Part shown: one piece after another, positions 1-64,000 of the stretch
Layout of the letters: each line of letters opens with the position of its first letter
Position numbering within the stretch: position 1 is the first letter of the stretch
NCBI GenBank assembly: GCA_013151235.1
Contig: JAADIO010000032.1
Span: forward strand, 12,923-76,922
Reading direction: 5' to 3'
Origin: Deltaproteobacteria bacterium
GTDB lineage: Bacteria; CG2-30-53-67
DNA: 64,000 bases
Notes under the pieces: generated by a model
Databases searched by the model: none
Told to the model about the DNA's origin: nothing
The model's input: only the letters and a program-made list of their open reading frames with translations
Position numbers and translations under genes: made by a program

Positions 1-808
1 TGCCGGACGAATCCACCCCGCCGCTCAGGAAGGCCCCGAGAGGCACATCGGATATAAGTCTGCACCGTACGGCCTCTTCTATTTTATGGAGAAGTTCTTC
101 TTCAAGTTCCGTGATGTCCGCCCGAACAGGCCTTGAGAAATCTACATCCCAATATTCCGTGATCTTCAAGGCTCCATTTCGGTAGGTCAGATAATGCCCC
201 GGTTCCAGTTTCCGTATTTGGCGATAGATACTTTTGGGATGAGGGACATAGAGGTATTTCAGGTAATCGATCAGTGCGGTCGGATCGATCTCCCTTCCGA
301 CGCCGATTTCGAGGAGGGACTTGATTTCAGAGGAAAAAGCAAACCGGTCTTCGGCAAAATAATAATAGAAAGGTTTCTTGCCGATCCGGTCTCTCGCGGC
401 GAACAGCCCGCCCTCCAGCCTGTCCCATATTGCGAAGGCGAACATCCCTCTAATTTGTTCCAGACAGGCCGGTCCGTATGCCGCGTAGCTGGCAAGAAGG
501 ACCTCCGTGTCGGTCCGGGTGTGGAACCGGAATCCCCGGTCTGATAATGCGCGACGCAATTCCTGAAAATTATATATTTCCCCGTTAAAAACAATCGTAA
601 ATCTCCCGTCGGCGCTTGTCATCGGCTGTCTGCCGTCCCCGGAAAGGTCGATGATCGAAAGTCTTCTGTGGCAAAGTCCCATACTTGCATCCAGAAAGAT
701 GTCGCCCATGTCAGGGCCCCTATGGGTCATGACAGCGTTCATCCGTTCCAGCGACTTTTCCGGAAAGTCTCCCAGCATATTCCGGGTAGCTCCTGCAATA
801 CCGCACAT
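1..808 (-). CDS. asnB: Asparagine-synthase-type amidotransferase, XrtA-locus type (partial, C-terminus outside window)
   Basis: Glutamine-hydrolysing amidotransferase of the asparagine synthase B family. The protein starts MCGIAG, so after removal of Met the N-terminal Cys2 is the nucleophile of the class II glutaminase domain. Residues 1-200 carry the usual HRGPD and FNGEIYN motifs. The frame leaves the window just after an SGGVDSS pyrophosphate-binding loop that opens the synthetase domain, so about half the protein is seen. The ATG at 808 has a GGAGG ribosome site. It is the last visible gene of the minus-strand exosortase operon, 50 bp after a glycosyltransferase. In such loci this family is thought to amidate a sugar or a matrix component rather than make free asparagine; that role is inferred. 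Confidence 0.93.
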   Translation of the reverse strand, partial: MCGIAGATRNMLGDFPEKSLERMNAVMTHRGPDMGDIFLDASMGLCHRRLSIIDLSGDGRQPMTSADGRFTIVFNGEIYNFQELRRALSDRGFRFHTRTDTEVLLASYAAYGPACLEQIRGMFAFAIWDRLEGGLFAARDRIGKKPFYYYFAEDRFAFSSEIKSLLEIGVGREIDPTALIDYLKYLYVPHPKSIYRQIRKLEPGHYLTYRNGALKITEYWDVDFSRPVRADITELEEELLHKIEEAVRCRLISDVPLGAFLSGGVDSSG

Positions 809-858
809 CGATCTGGACCTCCGTTGAAGCTTTGCTTGTGGTGTCGGGGGCGGAACCG

Positions 859-1776
859 TCAGAAAATGGCGCAGAATCTTGCAAGATAATACACATTATA
901 GAGGAGAAGCAGATGGGGATATTGTCTCATACCCGAGTTATGTCGAATCTTCAGTCCGGCTGAGATCATCAGGGGGGTTTGCCACAGGATAATCATTGCA
1001 TAAAGCCATGTGGTTTCCGCTCGTATGACGAGCAATATAAAAATGAGCAGCACAAAGATCCCAAAATAAAAGGGAAGGACAAGACTCGGCACTTCTTTGA
1101 ATCGAAAACCATGTCTGAGGGCTCCCCGGTAATTACTTTTCCCGCGCCAGAGTTCCTTGCGGAAGAACTCCCGGATTGTTCGCGCCTCTCCATGATGGAT
1201 CGCTTTGATGTCCGGATCCGAGATGATTTTTCCCTGTGCCGAGAGGCGATAGGAAATGTCCACATCTTCACAGGTGGTCAAGGTTTCGTCAAAGCCTCCA
1301 ACTTGTTCAAAAGCATCTTTCCGCACGAATAGATTCATCGATTCCAGCCAGTCCGTTTCCCGGAGTTTTTCCTCCGGATTCCGTACCAGGAGCCAGGTTT
1401 GTTGTACCCAGGTCGGGTTTGCGGGAATATACGGTGGCGATCCGAAACAGGCGACATCTTCCCGTTGAAAGTACCGGGAGGCACTTTCAAGCCAGTCTCG
1501 TTCCACCGTACAGTCTGCGTCAAGAAAAGCGAGCACCTTGCCCCTCGATTTTTTTGCTCCGTAATTTCTCAGCGCTGAGACCGTAACCCCGGGTCTTCGG
1601 TAGACGATTCCTCCGCAGGACTTTGCAAGGTCTGCCGTTCTGTCCGTCGAGCCATTGTCCACCACGATCACCTCGTATTCCTTTGAAGAGAACGTATTTG
1701 CATGGATCGATTTCATGCAGCGAACAATATTCATTTCTTCGTTTCTTGCGGGTATGATGATGGAGATCAGGATCAT
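859..1776 (-). CDS. Family 2 glycosyltransferase with C-terminal membrane segments
   Basis: A 305-residue GT-A fold transferase. The N-terminus shows the nucleotide-sugar fold (SIIIPARNEE, then VVDNGSTD), followed by an LDADCT metal-binding DxD-type motif near residue 90 and an acceptor-side CEDVD motif. Two hydrophobic segments lie in the last 80 residues, so the enzyme probably sits on the inner face of the inner membrane. It starts 7 bp after the tandem glycosyltransferase gene and belongs to the same operon. The likely role is adding a sugar to a lipid-linked exopolysaccharide repeat; donor and acceptor cannot be read from sequence. Confidence 0.9.
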   Translation of the reverse strand: MILISIIIPARNEEMNIVRCMKSIHANTFSSKEYEVIVVDNGSTDRTADLAKSCGGIVYRRPGVTVSALRNYGAKKSRGKVLAFLDADCTVERDWLESASRYFQREDVACFGSPPYIPANPTWVQQTWLLVRNPEEKLRETDWLESMNLFVRKDAFEQVGGFDETLTTCEDVDISYRLSAQGKIISDPDIKAIHHGEARTIREFFRKELWRGKSNYRGALRHGFRFKEVPSLVLPFYFGIFVLLIFILLVIRAETTWLYAMIILWQTPLMISAGLKIRHNSGMRQYPHLLLLYNVYYLARFCAIF

Positions 1777-1783
1777 GAATCAT

Positions 1784-4228
1784 TCAGTCCGACTGCAACC
1801 TGTGGAACTTGGTCCATGTGACCGGCTGTTTGTTCAATATTCCCTTATAGATTCCGTATAATGCCGCTCCATTCATCAGGCAGAAATAATAAGGAAACAG
1901 GAATGTTTGTAATGGGTGGTCTCTCCGCTTTACCACGAAACCGGTGAAGGCGAATCCGTAGAAGAGAAACTGGACGGCCAAGATCATGCGGTAACCCGGC
2001 TGTCCGTAGGACAGGGCGAGGTGAATATTTGCAAGAAACAATGAAATCAGGAAAAAAGGCGCAAACCAGCGCAGCAGTTTATGTGACAGATAACAAAACA
2101 TCTCCCGTGTGACGAGGGATGAGGGGATCCCCTGCCTCTGCTTGAGCGACTGGATGGCTCCCGCGATGACCCTTGCTTGCCGGAAGAATTCCTCCCGGGG
2201 AGAAAGAAAATTCCGTTCTTCTGCGATCGCTTCTTCTTCGTATATCAGGCGGTGACCGCTCGAGACGATCGTCATAGAAATTACAAAGTCGTCCAGAATG
2301 GTATCCGGCGGTGGTGGTACGAAAAGTTCTTTCCGGATGGCGTACAGGCCGCCGTCGGCCCCGATCATGGATCCAAGATCCGTCTCTTTCCGCTGGATCC
2401 AGCGTTCATAGATGTAATAGATTGATCCGGATTTCCCCAAAGTTGTTTCCTCGCCGCGGAGGATTACGTCCGCGCTGACGGCCCCTACGGAAGGGTCGGC
2501 GAAGTTTTGTACCAGTTTACGTACGGCATCCCGTCGGCACATGGTGTTGGCATCGGAAAAAATGATGATCTCACTGTCAATCTCCGGGACCGTCTTGTTG
2601 ATCACCGCTGTTTTCCCTTCTCGGGTCTGATATTGCATTAGGGTTACGCGATCCTCATCCTCCCGGAACTTTTGTATCCTTTCTCGGGTGCGGTCCGTAG
2701 ACCCGTCGGAAGCAATGATAAACTTGATTTTGTCTGTTGGATAGTCCAGTTCAAGGCAGTTCCTGATTTTCTCTTCGATGACTTCCTCTTCGTTATATGC
2801 ACAAATCAACAAAGAGACCGTTGGAGTGATCTCCTGTTTCTTGATCTTCCTTCGATAAAAGAGAGTGACGATTCCCAAGATAAGCGGATAACCGACATAC
2901 ACGTATCCGAGCAGGAGAAGTGAGAACCGGAAAACAAGGTGTGTGAAAAACCGGAGCGGAATCCGGCCTAAGTGGAGAGCGAGACAGATTGCATAGATCG
3001 ACAGCACTGCCATGAACAGGTGGATGATACAGCGGTTCCGGGTGAGGAGGTTTTCGGATACTTTGTCTTCTTGCCCTCTCGCGTGGTTCCATGTCGAGAT
3101 GATATTTCCCTGCAAGCTTTTTGCGATACCCAGCAGGGAGGCAATGTTCATCAGAATGAAGTAGTAGGCATAGGGAACAAGAGGCGCCCGGATATGTTTT
3201 TCGGAAAGGAGCATTCCCAGATAAGCCATACCGGTGAATGCTACAATAAAGAGAAATGTGAATTGATAGACGGATCGTCCGGAAGCGGAGAGCAGGAAGC
3301 AGGAAACAAAGAATAAAAACAGAAATAGAGGTGAAAACCATCGCAGCAGTTTGTGAGAAATAACCTCAAGCGCGAATATTCCCGTTTTGAAAGGGTTCAT
3401 AACGCCTTTCAGTCTCATCAGGCCGCTGAAGCTCCTGTTGACGATCCGGATTTTACGTCTGAACTCTTTTTCATAGGTCCCGGCCGCCTCTTCATAGGAA
3501 ATTGCGGCGGGTTCATAGATGCCGCGGTATCCTTTCAAAATGATCTGGAGGGGGTTCACGAAATCATTGATGTCTGTTTCTAATAACGGTTCGTAAAGAT
3601 CTTTCCGGATTGCATAGATGGCGCCATCGCCGCCGACGATGGAATGCAGGTCGGACTCCATTTTTTTAATGAGGGTTTCATGATTCCAGTAGAGGTTTTC
3701 GCTTTTCCCGGCCATGGTTCTTCCCGGATCGGTGTAACGGGCTTGTCCCACGACGTATCCCACGGTGGGATCATGAAAATTTCGGACTAATTTTTTAATT
3801 GCATTCTTCCGGTAGATTGCATTGGCATCGGAAAAGATGATCAGTTCACCCTTTGCGAGCGGTATCGCCAGGTTGAGGCCGGATGTTTTGCCCATACGTT
3901 TTTCTTGGCGAACCAGCCTCACCCCTCGGTCCTCATATTCGCGAACGATCGAGTCTGTCTGATCCGTAGATGCATCGGAGACGACCAGTATATCCAGCTT
4001 GCCTTTTGGATAGTCCAGCGACAAACAGTTTTCAAGCTTCGATCGGATAACATCCTCTTCATTGTAGCAGGAGATCAGCAAACTGACGGACGCTCCGGTC
4101 TTCTCCCGGAGGATTTCTTTTTTCGGAATTACAAATCGCAGTACCACGAGGAGAAGCGGGTATCCGATGTAAGTATAGAGAAGTATCAGAAGTGACAGGA
4201 ATGCAGTGACCTCAAGAAAAGGGATCAT
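1784..4228 (-). CDS. Tandem-duplicated membrane glycosyltransferase (two GT2 modules in one chain)
   Basis: An 814-residue protein with the same architecture twice: an N-terminal membrane helix ending IGYPLLL or VGYPLIL, a GT2 catalytic domain (SLLISCYNEE / SLLICAYNEE; SDASTDQTD / SDGSTDRTR; IIFSDANA / IIFSDANT), then several membrane helices. Module 1 spans roughly residues 1-390 and module 2 roughly 430-814. Both keep the DxD-type SDAN motif and an acceptor DDF- or NDF-type acid. Module 2 has RQARVIAG where processive synthases have QxxRW. The start overlaps the GT4 gene by 4 bp. Single-module relatives are about 400 residues, so this is a fusion after duplication. It probably extends or exports the locus polysaccharide. 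Confidence 0.9.
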   Translation of the reverse strand: MIPFLEVTAFLSLLILLYTYIGYPLLLVVLRFVIPKKEILREKTGASVSLLISCYNEEDVIRSKLENCLSLDYPKGKLDILVVSDASTDQTDSIVREYEDRGVRLVRQEKRMGKTSGLNLAIPLAKGELIIFSDANAIYRKNAIKKLVRNFHDPTVGYVVGQARYTDPGRTMAGKSENLYWNHETLIKKMESDLHSIVGGDGAIYAIRKDLYEPLLETDINDFVNPLQIILKGYRGIYEPAAISYEEAAGTYEKEFRRKIRIVNRSFSGLMRLKGVMNPFKTGIFALEVISHKLLRWFSPLFLFLFFVSCFLLSASGRSVYQFTFLFIVAFTGMAYLGMLLSEKHIRAPLVPYAYYFILMNIASLLGIAKSLQGNIISTWNHARGQEDKVSENLLTRNRCIIHLFMAVLSIYAICLALHLGRIPLRFFTHLVFRFSLLLLGYVYVGYPLILGIVTLFYRRKIKKQEITPTVSLLICAYNEEEVIEEKIRNCLELDYPTDKIKFIIASDGSTDRTRERIQKFREDEDRVTLMQYQTREGKTAVINKTVPEIDSEIIIFSDANTMCRRDAVRKLVQNFADPSVGAVSADVILRGEETTLGKSGSIYYIYERWIQRKETDLGSMIGADGGLYAIRKELFVPPPPDTILDDFVISMTIVSSGHRLIYEEEAIAEERNFLSPREEFFRQARVIAGAIQSLKQRQGIPSSLVTREMFCYLSHKLLRWFAPFFLISLFLANIHLALSYGQPGYRMILAVQFLFYGFAFTGFVVKRRDHPLQTFLFPYYFCLMNGAALYGIYKGILNKQPVTWTKFHRLQSD

Positions 4229-5376
4229 AGGCTTCCCTGATAAAGTTGCAAATAACGTGACAGCATTTTCTGGAAGGAAAAGTCTTTGGACGCCCTTTCG
4301 GCGGCATTGGCCCCCATGGTTTTTTGTTTCTCTGGGGAACGAAGCAGTTCCAGGACCTTGGTTGCCATGGTCTGTTCCTCTCCGGTGGGTACAAGGTATC
4401 CGGTTTTCCCATCGATTACAACCTCGGGGTTTCCTCCTACTGCTGTTACAACAGAAGGGACTCCGGCGGCCATGGATTCCAGGAGTGTGATCGAAATTCC
4501 TTCCGTAAAGGATGTGAGAAGAAACACGTCAAACAAGGGATAGATTTCCGGCAGGTCGTATCTCAGTCCCAAGAAAACCACCCGGTCTTCGACGCCGAGA
4601 TGTTTCGAAAGATCTTTCAGCTCTTTCTCCTTAGGGCCTTTCCCCGCGATCAGCAGATAGGTTTGCGGCATTTGAGCCAGAACACGCTTGAAAACGTGAA
4701 GCAACATGGGGATATTTTTGATCTCGTCGAGACGGGCGGCCGTGCCCATAACCCGGCTTGTGTTATCCAACTGCAGCAACCGGCGTTTTGTGGATGGAAC
4801 GATATTTGTCTTGGAGTCGTCAAAGTGCACGCCGTTAAAGATAACTTCTATCTTTTGTGCGGGGAAGTTATCATACATCACCATGGCTTTTTTCGTGCTT
4901 TCAGAGATGGAAACGATATGGTCTGTCATGCCGGCAAGCAGCGGATTAAAGAGGTATCTCTTTATTCTTCGCCGATCAGGATATAATCGACCATGCTCTG
5001 TAAATATGAGTCTGATTTTCTTTCCCATTAATGAGGAGAGAACCGCATAGAAATAGGGGGTATATTGATGGGCATGTACCACATCGATTTTTTCTCGGAC
5101 AATGATCCTGTTTAAGCGTTTAACGAGGCCCCAGTCGATGCCCCTTTTTCTTTTAAGGTAATAGACCCGGATACCCTGTGTGACCAATTTGTCACCCAGG
5201 GGGCCGATCATGTCGAGGCAGCAGACAGTGGGGGTAATGTTTTTTTGCGGAAGCCCCTGAATTATGTCATAGACCAGTTTTTCTGCTCCTCCCACACCCA
5301 TAGAGAGCACCACAAACAAAACGCGAAGGAGCCTTCTGTTGTGACTGTCTATACTTATTTTTTTGGAATATGGCAT
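4225..5376 (-). CDS. Family 4 glycosyltransferase (GT-B)
   Basis: A 383-residue GT4 enzyme. The N-terminal domain has the glycine-rich loop LSMGVGGAEKL near residue 27. The C-terminal donor-binding domain has the EX7E motif in FTEGISITLLE and the usual AAGVPSVVTAVGG stretch. No membrane segment is obvious, so it is expected to be cytoplasmic or peripheral. It retains a nucleotide-sugar configuration and probably adds one sugar to the exopolysaccharide precursor. It follows the radical SAM gene by 2 bp and overlaps the next glycosyltransferase gene by 4 bp, so all three are cotranscribed. Confidence 0.92.
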   Translation of the reverse strand: MPYSKKISIDSHNRRLLRVLFVVLSMGVGGAEKLVYDIIQGLPQKNITPTVCCLDMIGPLGDKLVTQGIRVYYLKRKRGIDWGLVKRLNRIIVREKIDVVHAHQYTPYFYAVLSSLMGKKIRLIFTEHGRLYPDRRRIKRYLFNPLLAGMTDHIVSISESTKKAMVMYDNFPAQKIEVIFNGVHFDDSKTNIVPSTKRRLLQLDNTSRVMGTAARLDEIKNIPMLLHVFKRVLAQMPQTYLLIAGKGPKEKELKDLSKHLGVEDRVVFLGLRYDLPEIYPLFDVFLLTSFTEGISITLLESMAAGVPSVVTAVGGNPEVVIDGKTGYLVPTGEEQTMATKVLELLRSPEKQKTMGANAAERASKDFSFQKMLSRYLQLYQGSL

Positions 5377-5378
5377 TT

Positions 5379-6515
5379 TTAGAAGATGGATTCTTTGGCT
5401 CGCCGGTAATAATATTTCAGGGTTTCCAGCATGGAGGGATAATAGACCCGCATGTTGCAGTTGTTGCAGATCGCGATCTTTTTCTTTTGCTGCAGCGACA
5501 CGAATTGCCTGTGTCTTTCATTTCCCCATATTTTGTCCAGGTCTGTTTTTAGAAGATTTCCAATGACGTAGGAGCGGTAAAACGGACAGGGAACGACATC
5601 TCCGTTCGGATTGAGAGTGACAAAGGTGGTTGCAATATGACAGTGTTTATAATCATACAGGCCCGACAGAAATGTCTGTTCGCTGGTGACGTCGAGCGCT
5701 CTGAAATTTACATAGATTTTCTGATGATGTTTCTTTGTCTGCTTGATGAGTTCTTTGAACTCGACCAGTTGCTCACGGTTCAGCAGGTGTGATGCATCCT
5801 CGGAAGATACGAAGTAGGGCTCGGGCTGAACTCCGTTGATCTTGGATAAATTGATGTTCTCCTGGCTAAATTCCCCTAAAAACCGGGGGTAAACTGCATC
5901 GATATGGTATTGTTCAAGAAACCGGATAATTTGGGGAAAATCCCGGTAATTCATGTTGGAAAGCGTGTTGCATATAATGATCTTGGGGTAGGTGCGGGAG
6001 CCTCGGATATCAATGAAGTTCTCGAGTGCATCCGTTATTTTCTGAAAGGTTCCGTCGATGCCCCGGATCCCGTCATGCTTTGTGCCGACATCGTCTATAG
6101 AGAGATAGACGGTATGTAACCCGTACTCTATCAAGGTGCGGATCGTTTCTTTGTCGCACAGATTCCCGTTTGTCGGGAAATAGGTCCGGATCCCGTTTTT
6201 TGCACAATATTGAATCATATCAAAAACGGCATCCTTTCTTAAAAGGGCATCGCCGCCGAAGATTTCAAATGACCGGATGCCGTGATCTTTCAGTCTTGCA
6301 AGAATCGTCAGCCACTCGTCTCGACCTAATTCTTGCGGTTGTTCGCTGTTCCTCTTCCATATATTGCAGGTCTTGCACCGGCTTGTGCACCGATAGGTTA
6401 AAAACCCCATAGAGTCCGCTGCGCTTAAGGATAAATGGCGATATTCATAGCGGATCAATTCCGGGATCTCCCGGAGGCCGGGAACGATATTTCGGATGAT
6501 TTTAGAGGCATTCAT
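5379..6515 (-). CDS. Radical SAM/SPASM-domain protein of the exosortase locus
   Basis: A 378-residue radical SAM enzyme. The CX3CX2C cluster ligands are Cys43, Cys47 and Cys50, followed by TPTNG- and GDALL-type elements. The C-terminal SPASM-like region holds a CPFYRS motif and a CNNC pair for auxiliary Fe-S clusters. The ATG at 6515 is preferred over one 57 bp upstream because the earlier one would overlap the DUF362 gene by 47 bp. The substrate is unknown; SPASM proteins usually modify peptides, proteins or sugars. Its place between DUF362 and glycosyltransferase genes suggests work on the matrix polymer or on the sorted protein, which is inference. Confidence 0.88.
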   Translation of the reverse strand: MNASKIIRNIVPGLREIPELIRYEYRHLSLSAADSMGFLTYRCTSRCKTCNIWKRNSEQPQELGRDEWLTILARLKDHGIRSFEIFGGDALLRKDAVFDMIQYCAKNGIRTYFPTNGNLCDKETIRTLIEYGLHTVYLSIDDVGTKHDGIRGIDGTFQKITDALENFIDIRGSRTYPKIIICNTLSNMNYRDFPQIIRFLEQYHIDAVYPRFLGEFSQENINLSKINGVQPEPYFVSSEDASHLLNREQLVEFKELIKQTKKHHQKIYVNFRALDVTSEQTFLSGLYDYKHCHIATTFVTLNPNGDVVPCPFYRSYVIGNLLKTDLDKIWGNERHRQFVSLQQKKKIAICNNCNMRVYYPSMLETLKYYYRRAKESIF

Positions 6516-6525
6516 TGATTTGCCC

Positions 6526-7539
6526 TTACAGGGAAAGATGGATGCTGCGCGGGTTGGTTGTCCCCAATCCACGATCGGCGGCGGTCTGGATGAAGACCGG
6601 GGCAGGAGACACCGGTTCCAGGCCGTGTTCTTTGCGTTTCTTATCGATGATTTTCCATCCGGTATAATCTATCGCTACCGGATCGTCTGAAATGATCAGT
6701 TGATTCAAGGGATCTACATATTTCTGGTCTCTTCCGTTGATCCACTTGTATTCGACGAAGATGGCGTCCAGCACGATCAGGCGGGTCTTGTCCCGGATTT
6801 GCGGTTGGGCGTTCAGGTGGGGCAAAAACTCCATGATATCCTTGTGGTGATGCGACGGGTTCCCGATGGAGCCGTAATGATTCTTCATGCTGAGAGATAC
6901 GCCGGAGTAACCTTCCAGGGCCTTCAGGACAGGCACATTGATCAGATAATCACACCGGTATTTGTTCTCACTGAGAGGAATGCCGCCGGTTAACAATTTC
7001 GCCATACGGTTAAAAAGGAAACGGTGATAACCACCGAGATCGTCGACCGTCCCGACCTTGATCCCCGGCCCGAGATTTTTCTCGAAGCCGGCATAACGGA
7101 ATGCGTGATCGGTCTTGTCATAGATGACGATATTGTCCGGTCGGACCCCACGCTGGATCAGTCCGTCCGTGACAGCCTTGACAACCTTCGATTTGGTATA
7201 GATGCCTTGGATCTGGCAGTTAATCTTGATCGCAACCCTCTTGGCCGGATCCGGAATGATTTTTGACCAAGCTTTTAACAAGTTTCTTTCACCGGTAAAA
7301 GACTTGATCCCTTCATCCAGCATCTGTTTGATCACTTGTTCATCCAGATTCTTGTTATCGCGTTCGTCCGTAAGGTCTGATGCCCTGTCGTGATGGACGG
7401 AGACGAGCATACTCTTTCTTCCACTGTGCGCATGACTGTTTTTCAGAGAGGGCAACCACTTCAGGAAAAAACCGGCACCCAGAACAGATAAAACTTTTAC
7501 CAGGAAGTGTCGCCGGTTTATATTACGTAAAAACGACAT
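6526..7539 (-). CDS. DUF362-domain protein with Tat-like signal
   Basis: A 337-residue DUF362 protein. The N-terminus reads NRRHFLVK followed by a hydrophobic stretch (VLSVLGAGFFLKW), which looks like a twin-arginine signal or anchor and suggests the protein acts outside the cytoplasm. The DUF362 core follows, with VAIKINC and a KNHYGSIGNPSHHH segment rich in possible metal ligands. No CX2CX2C ferredoxin motif is present, unlike in many family members. It sits 10 bp before the radical SAM gene. The biochemical role is not known. Confidence 0.85.
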   Translation of the reverse strand: MSFLRNINRRHFLVKVLSVLGAGFFLKWLPSLKNSHAHSGRKSMLVSVHHDRASDLTDERDNKNLDEQVIKQMLDEGIKSFTGERNLLKAWSKIIPDPAKRVAIKINCQIQGIYTKSKVVKAVTDGLIQRGVRPDNIVIYDKTDHAFRYAGFEKNLGPGIKVGTVDDLGGYHRFLFNRMAKLLTGGIPLSENKYRCDYLINVPVLKALEGYSGVSLSMKNHYGSIGNPSHHHKDIMEFLPHLNAQPQIRDKTRLIVLDAIFVEYKWINGRDQKYVDPLNQLIISDDPVAIDYTGWKIIDKKRKEHGLEPVSPAPVFIQTAADRGLGTTNPRSIHLSL

Positions 7540-7557
7540 GCGTTACCCCGTGCTCGA

Positions 7558-8430
7558 TTACGTGTGGAAAACATTCTGCATGATGGAATATACCTTTTTA
7601 TCCCTTCCGGTTTTGTCTTTCAGATAGTCATCGAGAATGCCTGCATCGATGTTTTGCCAGACCCGTTGAAGTACTTCCGGAGTGATCATTCGATTCAGGT
7701 ACAGTGCTCCTTTCTCCGTTAATGCGCAACTCCGGGCTCGATCGTTTTCGATATCTTCTATGGCCCGGATCATCATTTCGATGCCGAGTTTTACGACCTT
7801 TACATAAAGTGTTTCCGGGTTGTCAATTCCGGATATCTCCGGCCTTCCCTGGTACAGTATGTCCCCGTCATCGATTCCCTTGTCCACGTAATGTACGGTG
7901 GCGCCGATATATTCCGGTTCTCCGTTAAAGAGTGCCCAAAGAGTCGTACACGTACCCCTGTATTTTTGTGCGAGTCCGCCATGTAGATTCAGCACTCCCT
8001 TGGGGGGGATGGAGAGGACCTTCTCCTGCAGCACGGACGTACCACAGACGGCAATTACGTCGGGCTTGATCTCCTGGATCGCATGGATATAACCCGGTTC
8101 ATTAATTGTTTTTCCCCCTTCCGTATATACCACCGTTTGGCCTGCATGAGGCAGGATATGGCGTCCTTCTTCACCGAAATATGTTTTATCAACGATTGTG
8201 GTCTTTCGGAAGTGTTCTTTGACAATCCGGTTATCCGATATTTTTTTGAAGAGAAGCAGTGGGTGTGCCATAAACCGGAGTGCCTTGAGTAACCGGAGAG
8301 GCAGATTGCTGCCGCCGTGCTGTTCTTCGACAAAAACGGCTGCGACATTCAGCCTTCGGGTCAACCGGTTTGCAAAGTAAATATCGGATGGATCCGAGCT
8401 GACAAGAATTACGACCTTTGGTTTGTTCAT
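7558..8430 (-). CDS. Formyltransferase-family protein
   Basis: A 290-residue protein with the hydrolase/transferase fold of methionyl-tRNA and sugar formyltransferases. The catalytic triad is visible: Asn148 and His150 in NLHGG and Asp187 in GIDDGDI. It lacks the C-terminal tRNA-binding OB domain of Fmt (usual length about 315), so a small-molecule substrate such as an amino sugar is more likely. It lies between the CelD-like and DUF362 genes in the same operon. N-formylation of an amino sugar in the exopolysaccharide is a reasonable inference. Confidence 0.88.
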   Translation of the reverse strand: MNKPKVVILVSSDPSDIYFANRLTRRLNVAAVFVEEQHGGSNLPLRLLKALRFMAHPLLLFKKISDNRIVKEHFRKTTIVDKTYFGEEGRHILPHAGQTVVYTEGGKTINEPGYIHAIQEIKPDVIAVCGTSVLQEKVLSIPPKGVLNLHGGLAQKYRGTCTTLWALFNGEPEYIGATVHYVDKGIDDGDILYQGRPEISGIDNPETLYVKVVKLGIEMMIRAIEDIENDRARSCALTEKGALYLNRMITPEVLQRVWQNIDAGILDDYLKDKTGRDKKVYSIMQNVFHT

Positions 8431-8445
8431 ACGCGCTTTGAAAAT

Positions 8446-9552
8446 CTATGCTGATTTACGGAGAATACGTTTGATTGCGGGAATAAACCTGTATTCAACG
8501 CCATACAACAATTTTGAATATAATGTGACATTAAAAAGATGAACGTTGATATGCCTTCTGCAGTTCCGTGTCCACTTTTCCTTGTAGTGGTCAGAACTTC
8601 CCCCCAGGTCATATTCGGTTATCTCCCCCTTTTCGAAGAGTTGTTGAACGATATGCGCGTCCAGAAAAACACCCGGTGACATCCGGCCGTAATCTTTTTT
8701 GTGCGATGCCCGCATGCCGTAAATTTTATCATTATATTTCAGGTGATATTCAAACGCAACCGGATCGCCTTTGACCTTTAGTAACCAGACCGAGAGCCAT
8801 CCCTTTTCGGCGGCTACGCGCGAAAGTTGATCGAAGAAACGGCGGTTCGCCGGGGAGCTTAGCGAGTCTCCAATTTCTTCCGTCCAGCTGTTTCTTGCAA
8901 TCTCATACAATTCCGGTGCGATGCTTTGAAATGTTGCATAATCATTAATTTCTTGTACGGAAAAATCCCTTTCCCGCTTGAAGCGGTTGCGAATATTCCG
9001 GAGGGTTTTACGTGCTTTGGATGATCGGCTTTTGTAATAACTCTCCCAGTCTGAGTTGATTGTGATGTAGGGCGATATCAAGGCGGGTTGTGTGCCGTAA
9101 AGAAAATTCTTGTCTTTCAGGATTTTTCGGAGAAAGTCACAGTTTCGGGAATTTTCGGGGATATTCTTGAATTCGACAAGATCCCAGCAGTCCTTCTCGG
9201 CCATCAGGTGATCGAGAATCGCACGTAACGCCTTCTCTCTCTTTTCCGGATGTAAGAGAAAGTCATTGTGCAGGGAGTTTCCATTCTCGACAAAGGTGAA
9301 CATCCTGATCGGGAATCCTCGATTACGTTGTCGCCGGATCATCATCGGTGCGATCCCGATCAGCTCTTCATTCTCACGGATCAGGAAAATGCGCAGGAGA
9401 TTCTGCTGCCCGAAGGTTTGCCACCAGCAGCGATACCATTCGGGCGTGTAAAATACAGTGCTTTCCTTTTTCTGCAGGATCAGCAGGTTGTTCCATTCGG
9501 CCTCCAGCGGATGGATCCGATCGAGGTTGTCGATTGAGTGAACGGTAATCAC
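8446..9552 (-). CDS. CelD/BcsL-like GNAT-superfamily acyltransferase
   Basis: About 368 residues. The C-terminal half carries a GNAT-like fold of the CelD/BcsL group (VAFEYHLKYNDKIYG, then YDLGGSSDHYKEKWT), and a basic segment near RSSKARKTLRNIR precedes it. The GTG at 9552 is chosen because it begins the conserved part and lies after the FemAB stop at 9600. The open frame runs upstream to 9777 but would overlap the FemAB coding region by about 180 bp. The start is uncertain, since a TTG near 9595 is also possible. It probably transfers an acyl or aminoacyl group in polysaccharide modification. Confidence 0.85.
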   Translation of the reverse strand: MITVHSIDNLDRIHPLEAEWNNLLILQKKESTVFYTPEWYRCWWQTFGQQNLLRIFLIRENEELIGIAPMMIRRQRNRGFPIRMFTFVENGNSLHNDFLLHPEKREKALRAILDHLMAEKDCWDLVEFKNIPENSRNCDFLRKILKDKNFLYGTQPALISPYITINSDWESYYKSRSSKARKTLRNIRNRFKRERDFSVQEINDYATFQSIAPELYEIARNSWTEEIGDSLSSPANRRFFDQLSRVAAEKGWLSVWLLKVKGDPVAFEYHLKYNDKIYGMRASHKKDYGRMSPGVFLDAHIVQQLFEKGEITEYDLGGSSDHYKEKWTRNCRRHINVHLFNVTLYSKLLYGVEYRFIPAIKRILRKSA

Positions 9553-9599
9553 CTTTCCCGCCCGTGAGATCTCCGGCGAACCGGAAGGGTTGTCCAAAC

Positions 9600-10640
9600 T
9601 TATGCGATAATGTTCTTCCGTACCATCGGCCCCATAATCTTGCTCAGTCCGACCGGAAGTCTTTTCCAGACTGCGACCATCCGTGCCATGGCGGGACTGA
9701 TCCGGTTTCCGGCTTCCGTCATGCCCTGGTTTTTTGCCCAGCAGTCCCAATAGAGTTGTTTCGGTTCCGCCCCCCACTGTGCCTTGAACCGGTATGTCCC
9801 CCCGTTCGGGGTGGATCTGCCGAAGTCGAATTTTCGGAATCCATGTTCACAGGCATACTCGAGGGTCTTCCAGTACAGGAGCATGTTCGGGGCGAAACGG
9901 TTGTAGCTTCTGAGGGATGAGGCCCACGGGATTTCAAGGCGACCGCGAAATCCGATGAGAAAACCCGAGGCGACCGGGACCTCCCGTGCGTATACAACAC
10001 AGATCACGGCCCGGTTCGGGAAGAGGTCCAGGATATTACGGAACAGCTTCTTGCCGTGTACCGGAGAGCCGAGATCCCGCATGTTTACGGCAAAGACATG
10101 GTAGAAATCATCCAGCAGTTCCTTGCTTCCGAAGTGTGCTTCGAACCCCTCCTTCATTGGTTTTTTGATCTGGCTTCTGAGCTTGGATCTGAAGGAAGTC
10201 CAGAGTTCATCGGGGGATTCGGGAAGATCGAGGATCATGGAGACCTTGCACTGATTCCGGGTGAGGCCGAGTTCATAAGATTCCGCATGGCGTAGCTCCA
10301 GCGCCATCCGATGCTTCCCGGCAAGTTCGATCGCCGCATCGAGCAGTTTTGTCCGGACATCGTTATTCTCTGCAACGATGCCTCCGTAGTTCACGAAGGG
10401 CATGGAAACCAGGAAACGACCGAAGATCAGGCTCTTGACGTACACCAAGGGAAGAACCCCGACGATCTGATCTTCTTTTTCGGCACATAGGTAACAGGTT
10501 TGATGAGGAAAGGTCCTTTCCATCAGTTTCTTCCAGGAGAAAAGATGATAGAGCGATGCCGAAGGAGTCTGAAGAACGAAATCGTCCCAGGCTGTTTTTT
10601 GCTCCGGGACTAGGTAGGATATTTGAATGCTTTGTTTCAC
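9600..10640 (-). CDS. FemAB-like protein, XrtA/PEP-CTERM-associated
   Basis: A 346-residue protein of the FemAB-related GNAT group regularly found beside exosortase A. Visible landmarks are SLYHLFSWKKLMERTF near the N-terminus, MPFVNYGGI, and a C-terminal FDFGRSTPNGGTYRFK that matches the group's final strand motif. Classical FemAB enzymes transfer amino acids from aminoacyl-tRNA to peptidoglycan; the substrate here is unknown. It begins 4 bp after epsI, so translation is probably coupled. Together with the CelD-like protein the locus has two transferases of the same superfamily. Confidence 0.9.
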   Translation of the reverse strand: MKQSIQISYLVPEQKTAWDDFVLQTPSASLYHLFSWKKLMERTFPHQTCYLCAEKEDQIVGVLPLVYVKSLIFGRFLVSMPFVNYGGIVAENNDVRTKLLDAAIELAGKHRMALELRHAESYELGLTRNQCKVSMILDLPESPDELWTSFRSKLRSQIKKPMKEGFEAHFGSKELLDDFYHVFAVNMRDLGSPVHGKKLFRNILDLFPNRAVICVVYAREVPVASGFLIGFRGRLEIPWASSLRSYNRFAPNMLLYWKTLEYACEHGFRKFDFGRSTPNGGTYRFKAQWGAEPKQLYWDCWAKNQGMTEAGNRISPAMARMVAVWKRLPVGLSKIMGPMVRKNIIA

Positions 10641-10644
10641 TGTC

Positions 10645-11289
10645 TCAGGAGGAGGTCTTTGTGGACCATTCTAATAGATAAGGATAGAATTTCAGAAGGA
10701 AATTTTGCAGGGTCCTCCATTGTTGTTCCGGTCTTTTCTCTATCGGCATGGAAATCCGTACAAGCGCACCGTTGGTTCGGTTGTTCTGCAACGCGCGGCG
10801 GATCAGGTCAAACCGCTGGAGATACTCGTTTGCAATCACCCGGTTGTCCGCCTGGTACCAGTAGGCGACCAGCCGTTTGTCGGTGCCGTTTTCGATTATC
10901 ATCCGGTTGATGTGAATCTTCCGGTCTCCAACCGGAACGGCAACGACCTCCCTGCGAACCGGGGTCCAACCGCTGCCGGGATAACAGTGTAGGGGGGAGT
11001 GGATCTGTGTGCCGTTCTGCTGGGTTCGGTAGTAGCCGATGTAGAGCCAGATCGTTTGACCGTCGAGGGTATGGTAGGCCCGGTTCAGAATTGCATCGGC
11101 GCCGAGTTTTTTTAGGACGGCCGGTTTTAGGGGGATCTCTTCGCTCTGCCATTTACCGATCCGGTCCGGGAAGGTTGAAAAATTCCGGACGAGCGGAACC
11201 GGGATGGGGTGAGAAAGGGACCGACTGTAGAAAAAGACCCCGATCAGCAGGATGAAAATCACCGAGAAATAGAGGTTGGATTTTTTCAT
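10645..11289 (-). CDS. epsI: EpsI family protein
   Basis: A 214-residue EpsI-family protein. One N-terminal membrane segment (about residues 5-24) is followed by a periplasmic domain with the family signature HSPLHCYPGSGW and a later NRVIANEYLQRFD stretch. In many genomes EpsI is fused to the C-terminus of exosortase A; here it is separate, and the two genes overlap by 4 bp (11286-11289), consistent with obligate partnership. It is thought to aid exosortase-linked polysaccharide or protein export. The mechanism is not established. Confidence 0.92.
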   Translation of the reverse strand: MKKSNLYFSVIFILLIGVFFYSRSLSHPIPVPLVRNFSTFPDRIGKWQSEEIPLKPAVLKKLGADAILNRAYHTLDGQTIWLYIGYYRTQQNGTQIHSPLHCYPGSGWTPVRREVVAVPVGDRKIHINRMIIENGTDKRLVAYWYQADNRVIANEYLQRFDLIRRALQNNRTNGALVRISMPIEKRPEQQWRTLQNFLLKFYPYLLEWSTKTSS

Positions 11290-12182
11290 GATGGTTTCAC
11301 CTGCTCCGGGTGTGCCGGCCGCCGATGAAACGCCTGCAGGAGTTCATTCACCCCGAATATGAGAAGCGTAGCGGTCGTATAGACCACGATCCCGGAGGTT
11401 TCGTGGAGGAATCCCTGAGCCGTGTCGGGTCCTTTGTAAACGGCGAGAAGGGCCGTGACGACAAGGCGGAGAATGTTGCTGATCACGGCTATGGGGAAGA
11501 TAGCGACAACCAGGAGAGCCCGGGGAAGGAAGCGTTGCTGGGCGATGTAGGTGAAGGCGATCCCGAAGGTGAGAAGTGAGGTCAGGGAGCGCAGTCCGCT
11601 GCAGGCATCGGCGACCTCCAGGGTGGTGTTCGGAAGATAAATGATGTTTCCTTCATGGTGGACGGTAATGTGAAGAAGGTCAATAGTGAACACCGCCCAT
11701 TTCGTAGCGAAGAGTTTCATGGGGGATGCGATGGCGTAATAGAGAATGTACGGCAAGGGGATCATCAGCAGGAGATAGAGGATCGGGAATACAATCGTCT
11801 TGCTCCCTTTCTTCCCCCACATGGTCAGGAGGATTCCAAGCAGAACAATGATGAAAGAAATCCGTGTGGTAAAAAGTTCATTCCCTGCGATGCCGATCAG
11901 GTAGGTTGTAAATCCGAACAGAACGACGAACAGCCCCGGGCCGTAAGGTTCCGGCTGAATTCGTGAGATTTTTTTTCTTTTACGCCAGACGAGAAATGCC
12001 GAGATGAGAGGAACAAAGATTCCGTAACCGTAGTTCGGGTCCTGATTCCAGTCCCGCCAGAGTTCCGGAAATACGGGCGCATATAGAACAAGCAAACCGA
12101 AGCCCAGAAGGCTGAGTTGCAACGGAAAGATTTTCCGGGAGGGCGATATCTTGTCTGTCTGTACGTGCTCTGTGGCCTTCAT
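11286..12182 (-). CDS. xrtA: Exosortase A, transpeptidase for PEP-CTERM proteins
   Basis: An integral membrane cysteine protease/transpeptidase that cleaves PEP-CTERM tails. About eight hydrophobic segments are visible. The catalytic set is Cys194 in ACSGLRS, Arg239 in NILRL and His260 in FLHETSG. The ATG at 12182 has a GGAG site 5 bases upstream, and the product is 298 residues. An in-frame ATG at 12206 has no good ribosome site. A cognate substrate, the PEP-CTERM protein at 22800, lies in this window. The enzyme acts in the inner membrane after Sec export. Confidence 0.95.
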   Translation of the reverse strand: MKATEHVQTDKISPSRKIFPLQLSLLGFGLLVLYAPVFPELWRDWNQDPNYGYGIFVPLISAFLVWRKRKKISRIQPEPYGPGLFVVLFGFTTYLIGIAGNELFTTRISFIIVLLGILLTMWGKKGSKTIVFPILYLLLMIPLPYILYYAIASPMKLFATKWAVFTIDLLHITVHHEGNIIYLPNTTLEVADACSGLRSLTSLLTFGIAFTYIAQQRFLPRALLVVAIFPIAVISNILRLVVTALLAVYKGPDTAQGFLHETSGIVVYTTATLLIFGVNELLQAFHRRPAHPEQVKPS

Positions 12183-12358
12183 ACAGCTCCGCCCTCTCGG
12201 TTCCATCCGGAAGAGCTTGAGGTTCTTCCTCCATATGGAACTTCACCTTCCCTCATGGAAGGGCCGGCAGGACCGGCCGGTATTTGTTGGTCTGAACAGG
12301 GCTCACCTCATTGAAGTCTTTACTGCGGCTTCATGGTGAGACCATCCCGGGATGCCTT

Positions 12359-13312
12359 TCAGGGTTCTACCAGAACACTTTGATACCAGCGAATTGTTTC
12401 GGTCAGCCCCTTTTCCAGATCAAATTGAGGGTGATAAGCGAGATACTTCTCGGCGTAGGAGATGTCGGCCAGGGAGTGCCGGATATCTCCTTGTCGTTTC
12501 TCCCTGTAGCTGATCTCGGAACGGGAGCCTGTGATCTCGATGATCTTCTCCGCCAGTTCCAGGATACTGATCCGCTCGCCGTACGCGATGTTGAAGGACC
12601 GGCCGGCTGCTTGATCCTGCACAAATCCGGCGAGGTTGGCCGCAACCACGTCGTCGATGTAGGTGAAGTCCCTGGTCTGTCCACCGTCCCCTTCAATGGT
12701 AATCGGCTCTCCCTTGAGCGCAGCGGTGACAAACTTGGGAATGACGGCGGCATAATCCGATTTCGGGTCTTGTTTTCGTCCGTAGACATTGAAATAGCGG
12801 AGTCCCACGGTGTCGAGGCCGTAGATGTCGTGGAAGACCTTGAGATAGAGTTCCTTGGTGACCTTGGAGACGGCGTAAGGGGACTGAGGGTTGTAGGGCA
12901 TCGTTTCGCGCTTGGGCAGTTCCGGGGTGTCGCCGTAGACGGAGGAGGAGATGGCCGTGACGACTTTTTTTACCCCGGAGTCGAGAGCGGCCTTCAACAT
13001 GTTCAGCGTTCCCGTGACATTGATCTCGTTTGTAGCGAGGGGATCCTCCACGCTCCGCGCGACGCTGGGGCGCGCCGCCTGATGTGAAACCGCCTCAATG
13101 CTGAAGGTTTGCATCACGTCGGTTAGATGGCTCCGGTCGAGAATGCTCCCTTCAATGAGGGTGAAATCGGGATGATCGATGATTCCCTCCAGGTTTTCCC
13201 TGCGTCCCGTGCTGAAATCGTCGAAGACGACCACCGTATGTCCCGCCTGGATGGATTGTTCGGCAAGGTTGCTTCCGATAAATCCTGCGCCGCCGGTAAT
13301 GAGAATTTTCAC
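12359..13312 (-). CDS. NAD-dependent nucleotide-sugar epimerase (UDP-glucose 4-epimerase type)
   Basis: A 317-residue extended short-chain dehydrogenase. The Rossmann motif GGAGFIGS is at the N-terminus, then a D-D-F-S-T-G adenosine-site acid, and the catalytic YAVSK (Tyr-x3-Lys) with an upstream SSS. The GTG at 13312 is chosen because AGAGGAG lies 8 bases before it and the product then begins at the Rossmann strand. An ATG 60 bp upstream would add an unlikely polar tail. It is the first gene of the minus-strand operon and should supply an epimerised UDP-sugar to the glycosyltransferases. Confidence 0.92.
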   Translation of the reverse strand: MKILITGGAGFIGSNLAEQSIQAGHTVVVFDDFSTGRRENLEGIIDHPDFTLIEGSILDRSHLTDVMQTFSIEAVSHQAARPSVARSVEDPLATNEINVTGTLNMLKAALDSGVKKVVTAISSSVYGDTPELPKRETMPYNPQSPYAVSKVTKELYLKVFHDIYGLDTVGLRYFNVYGRKQDPKSDYAAVIPKFVTAALKGEPITIEGDGGQTRDFTYIDDVVAANLAGFVQDQAAGRSFNIAYGERISILELAEKIIEITGSRSEISYREKRQGDIRHSLADISYAEKYLAYHPQFDLEKGLTETIRWYQSVLVEP

Positions 13313-13360
13313 GTCTTGCTCCTCTGAATATGAATGGGGGATAACCCTGTCAATTTTACT

Positions 13361-13389
13361 ATTATACTTCATTCGTGTTGTCGGGGAAA
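13361..13389 (-). promoter_or_regulatory. Predicted sigma-70 promoter of the exosortase operon
   Basis: Read on the minus strand, a perfect TATAAT (13361-13366) lies 17 bp from a poor -35 region (13384-13389). The weak -35 overlaps the inverted repeat at 13381-13412, which suggests regulated rather than constitutive transcription. The epimerase GTG is about 50 bp downstream. Confidence 0.45.
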
Positions 13390-13412
13390 ACCTTTTTTCA
13401 GGTTTTCCCCGA
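13381..13412. repeat. 13-bp perfect inverted repeat in the divergent control region
   Basis: Arms TCGGGGAAAACCT (13381-13393) and its exact complement (13400-13412) enclose a 6-bp loop. The repeat lies between the exosortase operon and the secretion operon and covers the -35 position of the predicted minus-strand promoter. It could be an operator for both directions or an RNA hairpin. It has no T-tract that would make it a typical terminator for either strand. Confidence 0.6.
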
Positions 13413-13439
13413 ATTAATATTCCGCCCGGGTAGGGGTTG

Positions 13440-13634
13440 TGCTCAAGTTTCCGGGTTGCTGAGCCGATAAGAGAGATACTCAGTCGAAAAATGATGGAAG
13501 TCTATAGGAATCTTCACTGGAAATCTACGAAGTCAAGGGATCCTGCCCTATGGCTTCCGAACTCTTTCGGTTGTGCGGCAGGTCTAATAATCCCGGCTCA
13601 TGATGGAGCCCGGGAAAATCAACGGAGGTGTACA
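13440..13634 (+). promoter_or_regulatory. Structured 5' leader of the secretion operon
   Basis: About 195 bases without a convincing gene precede the pseudopilin start. Several pairings are visible: CTGAG/CTCAG (13459-13463 with 13479-13483), a nested hairpin with outer CCTGCC/GGCAGG and inner CCGAA/TTCGG around 13543-13583, and a bulged CCCGGCTC/GAGCCCGGG hairpin ending just before the GGAGGTG ribosome site. I do not recognise a known riboswitch. The hallmark core of the cyclic-di-GMP (GEMM) class is absent. Confidence 0.35.
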
Positions 13635-14249
13635 ATGAAAAGATTGGGAAGAACATCAGGTTTTACCCTGATCGAGATTATCGTGGTCATTGCCGTCATC
13701 GCGATCCTGGCGGCAATCATGACCCCCTCGATCATCAAAAATATCGATGATTCCAGAATCGCACGGGCCAAGAACGATGTCCAGGTCCTGGGAGCGTCCG
13801 TTGCCGATTTCTACAAGGATACGGGAAAATGGCCGACCGATAATGACCCGAGCGCCGGGAACAGTAACTATCTTTATGTGTTGGAGACTGTCGGCGGGAC
13901 CACCCCCAGTCACAGTGGAACGGATACCAACGGCTGGACCACATGGGGGGCCGCACGACGTGACACCTTTGAGAACCAGTTGGTTCTGAACGATCCGAAG
14001 GGAGGCGGCAATGCCTATCCGACGACCGGCGAGTTCCGATGGAAGGGACCCTATATTAACGAGATCAAGAGCGATCCGTGGGGGAACAAATACTACTGTA
14101 ACGTAATCGGGCTCTGGTACGGCAGGGGCTACGAAGCCGTCTTTGTCCTTTCCGCCGGTCCCGACGGGGTCATCAATACCGATGTAAAACAGCTTATTTC
14201 TTCCAGTCCGACGCTGGGGGGGGACGATATCGGTTTCCGAATAAAATGA
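13635..14249 (+). CDS. gspG: Type II secretion-like major pseudopilin
   Basis: A 204-residue pseudopilin. The prepilin peptidase site is seen as RTSG|FTLIE, with Glu5 of the mature protein, followed by a hydrophobic helix (IIVVIAVIAILAAI) and a GspG-like domain with YKDTGKWPTD. The ATG at 13635 has a strong GGAGGTG site. The open frame extends to 13437, but that stretch is the structured leader. It opens a seven-gene secretion operon, and no minor pseudopilins (GspH-K) are present. The C-terminal part is longer than in typical GspG (about 140 residues). Confidence 0.92.
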   Translation: MKRLGRTSGFTLIEIIVVIAVIAILAAIMTPSIIKNIDDSRIARAKNDVQVLGASVADFYKDTGKWPTDNDPSAGNSNYLYVLETVGGTTPSHSGTDTNGWTTWGAARRDTFENQLVLNDPKGGGNAYPTTGEFRWKGPYINEIKSDPWGNKYYCNVIGLWYGRGYEAVFVLSAGPDGVINTDVKQLISSSPTLGGDDIGFRIK

Positions 14250-14340
14250 TGTGATCGTTTCATGAGGATAAGCTGTTCCTGCTGACCATTGCACCGGGTC
14301 CGATTTTTACCATCGGTCACGGGATGAAAGGTTCCTTCTG

Positions 14341-16011
14341 ATGCCGGTAAGTACACCTCCGAAAACCCGTCCTTTAGGGGAACGTCTGATTGATGCGGGG
14401 CTTTTAACCTCCGAGCAGCTTCGCATCGCGCTGAAGGAACAGAAACGAACGAAAGAGATGCTGGGCCGGATCCTGGTCCGGCTGGGATTTACCACACAGG
14501 AGCAGATCGAGGCGGCCCTGGCGCAGGAGTCGGGGACCGTTCAGAAAAATCTCGAATTTGTCGAGATTGATCTTGATGCCGTCAAACTGATCAATGAGGA
14601 GACGGCCCGGAAATACAAACTGATTCCGGTCTCCCGGGAGGGAGAGGTGCTGACGGTTGCCATGGTCGACACCTTTGACGTGGTGGCCATTGACGAAGTC
14701 CAGAACGAGTCAGGTCTTGATGTGAACGTGATTGCCGCCTCGGAGAAGGATGTCCTGGAGGCGATCAACAAGTATTGCGGATTTTCCGGGTCCATCGATG
14801 AAGTGGTCGATCAGGCCCTTGCCGAGGGGCTGGGGCGTGATCGGGCCGACCAGGAGGCCCAGGAGGCTCCGATCATCCGCCTGGTCAATCAGTTGATCCT
14901 TCGCGGGATTAATGAAGCGGCAACGGATATTCACTTCGAACCGGACGAAAAGGTCCTGCGGATTCGTTACCGTCTGGACGGGGCCTTGCAGCAGGGGTTT
15001 CTCCTGCCCAAGCAGTTGCAGCCTTCGGTCATTGCCCGGATCAAAATCCTGGCCGACCTGAACATTGCTGAATCGCGCATCCCCCAGGACGGCAAGATCC
15101 GTTTTCAAATCGGGAAGAAAGATATCGATCTCCGTGTTTCCACCCTTCCGACCATTTACGGGGAGAACGTGGTGATGCGGATTCTCGACAAGTCAAAGGT
15201 CCTTCTGGGGCTGGAGGACCTCGGTTTTTCCCCGCAGAATCTCGAGATTTTCACCGAGATGATTCAGCGCCCTCACGGGATCATTCTCGTCACCGGGCCC
15301 ACCGGATCGGGCAAGACGACGACGCTCTACACGGCTCTTTCCCATATCAACTCTCTGGACAAGAAGATCTGCACCCTGGAGGATCCTGTGGAATATCAGC
15401 TCTCGGTGATTCGTCAGACCCAGATTAATGAAGAGATCGGTATGACCTTTGCCGCCGGTCTGCGCTCCTTGTTACGACAGGACCCCGATGTGATTCTTGT
15501 GGGAGAGATGCGGGATACGGAAACCGCGGAGATGGCCATCCGGGCGGCCCTGACCGGACACCTGGTCTTTTCCACCCTTCATACCAACGATGCCGCCGGC
15601 GCTCTGCCGCGGTTGATCGATATGGGGCTGGACCCTTATCTCCTGGCCTCTTCCATCATCATGGTCCTGGCCCAGCGGCTGGTCCGAAAGATCTGCCCCG
15701 ACTGCAAGGAGGCCTATACGGTCCCTGCCGAAGAACTGCGGGCTCTTGGACTGGCCGAGATGGAAGGGTTTTCCTTCTACAGGGGGGCGGGCTGCGATAA
15801 GTGTAATCAGTCCGGCTATCGGGGGCGGGCGGCCATTTATGAACTTCTTCCGGTGGATCACACCGTTCATGATCTGATTCTGCAAGGGGCTTCCTCCGTC
15901 GAGATTCAGAAATCTGCGATGTCACAGGGGATGACGACCATGCGGAACGACGGATTCAAAAAAGTAGTGGTCGGTTTGACGACCCTCGACGAAGTGATGC
16001 GCCTGACGTAA
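14341..16011 (+). CDS. gspE: Type II/IV secretion ATPase, GspE/PilB family
   Basis: A 556-residue cytoplasmic hexameric ATPase that powers pseudopilus assembly. An N-terminal MshEN domain (about residues 10-150) is a type known in some homologues to bind cyclic-di-GMP. The ATPase core has Walker A GPTGSGKTTT, an Asp box (TLEDPVEYQ), Walker B (DVILVGEMRD) and a His box (GHLVFSTLHTND). Two CxxC pairs (CPDC and CDKC) form the zinc site. A short AAAGG element precedes the ATG. It lies 91 bp after gspG and 16 bp before gspF. Confidence 0.95.
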   Translation: MPVSTPPKTRPLGERLIDAGLLTSEQLRIALKEQKRTKEMLGRILVRLGFTTQEQIEAALAQESGTVQKNLEFVEIDLDAVKLINEETARKYKLIPVSREGEVLTVAMVDTFDVVAIDEVQNESGLDVNVIAASEKDVLEAINKYCGFSGSIDEVVDQALAEGLGRDRADQEAQEAPIIRLVNQLILRGINEAATDIHFEPDEKVLRIRYRLDGALQQGFLLPKQLQPSVIARIKILADLNIAESRIPQDGKIRFQIGKKDIDLRVSTLPTIYGENVVMRILDKSKVLLGLEDLGFSPQNLEIFTEMIQRPHGIILVTGPTGSGKTTTLYTALSHINSLDKKICTLEDPVEYQLSVIRQTQINEEIGMTFAAGLRSLLRQDPDVILVGEMRDTETAEMAIRAALTGHLVFSTLHTNDAAGALPRLIDMGLDPYLLASSIIMVLAQRLVRKICPDCKEAYTVPAEELRALGLAEMEGFSFYRGAGCDKCNQSGYRGRAAIYELLPVDHTVHDLILQGASSVEIQKSAMSQGMTTMRNDGFKKVVVGLTTLDEVMRLT

Positions 16012-16027
16012 TTCCCGGGGACAGGCA

Positions 16028-17227
16028 ATGCCCGAATATACCTATAAAGCGAGAAATACGGAAGGCAAACTGATCAACGGTGTGATGGCTGCGGTCAACC
16101 CGGAGGATCTCTATGCAAAGCTGTCCGGGATCGGCTGTTATCCCACCGGTTTCGAGATCCGGAAGAATGTCTCCCTCGGGGTGAGGAAAAGGGTCTCACG
16201 GCGGGATCTGATTACTTTCACGGTTCATCTCGGAACCATCCTTGCCTCGGGGATCCCGATCCTCACCGGCCTGAAGGACCTGCTGGAGCAGACCGAGGTC
16301 GGGTTTTTCCGTCAGGTCATTGAAGACATCCATCGGAATATCGAGGCCGGTCTTTCCCTCTCGGCCGCGATGGCGGAGTACCCGCAGGTCTTTTCCGAAC
16401 TGTATGTGGCCATGGTTTCCGCCGGGGAGAGTACCGGGAAAATGGAGGAAACCTTCCAGAGTCTGACCTCCTATCTGGAGTGGCAGGAGGACCTGATGGG
16501 GCAGATCAAGCAGGCGACCCTTTATCCCATTGTTGTTTTCTGGGCCATCGTTGGGCTGGTGGCCCTGATCTTTACCGTGGTCCTGCCGAAATTTCTCGTT
16601 ATCTTTGAAAAGAGCCATGTGGCGCTCCCCCTTCCGACCCGGATCATTATTTCGATCAGTCATTTCATGCTCCACTCCTGGCCGATGCTGCTGTGCGGGA
16701 TCTTTCTCTTTTTCCTGGCGCTGCGCTTCATCAAAGGGATTCCCGCCACCCGGATCGCCTATGACCGGCTCAAATTGATGATCCCAGTTTTCGGGGCCTT
16801 AAGTCACAAGATTATCCTGGCCCGGTTTGCGCATACCTTCAGTTCCCTGTACCGTTCCGGCGTCAATATTATTCATGTTCTGGAATTGATGGAGAAAACA
16901 ACGGGCAACCGGGTTTTTGAAAGAGCGGTCGTGGAGATCCGCCAGAGGGTTCAGGAAGGACGGGGTGTTGCCGAGACGATGCGGGAGACGGGGCTCTTTC
17001 CTCCCCTGTTCGTTCGGATGGTTTCCATCGGGGAAGAGACAGGAAGCCTTGATTTTACCCTGGAGAAACTGAGCGGTTTTTACGACCGTGAGGTTCCGAT
17101 GACCGTTAAAAAGGTCTTCGGTATCATGGAACCGTTGATCATTGTGATTTTGGGGGGAATCGTGGGGACGGTGGCCATGTCGGTTTTTCTGCCCCTCTAC
17201 AAGATGATGAGTGTGGCCGGAGGTTAA
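16028..17227 (+). CDS. gspF: Type II secretion inner-membrane platform protein
   Basis: A 399-residue GspF/PilC protein with the usual duplicated cytoplasmic domain and three membrane helices (near residues 165-195, 215-240 and 370-395). The repeated LxSGIPIL and LYRSGVNIIHVLE segments and the GEETG motif are family features. It anchors the ATPase and pseudopilus in the inner membrane. Its stop overlaps the ribosome site of the next gene. Confidence 0.94.
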   Translation: MPEYTYKARNTEGKLINGVMAAVNPEDLYAKLSGIGCYPTGFEIRKNVSLGVRKRVSRRDLITFTVHLGTILASGIPILTGLKDLLEQTEVGFFRQVIEDIHRNIEAGLSLSAAMAEYPQVFSELYVAMVSAGESTGKMEETFQSLTSYLEWQEDLMGQIKQATLYPIVVFWAIVGLVALIFTVVLPKFLVIFEKSHVALPLPTRIIISISHFMLHSWPMLLCGIFLFFLALRFIKGIPATRIAYDRLKLMIPVFGALSHKIILARFAHTFSSLYRSGVNIIHVLELMEKTTGNRVFERAVVEIRQRVQEGRGVAETMRETGLFPPLFVRMVSIGEETGSLDFTLEKLSGFYDREVPMTVKKVFGIMEPLIIVILGGIVGTVAMSVFLPLYKMMSVAGG

Positions 17228-17230
17228 ACG

Positions 17231-18820
17231 GTGGTTTTTTTTTCATCCAGATTGGTTGTCGGCATGGAGATCAGCGGGAACGTCATTCGTCTGGCTCTGC
17301 TCCGGCGCTTGCGAAAAAAAGATTCTCTGGAGGGGCTGATTCGACTGGAAGCACCGTCCGACAATATCGAGGATGTCCGCCGGACGCTCACCGATGGTGT
17401 CCGCCGGAACGGTCTGACGGGAACGCCCGCAGCCATGATTCTCCAGGACCCCCGCATCCTGCACCGGGCTTTCGCCTTGCCGAAGATGTCGCAGAAAGAG
17501 ATTGATGCTGTCGTTCCCTTTGAAGCACGAAAGGCCTTCGGGGTCAGGCGGGACTTCCGGATCGTTTACCATGTACATACCCGTTATCGGGAAGAAGGGG
17601 TCCCGAAGATTGAGGTCCTTGCCGCTGCGGTCCCGGGGGAGATCGTGCAGAATGCCCTCGATCTGATTCGGGCCGCCGATCTGGTCCCGTACTATCTCAT
17701 GTCCCTTCCATTTGTACAGTCGCAGCTACCTTCAGCCGCTCTGATCTCGGAAACGGAGGAGACGGTGGCTCATCTCCATATCACCCGTATGGGGGTCGAT
17801 CTGACGGTAACCCGGGGGGGGCATTTTCTCTTTTCCCGCTTGATCCGAAAGGAGATCGACTTTTCCCGATTTGATATGACGCCGATGTCGGCGGAACCGG
17901 CCTCTTTTGAGAACGACGGCATGGAAATTCTCTCTATTGCCGAGGAGACGACCGGTGAAAAGGACGATCCTTTCGAACGTCTCTGTACGGAAATCAATCG
18001 ATCCTTCCTCTATGTCAAACAACAGAACAAGGAGTCCGTAAAGCGGATTCGGCTGACCGGGGAAGGAAAAAGATTCCCGAACCTGGTGGAGCAGTTGCAA
18101 CATCACTTAAAACTTCCGCTGACCGTCCTTGAAAATTTGCCGGGGCTGGATCGGCCGGTCATCTGTACGCCGGCAGCGGGAGAGGAGGGGGAATACGATC
18201 TTTGCGTGGCGGTGGCCAAAACCCCCTCGATCTTTTCCACGGCCAATCTCCTGCCGGAAGAGGAGCAGCTTGAATGGAAAAAGCGATCCGCCCAACGGAT
18301 TGCAAAGGTTGCCTACATGGTGACGTCGGTCCTGGTCCTGTTTCTTTATGTGCAGCTTTCCTATCATGTGTATCATGATCAAGTGGAGGCACGGAGATTG
18401 CGGCAGGGATATGCCCGGGTGGATCACCGGTTTGAAGGGGTGCGCCGCACACTTCAGGTTCAATCCGACCGCCTGTTGAGGCGGGCGCTCTGCCGGGGAC
18501 TCACTTCGGCATCCATTCCTCCGGAGGATGTTCTGGCGGCACTTGCCCTCTATGCGCCGGATACCGTTGTCCTGAAGCAGTTGGTGGTGCAAGGGGGAAG
18601 CCGACCCTTTTTCATGAGGCTGTCGGGAAGGATCGTCCTGCCCGATTATTCCGGTGGGGAGAAAGAACTGGATCACTTTTTGAATCAATGTAAAAAGACG
18701 GGTTTATTCAAGACCGTCCGGGGACGAATCGGTGCCGCTGCGGATCAGGGGGAATCGGGACGGGTACAAGTTGCCTCCGTCGGCCGGAGGCGGATCCCGA
18801 TCGAAATCGAAGGAGAATGA
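17231..18820 (+). CDS. PilM/GspL-like assembly protein with fused PilN-like part
   Basis: A 529-residue protein. The first 350 residues have the actin-like PilM/GspL fold. One membrane helix (VTSVLVLFLYVQLSY, about residue 370) separates this from a periplasmic PilN-like domain. It therefore combines the roles of PilM and PilN, as GspL does: recruiting the ATPase and linking it to the periplasmic partner. It starts with GTG 3 bp after gspF, and GGAGGTT across the previous stop gives the ribosome site. Confidence 0.85.
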   Translation: MVFFSSRLVVGMEISGNVIRLALLRRLRKKDSLEGLIRLEAPSDNIEDVRRTLTDGVRRNGLTGTPAAMILQDPRILHRAFALPKMSQKEIDAVVPFEARKAFGVRRDFRIVYHVHTRYREEGVPKIEVLAAAVPGEIVQNALDLIRAADLVPYYLMSLPFVQSQLPSAALISETEETVAHLHITRMGVDLTVTRGGHFLFSRLIRKEIDFSRFDMTPMSAEPASFENDGMEILSIAEETTGEKDDPFERLCTEINRSFLYVKQQNKESVKRIRLTGEGKRFPNLVEQLQHHLKLPLTVLENLPGLDRPVICTPAAGEEGEYDLCVAVAKTPSIFSTANLLPEEEQLEWKKRSAQRIAKVAYMVTSVLVLFLYVQLSYHVYHDQVEARRLRQGYARVDHRFEGVRRTLQVQSDRLLRRALCRGLTSASIPPEDVLAALALYAPDTVVLKQLVVQGGSRPFFMRLSGRIVLPDYSGGEKELDHFLNQCKKTGLFKTVRGRIGAAADQGESGRVQVASVGRRRIPIEIEGE

Positions 18821-18824
18821 CCCC

Positions 18825-19457
18825 ATGGAACGACTCCCCGGGGTGAAACGATTTTTGAAGACCCACCAGAACTGGGTGCAGATGACCCTTCCAGGGCTGG
18901 TGATTGCGGGGCTGGTCCTGGTTCTGATCGTTCCGAAGGTCAGGCAGTGGTATGCCCTGCAGCAGGAGATTGGAAAGGTGGGCAGGCAAATGGAACGAGT
19001 CTCGATGGATTTGGCTTCTCTCCCGCCGGAGCGGCTTCAGCGCCTTGCCCGGGCCGATGCGGACGATCGGGAACGGCTGCCCGGCCGGGGTCGGTTCTAC
19101 ACCTACCTGGGGCACCTCCGGGAACTGGGCCGCTCCCTGGGGATTGATGAGATCACTTATTTTCGGGGTGCAGTGGAACGGGTCGACATGGATGAGATTC
19201 TGGCTCGTTCGACCTTCAATGAGTTGCCCATCTCTCTGGATCCGGACTCGAATGTCTTGTATGGCATTCCCGTGAAGATCCAGTTTCAGGCCCCCTACCG
19301 GACCCTCTATCGGTTTCTGAGGTCGCTCCGGGGAGGAAAACGGTTGACCGATATCCGGGAAGTGCGGGTCAAAAAAAAATCCGGATCTCTTGCGGTGGAG
19401 ATGAAGATGGAACTCTATTATCTTGTGAAAAATTCGGGAAGAAAAGATGCTGCGTAA
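18825..19457 (+). CDS. PilO/GspM-like assembly protein
   Basis: A 210-residue bitopic protein: a short cytoplasmic tail, one membrane helix (about residues 22-40), a coiled coil and a ferredoxin-like periplasmic domain ending VEMKMELYYL. This is the layout of PilO and GspM, which pair with PilN or GspL. The ATG at 18825 has AAGGAG. It overlaps the following gene by 11 bp. Sequence similarity inside the family is low, so the assignment rests mainly on order and architecture. Confidence 0.8.
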   Translation: MERLPGVKRFLKTHQNWVQMTLPGLVIAGLVLVLIVPKVRQWYALQQEIGKVGRQMERVSMDLASLPPERLQRLARADADDRERLPGRGRFYTYLGHLRELGRSLGIDEITYFRGAVERVDMDEILARSTFNELPISLDPDSNVLYGIPVKIQFQAPYRTLYRFLRSLRGGKRLTDIREVRVKKKSGSLAVEMKMELYYLVKNSGRKDAA

Positions 19458-19920
19458 CAAGGTCTTCTTCCTGCTCCTGATCGTGTCGGTGTTCTTCGCC
19501 GTTTACCGGAATTATACCTTTTTCCGCAAACGGTTCCATGCCATGACACCGTCGGCGATGGCCTCTCTGCCGGTTTCGCCGGATCGGGTGCCGGGGGAGA
19601 AGAAAGAAGACAAAGTCGATGGACTCTCCACCGCCGACCGGCTCCGGTTTGCGGCGGGCGCAGGCCGGGACCCTTTTGTCCTTCCTGGAGGAGAGACTTT
19701 CGCTGTGCCGCAAGTGTCGTCGAAAACGAACCGGTTGCCCCGCCTGAACGCTGTTCTGTGGAGCCGGGGACGTCGGGTTGCCTTGTTGGATGGGGAGATC
19801 CATCAGGAAGGGGAGAATATCTCCGGACACAGGATCCTCCGGATTGAGCCGGATCGGGTGATCCTGGCCGGTGGGGGAGGCGAGGTGATGATCGAGCTGA
19901 AAAAGGGGGAAACCCCCTGA
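19447..19920 (+). CDS. PilP/GspC-like linker protein
   Basis: A 157-residue protein with an N-terminal membrane helix (about residues 5-20), a proline- and charge-rich linker, and a GRDPFVLP motif followed by a small beta domain (HR-domain or PilP type). Such proteins link the inner-membrane complex to the secretin. It lies just before the secretin gene, as pilP precedes pilQ and gspC precedes gspD. Confidence 0.8.
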   Translation: MLRNKVFFLLLIVSVFFAVYRNYTFFRKRFHAMTPSAMASLPVSPDRVPGEKKEDKVDGLSTADRLRFAAGAGRDPFVLPGGETFAVPQVSSKTNRLPRLNAVLWSRGRRVALLDGEIHQEGENISGHRILRIEPDRVILAGGGGEVMIELKKGETP

Positions 19921-19939
19921 ACACAAAGGAGGAAATCTT

Positions 19940-21526
19940 TTGAAAAATATCCGTATCATCCTGCCGGGGCTTTTGCTCCTCATCCTCTGGGGATGTGCCG
20001 CCGGGAGCAAGACGATCGCAAAGCCGGCGCTTCCGGAACAATATACGCCGAAACCTTCCGTGCAGTCGGCCCCTCCGGGGGCCGAGTATCTCCTCCCGCA
20101 GATGGCCGGAAAGGAGTCGATCAAGGGAATCGACGGAGAGCGGTTCTCCATCGCCGTGCAGGATACAAAGCTCAAGGATGTTCTCATGGTTCTGGCCCGG
20201 GGCAGCCGTTATAATATGATCGTCGATCCCGCCATCAATGAATCCGTTACCATTGACCTGAAAAAGATGACCATGGGAGAGGCCCTGCAGGCGATTCTTT
20301 CTCCTCTGCACCTGCAGTACACGATTCGTGGGAACACGATTGAAGTTCTCCGCCCCCGAATGTCGACCCGCGTCTTCACCCTGAATTATATTACCGCCAG
20401 CCGGACCGGTGAAACCGGGTTGATTGTCAGCAGCGGTGGGAGAGGCGGGGAAAAGAGCTCCGCCGGGGACTACGGTACCGTAAAGTCGACGAACAAGGTG
20501 GACCTCTGGGCGGAGATCCGCAAAGGCCTGAACAGCATCCTTTTCGGTGGCGGCGGAGAGAATGGGAGTGGTCATCAGGAAGAGCGGCTGGTGATCAACG
20601 AGCATTCCGGGACCATTCTGGTCACGGCCCTGCCGGCGAAACTGATGGAGATCGCCGATTTTCTGGAGCGCGTCGAAGGATCGATCCAGCGGCAGGTAAT
20701 GATCCAGGCCAAGATTATCGAAGTGACCCTTTCCGACGGATTCAAGGCGGGAATCGACTGGGCGGGGATTCCCAATTTGCGGGGCTCCTTCGTGGGGAAC
20801 CTTACCTCGGGATTGGCTGCTGCACAACCCCTTCCCGCTTCCGTGGTACAGCATTTGAGTCCGGGTACCGGCAACTTCCAGATCGGCGCCACCAAGGGGG
20901 ATATCTCCATTCTCCTCGACATGATCGCCACCCAGGGGAAGGTTCATGTCCTCTCCAGTCCGAGGATCTCGACCCTGAACAACCAGAAGGCGATTATCAA
21001 GGCGGGGCGGGAGGACACCTTCTTCACCGTGAACAAGGAAACAAATACCGAGGGAGGCGTCCTGCAGGAAAATTTCAATGTCGACCGGGAGGACTACACC
21101 ATCGGCGTGGTCCTTGATGTGACGCCCCAGATCTCATCCGATGGGACGATCATCATGAATATTCATCCCAGCATCACCGATTTTGTTGAGGAAAAGACCT
21201 TCCCTCCGGGGGCTGTAGGGGTTGACATCTTGGCCAATGCGCCCGTTCTTGATGTCCGGGAAGTCGACACCATGGTCCGAGTCAAGGACGGCGAGACGAT
21301 TGTGATTGCCGGTCTGATGCAGGAAAAGACCGAGGAATCGACGACGTCCGTTCCGGTCCTGGGGGATATCCCGGTGTTCGGAAAACTGTTCCGGCGGGTG
21401 GAGAAGAAAAAGGAAAACACGGAACTGGTGATCCTGTTGCAGCCGGTTGTTGCCGTCGGCAGAAGCCCGGAAGCTGTCTCCTTTTCCTCTGGTGGGACAC
21501 CTCCTTTGACTCTGAGGCAACCATGA
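19940..21526 (+). CDS. gspD: Outer-membrane secretin (GspD/PilQ family), lipoprotein
   Basis: A 528-residue secretin. The signal peptide ends in a lipobox (LLILWGC), so the N-terminus is probably lipidated. It has an STN domain (about residues 70-145), one short N-domain and the C-terminal secretin barrel with VPVLGDIPVFGKLFRR. The start is a TTG with a strong AAAGGAGG site. The short periplasmic region (one N-domain rather than three or four) is closer to a compact PilQ/GspD hybrid. It forms the exit pore of the secretion system. Confidence 0.94.
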   Translation: MKNIRIILPGLLLLILWGCAAGSKTIAKPALPEQYTPKPSVQSAPPGAEYLLPQMAGKESIKGIDGERFSIAVQDTKLKDVLMVLARGSRYNMIVDPAINESVTIDLKKMTMGEALQAILSPLHLQYTIRGNTIEVLRPRMSTRVFTLNYITASRTGETGLIVSSGGRGGEKSSAGDYGTVKSTNKVDLWAEIRKGLNSILFGGGGENGSGHQEERLVINEHSGTILVTALPAKLMEIADFLERVEGSIQRQVMIQAKIIEVTLSDGFKAGIDWAGIPNLRGSFVGNLTSGLAAAQPLPASVVQHLSPGTGNFQIGATKGDISILLDMIATQGKVHVLSSPRISTLNNQKAIIKAGREDTFFTVNKETNTEGGVLQENFNVDREDYTIGVVLDVTPQISSDGTIIMNIHPSITDFVEEKTFPPGAVGVDILANAPVLDVREVDTMVRVKDGETIVIAGLMQEKTEESTTSVPVLGDIPVFGKLFRRVEKKKENTELVILLQPVVAVGRSPEAVSFSSGGTPPLTLRQP

Positions 21527-22491
21527 ATACCGGAGAATCAACGAGGGAACGGCGGGAAGGAGAAGGAGCCGGGTTGCACCTCTTCATGAACCGGAAAAGA
21601 ATCCGGGGCTATGGCAGTCTCGCGCTGATGTTTCTCTTTGTCATTGTCAGCCTGAAACTTCTCTTTCCGCCTGTGCCGGTAGGGGCTCTCGTGACGACAA
21701 ACGAGCCCCTCATCCCGACGAAACCGCCGGTACAAAAAGGGGGAAAAAGGATAGACATCCCTGTGGCGGAACACCCGAAAATCGTCCGGAGAAAGCTGCC
21801 CGGGGAGTTCGCTCCTCCGGAAAAGGCGGAAGTCGGGCAGATCACCATCTTGTCCCCGAAGCAGGCTGAAGTGAATGAGAAGACCTCCCGTAAGCTGATG
21901 GAACTTTCCACCTTTAATGAAGGAGTGGACGCGTTGGCGAGCGGAAACTACCTGGAGGCGGTGCTGAACTTCAACCGGACCCTCTCCGTTAACCCTCTCA
22001 ATGTCCGGGCCTGTAACAATCTCGGGCTGGCCTTGATGGAAACGGGAAAGGGGAAAGCCGCTGAAGAGGCCTTCCGCAAGGGGCTCGTCATCGACCCCGG
22101 GGATGTACGGTGCCTGAACAATCTTGCCCTCCTCTATATCCAAAGAGGAGAACCTGCCCGATCCCTCCCCTTGCTGGAGCGAATTGTTAAAGACCATCCG
22201 GGAGATGCCGTTGCCTGGACCAACCTGGGGGTGGCTGAAGGAAGAACAGGGAAAGCGGCTGCCGCCGAGACCGCCTACCGCCGGGCACTGAAACTGACCC
22301 CCGGGGATTACCGGGTCCATTTCAATCTTGCCCGAACCCTTGAAAAGGAGGGGCGGCTTATCGAAGCGATCTACTATTATCGGGCCTGTTTGCGGTTCCT
22401 TCCTTCGGCGGAAACCGGTCGGGCCCGGAAGGTGATCGCTCATCTGAAACAACTCCGGTCATCCCTCACCATTCCCGCCGTCCGGAAGTAA
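21523..22491 (+). CDS. Membrane-anchored TPR protein
   Basis: A 322-residue protein with a cytoplasmic tail, one membrane helix (about residues 30-50), a linker, and four to five tetratricopeptide repeats from about residue 125 (ACNNLGLALMETGKGKAAEEAF is typical). It overlaps the secretin stop by 4 bp. TPR proteins in this position are thought to help assemble the secretin or scaffold the matrix machinery; no specific role can be assigned. Confidence 0.85.
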   Translation: MNTGESTRERREGEGAGLHLFMNRKRIRGYGSLALMFLFVIVSLKLLFPPVPVGALVTTNEPLIPTKPPVQKGGKRIDIPVAEHPKIVRRKLPGEFAPPEKAEVGQITILSPKQAEVNEKTSRKLMELSTFNEGVDALASGNYLEAVLNFNRTLSVNPLNVRACNNLGLALMETGKGKAAEEAFRKGLVIDPGDVRCLNNLALLYIQRGEPARSLPLLERIVKDHPGDAVAWTNLGVAEGRTGKAAAAETAYRRALKLTPGDYRVHFNLARTLEKEGRLIEAIYYYRACLRFLPSAETGRARKVIAHLKQLRSSLTIPAVRK

Positions 22492-22711
22492 TTCTGCACA
22501 TAAATGGTTGCAATCATTCACTGTAGGATTTCTTTTCAATCATAACCTGCTGATTATAAAGAATTTTACGGTGAGACCCCGATTTTTCTCCCCAATCTGT
22601 CGGTTTTTCGTACAGGTTCCCCTTTGGTAGGGATGGGATCTGCGGCATTTGCCCTTTATCCATGCCGTAAATGTTCTGCAAAATGAATAGGTTACTGTAA
22701 TATATTAATAT

Positions 22712-22727
22712 TGGCATCGATTATGCA
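22712..22727 (+). promoter_or_regulatory. Sigma-54 promoter of the PEP-CTERM gene
   Basis: TGGCAT-N5-ATGCA with GG at 22713-22714 and GC at 22725-22726, exactly 12 bp apart as required for -24/-12. The predicted start is near 22738, 62 bp before the ATG. Sigma-54 control of PEP-CTERM genes through PrsR is known in other exosortase A systems. Confidence 0.72.
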
Positions 22728-22799
22728 TTCATGCTATGCAGTTATTGATTACTGCATTTTATATGGCTTGTTTGAAAAAATATTAAGGAGGTACGGATC

Positions 22800-23393
22800 A
22801 TGATCAAGAAAATGTGGAAAATTACGATGGTTGCCTTCCTCGGGGTTTTATTCTTGGCGCCGGATCTTTTCGCTTTCCCGGTGCTGGGATATGTCGATCC
22901 TGGTTTCGGTTCTGGCTATTCCTTGTCGACGACAAAGGTCGGGACGGCCACTTACACATTCAAAAATCTTGTCTCCGGATCAAACCTGAATCTTCAGTCG
23001 ATTTCTCTGGATTTTGAGAAAGATGTTTTTGACATGGACAACACCTCTCCTGTGTCGGGAAGCCTTCCTCCGGGCTGGTACTTTGCTCCTCCTATAGACC
23101 TTGGAACATATTCTTTTCAGATTACATTTACGCCCGGATTTGGAATACCGGAAGGCGGAGAGCTTTCATTCCAGATGGATTATACACTATGGGATGATGC
23201 CCTTTCCCTGGATTGGGACGAAGGGGGATACTGGGAACAAGGCTTCGGAGTGAAATATACAGGTGTGCATTTGCTTGTACCCGGCGGTTCAACTGCTCCC
23301 GTCCCGGAACCTGCGACCATGCTCTTGTTCGGGATCAGTCTCATCACCGTTGCCGGGTATGGAAGGCATCGTATGAACCGTAACAACAGTTAG
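22800..23393 (+). CDS. PEP-CTERM sorting-domain protein (exosortase substrate)
   Basis: A 197-residue exported protein. The signal peptide spans residues 1-25 and ends LFA. The central part is a small beta-rich domain without cysteines. The C-terminus is a textbook PEP-CTERM signal: VPEPAT, a hydrophobic helix (MLLFGISLITVAGYG) and a basic tail (RHRMNRN). The exosortase at 11286 is expected to cut at the PEP motif. The AAGGAGG site before the ATG is strong. It has its own sigma-54 promoter and a terminator, so it is monocistronic. Confidence 0.95.
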   Translation: MIKKMWKITMVAFLGVLFLAPDLFAFPVLGYVDPGFGSGYSLSTTKVGTATYTFKNLVSGSNLNLQSISLDFEKDVFDMDNTSPVSGSLPPGWYFAPPIDLGTYSFQITFTPGFGIPEGGELSFQMDYTLWDDALSLDWDEGGYWEQGFGVKYTGVHLLVPGGSTAPVPEPATMLLFGISLITVAGYGRHRMNRNNS

Positions 23394-23428
23394 GGTGCGA
23401 TTTAAAAGAGAATAAGGGGCTTTTCGGG

Positions 23429-23468
23429 AAGGCGTTTACAGTGATTGTAAGCGCCTTTTTCTTGTTTG
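23429..23468 (+). terminator. Intrinsic terminator after the PEP-CTERM gene
   Basis: A 12-bp stem (23429-23440 with 23446-23457, one G-U pair) with a 5-base loop is followed by TTTTTCTTGTTT. It lies 36 bp after the stop codon. Confidence 0.85.
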
Positions 23469-23469
23469 C

Positions 23470-23590
23470 CCGGCATGGTGGTAAACCCGGTTCCGGTAAC
23501 CGGGACGTGACCCTGACCAGGGGAAAGACAACCGGAATCGCAAGGGAATTGCCGGCAACGGCTGGGTCTGGAGGAAGCGATAGGATGTGA
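23470..23590 (+). other. GC-rich segment with RNA-like folding
   Basis: A 7-bp hairpin (CCCGGTT/AACCGGG) is followed by a CCCTGACCAGGG hairpin and a run reading roughly AAAGACAACCGG ... TTGCCGGC ... GGGTCTGGAGGAAGC. The style recalls domain I fragments of bacterial group II introns, but no reverse transcriptase, domain V or splice junction is present. It precedes an unknown gene, so a structured leader is also possible. Confidence 0.3.
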
Positions 23591-24103
23591 GTGATACATA
23601 TGGACTTGATCCGGCGTCCTGGGAGGGCAAGCGTGCAAGAGATCACGAAGTCCGATCGCTGCTTGAATTTTTTTTCCGGTTGTGATAGAAAATGCGACAT
23701 GGGGGGATCTTCAAGACCGCTGACAGGACTGATGAGCTGGGAACGGGTGGATGAACTGATTAAGCAGATCAGGTCCATAGGTCCCTGGTATATCTTTTCT
23801 CCCGCGGAAGGGGTTGATTCACTCTTTGAAGCAGGGGGGGAGGAGGCCTCTCGTTTTCTCGTCGCCCGTACGGAGGAGTTGAAAGCTCGTCCCTATGGTC
23901 CCGGATGGGTCTACGTTCATTCCCCCGATGCCCCCTCTTGGATCAAGATCTACGATCCCTGCAAATGCGGTTCTTCCTGCAGTATCACAACTCCCCCTGC
24001 TTGGTGGGAGATGGATTTGATCGATCCTGCGGATCGAATCGCCCCCGAGAATTCTTCGATGGAAGAAAAGAAGTTCCTTCTGCACTTTTTTAAGGGCAAA
24101 TGA
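23591..24103 (+). CDS. Hypothetical protein with Cys-rich elements
   Basis: A 170-residue protein that I do not recognise. It has an N-terminal Cys group (CLNFFSGCDRKC, residues 24-35) and a second group DPCKCGSSC near residue 137 followed by PPAWWEMD. No signal peptide or membrane helix is seen. The GTG at 23591 has an AGGA site; an ATG at 23600 is an alternative. Codon use looks like that of its neighbours. The paired Cys clusters could bind metal, which is inference. Confidence 0.55.
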   Translation: MIHMDLIRRPGRASVQEITKSDRCLNFFSGCDRKCDMGGSSRPLTGLMSWERVDELIKQIRSIGPWYIFSPAEGVDSLFEAGGEEASRFLVARTEELKARPYGPGWVYVHSPDAPSWIKIYDPCKCGSSCSITTPPAWWEMDLIDPADRIAPENSSMEEKKFLLHFFKGK

Positions 24104-24218
24104 CACGCACCCGGGGGAAATCACGCACCTCCTGAGATTCCTCCTGCCGGTTTTTCCACATTCGACCTTCTTGCAACATCTGTGTTTGCGGCATGGTATG
24201 AAAAAAACTTCTCAAATT

Positions 24219-24256
24219 GGGAATTTTTTTTCCTATATTGGGAAAAAATTTTCCAA
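24219..24256. promoter_or_regulatory. Paired palindromic sites upstream of a sigma-54 promoter
   Basis: Two 14-bp GG-N10-CC elements are GGAATTTTTTTTCC (24220-24233) and GGAAAAAATTTTCC (24241-24254). Their starts are 21 bp apart, two helical turns, and the nearer one lies 108 bp before the -24 box at 24362. The layout suits an enhancer-binding protein. A similar pair with the same spacing precedes the synthase gene at 58486. Confidence 0.55.
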
Positions 24257-24361
24257 TTCACAGATCGAAAATATCCAGAATAGAGCATAATCCATCCATA
24301 TACCAGTAAAAACAGTCCTAATTATCTGTTTTTTGAGGGTATATCCAAGTAATTGTGATTA

Positions 24362-24377
24362 TGGCATCGTATTTGCT
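24362..24377 (+). promoter_or_regulatory. Sigma-54 promoter of the DUF5658-like gene
   Basis: TGGCAT-N5-TTGCT, with GG at 24363-24364 and GC at 24375-24376. The predicted start is near 24388, 43 bp before the gene. Confidence 0.75.
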
Positions 24378-24430
24378 GTTATCGAGTATGGGAAGGGATG
24401 TTTCAGTGAGAAGAAAGGGGTGGTGTCGTC

Positions 24431-24877
24431 TTGAAGGAGCAAACCGAGAACCGACAAACGAATCGAGATCGACGCCGGAAACCGACGCCGATTTTCAGTC
24501 GGCATACCTTTTTCGGTCGCAGGAAATTGAACCGTCGAAGCTCCGACAGACATTACAATTACTATGTTGATTTATACAGTGCCCGCCTTTTTCTCATCCT
24601 CCTTCTGATTGTCATCATGTCTCTCCTCGATGCCGGTTATACCTACCGGTATATCTCGATGGGCGGCAAGGAGCTGAACCCGGTCATGGACTATTTTCTG
24701 AGCCGGGGAGTTTTCTCCTTTTTTTCTTACAAGTTCGTGATGACGGCTATCGGGGTTTTCGTCCTCTGTCTCCATAAGAACTTCCTCTTTGCCCGGAACA
24801 TGATTTCCGTGATCCTGGTCAGTTATATCCTCCTCATGTTCTACCATGTCTCCATTCTCTACGCTACGCTTCAATAA
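24431..24877 (+). CDS. DUF5658-like small membrane protein
   Basis: A 148-residue protein with a strongly basic N-terminus (residues 1-45, many Arg and Lys) followed by three membrane helices. The LLDAGYTYRYISMGGKELNPVM stretch matches the DUF5658 pattern of an early Asp and a later E-x-NP. The start is taken as TTG at 24431 behind an AAAGGGG element, because the next ATG falls inside the first helix. The function is unknown. It is preceded by a sigma-54 promoter and paired palindromes, so it may belong with the exosortase and PEP-CTERM regulon. Confidence 0.75.
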   Translation: MKEQTENRQTNRDRRRKPTPIFSRHTFFGRRKLNRRSSDRHYNYYVDLYSARLFLILLLIVIMSLLDAGYTYRYISMGGKELNPVMDYFLSRGVFSFFSYKFVMTAIGVFVLCLHKNFLFARNMISVILVSYILLMFYHVSILYATLQ

Positions 24878-25028
24878 AGGCAGAGGCACAGAGTTCAAAG
24901 GCAAACGTGGTCGCCACCCATCAAGATTGATACTGTGCACTAATTATAATCCCCCTTTTCAATATGATTAAGAATTTCCAGTTCCCCGATCCCCAATCTC
25001 TGTCAAGGTCTGCTATCCAAAGATCTTC

Positions 25029-25057
25029 TTGACGGGCTCGGGAAGTTCAACTATAGT
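25029..25057 (+). promoter_or_regulatory. Sigma-70 promoter of the PilZ gene
   Basis: TTGACG (25029-25034), a 17-bp spacer and TATAGT (25052-25057), about 65 bp before the preferred start codon. Confidence 0.7.
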
Positions 25058-25122
25058 AAAGTTCCCGGAAAGGATTTTTGAGCCCTTTTCCTGCCGTTTT
25101 TTCCCAATTGCAGGTCGTTTCC

Positions 25123-25785
25123 ATGGAGTCCTTTACAAATATCGTCAAAAAGATCGATTCGGTCCTTTCGGTGAATCAGAATATTGAGATCACTTTTGAC
25201 CATCCCGATTTCATGGTGGAATACAAAAGCCGGGTGGAGAGCATTCTGACCGACGGCATTGCCGTGGCTCCACCCACACGCAGGTGTATTGACGTCGGTA
25301 CCTCCTGCTGGGTCTATTTTTTGACCAAGGGACAACGCTACGGCTTTTCAAGCCGGGTGAGAGGCTATGGAAAGGAGCGGGTCGTCCTGTTGCTCCTAGC
25401 CCGCCCCCAGGAGATCCTGCGCCTTCAGCGGAGAAAATATTTCCGTGTTCCCGTCGAGATCCCTGTCGATTTCCAGGTACGGGAAGAAACAGAGACGTCT
25501 CTCCTGTCCGGTGTGATCCGCAACATCAGTTCCGGTGGTGTTCTCCTGATAGTCTCCCGGGATGTAGTTCCAGTGGGCAAAGAACTGCGGCTGCGTTTTA
25601 CCCTGAGTTCCGAGATTTCCCTTACGGAGATTCCGGGAAAAATCGTCCGTGTGGAAGAGGCGAAGAACGGAAAGAAATATGAATACGGTGTGGAGTTCAT
25701 TGATGTCCATAATCGTCTCCGGGATATCATCATGCGTTTTGTTTTTAACCGCGAAATTGAGTTGAACCGTTTGAGGCGGAGATAA
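25123..25785 (+). CDS. PilZ-domain cyclic-di-GMP receptor, YcgR-like
   Basis: A 220-residue cytoplasmic protein. The N-terminal half is the YcgR-type flagellar-brake domain. The C-terminal half is a PilZ domain with RRKYFRVPVEIPV (the RxxxR element, near residue 105) and later a ISSGGVLL (D/NxSxxG) motif, both needed for cyclic-di-GMP binding. The ATG at 25123 is preferred; a TTG at 25078 with an AAGGA site would add 15 residues. It probably couples cyclic-di-GMP to motility, secretion or polysaccharide output. Confidence 0.88.
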   Translation: MESFTNIVKKIDSVLSVNQNIEITFDHPDFMVEYKSRVESILTDGIAVAPPTRRCIDVGTSCWVYFLTKGQRYGFSSRVRGYGKERVVLLLLARPQEILRLQRRKYFRVPVEIPVDFQVREETETSLLSGVIRNISSGGVLLIVSRDVVPVGKELRLRFTLSSEISLTEIPGKIVRVEEAKNGKKYEYGVEFIDVHNRLRDIIMRFVFNREIELNRLRRR

Positions 25786-25890
25786 CCTGCCCTCGTATCC
25801 GGGGCTCGGATCGTCTTGCGGAGCCGGCGGAAACTGTGATATAAATGCACAATCTCCTGTGACCTATCCTGTGACGAAAAGAGGGCTTTT

Positions 25891-27636
25891 ATGGAAGATT
25901 CTACGGGTAGTTTTACCTTTGTATTGCATGCACATCTTCCCTATGTGGCTTCTCACGGGAAGTGGCCCCACGGTACCGACTGGCTGAATGAAGCGGCTGC
26001 CGAAACCTATCTCCCCCTGCTGAACGTATTTCACCGGCTCCTTCAGGAGGGACTCACCCCCCGGGTGACCCTCGGCATTACGCCCGTTCTGACGGAGCAA
26101 TTAGCGGATCCGGGTTTTAAGGAAGAATTTAAGACCTACCTTGTCCAGAAGCGGGAAGCAGCCCGTGCCGATCAGCGGGAGTTTCAGCGGACCGGAGAAA
26201 AACATCTCCGTGAAGTTGCTCTTTACTGGGAAGAGGTCTTTGACGCACGATTACGGGAATTCACCAAAATCTACGGGGAGGACCTGGTCGGGGCCTTCCG
26301 GTCGTTGCAGGATCGGGGGGCGATCGAGATCATCACCTGCGGTGCCACCCATGGTTATCTCCCGCTGATTGGAAGGGACGAATGTGTTCAGGCACAGATC
26401 CGGCAGGCCGTCCGTTCCTATGAACGGCATTACGGTAGGCGGCCGCGGGGAATCTGGCTGCCGGAATGTGCCTATCGGCCCCGGTATGAATGGAAACGGC
26501 CCCTGAAGGAGAATGTCAAGGATCCTGCCGTTCTTCGGAAGGGGGTGGAGGAATTCCTGGGCGAAGAGGAAATCGACTTCTTTGTGATCGATGCTCACCT
26601 CCTGCGGGGCGGGAAGGCGATTGGGGTTTATCTCGACCGGTTCGAGGGATTGCAGCGGCTCTGGGGACAGTTTGCCGACCGCTACAGCCCGACAAAGGAA
26701 AATACGGAACGTTCACCCTATCACTCTTACTATGTCGGCTCCTTCGGGGAGGAAAAAAAACGTCCTGTTTCGGTCCTCACCCGGGATCCCCGGACAGGGA
26801 TTCAGGTCTGGAGTGGAGAGCACGGGTACCCCGGCAATCCGGATTATCTCGACTTTCACAAGAAACATTTTCCCGGCGGTCACCGCTACTGGCGTGTGAC
26901 CGATGCGAAAGCGGACCTGGCCGACAAGCAGCCCTACGACCCCCGGAAGGTGCCGGAGATCGTGAGTCAACAGGCGGAACATTTCGTCGAACTGGTCAGG
27001 GAGATTCTTGCCGAGGCCCGGAAGAAAGGAGTGGAACAACCGTTGTTAACGGCTCCCTACGATGCAGAACTCTTCGGTCATTGGTGGTATGAAGGACCGG
27101 AATGGCTCTATGAGGTTCTGAAAAGACTCGACCGTGATCTTGAGGTCGATTTGACGACCGGTTCCCGTTATCTTTCCCGCTGTCCGAACACTACCGTGAT
27201 CTCCCTGCCGGAAGGCTCCTGGGGGGAGGGAGGGTTTCACTGGATCTGGCTCAATGAATGGACGGAGTGGGCCTGGAAGAAAATCTACGCGGCGGAGGAC
27301 CGGATGGTGGATCTGGCCGGCCGGTTCCGGGGCCGGACGGAGATTCCCCTGGTGCGGGTCTTAAATCAGCTTGCACGGGAACTCCTGCTTCTTGAAAGCT
27401 CGGACTGGCCCTTCTTGATCAGTACTCTGAGTGCCGGGGATTACGCCGAACTGCGAATCACTGAGCATGTGGAGGCCTTTCGAAGACTCGCCGATCTGGC
27501 GGAAAAAGTTGCGGAACGGAAGGGATTCAAAGAGGAGGAAGAAGAGATGCTGACTCTTTACGAGACACAGGACCACCTTTTTCCCGATATTGATTATCGT
27601 TGGTGGGCCGAGGTTGATTATCCGGTTCGGGCGTAG
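25891..27636 (+). CDS. GH57 1,4-alpha-glucan branching enzyme
   Basis: A 581-residue glycoside hydrolase family 57 protein. The N-terminal HAHLPYV motif, the nucleophile Glu192 in WLPECAYRP and the acid/base Asp391 in PYDAELFGHWW are present. After the barrel a helical domain of about 130 residues ends the protein, a typical layout for GH57 branching enzymes. It forms alpha-1,6 branches in glycogen-like polymers in the cytoplasm. No other glycogen gene is adjacent; it leads a run with DUF1844 and AsmA genes. Confidence 0.93.
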   Translation: MEDSTGSFTFVLHAHLPYVASHGKWPHGTDWLNEAAAETYLPLLNVFHRLLQEGLTPRVTLGITPVLTEQLADPGFKEEFKTYLVQKREAARADQREFQRTGEKHLREVALYWEEVFDARLREFTKIYGEDLVGAFRSLQDRGAIEIITCGATHGYLPLIGRDECVQAQIRQAVRSYERHYGRRPRGIWLPECAYRPRYEWKRPLKENVKDPAVLRKGVEEFLGEEEIDFFVIDAHLLRGGKAIGVYLDRFEGLQRLWGQFADRYSPTKENTERSPYHSYYVGSFGEEKKRPVSVLTRDPRTGIQVWSGEHGYPGNPDYLDFHKKHFPGGHRYWRVTDAKADLADKQPYDPRKVPEIVSQQAEHFVELVREILAEARKKGVEQPLLTAPYDAELFGHWWYEGPEWLYEVLKRLDRDLEVDLTTGSRYLSRCPNTTVISLPEGSWGEGGFHWIWLNEWTEWAWKKIYAAEDRMVDLAGRFRGRTEIPLVRVLNQLARELLLLESSDWPFLISTLSAGDYAELRITEHVEAFRRLADLAEKVAERKGFKEEEEEMLTLYETQDHLFPDIDYRWWAEVDYPVRA

Positions 27637-27677
27637 CATCTTTTCAGCAACAACAGTAGTCGCAGGGAGGAGAAGTG

Positions 27678-28118
27678 ATGCCGGAAGAGAAGAAGGAAAA
27701 AAGTTTTGTTTTTGTGGACAAGCGCAAGGTGACGGAACGTGAGGATTCGGAGCCGAAGGCCGGTACGAAACCGCCGACAGTGAGCGCCGAAGGATCAACG
27801 GACCCGCAGGCAGCCCCGGGACCCTCGGCGGAAACGCAAGAGGAGCGGGGCCGGGAAGAACCGCTCCCCGAGATTGATTTCAACTCCTTTATTCTTTCTC
27901 TTAGCAGTTCGGCCATGATGCACTTGGGACTGCTGGCCAACCCCGTGACGGAGAAGACGGAAGAGAATCTGCCCCTGGCCAAACAGACGATCGATATTAT
28001 TTCAATGCTCCGAAAAAAAACCGAGGGAAACCTGAGAGATGAAGAATCAAAATTTCTCGAAGCGATCCTCTATGACCTTCGCATGAACTTTGTGAAAATC
28101 AGTCGGCGGAAAGATTAA
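27678..28118 (+). CDS. DUF1844 protein
   Basis: A 146-residue protein. The first 70 residues are polar and rich in Glu, Lys and Pro, so probably disordered. The C-terminal domain (from IDFNSFILSLSSSAMMHLGL) is DUF1844, a short helical domain common in deltaproteobacteria and related phyla. The ATG at 27678 has a GGGAGGAG site; a GTG lies immediately upstream. The role is unknown. Confidence 0.9.
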   Translation: MPEEKKEKSFVFVDKRKVTEREDSEPKAGTKPPTVSAEGSTDPQAAPGPSAETQEERGREEPLPEIDFNSFILSLSSSAMMHLGLLANPVTEKTEENLPLAKQTIDIISMLRKKTEGNLRDEESKFLEAILYDLRMNFVKISRRKD

Positions 28119-28141
28119 CCGGGATAGAAGGGGAGACGGCT

Positions 28142-30412
28142 ATGAAGAAGTTCATTATCATTGCAGTCGGTCTGGTTGTTGTTGTCGTTGTCCTTCTGGC
28201 CGGACTGGCGGCGGTCTCGCCCCTTTTCCTGAACAAGTACAAAGAACCGATCCTGGCCCGGGTGGAAAAGACGATCGACCGGAAGGTTGAACTGGGCGAT
28301 ATCCGCCTGACCCTTTTCACGGGGATCGGGGTGCGTCTGTCCGATCTGATCGTGGGCAATGTCGAGGGGTTTCGGAGTGAACCGATGCTGACCATGAAGG
28401 GACTCGACCTGAAGGTCAAGCTCCTTCCCCTGCTTCGAAAGAAGGTTGAAGTGGAGCGGGTCGTTCTCCGGGAACCCAGAATCGTGATCGAAAAGAATGA
28501 AGACGGGGTGTTCAATTTCTCGGACCTTGTCGGCGGCGACCGGTCGGCCCCGCAGGAGTCGAAAGCCCCTCCCGCTTCCGGGACCGATTCCCCCTCGGTC
28601 CTGGGCGCTCTGCTGGTCTCCCGGATTCGTATCACCGGGGGACGCCTGGCATACTATGATGCAAAAATTCCCGTGTTGCAGGAGGGGGTGAAGATCGAAA
28701 ACCTGAACCTCAACCTGGAGAATGTCTCACTCGATCGTGCCGTCTCCTTTTCCCTTTCCTTTGGCATCAACCGCAAGAAGACCGATCTTCAGTTGAGCGG
28801 GACCGTCGGCCCGGTGGGGCGGAAGATCGATCTGAAGTCGATGCCCCTCTCCCTGCAGGTGGCCGTCCACGATTTTGACCTGACCCGGCTTATGCCCTAT
28901 CTGGGAGAGAATCCGACGGTGATGATTCGGAAGGGGACCGTGGAGATCACGGGGGACTTGGCCGGGGACCCGGAAACGGGGTTGAATATCAAAACTGAAA
29001 TGCGGCTCAACGCTTTGACTGTACAGGGTCCTGAAAAAGGGGAGACGCTGGTTCGGGATCTGAACATGCAGGTCCGCAAGGAGGTGTTGCTGGAACTGAG
29101 CAGAAATCGCGTGTTGGTGAAAAAGAACGAGATCAACGTCGGGTCTGCGACCCTCCGCTTTACCGGAGAGATCAACCACCTGAAAAGTAATCCGGAGCTG
29201 GCCCTGAAGATGGAGAGTGATGGGATCCCCCTGGCCGGGTGGGAGAAATTCTTTCCCGCCCTAAAGGGCGTCGGCCTCGACGGATTGCTTCGGACCGATG
29301 GGACGGTGTCGGGGCATCCGTCCGGAAAGATGCAGGTCGTGCTGAATTTTTCTTTTCCGAACCTGGTGGTTCGGCTCCCGAAGAAAGAACCGGCCGCGGT
29401 GCGGGAGGAAAAGGTGGGGACGCTTTTCTTGCCGGGGACGGCTGCGGCGGCGGAGAGGCCGGAGAAGGAGGCTCCGCAGGGACCGTCCTCTCCCTCTCCC
29501 CTTCCTGAGAACATCGACATCAAGGGGGTCGTGGAGGTTGCAAAAGGAAAGATCGACAACCTGACCTTCTCCCGGCTTCATGCCAATTACGGAAAGGTGG
29601 GCAATCGGATCTTCCTGAAGAATCTTTCCGTCCGTGGTTTCGGCGGGGAGGGGGAGATCAAGGGCGCGGCCGGGATCGACTTCGGAAAGAAGCCTCCGGC
29701 CTATCGGACGAACCTTCAGTGCAGTCGGGTTGACCTGTCGGTCCTCCAGGAAGTCTTTCCCGCGCGGAAGGAGAAGGTCGGAGGTCTCCTCAGTGCGGAT
29801 CTGAAGGTCGAAGGTGCAGGGTTCGGCATGAAGGAGATTGAAAAAAATCTCAGCGGCGGCGGGAGTTTCAAGATCGACCAGGGTGCCCTGCAGAATGTAA
29901 ATATCGAGGAACGGGTCATCAAGACGGTCGCAGAAAAACTCAATCTTCCCGTTGTTTCCGTGGCTCGGATGACTGGGGTGGAAATCACTCCGGGGAACCG
30001 GACACCTTTTGAGAAGTTGCAGGGGCTCTTCCGGATCGGCGGCGGTAAAATCGACATCCTCAATGCCATTCTCACCTCACGGGATCACGGGTTCTCCACG
30101 ACCGGGGTTGTGGGGCTCAACGGAAAGATGGATCTGGCGGCTCGTATGATCCTGCGCAAGGTGGGAAAGGCCTCGGGGCGGAAATTCACCTACTATCTCG
30201 TGGATGAACAGAACCGGAAATACATTCCCTTCAAGGTGACGGGGGATGTGGCGAGTCCGAAGGTTAAAGTCGATCTTGATGCCCTTATCCGGGGGCAGGC
30301 GAAGAGGGCGATCAGGAAGGAAGAAAAGAGATTGGAGGATCGCCTTGAAAAGAAACTCGGCCCCGGAGGAGGGAAGATATTAAAACCCCTGAAGAGGTTA
30401 TTCAATTTTTAA
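28142..30412 (+). CDS. AsmA-family protein
   Basis: A 756-residue protein with one N-terminal membrane helix (residues 3-26) and a long periplasmic part. The AsmA N-domain (VEKTIDRKVELGDIRL, then LRKKVEVERVVLREPRIVIE) and the AsmA C-domain (about residues 500-690) are visible, with a low-complexity Glu/Pro linker near 430-455. The C-terminal tail is basic and helical. AsmA-like proteins bridge the envelope and are linked to phospholipid transport and outer-membrane homeostasis. It follows DUF1844 closely. Confidence 0.9.
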   Translation: MKKFIIIAVGLVVVVVVLLAGLAAVSPLFLNKYKEPILARVEKTIDRKVELGDIRLTLFTGIGVRLSDLIVGNVEGFRSEPMLTMKGLDLKVKLLPLLRKKVEVERVVLREPRIVIEKNEDGVFNFSDLVGGDRSAPQESKAPPASGTDSPSVLGALLVSRIRITGGRLAYYDAKIPVLQEGVKIENLNLNLENVSLDRAVSFSLSFGINRKKTDLQLSGTVGPVGRKIDLKSMPLSLQVAVHDFDLTRLMPYLGENPTVMIRKGTVEITGDLAGDPETGLNIKTEMRLNALTVQGPEKGETLVRDLNMQVRKEVLLELSRNRVLVKKNEINVGSATLRFTGEINHLKSNPELALKMESDGIPLAGWEKFFPALKGVGLDGLLRTDGTVSGHPSGKMQVVLNFSFPNLVVRLPKKEPAAVREEKVGTLFLPGTAAAAERPEKEAPQGPSSPSPLPENIDIKGVVEVAKGKIDNLTFSRLHANYGKVGNRIFLKNLSVRGFGGEGEIKGAAGIDFGKKPPAYRTNLQCSRVDLSVLQEVFPARKEKVGGLLSADLKVEGAGFGMKEIEKNLSGGGSFKIDQGALQNVNIEERVIKTVAEKLNLPVVSVARMTGVEITPGNRTPFEKLQGLFRIGGGKIDILNAILTSRDHGFSTTGVVGLNGKMDLAARMILRKVGKASGRKFTYYLVDEQNRKYIPFKVTGDVASPKVKVDLDALIRGQAKRAIRKEEKRLEDRLEKKLGPGGGKILKPLKRLFNF

Positions 30413-30499
30413 AGCATGTTCTAAAAGATTCTGGGGGAAAAGGTGTTGCCGTAAGCCGCCGGGCATATCTCGTCATTCAACAATACTCGGAGTGTGAGC

Positions 30500-30895
30500 A
30501 TGTCGATCGAACTGAAGGTGGAAGAGGGTTATCGTTTTGCTGTGACCTGCCGGGAACACACGGTCATCATCGATCAGCCGGTAAAAGAGGGCGGCACGAA
30601 CCAGGGGATGGATCCGGTGGAGCATTTCATTACATCTCTCTCCGGTTGTGTCGGTTTTTATGCTGTAAACTTTATGAACCGGAAAAAGATCACAACCGGC
30701 GGGTTTCGGGTGACGGCGGACTGGGAGATGGCGAAGAATCCTTACCGGATCGGAAAAATCCGAATGACCCTCCATCTTCCTGCGGGCTTTCCCGCGGAGC
30801 AGCAGGAGGCGCTGCTGGCCGTCTGCCGAGGTTGTACACTCCATCATACATTAGAACAGGGGCCGGTTACGGAATATGCAATCCGTGAGGGGTGA
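30500..30895 (+). CDS. OsmC/Ohr-family protein
   Basis: A 131-residue OsmC-fold protein. The two family cysteines are present, in SLSGCVGFYA and near CRGCTLHHTLEQG. These form the peroxidatic and resolving pair in Ohr/OsmC thiol peroxidases, though many family members have unknown function. The ATG at 30500 has GGAG at 7 bases; a GTG lies 6 bp upstream. It probably protects against organic hydroperoxides. Confidence 0.88.
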   Translation: MSIELKVEEGYRFAVTCREHTVIIDQPVKEGGTNQGMDPVEHFITSLSGCVGFYAVNFMNRKKITTGGFRVTADWEMAKNPYRIGKIRMTLHLPAGFPAEQQEALLAVCRGCTLHHTLEQGPVTEYAIREG

Positions 30896-30935
30896 TGATT
30901 TCCCGATCATTCAGTTTTCCATGTGTTGCGGAAAC

Positions 30936-30964
30936 TTGAAGTTTGGCGGGTCGCCCTGTATACT
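30936..30964 (+). promoter_or_regulatory. Sigma-70 promoter of the kinase/regulator operon
   Basis: TTGAAG (30936-30941), a 17-bp spacer and TATACT (30959-30964). It lies inside the open frame that could extend upstream of the kinase, so the true start must be downstream, at 30971 or 30983. Confidence 0.6.
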
Positions 30965-30982
30965 CGGATTATGGGGTTGACA

Positions 30983-33475
30983 ATGCACCATCAGTCGGGC
31001 CGGCTTCTGGAGATCCTGGACAGTCTGAATATTCCGCTCCTTCTTCTGGATTCCTCCGGCAAAGTGAAGTCCCACAACGGTATGGTCGAGGAGATCTTCG
31101 GGTATTCCTCCGCCGATCTGATCGGTCTTCCCTCGAATAACCTGATTGCACGATTCATAGCGTCCGAAAGTCCGGTCGGCGTCTCCTCTTCGTCCCCCGA
31201 TCCTTTCCATGCAGATCTTTCTTCCCCCCTGCAACGGGAGGTGACCTGCCGGAGAAAAAACGGTGGGGAATTCCCCGCACAGGTGACTTTCATCCCCTGG
31301 GGGGACGGGACCTTCCGGTTGATGGCGGTTCAGGATGTCTCCGGTCAACGGCGTCTGGAACAGCGTGCCACCCAGCGGACCAAGGAACTGACTCTCTTTA
31401 ATACCTTCGCAGAGATCTTAAGCCGCGGTGGAAAACCCCGCGCGCTCCTGCAGGAGACCGTCGATATGCTTCCCGGGATCTTGGGGATTAAGGCCGCGAT
31501 GATTCACCTACAGGATCAAGAGACCGGGAATCTTGTCCCCGCGGCCCGGCAGGGATTTGACGCTTCCTTTCTGGCTTCGGTAGGGGAGGTGGAACCGGGA
31601 CAGGGGTTGTTCGGGAAGGTCCTGACCTCCGGGCTGCCTCTCCTCGTGGAGAAGGCCTCCGAGGATCCCCGAACGCTCAATTTTGATCTGCATCAGAGCG
31701 GTCTTCAAAGCTTTGCCTCCGTACCGGTTTCTTCAAAAGGCGCCGTCCGGGGGGTCCTGACCGTGGCGAGCCGGCGGGTCTCCTCTTTTACCGCCATGGA
31801 CATGCAACTTCTTGATGCCCTCGGGAGCCAGTTGGGGATCGCCATTGAGAATGCGGAACTGATTGCCCAGCTCAAAGAGAAGATGAACCAGATCGCCCTG
31901 ACCAATGAATTGAGCGGGACGATCAATTCCAGCCTGAGTATCGGCACGATCTTCCGGATGATGGTTTCGGAAATCCGGAAGTTGATTGAATACGACCGTG
32001 CCGGCCTCTTGCTCTACGATGAGAAGAAGGGGAACCTGTTGATCTTCGCCCTCGATACGGGGCTGAAGACGGAGATGACCCGGGGGGTTAAGGCACCCAT
32101 CGAGGGGACCTCGGCCGGTTGGGCCTTAAAGCATAACCGGCCATGGATCAATCGGGACCTGCTCTCGGAGATGCTCTTCCCGCTAGACGGAAAGCTGCGC
32201 GACGAGGGGATTCGCTCGACTATCAGCATTCCTTTGACCCAGGAGAAGAGGCTCGGCGTATTCAACCTCGATAGTCGGGAGGCGGCAAAGTATTCGGAAA
32301 CGGATCTGCAGATCCTTCTGCCGGTGGCGAAACAGATCTCCATCGCGCTGGAGAATGCCCTCCTCTTCGAGGAGATCTCGAGGGAAAAGAAGGAGTGGGA
32401 GAAGACCTTTGATGCATTTACGGACATGGTTTGGATCGACGATCATCGTCAGCGGATCCTTCGGGCGAATCAAGCCCTGCTCCAGGGGGCAGAGGTGACC
32501 ATGGCGGGGCTTTCGGACCTCCATTGCGCGAATCTGCTCGACCGGCTCGGCGTCGGTCCTTCCTGTCTGTGCTGCGAGACCGTAACCACGCAGCGCCAGA
32601 CCTTCCGGGAGGTTCATGGGCGAGAGGGAAAGATCTTCCATTTCTGGGCTTATCCTCTCCTCGACGATGAGGGACAGCTCTATGCCGTCCTTCACTATCT
32701 CAAGGATGTGACGGAACGCAAAAGGCTGGAACAGCAGCTTCTCCGGGCGGACAAGCTTGCTTCCCTGGTGACGCTGGTGGCGGGAATCGCTCATGAGATC
32801 AACAACCCGCTCGGGATTATCGCCGGTTATGCCGAGGCCCTCCTTGATCGTGCCGGAGATCCTGCTCTTCGGGGGATGGAAGCCTTTGAGGATTTTCCCG
32901 AGTATCTGGATACCATCCACAAGGAGATCTTTCGCTGCAAGGAGACCCTGGGAAGTCTCCTGGAGTTTGCCCGGCCCCACGGGAGAAAGTCCCGGGAACT
33001 CGATATCAATGAACTGCTCAAAGAAGTGATCCTCCTGGTGAATCACAAGGCCAAACGTCTTCACTGCCGGATTGAGCATCAGCTCAACCGGGAACTGCCG
33101 AAGATCTGTGCCGAACCGGGGAGTCTGCGACAACTCTTCATGAATATCATCATTAATTCCCTCTACCATACGCCGGAAGGGGGAAAGATCGAGATTACGA
33201 CGGAACTCAACCGGAACGATCCGAAAGAGATGATCCAGGTGGCGATTCGTGACACCGGTCCGGGGATCCGACACGAGGTGATCGACAAGATTTTTGATCC
33301 CTTCTTTACGACCAAACCGGTCGGGGAGGGGACCGGATTGGGGCTTTCCATCTGTCACAAAATTGCAGAGGAACACAACGGGGTGATCGATGTCGAAAGT
33401 GAGGTCGGCCGCGGCACGACCTTCTTTATCAAGCTGCCTGCGAAAGGGAACCATGGCCCGGATACTTGTCGTTGA
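30983..33475 (+). CDS. Multi-sensor histidine kinase (PAS-GAF-GAF-PAS-HisKA-HATPase)
   Basis: An 830-residue soluble kinase with no membrane helix. The order is a PAS domain (about 5-115), two GAF domains (about 130-285 and 305-460), a second PAS-like domain (about 475-590), HisKA with the phosphorylated His604 in GIAHEINNP, and the ATPase domain with N box ([13 protein letters not shown]), G1 (DTGPGI) and G2 (GTGLGLSI). The ATG at 30983 is chosen because a promoter covers earlier starts. It overlaps the response regulator gene by 23 bp and is its likely partner. The signal is unknown; one or both GAF domains may bind a small molecule. Confidence 0.9.
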
Positions 33476-34817
33476 CGACGAAGAACCCTTTCGTCGCCTG
33501 CTGAAAAAAGAACTGACCCGGAAAGGGTTTTCCGTTGAGGTGGCCCCGGAAGGGGAAACGGCGCTGAAACTTTTGAAGGAGAGTGTCTTTGATCTGCTTC
33601 TCCTCGATGTTCTGATGCCGGGACTGGACGGAATTTCCGTGATGAAACGGCTGCGTAAGGACCCGACGGCGCCGCCGGTGATCGTCTTGACGGGGAAGGC
33701 CACGATTGAAACGGCGGTCGAGGCGATGAAGAACGGCGCCTATGACTATCTGACGAAACCCTACAAGCTTGATGAGTTGGAAATCGTCATCAACCGAGCC
33801 TGTGAATTCGGGAATTTGAAACACAAAAGCCGGGTACTTGAGCAGGAGCTGGTTCGAAAAGAATCCAAGGTTGAATTTATCGGGGAAAGCCCGCAGTTCC
33901 AGGCGATTTTGACGCTGATTCGCAAGATCGCCCCCACCGACTCCACGGTTCTTATCCAGGGGGAAAGCGGCACCGGCAAGGAGTTGGTGGCGAATGCCAT
34001 CTGGCATCACAGCCGTCGGAATAATCTGCCTCTTATCGCCCTGAACTGTGCCACCCTTTCCGAAACCCTCATGGAATCGGAACTTTTCGGACATGAAAAA
34101 GGCGCCTTTACCACGGCTTACCGGACCAAGTACGGTATCGTAGAGGTTGCCGATAAGGGGACCCTCTTCCTGGATGAGGTGGCCGAGATGCCGATGGGAC
34201 TCCAGGCCAAGCTCCTCCGCTTTCTTGATCGGGGGGAGTTCCGTCGTGTGGGCGGAAACAAGACCTTGCAGGTCGATGTCCGGATGATTGCTGCGACCAA
34301 CAAGAATCTGGAGGAACGGGTTCGGCGGAAAACCTTTCGGGAAGATCTTTTCTATCGCCTCCATGTGATTAATATCAAGATTCCGCCGCTTCGCGAACGT
34401 CCGGAGGATATCCGGGACATTGCCCTTCATTTTGCCAAACAATATTCCCGCAAAATAGGAAAGTCGGTCTGGAAGATTGACGCCGATGCCCTGGGGATTC
34501 TCCGGCGTTATGCCTGGCCGGGAAATGTTCGGGAGCTGGAAAATGAAATCGAGCGGAGTGTGATCCTCTGTGAAGGCGAGGCGATCGGTGTCCACGACCT
34601 TTCGATCGCCGATCGGGTTGCAACGCCCACCTCCGGGACGCAGCCGATGCTGGAGGAGATCGAGAAGGAGTGTATCCTCAGGGTCCTCCGGGAGACCGGC
34701 GGCAACCAGACCCGGGCCAGCAAAATCCTCGGCATCAACCGTAAAACCCTCTACCTAAAACTTCGCAAATACGGTGCACTTACATCGCAGGATAGCGAGA
34801 TTCCCCCTGAGGTATAG
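33453..34817 (+). CDS. Sigma-54-dependent response regulator, NtrC type
   Basis: A 454-residue activator. The receiver domain (1-120) has acidic Asp8 and Asp9, the phosphate acceptor Asp52 and a conserved TKP Lys. The AAA+ domain (about 140-380) has Walker A GESGTGKE and Walker B LFLDEV. The sigma-54 contact loop reads GAFTTA rather than GAFTGA. The C-terminal Fis-type helix-turn-helix is GGNQTRASKILGINRKTLYLKL. Five candidate sigma-54 promoters lie in this window, so it may activate some of them. It resembles PrsR in layout, but its kinase lacks the membrane domain of PrsK. Confidence 0.93.
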   Translation: MARILVVDDEEPFRRLLKKELTRKGFSVEVAPEGETALKLLKESVFDLLLLDVLMPGLDGISVMKRLRKDPTAPPVIVLTGKATIETAVEAMKNGAYDYLTKPYKLDELEIVINRACEFGNLKHKSRVLEQELVRKESKVEFIGESPQFQAILTLIRKIAPTDSTVLIQGESGTGKELVANAIWHHSRRNNLPLIALNCATLSETLMESELFGHEKGAFTTAYRTKYGIVEVADKGTLFLDEVAEMPMGLQAKLLRFLDRGEFRRVGGNKTLQVDVRMIAATNKNLEERVRRKTFREDLFYRLHVINIKIPPLRERPEDIRDIALHFAKQYSRKIGKSVWKIDADALGILRRYAWPGNVRELENEIERSVILCEGEAIGVHDLSIADRVATPTSGTQPMLEEIEKECILRVLRETGGNQTRASKILGINRKTLYLKLRKYGALTSQDSEIPPEV

Positions 34818-34819
34818 TA

Positions 34820-34852
34820 CCCCGCATGGCGGGGTAATTTTCCCCGCCTTAG
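34820..34852 (+). terminator. Overlapping GC hairpins after the response regulator
   Basis: CCCCGC/GCGGGG (34820-34834) and GGCGGGG/CCCCGCC (34828-34848) share a strand, so only one can form. The downstream T-tract is weak (CTTAGATCTTC). It probably terminates the kinase/regulator operon. Confidence 0.5.
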
Positions 34853-34921
34853 ATCTTCTCCTCTTTGGGAAATTCAACATTAACTTTCTTAAATCAACAG
34901 GTTAAATGTTTGATGCTGTTA

Positions 34922-34937
34922 TGGCATGGGATTTGCT
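34922..34937 (+). promoter_or_regulatory. Candidate sigma-54 promoter of the methyltransferase operon
   Basis: TGGCAT-N5-TTGCT, with GG at 34923-34924 and GC at 34935-34936. The predicted start near 34948 lies only 3 bases before the ATG at 34951. Either the first gene is translated from a nearly leaderless mRNA, or the match is fortuitous and lies within coding sequence. Confidence 0.55.
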
Positions 34938-34950
34938 GTTCTATTACGGT

Positions 34951-35313
34951 ATGAACGATATCCTTTTATGCTCATCGGATCCGATCTTCATAAAGAATCT
35001 CTACGGGATTCTCCGGGAGGACGGTTACCGTGTCGATATTGCCGGCCATGCGTCTATGGCCGTCCGGATGGTTTTTGAAAAGAGTTTTGCAGCGGTGATC
35101 CTCGATTCCGATGCTGTCGGTATGTCTTCGGGGGAGGCTGCACGTATCATTTTGAGAGTCATCTCGGGGATCCCTGTAATTCTTGCAGGGGAAAGTCTGT
35201 TACCCGAGGGGGCGTTTTCGATCAGCAAACCTCTGGATCTGGAGGAGGTCCTGGAGGTTCTTCGAACCGTTCGTTTAATTCATTTTCCGGAAAGGAGTGT
35301 GAGCGGCCTATGA
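34951..35313 (+). CDS. Receiver-like single-domain protein
   Basis: A 120-residue protein with the receiver fold: a degenerate acidic pocket (CSSD, Asp10), a conserved Asp52 in VILDSD, and Lys in the SKP motif near residue 100. It has no output domain. The ATG at 34951 begins exactly at the receiver strand; an ATG at 34906 is possible but lies upstream of the promoter match. It overlaps the first methyltransferase gene by 4 bp, so it is part of that operon. It may be a phospho-acceptor or a sensor partner; the role is unknown. Confidence 0.75.
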   Translation: MNDILLCSSDPIFIKNLYGILREDGYRVDIAGHASMAVRMVFEKSFAAVILDSDAVGMSSGEAARIILRVISGIPVILAGESLLPEGAFSISKPLDLEEVLEVLRTVRLIHFPERSVSGL

Positions 35314-36341
35314 CACCACGAGAGATTATTTTGCAGGCCTTTGAAGGGGGGAAGCCCGAGCGGGTGCCGGTTTCTCTCTTCGGTGCCGGCATGTGGAGCA
35401 TCAAGAGTTTTGAAAGCAGTTTCGAGGAGTTGTCGACCGATGCAGCGAAGATGTCGGATATGTTGGTGACCCTGTCGGACAAACTGTTGTGTGATATTGT
35501 CTATGCCGGCTCCGGGTACAACAACTTTCACGCCGCTGCGTTCGGCGGGGAGATCAAGTTTCGTTCCATGGGAGCGCCGGATCTGAAGGAACATCTCGTT
35601 TCCTCCGTGGAGGACATTGAAAAATTTGATCTATCGGCGCTCGACAATGAAGCGACCCTCAATATCGTCAAGGATGCCCTGCATCGTACACGGGAACAGA
35701 TCGGTGACAAATATGTGGTGAGCATGACGGCCTGGGGACCCTTTACCCTCGGGGCACGTTTCGTCGGGGAAGAGACGATGATGAAGGCGACCTTCAAGAA
35801 TCCCGACCTGGTCCACCGGGTCACTGATTTTGCAACGGACCTTCTGATCCATCTTTATGAACCCCTGGTTGATGACGGGACGCTGGAAGTGATCAGTCTG
35901 GCCGATCCGACGGCCTCGGGGGACCTGATTTCCCGCAAGCAGTTTGAAAAGTTTGCCGTTCCCTACCTGAAAAAGTTTACCGACTGGGCCAGATCGAAGA
36001 AGGCGTATACCCTCCTGCACATTTGCGGGAATACGACGGACCGCCTGGATGTGATGCCCGGGACCGGGGCGAGCTGTATCAGCCTGGATCACAAAACCGA
36101 TATCGGGAAGGCCTATGAGGCACTCCACGGAAGGATCTGTTTTGCCGGCAATGTGGATCCTGTCGGTGTCATGCTTCAGGGCTCGGTCGACGATGTGGAG
36201 AGGGCCTGCCGGGAGGTGATCGAAAGGGCCGGCACGGAGGGGGGGTTCGTTCTCATGCCGGGATGCGATATTCCGCCGACCGTCCCTTATGAAAATATTC
36301 GGAAATTCATCCAGGTCGCGCGGGAGTGGAAATTGACATAA
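35310..36341 (+). CDS. MtaA/UroD-family methylcobamide methyltransferase (copy 1)
   Basis: A 343-residue TIM-barrel protein of the uroporphyrinogen decarboxylase superfamily, MtaA/MtbA branch. The zinc ligands of methylcobamide:coenzyme M methyltransferases are present: His237 and Cys239 in HICG, and Cys319 in MPGCD. True HemE lacks this set. The family moves a methyl group between a corrinoid protein and a thiol, classically coenzyme M. Coenzyme M biosynthesis genes lie 6 kb downstream in the same run. It overlaps the receiver gene by 4 bp. Confidence 0.88.
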   Translation: MTPREIILQAFEGGKPERVPVSLFGAGMWSIKSFESSFEELSTDAAKMSDMLVTLSDKLLCDIVYAGSGYNNFHAAAFGGEIKFRSMGAPDLKEHLVSSVEDIEKFDLSALDNEATLNIVKDALHRTREQIGDKYVVSMTAWGPFTLGARFVGEETMMKATFKNPDLVHRVTDFATDLLIHLYEPLVDDGTLEVISLADPTASGDLISRKQFEKFAVPYLKKFTDWARSKKAYTLLHICGNTTDRLDVMPGTGASCISLDHKTDIGKAYEALHGRICFAGNVDPVGVMLQGSVDDVERACREVIERAGTEGGFVLMPGCDIPPTVPYENIRKFIQVAREWKLT

Positions 36342-36494
36342 GGCGAAGAGGGGGTAGTAAGTCCGTGTTGTTCAGGTCCCATTGACCTTGTGAGAGAGGG
36401 GGTTGTGATGGGTACATTCTGGGAAAATCTCAAAAATATGTTTGTGCGGACTGTTCCTCCGGGAGCAGCCGGGCAATCGCAGAAAGGAGCTGCC

Positions 36495-36941
36495 ATGGCT
36501 GACGAAAAGAAGATGACGCTGGAAGAAGTAAATCAGTATATGCAGGAAAAGTGCGGGTTCGTGCCGAGGATGTTCAAGATTATCAATACCGTGACGCCGG
36601 AGCCCGGCCGAACCTTTGCCGATTTCTACGCGAGCATTTTCGGGGAGGGCGCACTTTCCAAGAGCGTCAAGGAATTGATGTTCATGTCCGGTGGTGTCGC
36701 CTACTGTTCGCCTCGCTGCATCATTCATGTCGTACCGGCGATCAATGCCGGTGCAACGTCGGAACAGGTCTTCGAGGCGGCGTCCGTCGGGATGATCCTG
36801 GCCGGTTTTGTCCCGAACGGTCCGGGAATTCCCTATGCCTTTGAATATGCCTTGAAGTGCATTGACATCGACACGAAGTTCCGGAAGGGCGAGGAGTGGG
36901 AATACCTGCCGCCCCCGAAATTTGATCACGGGATTTACTGA
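36495..36941 (+). CDS. Carboxymuconolactone decarboxylase-family (AhpD-like) protein
   Basis: A 148-residue all-helical protein of the CMD/AhpD superfamily. The redox motif is CSPRCIIH, a CX3CX2H variant of the AhpD CX2CX3H. The ATG at 36495 is chosen for its AAAGGAG site; another in-frame ATG at 36408 with a GAGGGGG element would add 29 residues, and both are plausible. It sits between two methyltransferase genes. It could act as a thiol-disulfide or reductant partner to the methyl system; that is inference. Confidence 0.75.
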   Translation: MADEKKMTLEEVNQYMQEKCGFVPRMFKIINTVTPEPGRTFADFYASIFGEGALSKSVKELMFMSGGVAYCSPRCIIHVVPAINAGATSEQVFEAASVGMILAGFVPNGPGIPYAFEYALKCIDIDTKFRKGEEWEYLPPPKFDHGIY

Positions 36942-36950
36942 GCGCTTCAG

Positions 36951-36994
36951 CCGCGGGAGGGGGGAATCCCCCCTCTTTTGCCCCCCTCCTGCGG
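36951..36994 (+). promoter_or_regulatory. Mutually exclusive hairpins between operon genes
   Basis: An inner hairpin GAGGGGGG/CCCCCCTC (36957-36975) followed by TTTT competes with an outer 14-bp pairing (36951-36964 with 36981-36994, one G-U). The shared G-run means only one forms. The arrangement looks like an attenuator or a differential-expression element before the MtrH-like gene. Confidence 0.45.
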
Positions 36995-37027
36995 ATTTTA
37001 CCCATTTTTAATTTAAGGATGATACAT

Positions 37028-37990
37028 ATGTTCACCTTTGAAACGGAACAAAAGGTTTGCAAGATCGGCGGATTAAAGGTTGGAGGCCGACCGGCGGAAA
37101 ATCCCCCTCTCCTGATTGCCTCCATGTTTCATAACAAGGACCGAATCCTGCAGGATCGTAAAGGGAATTTCGACCGCGTCCGGGCGACAGAACTGATCCG
37201 GAAGCAGGAAGAGCTGACCGAAGCCACCGGCATTCCCGGTATGGTGGCCATGATGGCCAATTCCGCCGGGGAAGCAAAGATCTATATCGATTTCTTTGTG
37301 GAAACCACCGACATGCCCTTCGCCATCGATATGTGGGTTGCCGAGAAACGGATGGCCGCGACGGAATATGTGGCGAAGTTAGGTCTGCAGGACCGGTTTG
37401 TCTATAACAGTATTACCCCCTGGGACAAGGACATTCCGGGGCAGGTGCAGCGGGTCAAAGAGCTCGGCATCAAACACGTATTTGTCCAGGCCTTTGATGA
37501 TGCCGATCAGTCTCCGAAAGGACGGCTGACCTCATTGGAAAAATTGCTTGATCAGGGAGCGGGTGATTTCGAGTCGGTCCTTGTCGATTCCTCGGTGATG
37601 AATCTTCCCGCTGCCTCTTTCTCCATGCTGGCAAACCGGATGATCAAAGAGAAGTTAGGGCTCCCCTGCGGAAGCGCCTATTCCAATGGCACCCACATGT
37701 GGAAAGAGGCCAAGGAGATCTGGGGGCTCGACGGTTTCAAGGCGATGGATGCTGTGGCCCAGGGGATGTCGACGGCCCTCTGGTCGGATTTTAATTTTTA
37801 CGGTCCCATCGTGACGGCGCCCCGGATCTTCCCCGGTGTGGCCACGGCAAACATCCTGCTTTCGACCCTGGTCTTTGATGAAACCGGGGAGGTCTCGGAA
37901 AATGAAGACCTGCCGATCCGGAAGCACTTTTCGGAATTTCTTGAGAAGATGATCGCCGGTGGTGCAAGAAAAAAGGCGCAGGCCCGATAA
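37028..37990 (+). CDS. MtrH-like methyltetrahydropterin/folate methyltransferase
   Basis: A 320-residue TIM-barrel protein of the MtrH family. MtrH in methanogens moves methyl from tetrahydromethanopterin to a corrinoid; bacterial homologues such as MtgA-type proteins use tetrahydrofolate. Conserved stretches include VGGRPAENPPLLIASMF, NSAGEAKIYIDFFVE and GLPCGSAYSNGTHMW. The ATG at 37028 has AAGGA 6 bases upstream. No other Mtr subunits are present, so it is probably soluble and works with the corrinoid protein encoded at 39061. It would link the methyl pool to one-carbon metabolism. Confidence 0.88.
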   Translation: MFTFETEQKVCKIGGLKVGGRPAENPPLLIASMFHNKDRILQDRKGNFDRVRATELIRKQEELTEATGIPGMVAMMANSAGEAKIYIDFFVETTDMPFAIDMWVAEKRMAATEYVAKLGLQDRFVYNSITPWDKDIPGQVQRVKELGIKHVFVQAFDDADQSPKGRLTSLEKLLDQGAGDFESVLVDSSVMNLPAASFSMLANRMIKEKLGLPCGSAYSNGTHMWKEAKEIWGLDGFKAMDAVAQGMSTALWSDFNFYGPIVTAPRIFPGVATANILLSTLVFDETGEVSENEDLPIRKHFSEFLEKMIAGGARKKAQAR

Positions 37991-38023
37991 TCGATAACCC
38001 TAATATCAGAAGGAGAAAACGTT

Positions 38024-39046
38024 TTGACGGAAACCATGACATCAAGAGAACGGGTACTGAGACTGTTTCGGGGGGAACCGACGGATCGTCCGGCCTGTTT
38101 CAGCGGGATGGGTAATGCGACAACGGAAGGGCTGAACCAGCTCGGCTACAAGTTTGCCCAGGTTCATCTCGATGCGAAACAGATGGCGGAGACGGCCATG
38201 ACGACGCCCCGGCTTTTCGGGTTTGACGCCTGCGTCCTTCCGTTTGACCTCTGTGTCGAAGCGGAAGCGATGGGCGCAAGGATCAATACCTATTCGAACT
38301 CGGACGACCTGCTCTATCCCACGATCAAAGAGAAGGTAATCCATGGCGAAGAGGAGATGGAGATCAACCTCCCCTCCGACCTGGTCACGCGCGGGCGGAT
38401 CCCCCTCATGAAGGAGGCGATCGGGATCGCCAGGGAAACCATCGGAGAGACCGTGGCGATCGGTTCTTACCTGCTCGGACCGTTTACGCTCGCCGGTCAG
38501 ATCATGGAACTGAACGATCTGCTGAAACTTTCTTTCAAGAAACCGGACAAGGTCGGGAAACTTCTGGCCGATCTGACCTGCGTGATCGTGGCGGTTGCGA
38601 AGGAGTATGAAGCGGCCGGTGTTGACTACCTGACGGTACGGGAGATGGGTGCAACCTCCGACGTGTTGAGCCCCAGGGTTTTCAAGAGCCTGATACTGCC
38701 CCATCTCAAGAATATTTTCGAACAGATCAGTGTTCCCAGTGTGCTGCATATCTGCGGCAAGACGAACAACATCGTCGTTCCGATGGTGGAAACGGGTGCG
38801 ACGGCCATCAGTGTTGACCAGAAGAATGATGTGGTCGACAGCCGGAAAAAGCTCGGATCCGATGCCCTGATTTTCGGGAACTACGACCCCTATAACGTGC
38901 TTGTTTCGGGTACGCCGGAACTGGTCAAAGAGGCGATGCAAAAGTGTTTGGAAGACGGCGTCAGTGCCGTCTGGCCCGGCTGTGATATCTGGCCCACGGT
39001 GCCGGCGGAGAATTTTAAGGCCATGATGGAAACCATGAATGAATAG
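38024..39046 (+). CDS. MtaA/UroD-family methylcobamide methyltransferase (copy 2)
   Basis: A 340-residue paralogue of the first MtaA-like protein. The zinc ligands are His242 and Cys244 in HICGKT and Cys320 in WPGCD. The start is taken as TTG at 38024 behind AGAAGGAG; an ATG 12 bp later is possible. It sits 15 bp before the corrinoid protein gene. The two copies are clearly diverged, so they probably act at opposite ends of the methyl transfer or on different thiols. Confidence 0.88.
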   Translation: MTETMTSRERVLRLFRGEPTDRPACFSGMGNATTEGLNQLGYKFAQVHLDAKQMAETAMTTPRLFGFDACVLPFDLCVEAEAMGARINTYSNSDDLLYPTIKEKVIHGEEEMEINLPSDLVTRGRIPLMKEAIGIARETIGETVAIGSYLLGPFTLAGQIMELNDLLKLSFKKPDKVGKLLADLTCVIVAVAKEYEAAGVDYLTVREMGATSDVLSPRVFKSLILPHLKNIFEQISVPSVLHICGKTNNIVVPMVETGATAISVDQKNDVVDSRKKLGSDALIFGNYDPYNVLVSGTPELVKEAMQKCLEDGVSAVWPGCDIWPTVPAENFKAMMETMNE

Positions 39047-39060
39047 TCAGGAGGCATGGA

Positions 39061-39756
39061 ATGGCAACTGAAGAGAGAACCCGGGAAATCCTGGAGAAAA
39101 TGGAGAAAGCCGTGATTGAGTATGACGAAGATGCGGCCAAGGAGGGTGCCCAGGCGGCCCTCGATGAAGGGGTCAATCCCAATGATGCCATCTTCGACGG
39201 TCTGGTCAGCGGGATGCAGGAAGTCGGCAAGCTCTTTGAGGCCGAAGAGTATTTCGTCCCGGAGCTGCTCATGTGCGCCGATGCCCTTTATGCCGGTCTC
39301 GATATCTTAAAACCCCATGTGAAACAGCTCGACCTGGGGGTGAAAGGCTCGGTGGTGATCGGTACCGTGGAGGGAGATGTTCACGATATCGGGAAGAACA
39401 TCGTGAAGATGATGTTCGATGTCGCCGGGTTTGAGGTCCATGACCTGGGACGGGATGTGCCGCTGGATCAGTTTGTTGAGGAACAGATCAAAACCGATTC
39501 CGAACTGGTCTGCCTCTCCGCCATGATGACGACGACCATGATGGGGATGCAGAAGGTCATCGAGGACCTGAAGAAGAAGAATCCCGATATCAAGATCATG
39601 ATCGGCGGTGCTCCCGTTTCCGGTGATATCGCCGAGAAATGGGGAGCGGACGGCTATGCCGATGACGCGACCAATGCCCTCGCAGATGCCATCAACATGG
39701 TCAGCTCTCTGAAAAAGATGAAGGAAGAAGCGGAAGCCAGGGAAAAACGGAAGTGA
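39061..39756 (+). CDS. Corrinoid (B12-binding) methyl carrier protein
   Basis: A 231-residue methyltransferase corrinoid protein (MtaC/MtbC/MttC type). A helical cap (about 1-90) precedes the Rossmann-like B12 domain with the cobalt-ligating His108 in DVHDIGKN, and later the MMTTTM and GGAPVS elements. The C-terminal tail is charged. It accepts methyl groups from one TIM-barrel enzyme and passes them to another. A GGAGG site precedes the ATG, and the stop overlaps the next gene by 4 bp. Confidence 0.96.
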   Translation: MATEERTREILEKMEKAVIEYDEDAAKEGAQAALDEGVNPNDAIFDGLVSGMQEVGKLFEAEEYFVPELLMCADALYAGLDILKPHVKQLDLGVKGSVVIGTVEGDVHDIGKNIVKMMFDVAGFEVHDLGRDVPLDQFVEEQIKTDSELVCLSAMMTTTMMGMQKVIEDLKKKNPDIKIMIGGAPVSGDIAEKWGADGYADDATNALADAINMVSSLKKMKEEAEAREKRK

Positions 39757-40418
39757 GCAGTGCATTCTTGAAAAAGATGCTCCTCGGTTCCGGGGCGACC
39801 GTGGTGGGTGTGGCGGAACTGGATGCGTATCTTGACGGAGAGATCCGTCATCTCAACCGAGGGGTTTCCATCGCGGTGGACCGGACGCTTCGGGAAGATA
39901 CCCTGAAACATCTGGGCCGGCTGCAGAAAAAAGTGGTCCGCTATCTGAAAGGGAAGGGATTCCGTACCCTCAGTATCCCCCCTGATTCGGACCGCATCCG
40001 GAATAAGTTTGTTGCCGAACTTTATTCCCTTTTGACCCACAAGATGGCAGCCACCTGCGCGGGGATCGGCTGGATCGGGCGGAATGGGTTACTGATCAGT
40101 CCCCATTTCGGGCCGCGGCTTTCCCTGGCGACGGTCCTGACCGATGCGCCCCTGAAGAGCGATATTCCCTATGAACAGAGCCGTTGCGGCAATTGCCGGC
40201 TTTGTGTTGACTACTGCCCGTCGAAGGCGATCACGGGCAAAACCTGGTCCCGGCGGGACCCTTACAGCGGCCTGGTCAAGCCCCACCGGTGTCGTGTACA
40301 CAAAGAGGGGGCCCGGGGAGTGACGGATCGGCCCAATTGCGGTCTCTGCCTGCAGATCTGCCCCTACGGGCGGGCGAAAGGGAGGACCAAACCGAAAGAT
40401 GTTATGGAGATTGTATAA
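39753..40418 (+). CDS. QueG-like Fe-S protein of the methyltransferase cluster
   Basis: A 221-residue protein resembling the C-terminal half of epoxyqueuosine reductase and reductive dehalogenase-like proteins. Two 4Fe-4S motifs are visible: CGNCRLCVDYCP and CGLCLQICP, the latter completed by an upstream Cys. It begins with GTG overlapping the corrinoid gene stop. Its position between corrinoid protein and activase suggests electron delivery to reactivate Co(II), rather than queuosine synthesis. Such proteins are often seen beside bacterial corrinoid methyltransferases. Confidence 0.82.
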   Translation: MSSAFLKKMLLGSGATVVGVAELDAYLDGEIRHLNRGVSIAVDRTLREDTLKHLGRLQKKVVRYLKGKGFRTLSIPPDSDRIRNKFVAELYSLLTHKMAATCAGIGWIGRNGLLISPHFGPRLSLATVLTDAPLKSDIPYEQSRCGNCRLCVDYCPSKAITGKTWSRRDPYSGLVKPHRCRVHKEGARGVTDRPNCGLCLQICPYGRAKGRTKPKDVMEIV

Positions 40419-40420
40419 AG

Positions 40421-42397
40421 ATGAGCAGCAAATATAAAGTGAATTTTCAGCCCTCGGGAAGTCGGGGGGAAGTGGATGCAGGGAAAACCCTCCTTGATGC
40501 GGCCCAGCGTTTAGGGGTTGATCTGGAATCAGTCTGTGGCGGCAAGGGGACCTGCGGGAAATGCAAGGTCCGTGTTGAGGAAGGATATTTTGAAAAAGAT
40601 GCCATGGAATCAAGAATGTCCCATCTGTCTCCTCTGACGGACGTGGAACGCAAATTCATCAAACCGGAAGACGGACCCCGAATGCGTTTGGCCTGTGCCG
40701 CCGAGGTGCGGGGGGATGTGAAACTTTTCGTGCCGGAAAAGTCCCGTGCCGGGAAACAGATCGTTCGCAAGGCCGCAAAAGATATTACGATCGCCCTCGA
40801 CCCCGCCGTGAAAAAATATTGTATCCGGCTGGATGCCCCGACCCTGCACGATCTTTCCAAGGGGGATCTTGAACGGATTCTGGGGGCGCTGAAAATGGAG
40901 TACAACCTGGAAAACCTTGCCATAGACTATCTGGTCCTCCAGAAGCTCCAGGATATTCTTCGGGCCGGGAACTGGGAGGTGACGGTTTCGGTCTGGAAAG
41001 GCAAAGAGATCATCAAGGTGGAGCCGGATTTTGTGGACGTCTCCTACGGTCTGGCCGTGGATGTCGGGACGACGACGGTGGCAGCCTATCTGTGTGATCT
41101 GAACACGGGCAAGGTGCTTAACACCGAATCGATGATGAATCCCCAGGTCCCGTACGGCGAAGATGTCATGTCGAGGATTACTTACGCCATGACCCATGAC
41201 GACGGTCTTGCGATCATGCAGAAGGCAATCATCGAGGGCTTAAACGATCTGATTGAGAAGATTACCGCCGACATCCGTTCCAACGGAACGCCCGGCGGTA
41301 CCTCCATCGTCGATATGACGGTGGTTTTTAATACCGCCATGCATCACATCTTCCTGGGATTCAACCCGGTCTACATCGGACGGTCTCCCTTTATTCCTGC
41401 CGTGCAGGATTGTGTTGATCTCAAGGCACGGGATCTGGGACTTCAAATCAATGAAGCTTCCTACATTCATGTCCTTCCCATTGAGGCCGGTTTTGTCGGC
41501 GCCGACAATGTGGGGGTTCTCATCGCCGAAGAGCCGTACAATTCCGAGGACAATGTCCTGATTATCGACATCGGGACGAACGGTGAACTCCTCCTCGGGA
41601 ACAAGCATGCGGTCTGTTCCACTTCCTGCGCTACGGGACCGGCCTTTGAAGGGGCCCAGATCAAGTTCGGAATGCGAGCCGCCCCGGGAGCGATTGAAAA
41701 GGTCCGGATCGATCCGGAGACGAAAGAGCCACAGTACAAGGTGATCGGCAAGGCCGACTGGCATACCCATATCAAGGATGTCAATGCCAAGGGGATCTGC
41801 GGTTCCGCCATCATCGACGTGATTGCCGAGATGTTCAAGGCGGGAGTCATCGACAAGTCCGGGAAATTCGTCAAGGATCTTGACATACCCCGCATCCGGA
41901 AGGATGCCGACGGCAAACCGGAGTACGTCCTGGCCTGGGCGGATGAAACCTCCATCGGGAGCGACATCACCGTGACGCAGGGGGATGTCCGGGCGTTGCA
42001 GCTCGCCAAGGGGGCACTCTACGCCGGGGCGAAACTGATGATGCAGAAGATGGGGATCGAAAAACTCGACCGGGTGGTTCTGGCGGGGGCCTTCGGGAGT
42101 CATATCAATACGGAGGCCTCGATGACCCTCGGGATGTTCCCCGATTGTGCCATCGAAAAGGTCTATGCCGTGGGGAATGCCGCCGGCGACGGGGCGATCA
42201 TGGCCCTGCTGAACCTGGGGAAACGACGTGAGGCCGGCGAAAAGGCCCGGTGGGTCCGGTTCCTGGAGATTGCCGTGGAGCCGGAATTTGAAAAGGAATT
42301 CATGAAGGCGATGCATATTCCGCACATGAAGGATCCTTTTCCCAATCTCAAGTCGTTGCTGGAGAAGGACCATTTGCCGGTGACGATCAAGGGGTGA
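40421..42397 (+). CDS. Reductive activase of corrinoid proteins (RACo/RamA family)
   Basis: A 658-residue protein that uses ATP to reduce inactive Co(II) corrinoid back to Co(I). The N-terminal ferredoxin domain has CX5CX2C (CGGKGTCGKC) plus a further Cys in RLACAAE, that is, a 2Fe-2S cluster as in bacterial RACo rather than the C-terminal clusters of archaeal RamA. The ASKHA ATPase part shows AVDVGTTTVAAY, DIGTNGELLLGN and LAGAFGSHIN. The ATG at 40421 is 2 bp after the QueG-like stop. It serves the corrinoid protein of this operon. Confidence 0.93.
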   Translation: MSSKYKVNFQPSGSRGEVDAGKTLLDAAQRLGVDLESVCGGKGTCGKCKVRVEEGYFEKDAMESRMSHLSPLTDVERKFIKPEDGPRMRLACAAEVRGDVKLFVPEKSRAGKQIVRKAAKDITIALDPAVKKYCIRLDAPTLHDLSKGDLERILGALKMEYNLENLAIDYLVLQKLQDILRAGNWEVTVSVWKGKEIIKVEPDFVDVSYGLAVDVGTTTVAAYLCDLNTGKVLNTESMMNPQVPYGEDVMSRITYAMTHDDGLAIMQKAIIEGLNDLIEKITADIRSNGTPGGTSIVDMTVVFNTAMHHIFLGFNPVYIGRSPFIPAVQDCVDLKARDLGLQINEASYIHVLPIEAGFVGADNVGVLIAEEPYNSEDNVLIIDIGTNGELLLGNKHAVCSTSCATGPAFEGAQIKFGMRAAPGAIEKVRIDPETKEPQYKVIGKADWHTHIKDVNAKGICGSAIIDVIAEMFKAGVIDKSGKFVKDLDIPRIRKDADGKPEYVLAWADETSIGSDITVTQGDVRALQLAKGALYAGAKLMMQKMGIEKLDRVVLAGAFGSHINTEASMTLGMFPDCAIEKVYAVGNAAGDGAIMALLNLGKRREAGEKARWVRFLEIAVEPEFEKEFMKAMHIPHMKDPFPNLKSLLEKDHLPVTIKG

Positions 42398-42407
42398 GAC
42401 GTCGAAA

Positions 42408-42725
42408 ATGACCCGTGTGAAAATCGACCCGGGCGTCTGTGGTTTTCCCGCTCTCGTGACGGTCGAAAAAAAGGACAGGCAGCACTTTCGGGTAACGATC
42501 GAGTCCAATTGTGAAATGGTACGGAAATTGGGAGAGGAAATTGCATCCCTGACGATGCAGGATGCCTTCATCCGGTTTTCCGATAACCGGGTCTATGAGA
42601 AGGCCTCAACCTGTCTGAAACACACGGCCTGTCCGGTCCCGTCGGGCATCCTGAAGGCCCTGGAGGTTGAGGCCGGTCTGGCGGTGCCGCGGAACGTAAC
42701 GGTGGAATTTCTTGCCGGGGAGTGA
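42408..42725 (+). CDS. Small Cys-containing protein, DUF6951-like
   Basis: A 105-residue protein that begins VKIDPGVCGF and has Cys11, a Cys in ESNCEM and a C-x5-C pair (CLKHTAC). It resembles the small DUF6951 family. It is placed between the corrinoid activase and cysteate synthase genes (10 and 5 bp gaps), so it belongs to the operon. The function is unknown. The four cysteines could bind a metal or carry a sulfur. A part in the last thiol-forming step of coenzyme M synthesis is conceivable but unsupported by direct evidence. Confidence 0.75.
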   Translation: MTRVKIDPGVCGFPALVTVEKKDRQHFRVTIESNCEMVRKLGEEIASLTMQDAFIRFSDNRVYEKASTCLKHTACPVPSGILKALEVEAGLAVPRNVTVEFLAGE

Positions 42726-42730
42726 CAGTG

Positions 42731-43987
42731 ATGAGCGACTATCTTCTGCATTGCCGGAAATGCGGTGCTCTTTTGCAGCCGCAAGAGTCCGCTTCCGGGG
42801 TTCATTGTCCCGATGCCTTGATGAAAAGTGAATTTCCCGACCGGCGGTTCCGCCTTGAGGGGCGTCGGGGGATCTGGCGCTTCAACTGGCTTCCGGTGCA
42901 TGCACCCCGTGAAGATACCGCCGCACCGGTGGTTTATCACGCGGAGGGGCTGGGGCGGCGTCTTGGACTTCGGCATCTCTTTGTCGTATTCAACGGTTTC
43001 CGGCCGGAAAAGGGGGCGGAGATCGAGACCTGTACCTTCAAAGAGTTCGAGGCCGAGGTTGTTCTGCAAAACGCACGGGAACTTGGAAAGGGCGGCCTCG
43101 TCGTCGCCTCGGCGGGGAATACCGCCCGCGCCTTTGCCCACCTTTCGATTCGGACCGATTTCCCCGTGTTCATTGTGGTTCCACGCATGTGTCTTCATGA
43201 GATGTGGTTTCTGAAGTCGAAGGAGTCCGTTCCGACGGCTGTCCTGCAGGACGGTGACTATGCCGACGCCATCGATGTGGCCGAGCGGATCGCCCGGATT
43301 TCAGGTATTCCCTTCGAAGGAGGGGTACGCAATTCGGCCAAGCGGGACGGACTCGGTGTCGTACTGATGGAAGCGGTCTCCTTCCTCGGCCGCCTGCCCG
43401 ATGCCTATTTTCAGGCAGTCGGGAGCGGCGCCGGGGCGGTGGCCACCTGGGAGATGGCGGAACGGTTTTTGCGGGACGGCCGTTTCGGGAACCGGCTTCC
43501 CCGTCTCCACCTGGCACAGAATCTCCCCTTTGCACCCATGTTTCATGCCTGGAGACGGGGGGAACGGAATCTGAAACCTGAGGACCTTGATCCGGGCCTG
43601 ATTGAGAAGATTTCCACCCGGGTTCTGTCCAGTCGTTATCCCGCCTATTCGATTCTGGGGGGGGTCTACGATGCCTTGACGGCATCCGGGGGGAACATGT
43701 ACGGGATTACCAACGGAGGGATGGCCGAGGCCCGGACGCTCTTCGAAGAAACGGAAGGGGTCGATATCGTTCCCGCGTCGGCCATTGCCCTGGCGGCACT
43801 GAAAGAGGCCGTAGCGGCGGAAGAGGTCTCTCCCGACGAGCTGATCCTGCTCAATATCACCGGGGGTGGGGAAAGGGCCATCCGGCGTGCGGGACGTGCC
43901 GTCCCGGTGGCGGGAGACGCAATCTCGAAAAATATTACGGATGATGAAATCGAAGAACTTTTATGCACAGTCCTGAAAAAGAGCTGA
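42731..43987 (+). CDS. Cysteate synthase (coenzyme M biosynthesis)
   Basis: A 418-residue PLP enzyme of the threonine-synthase fold, closely patterned on the Methanosarcina cysteate synthase: PEKGAEIETCTFKEFEAE with the PLP-binding Lys104, ASAGNTARAFAH, and PDAYFQAVGSGAG. An N-terminal CRKC motif is also shared in style. The enzyme converts O-phosphoserine and sulfite to cysteate, the first dedicated step of one coenzyme M route. The next gene encodes a sulfopyruvate decarboxylase and overlaps by 25 bp, which strengthens the call over a plain threonine synthase. The ATG at 42731 has GGGGAG 8 bases upstream. Confidence 0.88.
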   Translation: MSDYLLHCRKCGALLQPQESASGVHCPDALMKSEFPDRRFRLEGRRGIWRFNWLPVHAPREDTAAPVVYHAEGLGRRLGLRHLFVVFNGFRPEKGAEIETCTFKEFEAEVVLQNARELGKGGLVVASAGNTARAFAHLSIRTDFPVFIVVPRMCLHEMWFLKSKESVPTAVLQDGDYADAIDVAERIARISGIPFEGGVRNSAKRDGLGVVLMEAVSFLGRLPDAYFQAVGSGAGAVATWEMAERFLRDGRFGNRLPRLHLAQNLPFAPMFHAWRRGERNLKPEDLDPGLIEKISTRVLSSRYPAYSILGGVYDALTASGGNMYGITNGGMAEARTLFEETEGVDIVPASAIALAALKEAVAAEEVSPDELILLNITGGGERAIRRAGRAVPVAGDAISKNITDDEIEELLCTVLKKS

Positions 43988-45099
43988 TTTCGATTCTGAA
44001 AGGGGCGGGCGTCGATCTTCTAGCGACCCTTCCCTGTGACCGGGTGCGCAACCTGATCGCCCTTGCGGATGCATCGATTGACCGCATCCCTCTGACCCGG
44101 GAAGAAGACGGCGTCGGGATTTGTGCCGGAGCGGCCCTGGGCGGGCGGCGGCCGGCCATGATTGTTCAAAGCTCCGGGATCGGCAATATGATCAACGCCC
44201 TTCTCTCCCTGACCGGATTCTATGAACTTCCCTTGGCACTTTTCGTCAGTCAGCGGGGAGTCTATAAGGAGGGGATCGACGCCCAGGTTCCGATGGGCAA
44301 GGTCCTGCCGGGGCTTTTTGAATCCGTGGGGATCGGTTACACTCTGATCGACCGGTCCGAAGCGATCCCCGCCATCGGGAAGGAACTGGAGTCTCTCTAC
44401 CGGGAGAAACGGATCCATGCTTTCCTGCTCAGCCCGGCCCTCTGGGAAGGCTCCCCCCTGGAGATTTCCCAGAGCCTCAAACGCCGCCATTGTGAAGCGA
44501 TCGATCCTGAACGGGGTCGGGAGAATCCGGCCCCGGTCCTGACCCGCTATGGGGTCCTTTCGACCCTCTGTCCCGAACTGGAAGGGCAGGCGGTGATCTG
44601 CAATCTGGGGGTCCCGTCGAAGGAACTTCATGCCCTCCTTCCCCAACCATCGAATTTCTACATGCTGGGCAGCATGGGATTGGCGACGCCCATCGGTCTC
44701 GGTGTGGCCTTCTCAACGGACAAACCGGTTTTCGTCATTGACGGGGACGGCAGTCTGCTTATGAATCCCGGGACCCTGGCGACGGTCGCCATGGCCCGAC
44801 CGGGGAACCTGACCATTATTGCTGTTGACAATGCCTCCTACGGTTCCACGGGGGATCAACCGACCCTGACGGCCGGTTGTGTCGATCTGGAACTGGTGGC
44901 CCGTGGATTCGGTATCTGTAACTCTGTGAAGGCTGCGTCCCGGGAGGAGCTGCGGGAGGCGTTGCAGACCCCCTTCGGCGGTGCCCTCTTTGTCCATGCC
45001 CTTGCCCTGCCCGGAAATGCCGCCGTCCCCAATATCCCCCTGGGTGCCCGGGAGATCAAGGAGGGGTTCCAGGCGTTCCTGGAATCCGGGAGGTTATAG
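43963..45099 (+). CDS. comDE: Sulfopyruvate decarboxylase, fused ComD-ComE
   Basis: A 378-residue thiamine diphosphate enzyme with pyrimidine-binding (ComD-like, 1-175) and diphosphate-binding (ComE-like, 190-378) domains in one chain. The TPP motif starts with GDG (261-263) and ends VDNASYGST; the catalytic Glu is in TREEDGVG. It decarboxylates sulfopyruvate to sulfoacetaldehyde. Phosphonopyruvate decarboxylase is of similar size, but no phosphonate genes are near and the upstream neighbour is cysteate synthase. An aminotransferase to make sulfopyruvate would have to be encoded elsewhere. Confidence 0.85.
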   Translation: MHSPEKELISILKGAGVDLLATLPCDRVRNLIALADASIDRIPLTREEDGVGICAGAALGGRRPAMIVQSSGIGNMINALLSLTGFYELPLALFVSQRGVYKEGIDAQVPMGKVLPGLFESVGIGYTLIDRSEAIPAIGKELESLYREKRIHAFLLSPALWEGSPLEISQSLKRRHCEAIDPERGRENPAPVLTRYGVLSTLCPELEGQAVICNLGVPSKELHALLPQPSNFYMLGSMGLATPIGLGVAFSTDKPVFVIDGDGSLLMNPGTLATVAMARPGNLTIIAVDNASYGSTGDQPTLTAGCVDLELVARGFGICNSVKAASREELREALQTPFGGALFVHALALPGNAAVPNIPLGAREIKEGFQAFLESGRL

Positions 45100-45134
45100 G
45101 AATGATCGTCTCTTGTGGGAGTGGATGCAAGGGT

Positions 45135-45974
45135 TCAAGGATCGGGGAGACGGCCACCGTCCGGAGTTGAAAAGTGATCGGGGTTTTTCCGATACTTTTC
45201 CGGGATGGTTGCGATCCTCGGTACCGGGCTCAAGGGGTATTGATCGACCAGCAGCGTGCAGCCGTAACTCTTCCGTAATTGTTCCGCCGTCAAGACCTCT
45301 CCGGGGCGTCCGGTCTTTTCAATTTCCCCCTCCTTCAGAAGAAGAAGGCGGTCTCCGTAGAGGGCCGCCAGGTTCAGGTCATGGGAAATCATGATCACCG
45401 TGATCCGCCGGGTGCGGCGGAGCCGTTCCATCAGATCCATAATGCGGGATTGGTGGGAAGGATCGAGGGAGGCCGTCGGTTCATCGAGAAAGATGATCCG
45501 GGGTTGCTGGCAGATGGCCCGGGCGATCATGACTCGCTGCCGTTCTCCGCTGCTTAACTGATCCAGCCGTCTTTCCGCCAGGTGTGTAATGTCGGTAAAG
45601 TGCATCGCCTCTTCGGCAATTCGGTAATCCTCACGTTTTTCCATGCTCCAAAGCCCGAGATGAGGAGAGCGGCCCATCAGGACCGTTTCCGTAACGGGAA
45701 AGGGGAAATCAAGGGGGACCTGCTGTGGGACCACGGCGAGAAGACGGGAGAGGGATCGCCGTGAATAATGATGAAGCGCTTTGCCCAGAATGTTAATCTC
45801 CCCCCTTTGCGGCTGGATCATGCCGGCGCAGGCCTTGAGTAGTGTGGTTTTTCCCGCGCCGTTGGGGCCGATGATGATGAAGAATTCCTCCTCCGGGACG
45901 TGGAAGGTGAGCCCGTGAAGAATCCCTTTATGTGCATAGTCGAGATGGAGGTTTTCGACGGAGAGGGCGGTCAT
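45135..45974 (-). CDS. btuD: Cobalamin ABC transporter ATPase
   Basis: A 279-residue ABC ATPase. Walker A is GPNGAGKTT, the Q loop is VPQQ, the signature is LSSGERQ and Walker B is IIFLDEPTASLD, followed by the H-loop ISHD. It is the third gene of the B12-riboswitch operon and overlaps btuC by 4 bp. The C-terminal 40 residues extend beyond the ABC domain. It converges on comDE with a 35-bp gap. Confidence 0.92.
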   Translation of the reverse strand: MTALSVENLHLDYAHKGILHGLTFHVPEEEFFIIIGPNGAGKTTLLKACAGMIQPQRGEINILGKALHHYSRRSLSRLLAVVPQQVPLDFPFPVTETVLMGRSPHLGLWSMEKREDYRIAEEAMHFTDITHLAERRLDQLSSGERQRVMIARAICQQPRIIFLDEPTASLDPSHQSRIMDLMERLRRTRRITVIMISHDLNLAALYGDRLLLLKEGEIEKTGRPGEVLTAEQLRKSYGCTLLVDQYPLSPVPRIATIPEKYRKNPDHFSTPDGGRLPDP

Positions 45975-46978
45975 TGGTTTGCTCTCCAGAGAAGGTAGAC
46001 AAAGAGGGGCGCTCCGATCATGGCCGTGATGATTCCCACGGGCATTTCCCCTCCGACCGACAGGATGCGTGCCAGGAGGTCGCAGAGAATCAGGTAGGTT
46101 GCCCCCCCCAGGATGGAAGCGGGGATCAGCAGGCGATGATCCGGTCCCAGCACCAGCCGCAGGAGGTGCGGAATCACCAGTCCGACGAATCCCACCAGGC
46201 CGGACTGACAGACCACCAGGCTGACCATCAACGACGTCAGGACCAGGAGAACCAGGGTGACGGTTTTGACATTTACCCCCATGGAGAGAGCGCTTTCCTT
46301 TCCCATTACGAGGAGATTCATCGGACGGGCCAGCAGAAAGATGACCAGGAAACAGAGCAGGATCGGAAAGAGGACCGGCAGTTGCCGGGTGCTGACCCGG
46401 GAGAGATCTCCCATCAGCCAGAAGAGAATCTGTTGGACCTGTTCGGATCGGGTAATCGAGATCAGGAAGAGAATGACGGCGGCGCAGAAGGCATTCATCA
46501 TGACGCCTCCGAGGAGCAGTGCATCCCTGCTCTGCCGGGGCCGCCCCATGACGAGCAGGAGGATCAGGCCCAGGACCGCCATACTGCCGGTGAAGGCCGC
46601 CAGGGGGACTCCCGGAAAAGGGGAAAGCCCGGCCAGCAGCCCGCCGATCGCCCCGATTGCCGAACCGCCCGAAATGCCGAGGATGTAGGGTTCGGCCAGG
46701 GGGTTTCGCAGGAGTGCCTGAAAAACCAGCCCGCCGAGGGAGAGGGTGGAACCGACGGCGGCTGCCAGGATGACCCGGGGAATCCGGATGCGCCGGATGA
46801 TGGTGGCGGCGATTGAGTTCTGATCTCCGTAGCCGGCCAGGATGGCGAGAGTCCCGGACAGGTCGCTGCCGGAAGAGCCCATGGAGACGCCGAGGAAGGC
46901 CGCGATCATCAGCAGTGTGCCGAAGAAGAGTGTGATCGTGATGAGCTTCCGGGGGAGAGGATGGAACCTAACGTTCAT
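45971..46978 (-). CDS. btuC: Cobalamin ABC transporter permease
   Basis: A 335-residue FecCD/BtuC permease with about ten membrane helices. Family landmarks include RIPRVILAAAVG, GLVFQALLRNPLAEPYILG, and GLVGFVGLVIPHLLR, the coupling region. The ATG at 46978 is chosen; the frame extends to 47086, but that part overlaps btuF by 119 bp. Even so, 11 bp of overlap remain. It imports corrinoids needed by the neighbouring methyltransferases. Confidence 0.92.
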   Translation of the reverse strand: MNVRFHPLPRKLITITLFFGTLLMIAAFLGVSMGSSGSDLSGTLAILAGYGDQNSIAATIIRRIRIPRVILAAAVGSTLSLGGLVFQALLRNPLAEPYILGISGGSAIGAIGGLLAGLSPFPGVPLAAFTGSMAVLGLILLLVMGRPRQSRDALLLGGVMMNAFCAAVILFLISITRSEQVQQILFWLMGDLSRVSTRQLPVLFPILLCFLVIFLLARPMNLLVMGKESALSMGVNVKTVTLVLLVLTSLMVSLVVCQSGLVGFVGLVIPHLLRLVLGPDHRLLIPASILGGATYLILCDLLARILSVGGEMPVGIITAMIGAPLFVYLLWRANQ

Positions 46979-47933
46979 CGGTGCGCTTCCCTTTTTTCGC
47001 AACCTCCGGGTGAATAATCGCCAGCAGGGTCTCCAGTCCGTCGACCAGGTGGGGAGTCGGACGATCAAAGAGGTCGGAATCGACAAGATAGATCTTTCCC
47101 TTCCGGACGGCCGGGATTTGCGGCCACTTCCGCCAGCTCCCTTTCAGCCATTGCGGGGTATGACCGCCCGCCATGGAACTGATGATGACAATCTCCGGTT
47201 GAAGGGTCAGAACCTTCTCCCAGGTCAACCGGGGATAAGGGGCCTTCCCTGCGGTCACATTGGTTCCCCCTGCCAGGGTGATCAGTTCGTTGATGGAGGT
47301 CCGGCTTCCCACGGAGACCATCGGTTCGGCATCAATCTGAAAAAAGACACGAGGTCGGGTGTGGGTCCGGGCGACACGGGAGCGGACCCGGTCGATCCGC
47401 CGTTCCATATTCCGAACGATTTCCTCCGCACGGGTGGAAGCGTTCAGAAGATCTCCGATCCCTTTGATAGTCGTCATGATCCCCTGAAGGTTTAATGGAT
47501 TGACGACATAAACCGGGATTCCGAGGGCCTCAATTCGCGCCACGATATATTTGGGATTGCCGTCTTTGATGGCCAGGCAGAGATCGGGGTGGAGAGCAAC
47601 GATCCGTTCCAGGTCGAGGTGGACATAGGAGCCGACCCGGGGCAGGGCACGGGCCGCTTCCGGGGTTGTACTGAATCGGGTGACCCCTTTGAGGCGGGGG
47701 CCTTTGTTCAGAAGAAAAATGATTTCCGTGAGACTCGGTGCCAAGGCGATCACCCGCCGGGGGGAGGCCGGCACATCGACCCTGCGGCCCACCGGATCCG
47801 TGAGCGTACGGGCTGAGGCAATGGGAAGGAAAAGTTGGAGTGCGAGGAAGATCACCGGCAGGAGTATGCCGGGGGAAACTCTCCGAAAAGAGCCCTGTCG
47901 TCGATGGAGAATGTGCAGGAACGCAGGTATCAT
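46968..47933 (-). CDS. btuF: Cobalamin-binding periplasmic protein
   Basis: A 321-residue substrate-binding protein of the BtuF/FhuD class. The signal peptide covers about residues 1-41 (IFLALQLFLPIASA). The fold starts with TDPVGRRVDVPASPRRVIALAPS, and conserved Glu residues for docking to BtuC appear in both lobes. No lipobox Cys is seen, so it is probably soluble in the periplasm. It is the first gene after the cobalamin riboswitch. Confidence 0.9.
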   Translation of the reverse strand: MIPAFLHILHRRQGSFRRVSPGILLPVIFLALQLFLPIASARTLTDPVGRRVDVPASPRRVIALAPSLTEIIFLLNKGPRLKGVTRFSTTPEAARALPRVGSYVHLDLERIVALHPDLCLAIKDGNPKYIVARIEALGIPVYVVNPLNLQGIMTTIKGIGDLLNASTRAEEIVRNMERRIDRVRSRVARTHTRPRVFFQIDAEPMVSVGSRTSINELITLAGGTNVTAGKAPYPRLTWEKVLTLQPEIVIISSMAGGHTPQWLKGSWRKWPQIPAVRKGKIYLVDSDLFDRPTPHLVDGLETLLAIIHPEVAKKGKRTDER

Positions 47934-47970
47934 GCCGGTCTCTTCGCAATCCCAACGCCCGGGCCTGAAG

Positions 47971-48005
47971 AAAAAAAAACCCAGACCAATAAATATTGAT
48001 CCGGG
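47971..48005 (-). terminator. Intrinsic terminator of the B12-riboswitch leader
   Basis: On the minus strand a 12-bp stem with two G-U pairs (48005-47994 with 47991-47980, loop of 2) is followed by nine T residues. It lies between the riboswitch and btuF, so cobalamin binding probably ends transcription here. Confidence 0.82.
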
Positions 48006-48067
48006 GATGTCCCTTTTTATCCACAGAACCGGTCGGTGAATCTCTGACCTCGAAGATTCGGCCGCTC

Positions 48068-48240
48068 ATTTCCAGGCAGGTCTTCTGACTCTCGGTTCGT
48101 CCTACTTACCGTGTCTTCCCATCGTATTTCCCGACAGTGACATCTTTCGGTTTTCGTCCCCGATCACAGCGGCGGGCCCGTCCCCGTTTTTACGGGATTC
48201 CCTTCTCAGCTCCTCATGGAAGCACCTGAAAATATCCGAA
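48068..48240 (-). ncRNA. Cobalamin riboswitch
   Basis: On the minus strand the segment shows a 5' GGTGCTTCC stem, the core GACGGGCCCGCCGCTGTGA, the TCACTGTCGGGAAATACGAT region ending GGGAAG, and the B12 box AGTCAGAAGACCTGCC at 48090-48074. These are the conserved elements of the cobalamin riboswitch in the right order. It controls btuFCD through the terminator at 47971-48005. Confidence 0.93.
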
Positions 48241-48320
48241 CTTTACTTGAAAAACCCTGCAGAGTCAAGTAGAAAAAGAGGTTCGGAAAGTTCATCTGCG
48301 ATGAAGGGAATTCGAATTGC

Positions 48321-48349
48321 TTGACAAATCGAAAGGATCTCTCTATAGT
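48321..48349 (+). promoter_or_regulatory. Sigma-70 promoter of the first hsp20
   Basis: TTGACA (48321-48326), a 17-bp spacer and TATAGT (48344-48349). The start codon is 38 bp downstream, with AAGGAG before it. No full HspR-type inverted repeat is seen. Confidence 0.8.
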
Positions 48350-48387
48350 TTGTACGTCATTGACACGATGCAGGCAAAGGAGCTTTT

Positions 48388-48828
48388 ATGGCAATCCGAC
48401 GTTGGGATCCCTTCCAGGATTTTTCCTTGACCCAGGAACGGCTGAACCACTTCTTTGATGATTCGGTCTATTCGGCGTCGGGTCTGGAGACGGAGAAAAG
48501 CTGTGTTTTTATGCCGGCCGTCGATATCTTGGAGACGGGCAAGGATATTATTCTCCGGGTTGAACTTCCCGGCGTGAGAAAAGAGGATATTGATATTCAG
48601 ATTGATGGAGAGGTTCTCCACTTACGGGGGGAAAGAAAATTCATCCGGGAGACGGGCCGGGAGAAATATTACCGTATGGAATGCTCCTACGGTTCCTTCC
48701 AGCGGGCGTTTACTCTTCCACAGAGTATCGTCAAGGAGGAAGTCCAGGCCCAGTTTGATAAAGGGGTCCTGGAGATCACTTTGCCCATAGAAAAAAAAGA
48801 AAAGACCATTCAGGTGGAAGTGGAATAG
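48388..48828 (+). CDS. Small heat-shock protein Hsp20 (copy 1)
   Basis: A 146-residue alpha-crystallin protein. The N-terminus (RRWDPFQDF) is typical of bacterial Hsp20. The alpha-crystallin domain spans about residues 40-135, with VELPGVRKEDI, and an FTLPQSI segment and a GVLEITLP strand near the end. It forms oligomers that hold unfolding proteins. It has its own promoter and is about 220 bp before dnaK. Confidence 0.93.
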   Translation: MAIRRWDPFQDFSLTQERLNHFFDDSVYSASGLETEKSCVFMPAVDILETGKDIILRVELPGVRKEDIDIQIDGEVLHLRGERKFIRETGREKYYRMECSYGSFQRAFTLPQSIVKEEVQAQFDKGVLEITLPIEKKEKTIQVEVE

Positions 48829-48952
48829 AATCTTCCTGAATTCTTGTCCCCGAAATGAGGTTTTGTTAACTTTTCTTCCTTTCATCAAAGCTGTTTTTTC
48901 TGAAGTTTCCCCCAATTCCGTCTTTATATTTGATTTTTTATTTCCCGGCAAC

Positions 48953-48982
48953 ATTGACAGAAGGGGACTCAATAATTATATT
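48953..48982 (+). promoter_or_regulatory. dnaK promoter with a HAIR-like operator
   Basis: TTGACA (48954-48959), a 17-bp spacer and TATATT (48977-48982). An imperfect inverted repeat ATTGACA-N7-ACTCAAT (48953-48973) overlaps the -35 box. The right half matches the HspR operator consensus (ACTCAAG) in 6 of 7 bases. A MerR-type HspR-like gene lies at 52613. Confidence 0.65.
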
Positions 48983-49047
48983 TCAGACAGACTCATATTT
49001 TTGAAGAAAAATCTTTTTATTTTCGTTTCATAAGGAGGGACGGCAAA

Positions 49048-50958
49048 ATGGGTAAGATTATCGGAATTGACCTGGGAACGACCAACTCCGTGGTTGCAGT
49101 GATGCAGGGGAATGATCCGGAGGTAATTACGAACGAGGAAGGAGGTCGGACAACTCCCTCCGTGGTGGCCTACGGCAAAGACGGGACCATTATGGTCGGA
49201 CAGGTGGCGAAACGGCAGGCGGTCACCAATCCGGAGAATACGATCTTCTCCATCAAGCGTTTCATGGGAAGGCGGTACGGGGAAGTCAGTGAGGAGATGC
49301 AGCTCGTTCCTTACAAAGTGACCTCCGGGGCGAACAACGAGGCGAAGGTCGTCGTCAAGGGGAAGGAATATTCACCGCCGGAGATCTCGGCCAAGATTTT
49401 GCAGAAGTTGAAAAAGTCGGCTGAGGATTTTCTGGGAGAAAAGGTGACGGAGGCCGTCATCACGGTTCCCGCCTATTTCAATGACAGTCAGCGACAGGCG
49501 ACCAAGGATGCTGGAAAGATTGCAGGGCTCGACGTGAAGCGGATTATCAATGAACCGACGGCGGCGGCCCTTGCCTACGGCCTGGACAAGAAAAAGGATC
49601 AGACGATCGCCGTGTACGATTTCGGCGGCGGCACCTTTGATATCTCCATCCTGGAGGTGGGAGACAATGTGGTGGAGGTCAAGGCGACCAACGGTGATAC
49701 CCATCTCGGCGGGGACAACCTCGACCAGCGGGTCATCGACTGGCTGATTGCAGAGTTTAAAAAGGACCAGGGAATCGACCTGAGTTCGGATCAGATGGTC
49801 CTGCAGCGGCTGAAGGAAGCGGCGGAGAAGGCAAAGATTGAGCTTTCCACCGTACAGGAGACGGAGATTAACCTTCCCTTCATTACCGCCGACGCTGCCG
49901 GTCCGAAGCATATGAATATCAAGTTGACCCGATCGAAATTCGAGCAACTGATCGAGGACCTGGTGGATCGGAGCAAGGAACCCTGCCGAAAGGCCTTGGC
50001 CGATGCGAAGATCTCGGCCGGTGAGGTGGATGAGGTGGTCCTGGTCGGTGGTTCGACTCGTGTTCCCCTGGTGCAGAAGGTGGTCAAAGAGGTCTTCGGA
50101 AAGGAGCCGGGCAAGGGGGTCAATCCGGATGAAGTCGTGGCCACGGGTGCGGCCATTCAGGGGGGGGTTCTGGCCGGGGATGTGAAGGATCTTCTGCTTC
50201 TTGATGTAACGCCGCTCTCCCTCGGGATCGAGACGCTGGGCGGTGTGATGACGCGGCTGATCGAACGGAACACGACGATCCCTACCAAGAAGAGCCAGGT
50301 CTTCTCCACGGCGGAGGACAATCAGACCAGTGTTGAGATTCATGTGCTCCAGGGAGAACGGGAGATGGCCCGGGACAACCGAACGCTGGGACGGTTCCAC
50401 CTCGTGGGGATTCCCTCGGCACCCCGAGGGCTTCCTCAGATCGAGGTCTCCTTTGATATCGATGCCAACGGGATTGTGAATGTTTCCGCCAAGGACCTCG
50501 GGACCGGGAAGGAGCAACAGATTACGATCACCTCCTCCAGCGGTCTTGCGGAAGACGAGATTGACCGGATGGTCCATGAAGCCGAGTCCCATGCCGAAGA
50601 AGACAAGAAGAGGCGTGAGGCCATTGAGACCAAAAACCAGCTCGATAGTCTGATCTATAATACGGAAAAGACCTTGAATGAAAACAAGGACAAGCTGACC
50701 GAAGAGGACCTTAAAAACGTGGAAGAGGCGCTGGAAGAGGGGAAGAAGGCGCTCACCTCCGAAGAGACGGAGCCGATGAAGACGGCCATGGAGAAAATTA
50801 CCCAGGCGTCTCATAAACTGGCGGAAGTTATCTACCAGCAGCATGCCCGGCAGCAGGCTGCCGGACCGGAAGGGGGGGGCGGTGAGGCGACGGCCGAACC
50901 TGCGTCGGAGGAGGCGGAGGCCGAAGTTGTGGACGCGGAGTTCGAAGACGAAAAATAG
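49048..50958 (+). CDS. dnaK: Chaperone DnaK (Hsp70)
   Basis: A 636-residue Hsp70. The ATPase domain starts [14 protein letters not shown] and has [13 protein letters not shown] and [10 protein letters not shown]. The linker [19 protein letters not shown] leads into the substrate domain and lid. The C-terminus is acidic ([11 protein letters not shown]), as in most bacterial DnaK. GrpE is not in the window. The ATG has a TAAGGAGGG site. Confidence 0.98.
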
Positions 50959-50994
50959 GAACGGCACAGCTCACCTCTCTTTTGCCGAATGACT

Positions 50995-51112
50995 GGTTAC
51001 GCCTTTGGCGTGACCCGCCTTAGATTTATCTTTGCCGCTTTCAGCGGCTCTGATGAATAAGGGATCTGGGGGTGTTGCGGTGCTCGAATCCTCAACGTAT
51101 GACATATACGTT
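50995..51112. repeat. Cluster of three hairpins between dnaK and hsp20
   Basis: Three inverted repeats follow dnaK: GGTTACGCC/GGCGTGACC (50995-51015, one G-U), GCCGCT/AGCGGC (51034-51048), and a perfect AACGTAT-N5-ATACGTT (51094-51112). None is followed by a T-tract. The 240-bp intergenic region has no convincing gene. It may be a dispersed intergenic repeat or an RNA element. Confidence 0.4.
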
Positions 51113-51199
51113 TCCGGTTCTGTGCTCCGCGCGCCTTGTCCTGCGGTAAAATCGAGGCAACCTGAACGGTTCCACACCATATGAGAAAAGGATACGATT

Positions 51200-51649
51200 A
51201 TGTCGATGAAAAAATGGGACCCCTTCCGGGATCTTCTATCGATTCAGGACCGGATGAATCAGCTCTTTAATGAAACCCGGGCCCTGCAACCGGAGAGAGG
51301 GGAGGACTTCTGCAAGGGAAGTTGGTCGCCGCCGGTCGATATTTATGAAAACGGTCCCGATATTGTCCTGAAGGCGGAGATCCCGGGGATCTCTCAGGAT
51401 GAAATCGAAATCAAGATCGAAGACGATACCCTGGTCCTGAAAGGGGAGAGGAAGTTCCGGAAAAAGACGGATGACGAGAACTATTACCGGATCGAACGTT
51501 CCTATGGGACGTTTGTTCGATCCTTTACCCTGCCGAACAGTGTCGATCAGGAGGGGGTCAAGGCCACCTATGAGGCCGGCGTTCTGAAGATCGTTATGCC
51601 GAAAAAAGAAGATAAAAAACCGAAGAGCATCCGGGTGAAAGTCGATTGA
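51200..51649 (+). CDS. Small heat-shock protein Hsp20 (copy 2)
   Basis: A 149-residue paralogue of the first Hsp20, with the same KKWDPFRDL start, an alpha-crystallin domain ([19 protein letters not shown] onward) and FTLPNSV and GVLKIVMP strands. It leads the second heat-shock transcription unit (hsp20-dnaJ-merR-clpB). AAAAGGA lies before the ATG. Confidence 0.93.
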
Positions 51650-51690
51650 TCCGGGGAACATCTTCGAAAAAGGATCCGATCCGATACGTT

Positions 51691-52611
51691 ATGGCAAAGC
51701 GCGGTTATTACGAAATTCTTGGTGTATCACGAAATTCCGGGGCCGATGAGATCAAGAAGGCCTACCGGAAGCTGGCCCGGAAATATCATCCGGACGTCAA
51801 CGTGAATTCCAAGGAGGCTGAGGCAAAATTCAAAGAGATCTCCCAGGCCTATGAGGTGTTGAGCGATCCCGAGAAGAAAAAGCAGTATGATCTCTTCGGG
51901 GAAGCGGGAACAGGGCCGGGGGGGAACGGAGCGCGGGGAACCTCCGCCCGGGGTGCGGGGTTCGATGGTTTCGATTTCAAGGCCGGGAATTTCGGGCGGG
52001 GAGGATTCGGCGGGTTTGAGGATATTTTCAGTGATCTCTTTGCCGGCGGTGGGCGGGCACGACCGAGCGGTCCCCGGAAAGGGCAGGATGTTCAGTATTC
52101 CATGGAGATCTCTTTCGAGGATGCTGCAAAGGGACTGAAGACAAGGATCAGCCGGAACGGAAGCCGGATTTCCGTAAAGATCCCGCCGGGTGTTGACACG
52201 GGTTCGAAGATTCGGATTGCCGGGAAAGGGGAGCCTGGTGTGCGAGGGGGGCCTCCGGGCGATCTTTTTATCGTCACCAAGGTCCGTCCCCATCCCCTCT
52301 TCCACAGGAAGGGGGATAATCTCTATCTTGATCTACCCGTTACCTTCGCGGAAGCGGCGCTGGGAACCAAGATCCGGGTGATGACCATCGACGGTCCGAT
52401 CCAGATGACGATCCCCCGGGGGACTCAGAGCGGTCAAAAACTGCGCCTCAGGGGAAAGGGGATGCCTCACCTCCGGGGAGGAGGAAGAGGAGACCAGTTC
52501 GTTGTGGTGAAAGTGGCCGTTCCGAAGAAACTGGATAAAAAATCTGAAAAGCTGCTCAGAGAATTTGAACAAATGACCCATGAGGAACCGCGGCGTCATC
52601 TGAGGTGGTAG
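51691..52611 (+). CDS. DnaJ-family co-chaperone without zinc domain (CbpA-like)
   Basis: A 306-residue type II Hsp40. The J domain has the HPD tripeptide in KYHPDVN, then a Gly/Phe-rich region (about 75-125) and the two C-terminal substrate domains. The four CxxCxGxG zinc repeats of DnaJ are absent, as in CbpA. The ATG at 51691 ([12 protein letters not shown]) is chosen because it begins the J domain. It lies 41 bp after hsp20 and stimulates DnaK. Confidence 0.92.
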
Positions 52612-52612
52612 T

Positions 52613-52975
52613 ATGGTTTCGGAAGAATATTTTACGATCAGTGCCGTGGCCCGGCAGTTTGACGTGCATCCTCAAACATTGCGTGTCTATGAGCGGGAAG
52701 GGCTGATCCATCCGCAACGTTCACCGGGGAATACGAGGCTCTATTCCCGGCGGGATATTCAGCGGCTCCGGACGATTCTTAACCTGACCCGGGAGATGGG
52801 GGTGAACCTGGCCGGTGTCGAGGTGATCCTCCGGCTCAAGGAACAGGTGGAGGCGTTGGAGCAGACGCAGGAAGAGATCCTCCGCTTCGTTATGGAAGAA
52901 TTGCAGCCGATCAAAGGAAAGAGGGACGCCCTGGTCCGGATTCGGACGGGGCAACTCTGGAGAAAACAGTCATGA
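52613..52975 (+). CDS. hspR: HspR-like MerR-family heat-shock repressor
   Basis: A 120-residue MerR-type regulator. The winged helix contains [17 protein letters not shown] and [11 protein letters not shown], matching HspR more than metal-sensing MerR proteins. A short coiled coil follows. In actinobacteria and some proteobacteria HspR with DnaK represses dnaK and clpB through HAIR sites. Here a HAIR-like site overlaps the dnaK promoter. It starts 1 bp after dnaJ and overlaps clpB by 4 bp, the arrangement expected for feedback control. Confidence 0.9.
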
Positions 52976-55608
52976 GACTTGATCGATTTACATTGAAGGC
53001 ACAGGAGGCCGTGCAGGAAGGACAGACCCTTGCACGGCAGCTCGGGCACCAACAGGTTGACGGTGAGCATTTTCTGATGGCACTGCTCCATCAGGAAGGA
53101 GGAATCATTATCCCGATCCTGAAGCAGTTGGAGGTCGATCCTTCGCTGTTGGAAGGAACGTTGCGGGAAATGATGGAGAAGAAGCCGAAGGTCTCCGGCC
53201 CCTCGGCTCTGGATCAGATCTATGTAACAAAGGAACTGGAGCAGGTCTTCGATGCCGCCCTTGCGGAGGCGGGGCGGCTGCAGGACGAGTATGTGAGTAC
53301 CGAACACCTCCTGATTGCCTTGGCCGAAAAGGGAGGACCTGTTTCCGATCTTCTCGGGCAATACCATATTACCCGTGACCGGATTCTGGCTGTCCTCAAG
53401 GAGATCCGGGGGACACATCGGGTGACCGATCCGAATCCCGAGGAGAAGTACCAGGCACTGAAACGGTATACCCGTGATCTTACCGAGGAAGCCCGTAAAG
53501 GGAAGCTCGATCCGATTATCGGCCGGGATGAAGAGATCCGCCGGGTGATTCAGGTCCTCTCGCGCAGGACCAAGAACAATCCCGTTCTCATTGGCGAGCC
53601 CGGCGTCGGCAAGACCGCTCTGGCCGAGGGGCTGGCCCAGCGGGTGGTGGCCGGGGATGTGCCGGAGAGCATCAAGAACAAGCGGGTCCTGGCTCTCGAT
53701 CTTGGGGCGCTTGTGGCCGGCTCCAAATATCGCGGAGAATTTGAAGACCGCCTCAAGGCGGTGTTGAAGGAGATTCACGAGAAGGCAGGGCAAGTCATTC
53801 TGTTTATCGATGAACTTCACACCCTGGTCGGGGCCGGCGCCGCCGAAGGGTCGATGGATGCCTCCAACATGCTGAAACCGGCCCTGGCCCGGGGGGAACT
53901 CCGCTGTGTCGGCGCGACCACGCTGGACGAGTATCGAAAGCATATTGAAAAAGATGCCGCCCTTGAACGGCGTTTTCAGCCGGTCCTTTTAGGCGAACCT
54001 TCCGTGGAGGAGACGATCTCGATTCTGCGGGGGCTCAAGGAGCGCTACGAGATTCATCACGGTGTCCGGATTCAGGATGCCGCCCTTGTCGCGGCCGCGA
54101 CCCTTTCTCATCGATATATCACCGACCGGTTCCTGCCTGACAAGGCGATCGACCTGATCGATGAGGCGGCCTCAAAACTCAAGATGGAGATCGACAGTAT
54201 GCCGGTCGAGCTCGACGAGGTGGAACGCAAGATCCGGCAACTGGAGATAGAGCGTCAGGGACTGAAGCGGGAAAAGGATGCCGCCTCCCGGGAACGTATC
54301 GAAAAGATCAAGCAGGAACTGGAAGGCTTGAAGAAGAATTCGGCGGTATTGAAGGAGCGTTGGACGGCTGAAAAAGGGGCCATTTCAACGATCCGTTCCG
54401 TCAAGAAGAAGATCGAAGAGGCAAAGGTCGATGCGGAAAAGGCGGAGCGGGAAGGAGACCTGCAGCGGGCATCGGAACTCCGTTATGGTGTCCTGGTCGA
54501 GTTGAACAAGAAACTGGAAGCGGCACAAAAGGAGCTGGATGCGATGCAGGAAGAGGGCGCCATCCTGACGGAGGAGGTGACCGATGAGGATGTAGCCGAG
54601 GTAGTGGCCAAATGGACGGGGATCCCCGTTTCGAAGATGCTCGAAGGAGAACGGGAGAAACTTCTCCGCATCGAGGAGGTTTTAAAACGTCGTGTTGTCG
54701 GACAGGATCCTGCCGTCACGGCTGTGGCCGATGCCGTTCGACGAGCCCGGGCCGGGCTTGCGGACCCGAAGCGTCCCATCGGTTCCTTTATCTTTCTGGG
54801 TCCCACCGGCGTGGGGAAGACTGAGCTGACCCGGACCCTCGCGGAGTTTCTTTTCGACGACGAAGATGCCATGATTCGGATCGACATGTCCGAGTACATG
54901 GAGCGCCATACCGTGGCCCGGCTTGTCGGCGCTCCTCCGGGCTATGTCGGCTACGAGGAGGGGGGGCAGTTGACCGAGGCGGTCCGGCGCAGGCCCTACG
55001 CCGTGGTCCTTTTAGATGAAATCGAAAAGGCCCATCCCGATGTCTTCAATATTCTTCTCCAGATTCTGGAGGATGGTCGCCTGACCGATTCCCACGGACG
55101 GACCGTTGATTTTAAGAATACGGTCATCATCATGACCTCCAACGTGGGGAGCCGGCATATCCGGCAGATCGCCGAGAATGCAGGGCGTGACGATTACGCA
55201 AAGCAGTATGAATCGATGCGCAGCGAGGTCATTCAGGAACTCAAGGGGGTTTTTAAACCGGAATTTCTGAATCGGATCGACGAGATGATCGTCTTTCATT
55301 CCCTGACACGGGAGGACCTGATCCGAATCGTCGATCTTCTTCTCGATCGGCTCAATGTCCGGCTGGGCGATGCCGGGATGTCGCTGACCGTTTCCGAGGG
55401 GTTGAAGGAGAAGATCGCAGAAATCGGTTACGACCCCCTTTACGGCGCCCGGCCCCTCAAGCGGACGATTCAGCAATTGATTGAAAACCCCCTTTCCCGG
55501 GAACTTTTAGGGGGGAATTTCGCCGCAGGCGATATCATTATCGCAGACTGGTCGGGGGATCAGGTCGTCTTTCGCAAGGCTTCCATGACGGAGACGGTGA
55601 AACCCTGA
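52972..55608 (+). CDS. clpB: ClpB disaggregase
   Basis: An 878-residue Hsp104/ClpB ATPase. It has the Clp N domain (1-150), a first AAA+ module with Walker [10 protein letters not shown] and pore loop KYRGEFE, a long middle coiled coil (about 400-530), and a second AAA+ module with GPTGVGKTE and the pore loop GYVGYEEGG. The middle domain separates it from ClpA and ClpC, and there is no ClpP-binding loop. It resolubilises aggregates with DnaK and the small heat-shock proteins of the cluster. Confidence 0.97.
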
Positions 55609-55644
55609 ATTTATTGTAATGATTTCCGAAAGGAGGTGTAGACC

Positions 55645-55884
55645 ATGAGGTTCTCAACATCTTTTCGTAACGCCCGCCCCGGCGGTTTTGCAACTTTTTT
55701 CATCTTCCAGGGCAGTCTCCTGATCCTGTTAGGGCTTCTGATCGTCCTCTTTCCGGCCCTTCTCCGGGTTATGGTGGCCACCTTCTTCATCCTTATCGGC
55801 CTCATGGTCTTGGGTTTCGGGCTTTCCATCCGGAGTGTGGAACGGGGCGGCCCGGGGAGCCGGGGCGGTTTCCTGGATCTTTGA
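55645..55884 (+). CDS. Small two-helix membrane protein
   Basis: A 79-residue protein with two hydrophobic segments (about 16-40 and 43-63) and a polar, Gly-rich tail. The AAAGGAGGTG ribosome site is strong. It follows clpB by 36 bp and may be cotranscribed. No family is recognised; the length and topology suggest a stress or envelope membrane peptide. Confidence 0.65.
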   Translation: MRFSTSFRNARPGGFATFFIFQGSLLILLGLLIVLFPALLRVMVATFFILIGLMVLGFGLSIRSVERGGPGSRGGFLDL

Positions 55885-55969
55885 TCGGCCGGTTATCATC
55901 GGTTTTATCTCACGTTGGCATGACCGTTCTCTGCATGATATCAGGTTCTTGAGCCGTCACATTCTTGAA

Positions 55970-56137
55970 TCAATAAGATCGAAAAAGGGGTTGGTGCGCC
56001 TTCCCCTTTTTTTTTCGGGAGTGATTGCAGCAGGTGATCTTGCGGCAGAGATTGCAACGGTCGGTGCTGCACCACTGGCAGAAGTTACAGTCGGGGCAGG
56101 GGTACTTCTTCTCCGGTCTTTTCTCTCGCGCTTCCAT
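55970..56137 (-). CDS. Small cysteine-rich protein
   Basis: A 55-residue protein with eight cysteines arranged CX2CX2CX2CX4CX2CX4CC (CPDCNFCQWC, then DRCNLC), very likely a zinc-binding or Fe-S module. The start at 56137 is chosen because a TATACT box lies 6 bases upstream and a TTGCGC box 18 bp beyond that, so the mRNA may be leaderless. It overlaps no other gene. Function unknown. Confidence 0.5.
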   Translation of the reverse strand: MEAREKRPEKKYPCPDCNFCQWCSTDRCNLCRKITCCNHSRKKKGKAHQPLFRSY

Positions 56138-56213
56138 GCTTACAGTATAGCGAAGAGGCGGGGGGTGGCGCAATCGAAGGGGAGAACTTTGTGCGAAGCA
56201 ATATTGATGGTCT

Positions 56214-56600
56214 CGTAAGAAGTCCCCAAGACCCTTCGATGTTTCGGCACACTCCAAGAAGATCGGCCCTTCCCTGACCTTTGAGCGATTATGGAAAGAA
56301 CGGGGGATTGCCAAGGTTATTCAGGACCTACGGAGGGATCGGAAATCCGGATCCGATGTGGAACGGGTGGTCTATCTGACCGTACTGCATCGGTTTTTTA
56401 TCTCCGGATGCAGTTGCCCTGAATTACAAGGAACTCTGGCAGGTCGAGCATGCTTTTCGGACATGAAATCTCTTCTTGTCAGGCAGTTCGATCTTCCCCT
56501 ATAGAAGATCAGCTACAAGTTGGTTCTGGCCGATCTGGCATAGGAGGCGCTTGGAGTAAAAAACAGTCTTTTCCACTCCCTCATGAATGTGTACGCAGAC
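56214..56600 (+). pseudogene. Decayed IS1634-type transposase
   Basis: Translated fragments match the IS1634 transposase pattern: KKIGPSLTFERLWKERG, then DVERVVYLTVLHRFFISG, then after a large deletion NYKELWQVEHAFR and, in another frame, DMKSLL. A frameshift and stops follow, so no intact transposase can be made. The middle of the gene (catalytic core) is missing. No terminal inverted repeats are obvious. The element marks past insertion in the 55.9-56.9 kb gap, which otherwise has no intact gene on the plus strand. Confidence 0.7.
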
Positions 56601-56791
56601 TATCTCCTTGGGGAGCTAAAAAACGGCAGCGATCACAAAGAAAGCAGCCTTAAGAAATACTTTTGCCGTTCTTCCGTTCCCGTACCTTCTTGCCTACCTG
56701 TCATAAATTGCCGGGTCTGCAATCCATTAATTGGGTCACGCCCGGGGGGGAAAGTGTTGTACAACAAAGGAATATACGTATCTTCGGTAGT

Positions 56792-56807
56792 TGGTATGGA
56801 GTTTGCT
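56792..56807 (+). promoter_or_regulatory. Candidate sigma-54 promoter of the EF-hand gene
   Basis: TGGTAT-N5-TTGCT, with GG at 56793-56794 and GC at 56805-56806. It is one mismatch weaker than the other sigma-54 sites in the window. The predicted start is near 56818. Confidence 0.5.
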
Positions 56808-56901
56808 TAAATTCTTTTTATGGGTGGTTACTATTTCTCTGCTGTGAGGAGGATTAAGAGTCTGACAGGATCACATCAGTGATCTAACTGAAAGGAAGGT
56901 G

Positions 56902-56955
56902 ATGCAGGACATGCTCAGGGGATATGAAGAAGGTTTGTTTTCGAAAGGAGGATGA
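56902..56955 (+). CDS. Short upstream ORF (leader peptide candidate)
   Basis: A 17-codon ORF with its own GAAAGGAAGG site. Its last codons form the AAAGGAGG ribosome site of the EF-hand gene, and its TGA lies 3 bp before that ATG. The arrangement suits translational coupling. It may have no product function. Confidence 0.4.
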   Translation: MQDMLRGYEEGLFSKGG

Positions 56956-56958
56956 GTA

Positions 56959-57738
56959 ATGAATGGAATCCATGGAGTAAGGGGAGCCGGGTTGTCGTAC
57001 GCAGTCCCGGATGGAGCAGGAAGCAGGGAGACTTTTTTTAATAGCAAGGATATGGATCAAAATGGTGCCCTAAGCCGGGATGAGTTGGGTGTGCCGGAGG
57101 ATGTCTTCCAGTATATGGACCGGAACAAGGACGGGGGTGTAGACAAGAAGGAACTGAACTCTTATTTTTCTGTCAGGAGACTCGATAAGGCCGTCACCGG
57201 ACTGATCGGGAGAAAGGATGAGAATGACGACAGAGTTCTGAGTGTTGAGGAATTTGGGGTTTCCGATGAGGTCTATCAGGTTATAGATAAGGATAAGAAC
57301 AATGAGGTTGACAGGTCGGAATTGAACCGGTTCCTGCCGGAATATACCCTTGCAAACAGGGCGAAGAGGCTGATTGATGCAAAGGATTCCAACGGGAATC
57401 AGGTGCTTAGCATGGAGGAAATGGGGGTGCCCGGGAAGGTGTTCGAGAATATCGATACCGACGGAGACGGCCAAGCATCCATGGACGAGATTGCCCATTG
57501 GCACCCCGTTCATAATCTAAATGAAAAATCGATCCATATCATTGCTTCCAGAGATCTTAACGGCGACAACCTCCTGGGTGAGGACGAGGTTGCAAACCAG
57601 GACATACTCCAAAATGTAGATCTCAATTGCGATAAACAGATAAACAGGGTGGAACTGAATCTTTCCCTCTACCGAAGTCTCTCTTCTGTTTCCTTGCTCA
57701 GGGATGGCGGCGTCAGCAGAATGGACATCAAGGTGTAG
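56959..57738 (+). CDS. Protein with eight EF-hand loops
   Basis: A 259-residue acidic protein that carries eight 12-residue EF-hand loops, each beginning with Asp and ending with Glu. The first is at residues 31-42 (DMDQNGALSRDE); others include DRNKDGGVDKKE, DTDGDGQASMDE and DLNGDNLLGEDE. Several lack the central Gly. No signal peptide is visible, so it is probably cytoplasmic or exported by a non-Sec route. It presumably binds calcium. The repeats fall in pairs, suggesting growth by duplication. The ribosome site is strong. Confidence 0.9.
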   Translation: MNGIHGVRGAGLSYAVPDGAGSRETFFNSKDMDQNGALSRDELGVPEDVFQYMDRNKDGGVDKKELNSYFSVRRLDKAVTGLIGRKDENDDRVLSVEEFGVSDEVYQVIDKDKNNEVDRSELNRFLPEYTLANRAKRLIDAKDSNGNQVLSMEEMGVPGKVFENIDTDGDGQASMDEIAHWHPVHNLNEKSIHIIASRDLNGDNLLGEDEVANQDILQNVDLNCDKQINRVELNLSLYRSLSSVSLLRDGGVSRMDIKV

Positions 57739-57769
57739 GGCGACTGACTTTCCCGTTGCCGGTTTAACC

Positions 57770-57815
57770 GGCATCTAATCCCCCCTTCGAAAAGCCCAAG
57801 GGGGGATTAGATGCC
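57770..57815. repeat. 18-bp perfect inverted repeat
   Basis: Arms GGCATCTAATCCCCCCTT (57770-57787) and its exact complement (57798-57815) enclose a 10-bp loop. It lies 32 bp after the EF-hand stop. There is no T-tract, so it is not a standard intrinsic terminator, but the RNA hairpin would be very stable and could end or protect the transcript. Confidence 0.7.
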
Positions 57816-57896
57816 ACATCTCCTCCCATTTTCCCGGTTGTTTCCCCCGTTTCTTCCTTTCAAACCATGCAACAGCATCCAACCAAAAATATAGTG

Positions 57897-57965
57897 GGCC
57901 AATAGTTGGCCATGCCGTACATCGTAGTGGAAAACTTTTTCCACTATTGTGAAAAACTTTTCACA
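57897..57965. promoter_or_regulatory. Palindrome cluster upstream of the synthase
   Basis: Three palindromes are present: GGCCAA-TAG-TTGGCC (57897-57911), TAGTGGAAAA-CT-TTTTCCACTA (57925-57946) and TGTGAAAA-AC-TTTTCACA (57948-57965). The cores of the last two (57929-57942 and 57950-57963) start 21 bp apart, the same spacing as the pair at 24220 and 24241. The sigma-54 promoter is about 280 bp downstream. They are candidate activator sites. Confidence 0.55.
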
Positions 57966-58241
57966 CAAGTGGTAATAGTTTTCCTGTCTTCATCGGTTCT
58001 ATTCCGCATAATAATCCAACTATCACTATTTTTGCCGGTGAAAAAGTTCCGGGTTAGGATGGGCTATATCGGATTTACGGTTCTATCATGAGATCGGTCG
58101 GATTATGGAAAAAATTCTTAAGATCCTATGGTATAGGGATCACCTTCTGAAACGGGCTATCCACTCTATACCTTGTTTTTTGTGCGTTTTCGGGTCATGA
58201 CATAAGGAAAAAGAGTTTTTCCGTAAAAAGTCTCTAATATT

Positions 58242-58257
58242 TGGCATCTGAATTGCT
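58242..58257 (+). promoter_or_regulatory. Sigma-54 promoter of the large synthase gene
   Basis: TGGCAT-N5-TTGCT, with GG at 58243-58244 and GC at 58255-58256. The predicted start near 58268 leaves a leader of about 218 bases. Confidence 0.72.
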
Positions 58258-58267
58258 TGTTTTAACG

Positions 58268-58485
58268 CAGACAGGGGACCAAAAGAGGCTTGGCCCGTCT
58301 GTTGGGTTTGCTTGACAATGCCGGCAGTAACAGATATTGTTAGCCAAGGATATGTTGGCTATCCGTCAATATGTTAACTGTGTTAAATTGACGAAACCAT
58401 TTTGTACGGCAATACATTTTCGGTATTTTGACAGCAATTTGGGCAAATATGACTTAATTGTGTTTTTGTCTGTAAGGGAAACTCG
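58268..58485 (+). promoter_or_regulatory. AT-rich leader of the synthase with hairpins
   Basis: The leader has a perfect 7-bp hairpin TAGCCAA/TTGGCTA (58341-58361) and a CGTCAAT/ATTGACG pairing (58364-58393). The rest of the 57.8-58.5 kb interval has no convincing gene. The start codon has an AAGGGA site. Confidence 0.4.
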
Positions 58486-61400
58486 ATGAAGAAGTTTCAG
58501 AAGTTAGTTTATACACCTTCCGGGCTGAGCGATCCAACTCTGGCGATTGCGGCATGCCGGGCTGGAGGTGTAGGAATACTGAATATGGAAATTATTACTG
58601 ATCCGGTATCCCTTCGCAGGGGACTTGGATTGCTGCACCTGAAGTCGGGGGCGCCTTACGGTCTGAAGCTGAAGACGCTGCAGAGAGATCTCCTGGATGT
58701 CGTTGTAGACTATGCGGCAAAAGGATTGCGATGGTTGATTGTGGACTGCCGCTCTGCCTGCGGTGCTGCGGATGCAATCCGATCGCTGAGGAAAGAGGGC
58801 GTTCGGGTACTGGTTGAGGTTCTTTCCCTTGAATGGCCGGAAGACCCTGTGGATGACTTGGTCGACGGACTTGTTCTGAAGGGAAATGAAGCCGGAGGAC
58901 GTGTCGGCGAGTACAGCACCTTTATACTGCTCCAGAAATGGCGTCGACAATGTCGTGACGGTGGATTGGAACTGTTCGTTCACGGCGGTGTCACGCCGCA
59001 GGTGGCGGCTGCCTGTGGCTCGCTTGGTGTTTCCGGAGGGGTCATGGACAGTCAGGTCCTGCTGATGGAAGAGTCTCCATTGAGGATTGTGCTACGCCCT
59101 TTCCTTGAAAGGCTTTCAGGGAGCGAGACCATAGCGGTCGGAGAGTCGGCGGGTGGAGGTTACTTCCGTTACCTCTTGCGGCGGGATATGCTGGAGTCCG
59201 TATCCTTTTCCGAGGAGTGTCGGGGGAAAGGTATAGACTCCCTGGAAGATGCCGCTGCGGAGAAAATAGACTGGCAGGATCCCTCGAACGGTATCCTGCC
59301 TGTAGGGCAGGACGCCTGTTTTGCAGCTCCGTGGGCAGAAAAGTACGGACGTATCTCGGTCCTTTTCAGGGCGATAGACCTGGCCGTTGGTAAGAATGCC
59401 GCCTTGACTCTGCAGAGTTATCCGATGTGTGAGAATTCCCCGCTCTCGATGAATCTTGGAACCAGGCTTCCGGTCGTCCAGGGTCCAATGGCAAGGGTAT
59501 CCGACATCCCTGCCTTCGCCATCAAGGTGGCGGATGACGGGGCGTTGCCGGTGATGGCGCTTGCCTTGATGAGGGGGGAACGCCTGAGCGCTCTTCTTGA
59601 AAGGACAGCCGGGGAACTTGGTAATCGTCCATGGGGTGTGGGTCTGTTGGGGTTCGCCCCAGCGGATTTACTCCGTGAACAATTCGATCTGGTGAAGAAG
59701 CTCCGTCCGGCTGCAGCGGTATTGGCCGGTGGTCGTCCCGACCAAGCCCGCCGACTTGAAGAGGCCGGGATAAGTACGTTTCTGCATGTGCCTTCTCCCG
59801 ATCTGATACCACTTTTCATTGAGCAGGGGGTAAGGCGTTTTATTTTGGAAGGTCGGGAATGCGGCGGCCATATCGGTCCGCTCAGTTCCTTCGTACTCTG
59901 GAGCGGTATAACAGACCGTCTTGCCGATGAGATAGAGTTAGGGAAGATATCCGGCGAGGAGGTCTCCGTCCTTTTTGCCGGAGGCATCCATGATTCCTTC
60001 TCATCCGCGATTGCACAGGTTGTCGCTGCCCCCCTGATTGAAAAAGGAGTGCATATCGGTATTCAGATGGGAAGCGGGTACCTTTTTACAAGAGAGATTG
60101 TAGAGATTGGAGCCATTGTTCCGGTTTTTCAGGAGGAAGTTGTAGCATGTTCCAGGACGGTCGTGTTGGAGTCCGGTCCGCATCACGAATGCCGCTGCTC
60201 TTTTACACCCTTTGCCGGGTCCTTCCTGGAAACAAGAAATCGGTTGATGGCGCAACGGGTCCCGGCGGCAGAGATCCGCAAGACCCTGGATGACCTGATC
60301 ATGGGCAGGTTGTGTTTGGCAGCGAAGGGCTACGCCAGGAGAGCGGACGGGAAGGAGGTTCATGTCCTTGACTTGCAGGAGCAGCAACGTGAAGGGATGT
60401 ATATGGTCGGCGAGCTTGCTACTCTCCGTTCGAAGAGGATAGACATCCCGGCCCTGCACCGTGGTGTGACGGTTGACGCTTACAAGCTTCTTCATGATAA
60501 GGCGGGGGTTTCTCTTCAGGGGTCAGCCGGGAAAGAACCGCCGCCCCGCCCCGCGGATATAGCTGTTATCGGGATGGCCGCGGTACTCCCCAAGTCCGGG
60601 AGCACGAGGGAATACTGGAAAAACATCCTGAACAAGGTGGAAGCAATCTCGGAGATTCCATCTCACAGGTGGGACTGGCACCTTTATTTTGACGAAGACA
60701 GGAACGCGAAAGATAGGATATATTCCAAATGGGGCGGGTTCCTGGAAGAGATGATATTCGATCCCGTTCGTTATGGCATGCCGCCCAAGTCGATTAAGTC
60801 CATCGATCCAATGCAGTTGATGGCGCTGGAGGTTGCGCGCCGGACCTTGGAAGATGCGGGCTACGGCAAAGGGGATCTGGACGGCGAACGTGCATCTGTC
60901 ATCATAGGGGCCAGTGGCGGCACGGGGGATGTGGGGATGCAATACGGCCTCCGAGCCGAACTGCCGCGGTTCCATGGGGATCTTCCTCCCGCAGTTTCGG
61001 AGCGTCTGCCGGAATGGACTGAGGATTCATTTCCCGGGATACTGCCTAATGTCATAGCGGGTCGCATAGCCAATCGTCTGGATCTTCGCGGTGTGAATTT
61101 TACTACGGATGCGGCGTGCGCTTCATCCATGGCAGCGCTCTACCAGGCGGTGTCTGAACTGGTTGCGCATCGCAGCGACTTCGTAATCGTCGGAGGAGTG
61201 GATACTGCACAGGACCCCTTCAGTTTCATGTGTTTCAGCAAGACTCAGGCACTCTCTCCCTCGGGCAAATGCAGGACGTTCGACGTTTCGGCGGACGGTA
61301 TCGTCATCTCAGAAGGGATTGCCATGGTGGCCCTGAAGCGTCTGGATGAGGCGGAACGGGATGGGGATCGTATATATGCAATCATAAAGGGAATAGGGGG

Positions 61401-64000
61401 AAGCAGTGACGGGAAGGCCAAGGGGCTGACGGCTCCGTTGCCAGCGGGCCAGGTGCTGGCTATGAGGCGTGCGTACGAGCAGGCGGGTTTTTCTCCCGCT
61501 ACCGTGGAGTTGTTCGAAGCGCACGGGACCGGAACTGTGGTGGGGGATACGGCAGAGTTGGAGAGCACGACGAGCCTGCTGCGGCAGGCCGGGGCGCTTC
61601 CTCTGCATGCGGCCGTGGGATCTGTCAAAACCCTTATAGGGCATACGAAGGCTACGGCTGGAATCGCCGGATTGATCAAGTCTGTTTTGGCCCTGTATCA
61701 TCATGTCTTGCCTCCGCATGCCGGGGTTGAGCGGCCGAACAGTACTCTCATGGATCCGGAGAGCCCCTTGTACCTTGTCGATGAGGCTATGCCGTGGATC
61801 GAGGTGGGGGGACACCCGCGCCGTGCGGCCGCAAGCGCGTTCGGGTTCGGCGGAACCAATTTTCATGTTGTGATGGAAGAGTATGCAGGAGAATACAGGC
61901 CGTGGCTGAAGGAATCTATAATGCAGCATCGGCCGGCGGAGTTGTGCCTGTTTTCGGGTTGTGACAGGAAGGAACTGATCTCCAGGTTGGAGGCGATAAT
62001 CAGGGGGGGGGAGAAGGCCCGGGGGGTGGCATTGCGCGATGTCGCCTATAACCTTGCGCGTGGAGTGCGGACAGGCAAGGAACGGGTTGCTGTTGTGGCG
62101 AAGGACCTGGATGAACTCCTCACCGGGACGGCGCATGCACTGGCTCGCCTGAAAGGTGACGAGGTGTCACCTGCCGCCGGGGGCTATGATAGCAGCACCT
62201 TGTCGTCTGCCGGCAAAGTCGCGGTTCTGTTCCCGGGACAGGGGGCGCAGTACGTCGGTATGTTCCGTGAACTGGCGGTCTTCTTTCCGGTCATCGCCGA
62301 GGCAATTTCGGATGCGGATGATCACCTTGGGGAACGTTTCGAGGAGCGCCATGGGCCGGGTTCAAGGCTGAGCCGTTTCATATTCCCCAAGGGGACCTAC
62401 GATGACCGGAGACTTGTGGAGGCCGGTGATTTCCTCAAAGCCACCGATATTGCCCAGCCGGCGCTGGGGGCCGTGGAGGCGGGTCTGTGGCGGTTGATGA
62501 CCTCGCATTTCGGTTTGAAGGCGGACATGCTCGGCGGGCACAGCTATGGCGAATTTTCCGCCCTCTTTGCCGGAGGAGTGATGGATTTCCCTACATTCAT
62601 AAGGCTCTCAGAAGCGCGTGGCAGGTATATCGTGGATGCTGTATGTGAACATGGAGATGAGCTGGGCGGCATGGCTGCGGTCATGGCTCCTCGCGAGGTT
62701 GTGGGCAGGATGATCGACGGTATGGATGATCTCGTGATTGCCAATCACAATGCTCCTGAACAAACGGTGATCTCGGGTTCTCTTTCAGCCCTCGGCAAGG
62801 CCGTTGAGATAATCACCGAAGCTGGCTTACAAGCCCGTGGGCTACCGGTCGCCGCCGCGTTTCATTCTCGTTTCGTAGAGCCGGCCAAGTCGGTTTTCGC
62901 GGAATCGATAAGGGAGACCCGTTGGAACGAACGGTCCATTCCGGTCTATTCCAATACCACCGGTTGCCCGCATGACCGGAACGTGGAGCGGATGAAAGAT
63001 ACGATGATCGAGCACCTGGTCCGGCCGGTGGAGTTCGTCAGACAGGTCGAGGCCATGCATGGAGACGGGGCCCGTATATTTGTTGAGCTTGGTCCCGGGT
63101 CGATCCTTACAAGGTTGGTTGACCGTATCCTGGAGGGGAAGCCTCATCAGGCCTTTGCCGTGGACGCACACGGCGGCGGTGTTGTCGGGCTTCTGCATCT
63201 CCTGGGCCGTCTCTTTGCCTCCGGTCTTGACGTTGAAGTTCGTCCTCTGTTTGAAGGACGTGGATGCAGGGAGTGCGATCCTGATGATTTGCGAAGCCTT
63301 GTGCGGGCGGAGTCTGTTCCCGCCCATGCCTGGTTACTTAACGGGAGTGGCGCAAGGCCGTCAGGTACGCCGGTCAGGCAGGTGGGGGCTCTCCGGGAAG
63401 GCCGGTTTGGGCCTGACGGAGATACAGAGCGGCCGGAGACCAAAGCGGTTGAGGGACGCATGGGAAAGGAAGTGCCGGCTTTGCCCGGTGACGTGAAAAA
63501 ATTGGAGGAAAGAGAGGGGCTTAAGATGGTTATGGACAGGCATGGGCGGACTTCTCCACAGTCGGAGATCATGTCGGAATATTTTCTTACGATGCGGCGT
63601 TTCCTCGATACACAGGAGAGCATAATGTCGCAGTACATATCGGGAAGGACGGGACGGCCGCGCCGTGCCTCCCTCCCCTTGCAACGGTTGTCCCGGTCCG
63701 GGACGGAGATGGGTGTGGAGCCTTCTCTCGGATTTCGCAACGATTTGTCGGAAGAGAAACCGACCGGTGGAGGAGGCGTGATCCCTGAGAGTGAAAGGCC
63801 CGTGGGGAGAAAGGCTGGACCTGTGGTTGCCGAAGACGGTAAACATACGTCGAGGAAGCCTGTCGGGGAAGTCGGAATACCTCGCAGCGAATCTCTGGAG
63901 GAGATTATCTATTCCATCGTCGAGGAGAAGACCGGCTACCCCCGCGAGATGGTCGGCCTGGATCAGGATCTGGAGGCGGATCTCGGTATCGATTCGATCA
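58486..64000 (+). CDS. Multidomain polyketide/fatty-acid synthase, NPD-NPD-KS-AT-ACP (partial, C-terminus outside window)
   Basis: At least 1838 residues with no stop in the window. Residues 1-310 and 320-660 look like two nitronate-monooxygenase (NPD/PfaD-like) flavin barrels; the second has QGPMARVSD at 332 and GRECGGHIG with His462. A ketosynthase follows (about 690-1140; Cys878, His1013, His1053), then an acyltransferase (about 1230-1530) with GHSYG and Ser1353. A Gly/Arg/Glu-rich linker leads to an acyl carrier domain with the LGIDS serine at 1837. Type I lipid or polyketide synthases of the PfaA class have similar KS-AT-ACP cores; an NPD pair at the N-terminus is unusual. A sigma-54 promoter precedes it. 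Confidence 0.9.
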   Translation, partial: MKKFQKLVYTPSGLSDPTLAIAACRAGGVGILNMEIITDPVSLRRGLGLLHLKSGAPYGLKLKTLQRDLLDVVVDYAAKGLRWLIVDCRSACGAADAIRSLRKEGVRVLVEVLSLEWPEDPVDDLVDGLVLKGNEAGGRVGEYSTFILLQKWRRQCRDGGLELFVHGGVTPQVAAACGSLGVSGGVMDSQVLLMEESPLRIVLRPFLERLSGSETIAVGESAGGGYFRYLLRRDMLESVSFSEECRGKGIDSLEDAAAEKIDWQDPSNGILPVGQDACFAAPWAEKYGRISVLFRAIDLAVGKNAALTLQSYPMCENSPLSMNLGTRLPVVQGPMARVSDIPAFAIKVADDGALPVMALALMRGERLSALLERTAGELGNRPWGVGLLGFAPADLLREQFDLVKKLRPAAAVLAGGRPDQARRLEEAGISTFLHVPSPDLIPLFIEQGVRRFILEGRECGGHIGPLSSFVLWSGITDRLADEIELGKISGEEVSVLFAGGIHDSFSSAIAQVVAAPLIEKGVHIGIQMGSGYLFTREIVEIGAIVPVFQEEVVACSRTVVLESGPHHECRCSFTPFAGSFLETRNRLMAQRVPAAEIRKTLDDLIMGRLCLAAKGYARRADGKEVHVLDLQEQQREGMYMVGELATLRSKRIDIPALHRGVTVDAYKLLHDKAGVSLQGSAGKEPPPRPADIAVIGMAAVLPKSGSTREYWKNILNKVEAISEIPSHRWDWHLYFDEDRNAKDRIYSKWGGFLEEMIFDPVRYGMPPKSIKSIDPMQLMALEVARRTLEDAGYGKGDLDGERASVIIGASGGTGDVGMQYGLRAELPRFHGDLPPAVSERLPEWTEDSFPGILPNVIAGRIANRLDLRGVNFTTDAACASSMAALYQAVSELVAHRSDFVIVGGVDTAQDPFSFMCFSKTQALSPSGKCRTFDVSADGIVISEGIAMVALKRLDEAERDGDRIYAIIKGIGGSSDGKAKGLTAPLPAGQVLAMRRAYEQAGFSPATVELFEAHGTGTVVGDTAELESTTSLLRQAGALPLHAAVGSVKTLIGHTKATAGIAGLIKSVLALYHHVLPPHAGVERPNSTLMDPESPLYLVDEAMPWIEVGGHPRRAAASAFGFGGTNFHVVMEEYAGEYRPWLKESIMQHRPAELCLFSGCDRKELISRLEAIIRGGEKARGVALRDVAYNLARGVRTGKERVAVVAKDLDELLTGTAHALARLKGDEVSPAAGGYDSSTLSSAGKVAVLFPGQGAQYVGMFRELAVFFPVIAEAISDADDHLGERFEERHGPGSRLSRFIFPKGTYDDRRLVEAGDFLKATDIAQPALGAVEAGLWRLMTSHFGLKADMLGGHSYGEFSALFAGGVMDFPTFIRLSEARGRYIVDAVCEHGDELGGMAAVMAPREVVGRMIDGMDDLVIANHNAPEQTVISGSLSALGKAVEIITEAGLQARGLPVAAAFHSRFVEPAKSVFAESIRETRWNERSIPVYSNTTGCPHDRNVERMKDTMIEHLVRPVEFVRQVEAMHGDGARIFVELGPGSILTRLVDRILEGKPHQAFAVDAHGGGVVGLLHLLGRLFASGLDVEVRPLFEGRGCRECDPDDLRSLVRAESVPAHAWLLNGSGARPSGTPVRQVGALREGRFGPDGDTERPETKAVEGRMGKEVPALPGDVKKLEEREGLKMVMDRHGRTSPQSEIMSEYFLTMRRFLDTQESIMSQYISGRTGRPRRASLPLQRLSRSGTEMGVEPSLGFRNDLSEEKPTGGGGVIPESERPVGRKAGPVVAEDGKHTSRKPVGEVGIPRSESLEEIIYSIVEEKTGYPREMVGLDQDLEADLGIDSI

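Follow-up and report, generated by a model that had tools for sequence, protein, structure and literature searches.

A sigma-54-controlled bacterial operon predicted to join archaeal-type coenzyme M synthesis to corrinoid-dependent methyl transfer

A 64,000-nucleotide stretch of contig JAADIO010000032.1 (hereafter the window), from the Deltaproteobacteria bacterium assembly GCA_013151235.1 (GTDB phylum CG2-30-53-67), carries an operon in which a cysteate synthase and a fused sulfopyruvate decarboxylase (ComDE) are encoded together with a corrinoid methyltransferase system (Table 1). With a probability of roughly 0.6, we read this operon as a sigma-54-controlled system for coenzyme M (CoM)-dependent methyl transfer in an anaerobic bacterium without methyl-CoM reductase (MCR). 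The sulfonate genes are best read as bacterial use of the archaeal (Methanosarcinales-type) route to CoM as far as sulfoacetaldehyde; gene content suggests that this little-known lineage likely synthesises CoM, that one of the two UroD-fold enzymes (UroD2) probably uses it, and that CoM is probably the dedicated partner of the operon's B12-dependent methyl transfer. We base this reading on the family assignments of cysteate synthase and ComDE, a phylogenetic tree, the recurrence of the operon in five MAGs, the co-occurrence of its genes in related genomes and in a distant bacterium (G341), the subfamily models and zinc motif of UroD2, a single PF02607 protein, the presence of DUF6951 in M. acetivorans, corrinoid uptake genes and a riboswitch downstream, and the position of metF beside a co-occurring gene. 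Each enzyme belongs to a known family; it is their combination that is unexpected.

Table 1. Operon genes and flanking features, numbered from the first letter of the window.
Feature	Position	Strand	Evidence
PAS/GAF histidine kinase	30923..33475	+	PAS, two GAF, HisKA, HATPase_c; first of two-component pair before operon
NtrC-type sigma-54 response regulator	33459..34817	+	Response_reg, Sigma54_activat, HTH_8; syntenic in ES_M_CG2-30-53-67 (L010) and B_NIT_04 (L048)
Sigma-54 -24/-12 promoter-like site TGGCATGGGATTTGCT	34922..34937	+	11/12 consensus positions
Small receiver-like ORF, first gene past promoter	34951..35313	+	Response_reg 21.4 bits, below gathering score
UroD1, corrinoid methyltransferase with a UroD fold and an HxC..C zinc motif	35310..36341	+	PF01208 207.8 bits
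AhpD/carboxymuconolactone-decarboxylase-like protein with CxxC	36390..36941	+	PF02627 24.2 bits
MtrH-like methyl-THF:corrinoid methyltransferase	37019..37990	+	NF002142 333.7 bits (cut-off 287); PF02007
UroD2, predicted MtaA/CmuA-type methylcobalamin:thiol (CoM) methyltransferase	38024..39046	+	TIGR01463 238.6 (cut-off 235.4); NF004889 256.4 (cut-off 244)
Methyltransferase corrinoid protein	39061..39756	+	B12-binding, B12-binding_2
QueG/RDH-like 4Fe-4S protein, probable electron donor	39753..40418	+	Fer4_16; partial QueG match
RACo/AcsV-type ASKHA corrinoid activase	40421..42397	+	RACo_C_ter 321.6 bits; AcsV model 491, below cut-off 800
DUF6951	42408..42725	+	PF22263 113 bits
Cysteate synthase (phosphoserine + sulfite to cysteate)	42722..43987	+	TIGR03844 448.7 bits (cut-off 324.9)
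Fused ComD-ComE sulfopyruvate decarboxylase	43963..45099	+	TIGR03845 and TIGR03846 matches
BtuFCD-like corrinoid uptake genes	45135-47933	-	
Cobalamin riboswitch	48058-48244	-	104.7 bits

A preliminary description of the window had named its PLP enzyme a cysteate synthase and its TPP enzyme a fused sulfopyruvate decarboxylase overlapping it by 25 bp; the cysteate synthase and the overlap were borne out, and the decarboxylase identity is partly supported by its model scores. The cysteate synthase, for which an alternative ATG start (the one taken in the preliminary description) lies at 42731, exceeds the cut-off of TIGR03844, as do its homologues in the phylum and in G341 (427-468 bits), and its nearest solved relative is deposited as 'cysteate synthase' (PDB 9k3c, 301 bits; the highest-scoring threonine synthase reaches 52). 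Threonine synthase was rejected as an identity by both model scores (best 68.9 bits, cut-off 303) and a maximum-likelihood tree of small sampling, with long branches between its two sides, in which the window enzyme groups with its relatives' cysteate synthases and 9k3c (100/100) and the five threonine synthases included, of which the genome itself supplies two, form a separate group (100/100 support). ComDE exceeds the cut-off for ComD (TIGR03845, 179.2 bits; cut-off 147.95), lies slightly below that for ComE (TIGR03846, 206.2; 221.5) and falls well short of the phosphonopyruvate decarboxylase model (191.1; 312.5). All six of its homologues match both the ComD and ComE models, and by these scores sulfopyruvate decarboxylase fits the enzyme better than phosphonopyruvate decarboxylase. 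The two genes share exactly 25 bp (43963-43987), as they do at three further loci (L009, L010, L014; 28 bp in L012), and are probably translationally coupled.

The methyl-transfer genes also fall into known families. UroD2 exceeds two MtaA/CmuA subfamily cut-offs and has its best PDB match in MtaA (4ay7, 156.7 bits), whereas UroD1 remains below both (mtaA_cmuA 176.5, cut-off 235.4; NF004889 171.1, cut-off 244). An HxC..C zinc motif that aligns with that of MtaA 4ay7 is invariant in both enzymes across five genomes. Neither reaches the MtaA equivalog cut-off of 400 (NF040654; UroD2 242.1, UroD1 146.1), and the thiol used by UroD2 could therefore be other than CoM. The MtrH-like protein likewise misses the mtrH equivalog cut-off (168.9 against 271.4). 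Apart from the corrinoid protein, no protein with a PF02607 cap domain was found in the genome, and the simplest reading is that MtrH and both UroDs use it in common. The AhpD-like protein is kept at loci L010, L012, L048 and L049. In ES_M_CG2-30-53-67 (L010:16257-18026, 18187-19221) we also observed a 589-aa protein without a Pfam match, whose neighbour carries a Ni_insertion domain, together with a second paralogue of UroD1 that is 60% identical. Two MtaA-type methyltransferases, an MtrH-like protein, a corrinoid protein and an activase had been listed at the outset; the last three are in place, but only UroD2 qualifies as MtaA/CmuA-type, and the list had missed DUF6951, the AhpD-like and QueG-like Fe-S proteins, the sigma-54 promoter and the two-component system.

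From the small receiver-like ORF to ComDE, all genes follow the promoter on one strand in the order of Table 1. Comparable sigma-54 sites lie 378-399 bp upstream of the UroD1 ATG in all five genomes; none of 300 Markov shuffles matched the quality of the window site, and at most one in 300 was equally good in four of the five, SZUA-242 (L012) having the weaker match (13/300). The open frame of the small receiver-like ORF is kept in five genomes, and the histidine kinase is syntenic in B_NIT_04 (L048), with a partial kinase in L010. Convergent to the 3' end of the operon are BtuFCD-like genes for corrinoid uptake, accompanied by a cobalamin riboswitch. Misbinned archaeal DNA is an unlikely source of the operon, given the sigma-54 regulator and promoter, bacterial-type neighbours and identical synteny in MAGs of separate records.

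Five MAGs, some of them labelled Nitrospirae, contain the module, whose range is probably centred on GTDB phylum CG2-30-53-67. Gene order between UroD1 and ComDE is intact in ES_M_CG2-30-53-67 (L010, on a contig shared with L013) and SZUA-242 (L012), and is retained, although divided between two contigs, in Dive96_bin10.193 (L009/L049, genome also of L011), inside MtrH, and in B_NIT_04 (L048/L014), after DUF6951; a contig scan with narrow patterns found four loci. Among eight genomes of the phylum, cysteate synthase, DUF6951, MtrH and a TauA-like protein were all present in three (G000, that of the window, G001 and G005) and all absent from five (G002, G003, G004, G006 and G007), with G003 and G005 differing for all four despite belonging to one genus. 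For any two genes, such a coincidence (3/8) would be expected in 1 in 56 cases if the genomes were independent; they are related, and the support is correspondingly weaker. Outside the phylum, approximately 378 bacterial genomes were sampled and G341 alone exceeded the cysteate synthase cut-off; there, ComDE adjoins cysteate synthase, a TauA-like gene lies one gene further and MtrH lies elsewhere. A match in G304 (163 bits, below the cut-off and in an unrelated context) was left out of the counts.

The TauA-like gene encodes an NMT1/TauA-type binding-protein homologue with invariant His and Cys, apparently without a signal peptide (G000:C55:48372-49325, equivalent to L025:8373-9326; L009:1992; L026:8444; L048:9935; L020:12304). 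It adjoins metF in three of the genomes and in the window's own genome lies elsewhere than the operon. An approximately 195-aa protein without a Pfam match (L025:9342-9929, L009:2967-3554, L026:9360-9995, L048:15442-15999) adjoins it in three genomes, and a CobW-type GTPase was seen near this protein in L009, L026 and L048 and not in L025. Elsewhere, a plasmid of Streptomyces sp. NBC_01340 (L057, 9001-10125) carries an unannotated cysteate synthase homologue (395.9 bits) adjoining a large NRPS gene, where it perhaps supplies cysteate for a natural product.

From these genes we propose that cysteate synthase would combine phosphoserine with sulfite to give cysteate, that a presumed general aminotransferase would convert cysteate to sulfopyruvate, and that ComDE would decarboxylate this to sulfoacetaldehyde. 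A thiol-introducing step would then yield CoM, catalysed either by the genome's single COG1900 homocysteine-type sulfurtransferase or by an unrecognised enzyme, perhaps with sulfur fed by DUF6951. MtrH would link methyl-THF to the single corrinoid protein by methyl exchange, and UroD2 would do so between the corrinoid protein and CoM; UroD1 may act on another methyl donor or thiol, and oxidised corrinoid would be reactivated by RACo together with the Fe-S protein. The net effect would be methyl exchange between methyl-THF and CoM by soluble, non-pumping enzymes, with no part for MCR. By established chemistry, a methyl group passes downhill from methyl-tetrahydropterin to CoM, and soluble enzymes would therefore tend to accumulate the methyl group on CoM. 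The direction of flow and the physiological role are inferred, as are CoM as the product and the specificity of UroD2; the gene identities, their conservation and co-occurrence and the lack of an mcrA match are observed.

No recognised enzyme was found for the thiol-introducing step. M. acetivorans completes CoM with MMP16 and may have a homocysteine-type COG1900 enzyme in reserve (PMC12068725). The CoM synthase ComF/MMP16 (TIGR03287) was not found in the window's genome, in which the only COG1900 protein (117.8 bits, cut-off 363.95) is of the homocysteine type and neighbours an NIL/ferredoxin-type protein and a cysteine synthase. DUF6951 is a plausible candidate sulfur donor, as an IscU/SufE-like sulfur or Fe-S carrier. 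Its cysteines 11, 35 and 75 are invariant, in a spacing that we take to resemble that of IscU, and M. acetivorans alone among 14 controls encodes it. Structural matches to its predicted model, which is of moderate confidence (pLDDT 68), are mainly IscU/SufU/NifU/SufE (Z 4.5-6.3; no Foldseek match below E 0.001), a weak hint that may reflect a common arrangement alone. More tentatively, a lineage without MCR could possess a complete CoM pathway of its own, its last step being unrecognised and involving DUF6951 as an IscU-like carrier of sulfur and possibly the TauA-like protein. A soluble methyl-THF:CoM methyltransferase would then yield methyl-CoM as a true metabolic intermediate or end product.

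The preliminary description had already read the operon as supplying CoM for methyl transfer with no methyl-CoM reductase in view. The gene identities, the lack of an mcrA match (PF02249) in a 99%-complete genome when the model did detect both methanogen controls, and the joint conservation of sulfonate and corrinoid genes in five MAGs support that idea in part; no recognised CoM synthase (MMP16) was found, and only one of the two UroDs qualifies as MtaA/CmuA-type. Against the CoM reading we also count the ComE score slightly under its cut-off, the lack of an identified methyl-CoM consumer, the small number of related genomes, and the roles outside CoM synthesis that cysteate synthase and ComDE each have in other bacteria.

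Foremost among the alternatives, and in our view unlikely, is that the sulfonate genes yield a different small sulfonated product, such as isethionate, taurine or a sulfonolipid, and that the methyltransferase genes perform ordinary THF-linked demethylation. Sulfonolipid producers provide known examples of bacterial cysteate synthases (PMC11211663), and the Streptomyces homologue beside an NRPS gene, the THF dependence of bacterial MtrH-type enzymes and the missing CoM synthase all fit such a product. Among the operon genes, no cysteate fatty acyltransferase for sulfonolipid synthesis was recognised. Sulfonolipids, however, do not require ComDE. Moreover, the overlapping cysteate synthase and ComDE genes close a conserved methyltransferase operon, gain or loss of cysteate synthase goes together with that of DUF6951 and MtrH, and UroD2 is MtaA/CmuA-like, all of which argue against a non-CoM product.

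It is also rather improbable that the operon makes CoM for the UroDs to activate something other than a plain methyl group, in alkyl or thioether chemistry; the disulfide would then be handled by the AhpD-like protein, joined in two relatives by HdrDE-like proteins. In its favour are genes for an HdrE-like and an HdrD-like protein (two CCG domains) that lie between DUF6951 and cysteate synthase in SZUA-242 (L012:8067-9999) and immediately 5' of cysteate synthase in B_NIT_04 (L014:50-2117), and it agrees with the thiol-activating zinc motif of both UroDs and the AhpD-like CxxC protein in each copy checked. HdrDE-like pairs are nonetheless common in anaerobes, and MtrH indicates one-carbon chemistry. 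HdrDE was rejected as a core part of the module for the window's genome, where it is absent from the operon and the best HdrD counterpart is only 28% identical. Breakdown of cysteate or sulfopyruvate, as in roseobacters, is very improbable: the plasmid-borne comDE of Leisingera and Sulfitobacter are 38-42% identical, but cysteate synthase is a synthetic enzyme and no further breakdown gene was recognised within the operon.

CoM is treated as a hallmark of archaeal methane and alkane metabolism and of a few alkene-oxidising bacteria. If the CoM reading is correct, an archaeal cysteate route joined to a folate-linked corrinoid methyltransferase in a bacterial operon would widen the range of CoM chemistry and offer methyl-CoM a possible MCR-independent role. 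DUF6951, the TauA-like cytosolic protein and the CobW GTPase would become candidates for steps of CoM metabolism that are poorly understood even in archaea, and CoM genes in metagenomes should not by themselves be taken as evidence of methanogens.

Among known systems, the Xcb pathway of Xanthobacter uses other enzymes and serves aerobic alkene and epoxide metabolism. It is reportedly a bacterial route to CoM (Wu et al. 2022, cited in PMC12068725). Both bacteria are predicted to make CoM, here by the archaeal cysteate route and in connection with methyl transfer. With the MtaABC/MtbA systems of methanogens the operon shares a UroD-fold zinc enzyme, a corrinoid protein and an activase, but it has an MtrH partner for THF and lacks MCR and a substrate-specific MtaB-type gene. 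Bacterial MtgBC-MtgA and related THF-linked corrinoid systems likewise combine an MtrH-family enzyme, a corrinoid protein and a RACo activase; here two zinc-motif UroDs and cysteate synthase-ComDE are added, and MtrH scores 151.8 bits against MtgA (cut-off 550). A literature search, with most subscription papers outside its reach, returned no description of this gene combination. The mlp gene clusters (PMC10418091) resemble it in placing SCMT/MtaA homologues in non-methanogens, and the searchable portion of that paper's text does not mention cysteate synthase, MtrH or CoM biosynthesis. A close parallel to the CoM route is found in M. acetivorans, in which adjacent genes for cysteate synthase and comDE (MA3297-MA3298) are both required for CoM (PMC12068725). 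The route (MA3297-MA3299) likewise proceeds through cysteate synthase and then ComDE, and DUF6951 occurs in both organisms; in contrast, the operon described here belongs to a bacterium in which neither MMP16/ComF nor mcrA was found, and its CoM genes sit within a corrinoid methyltransferase operon.
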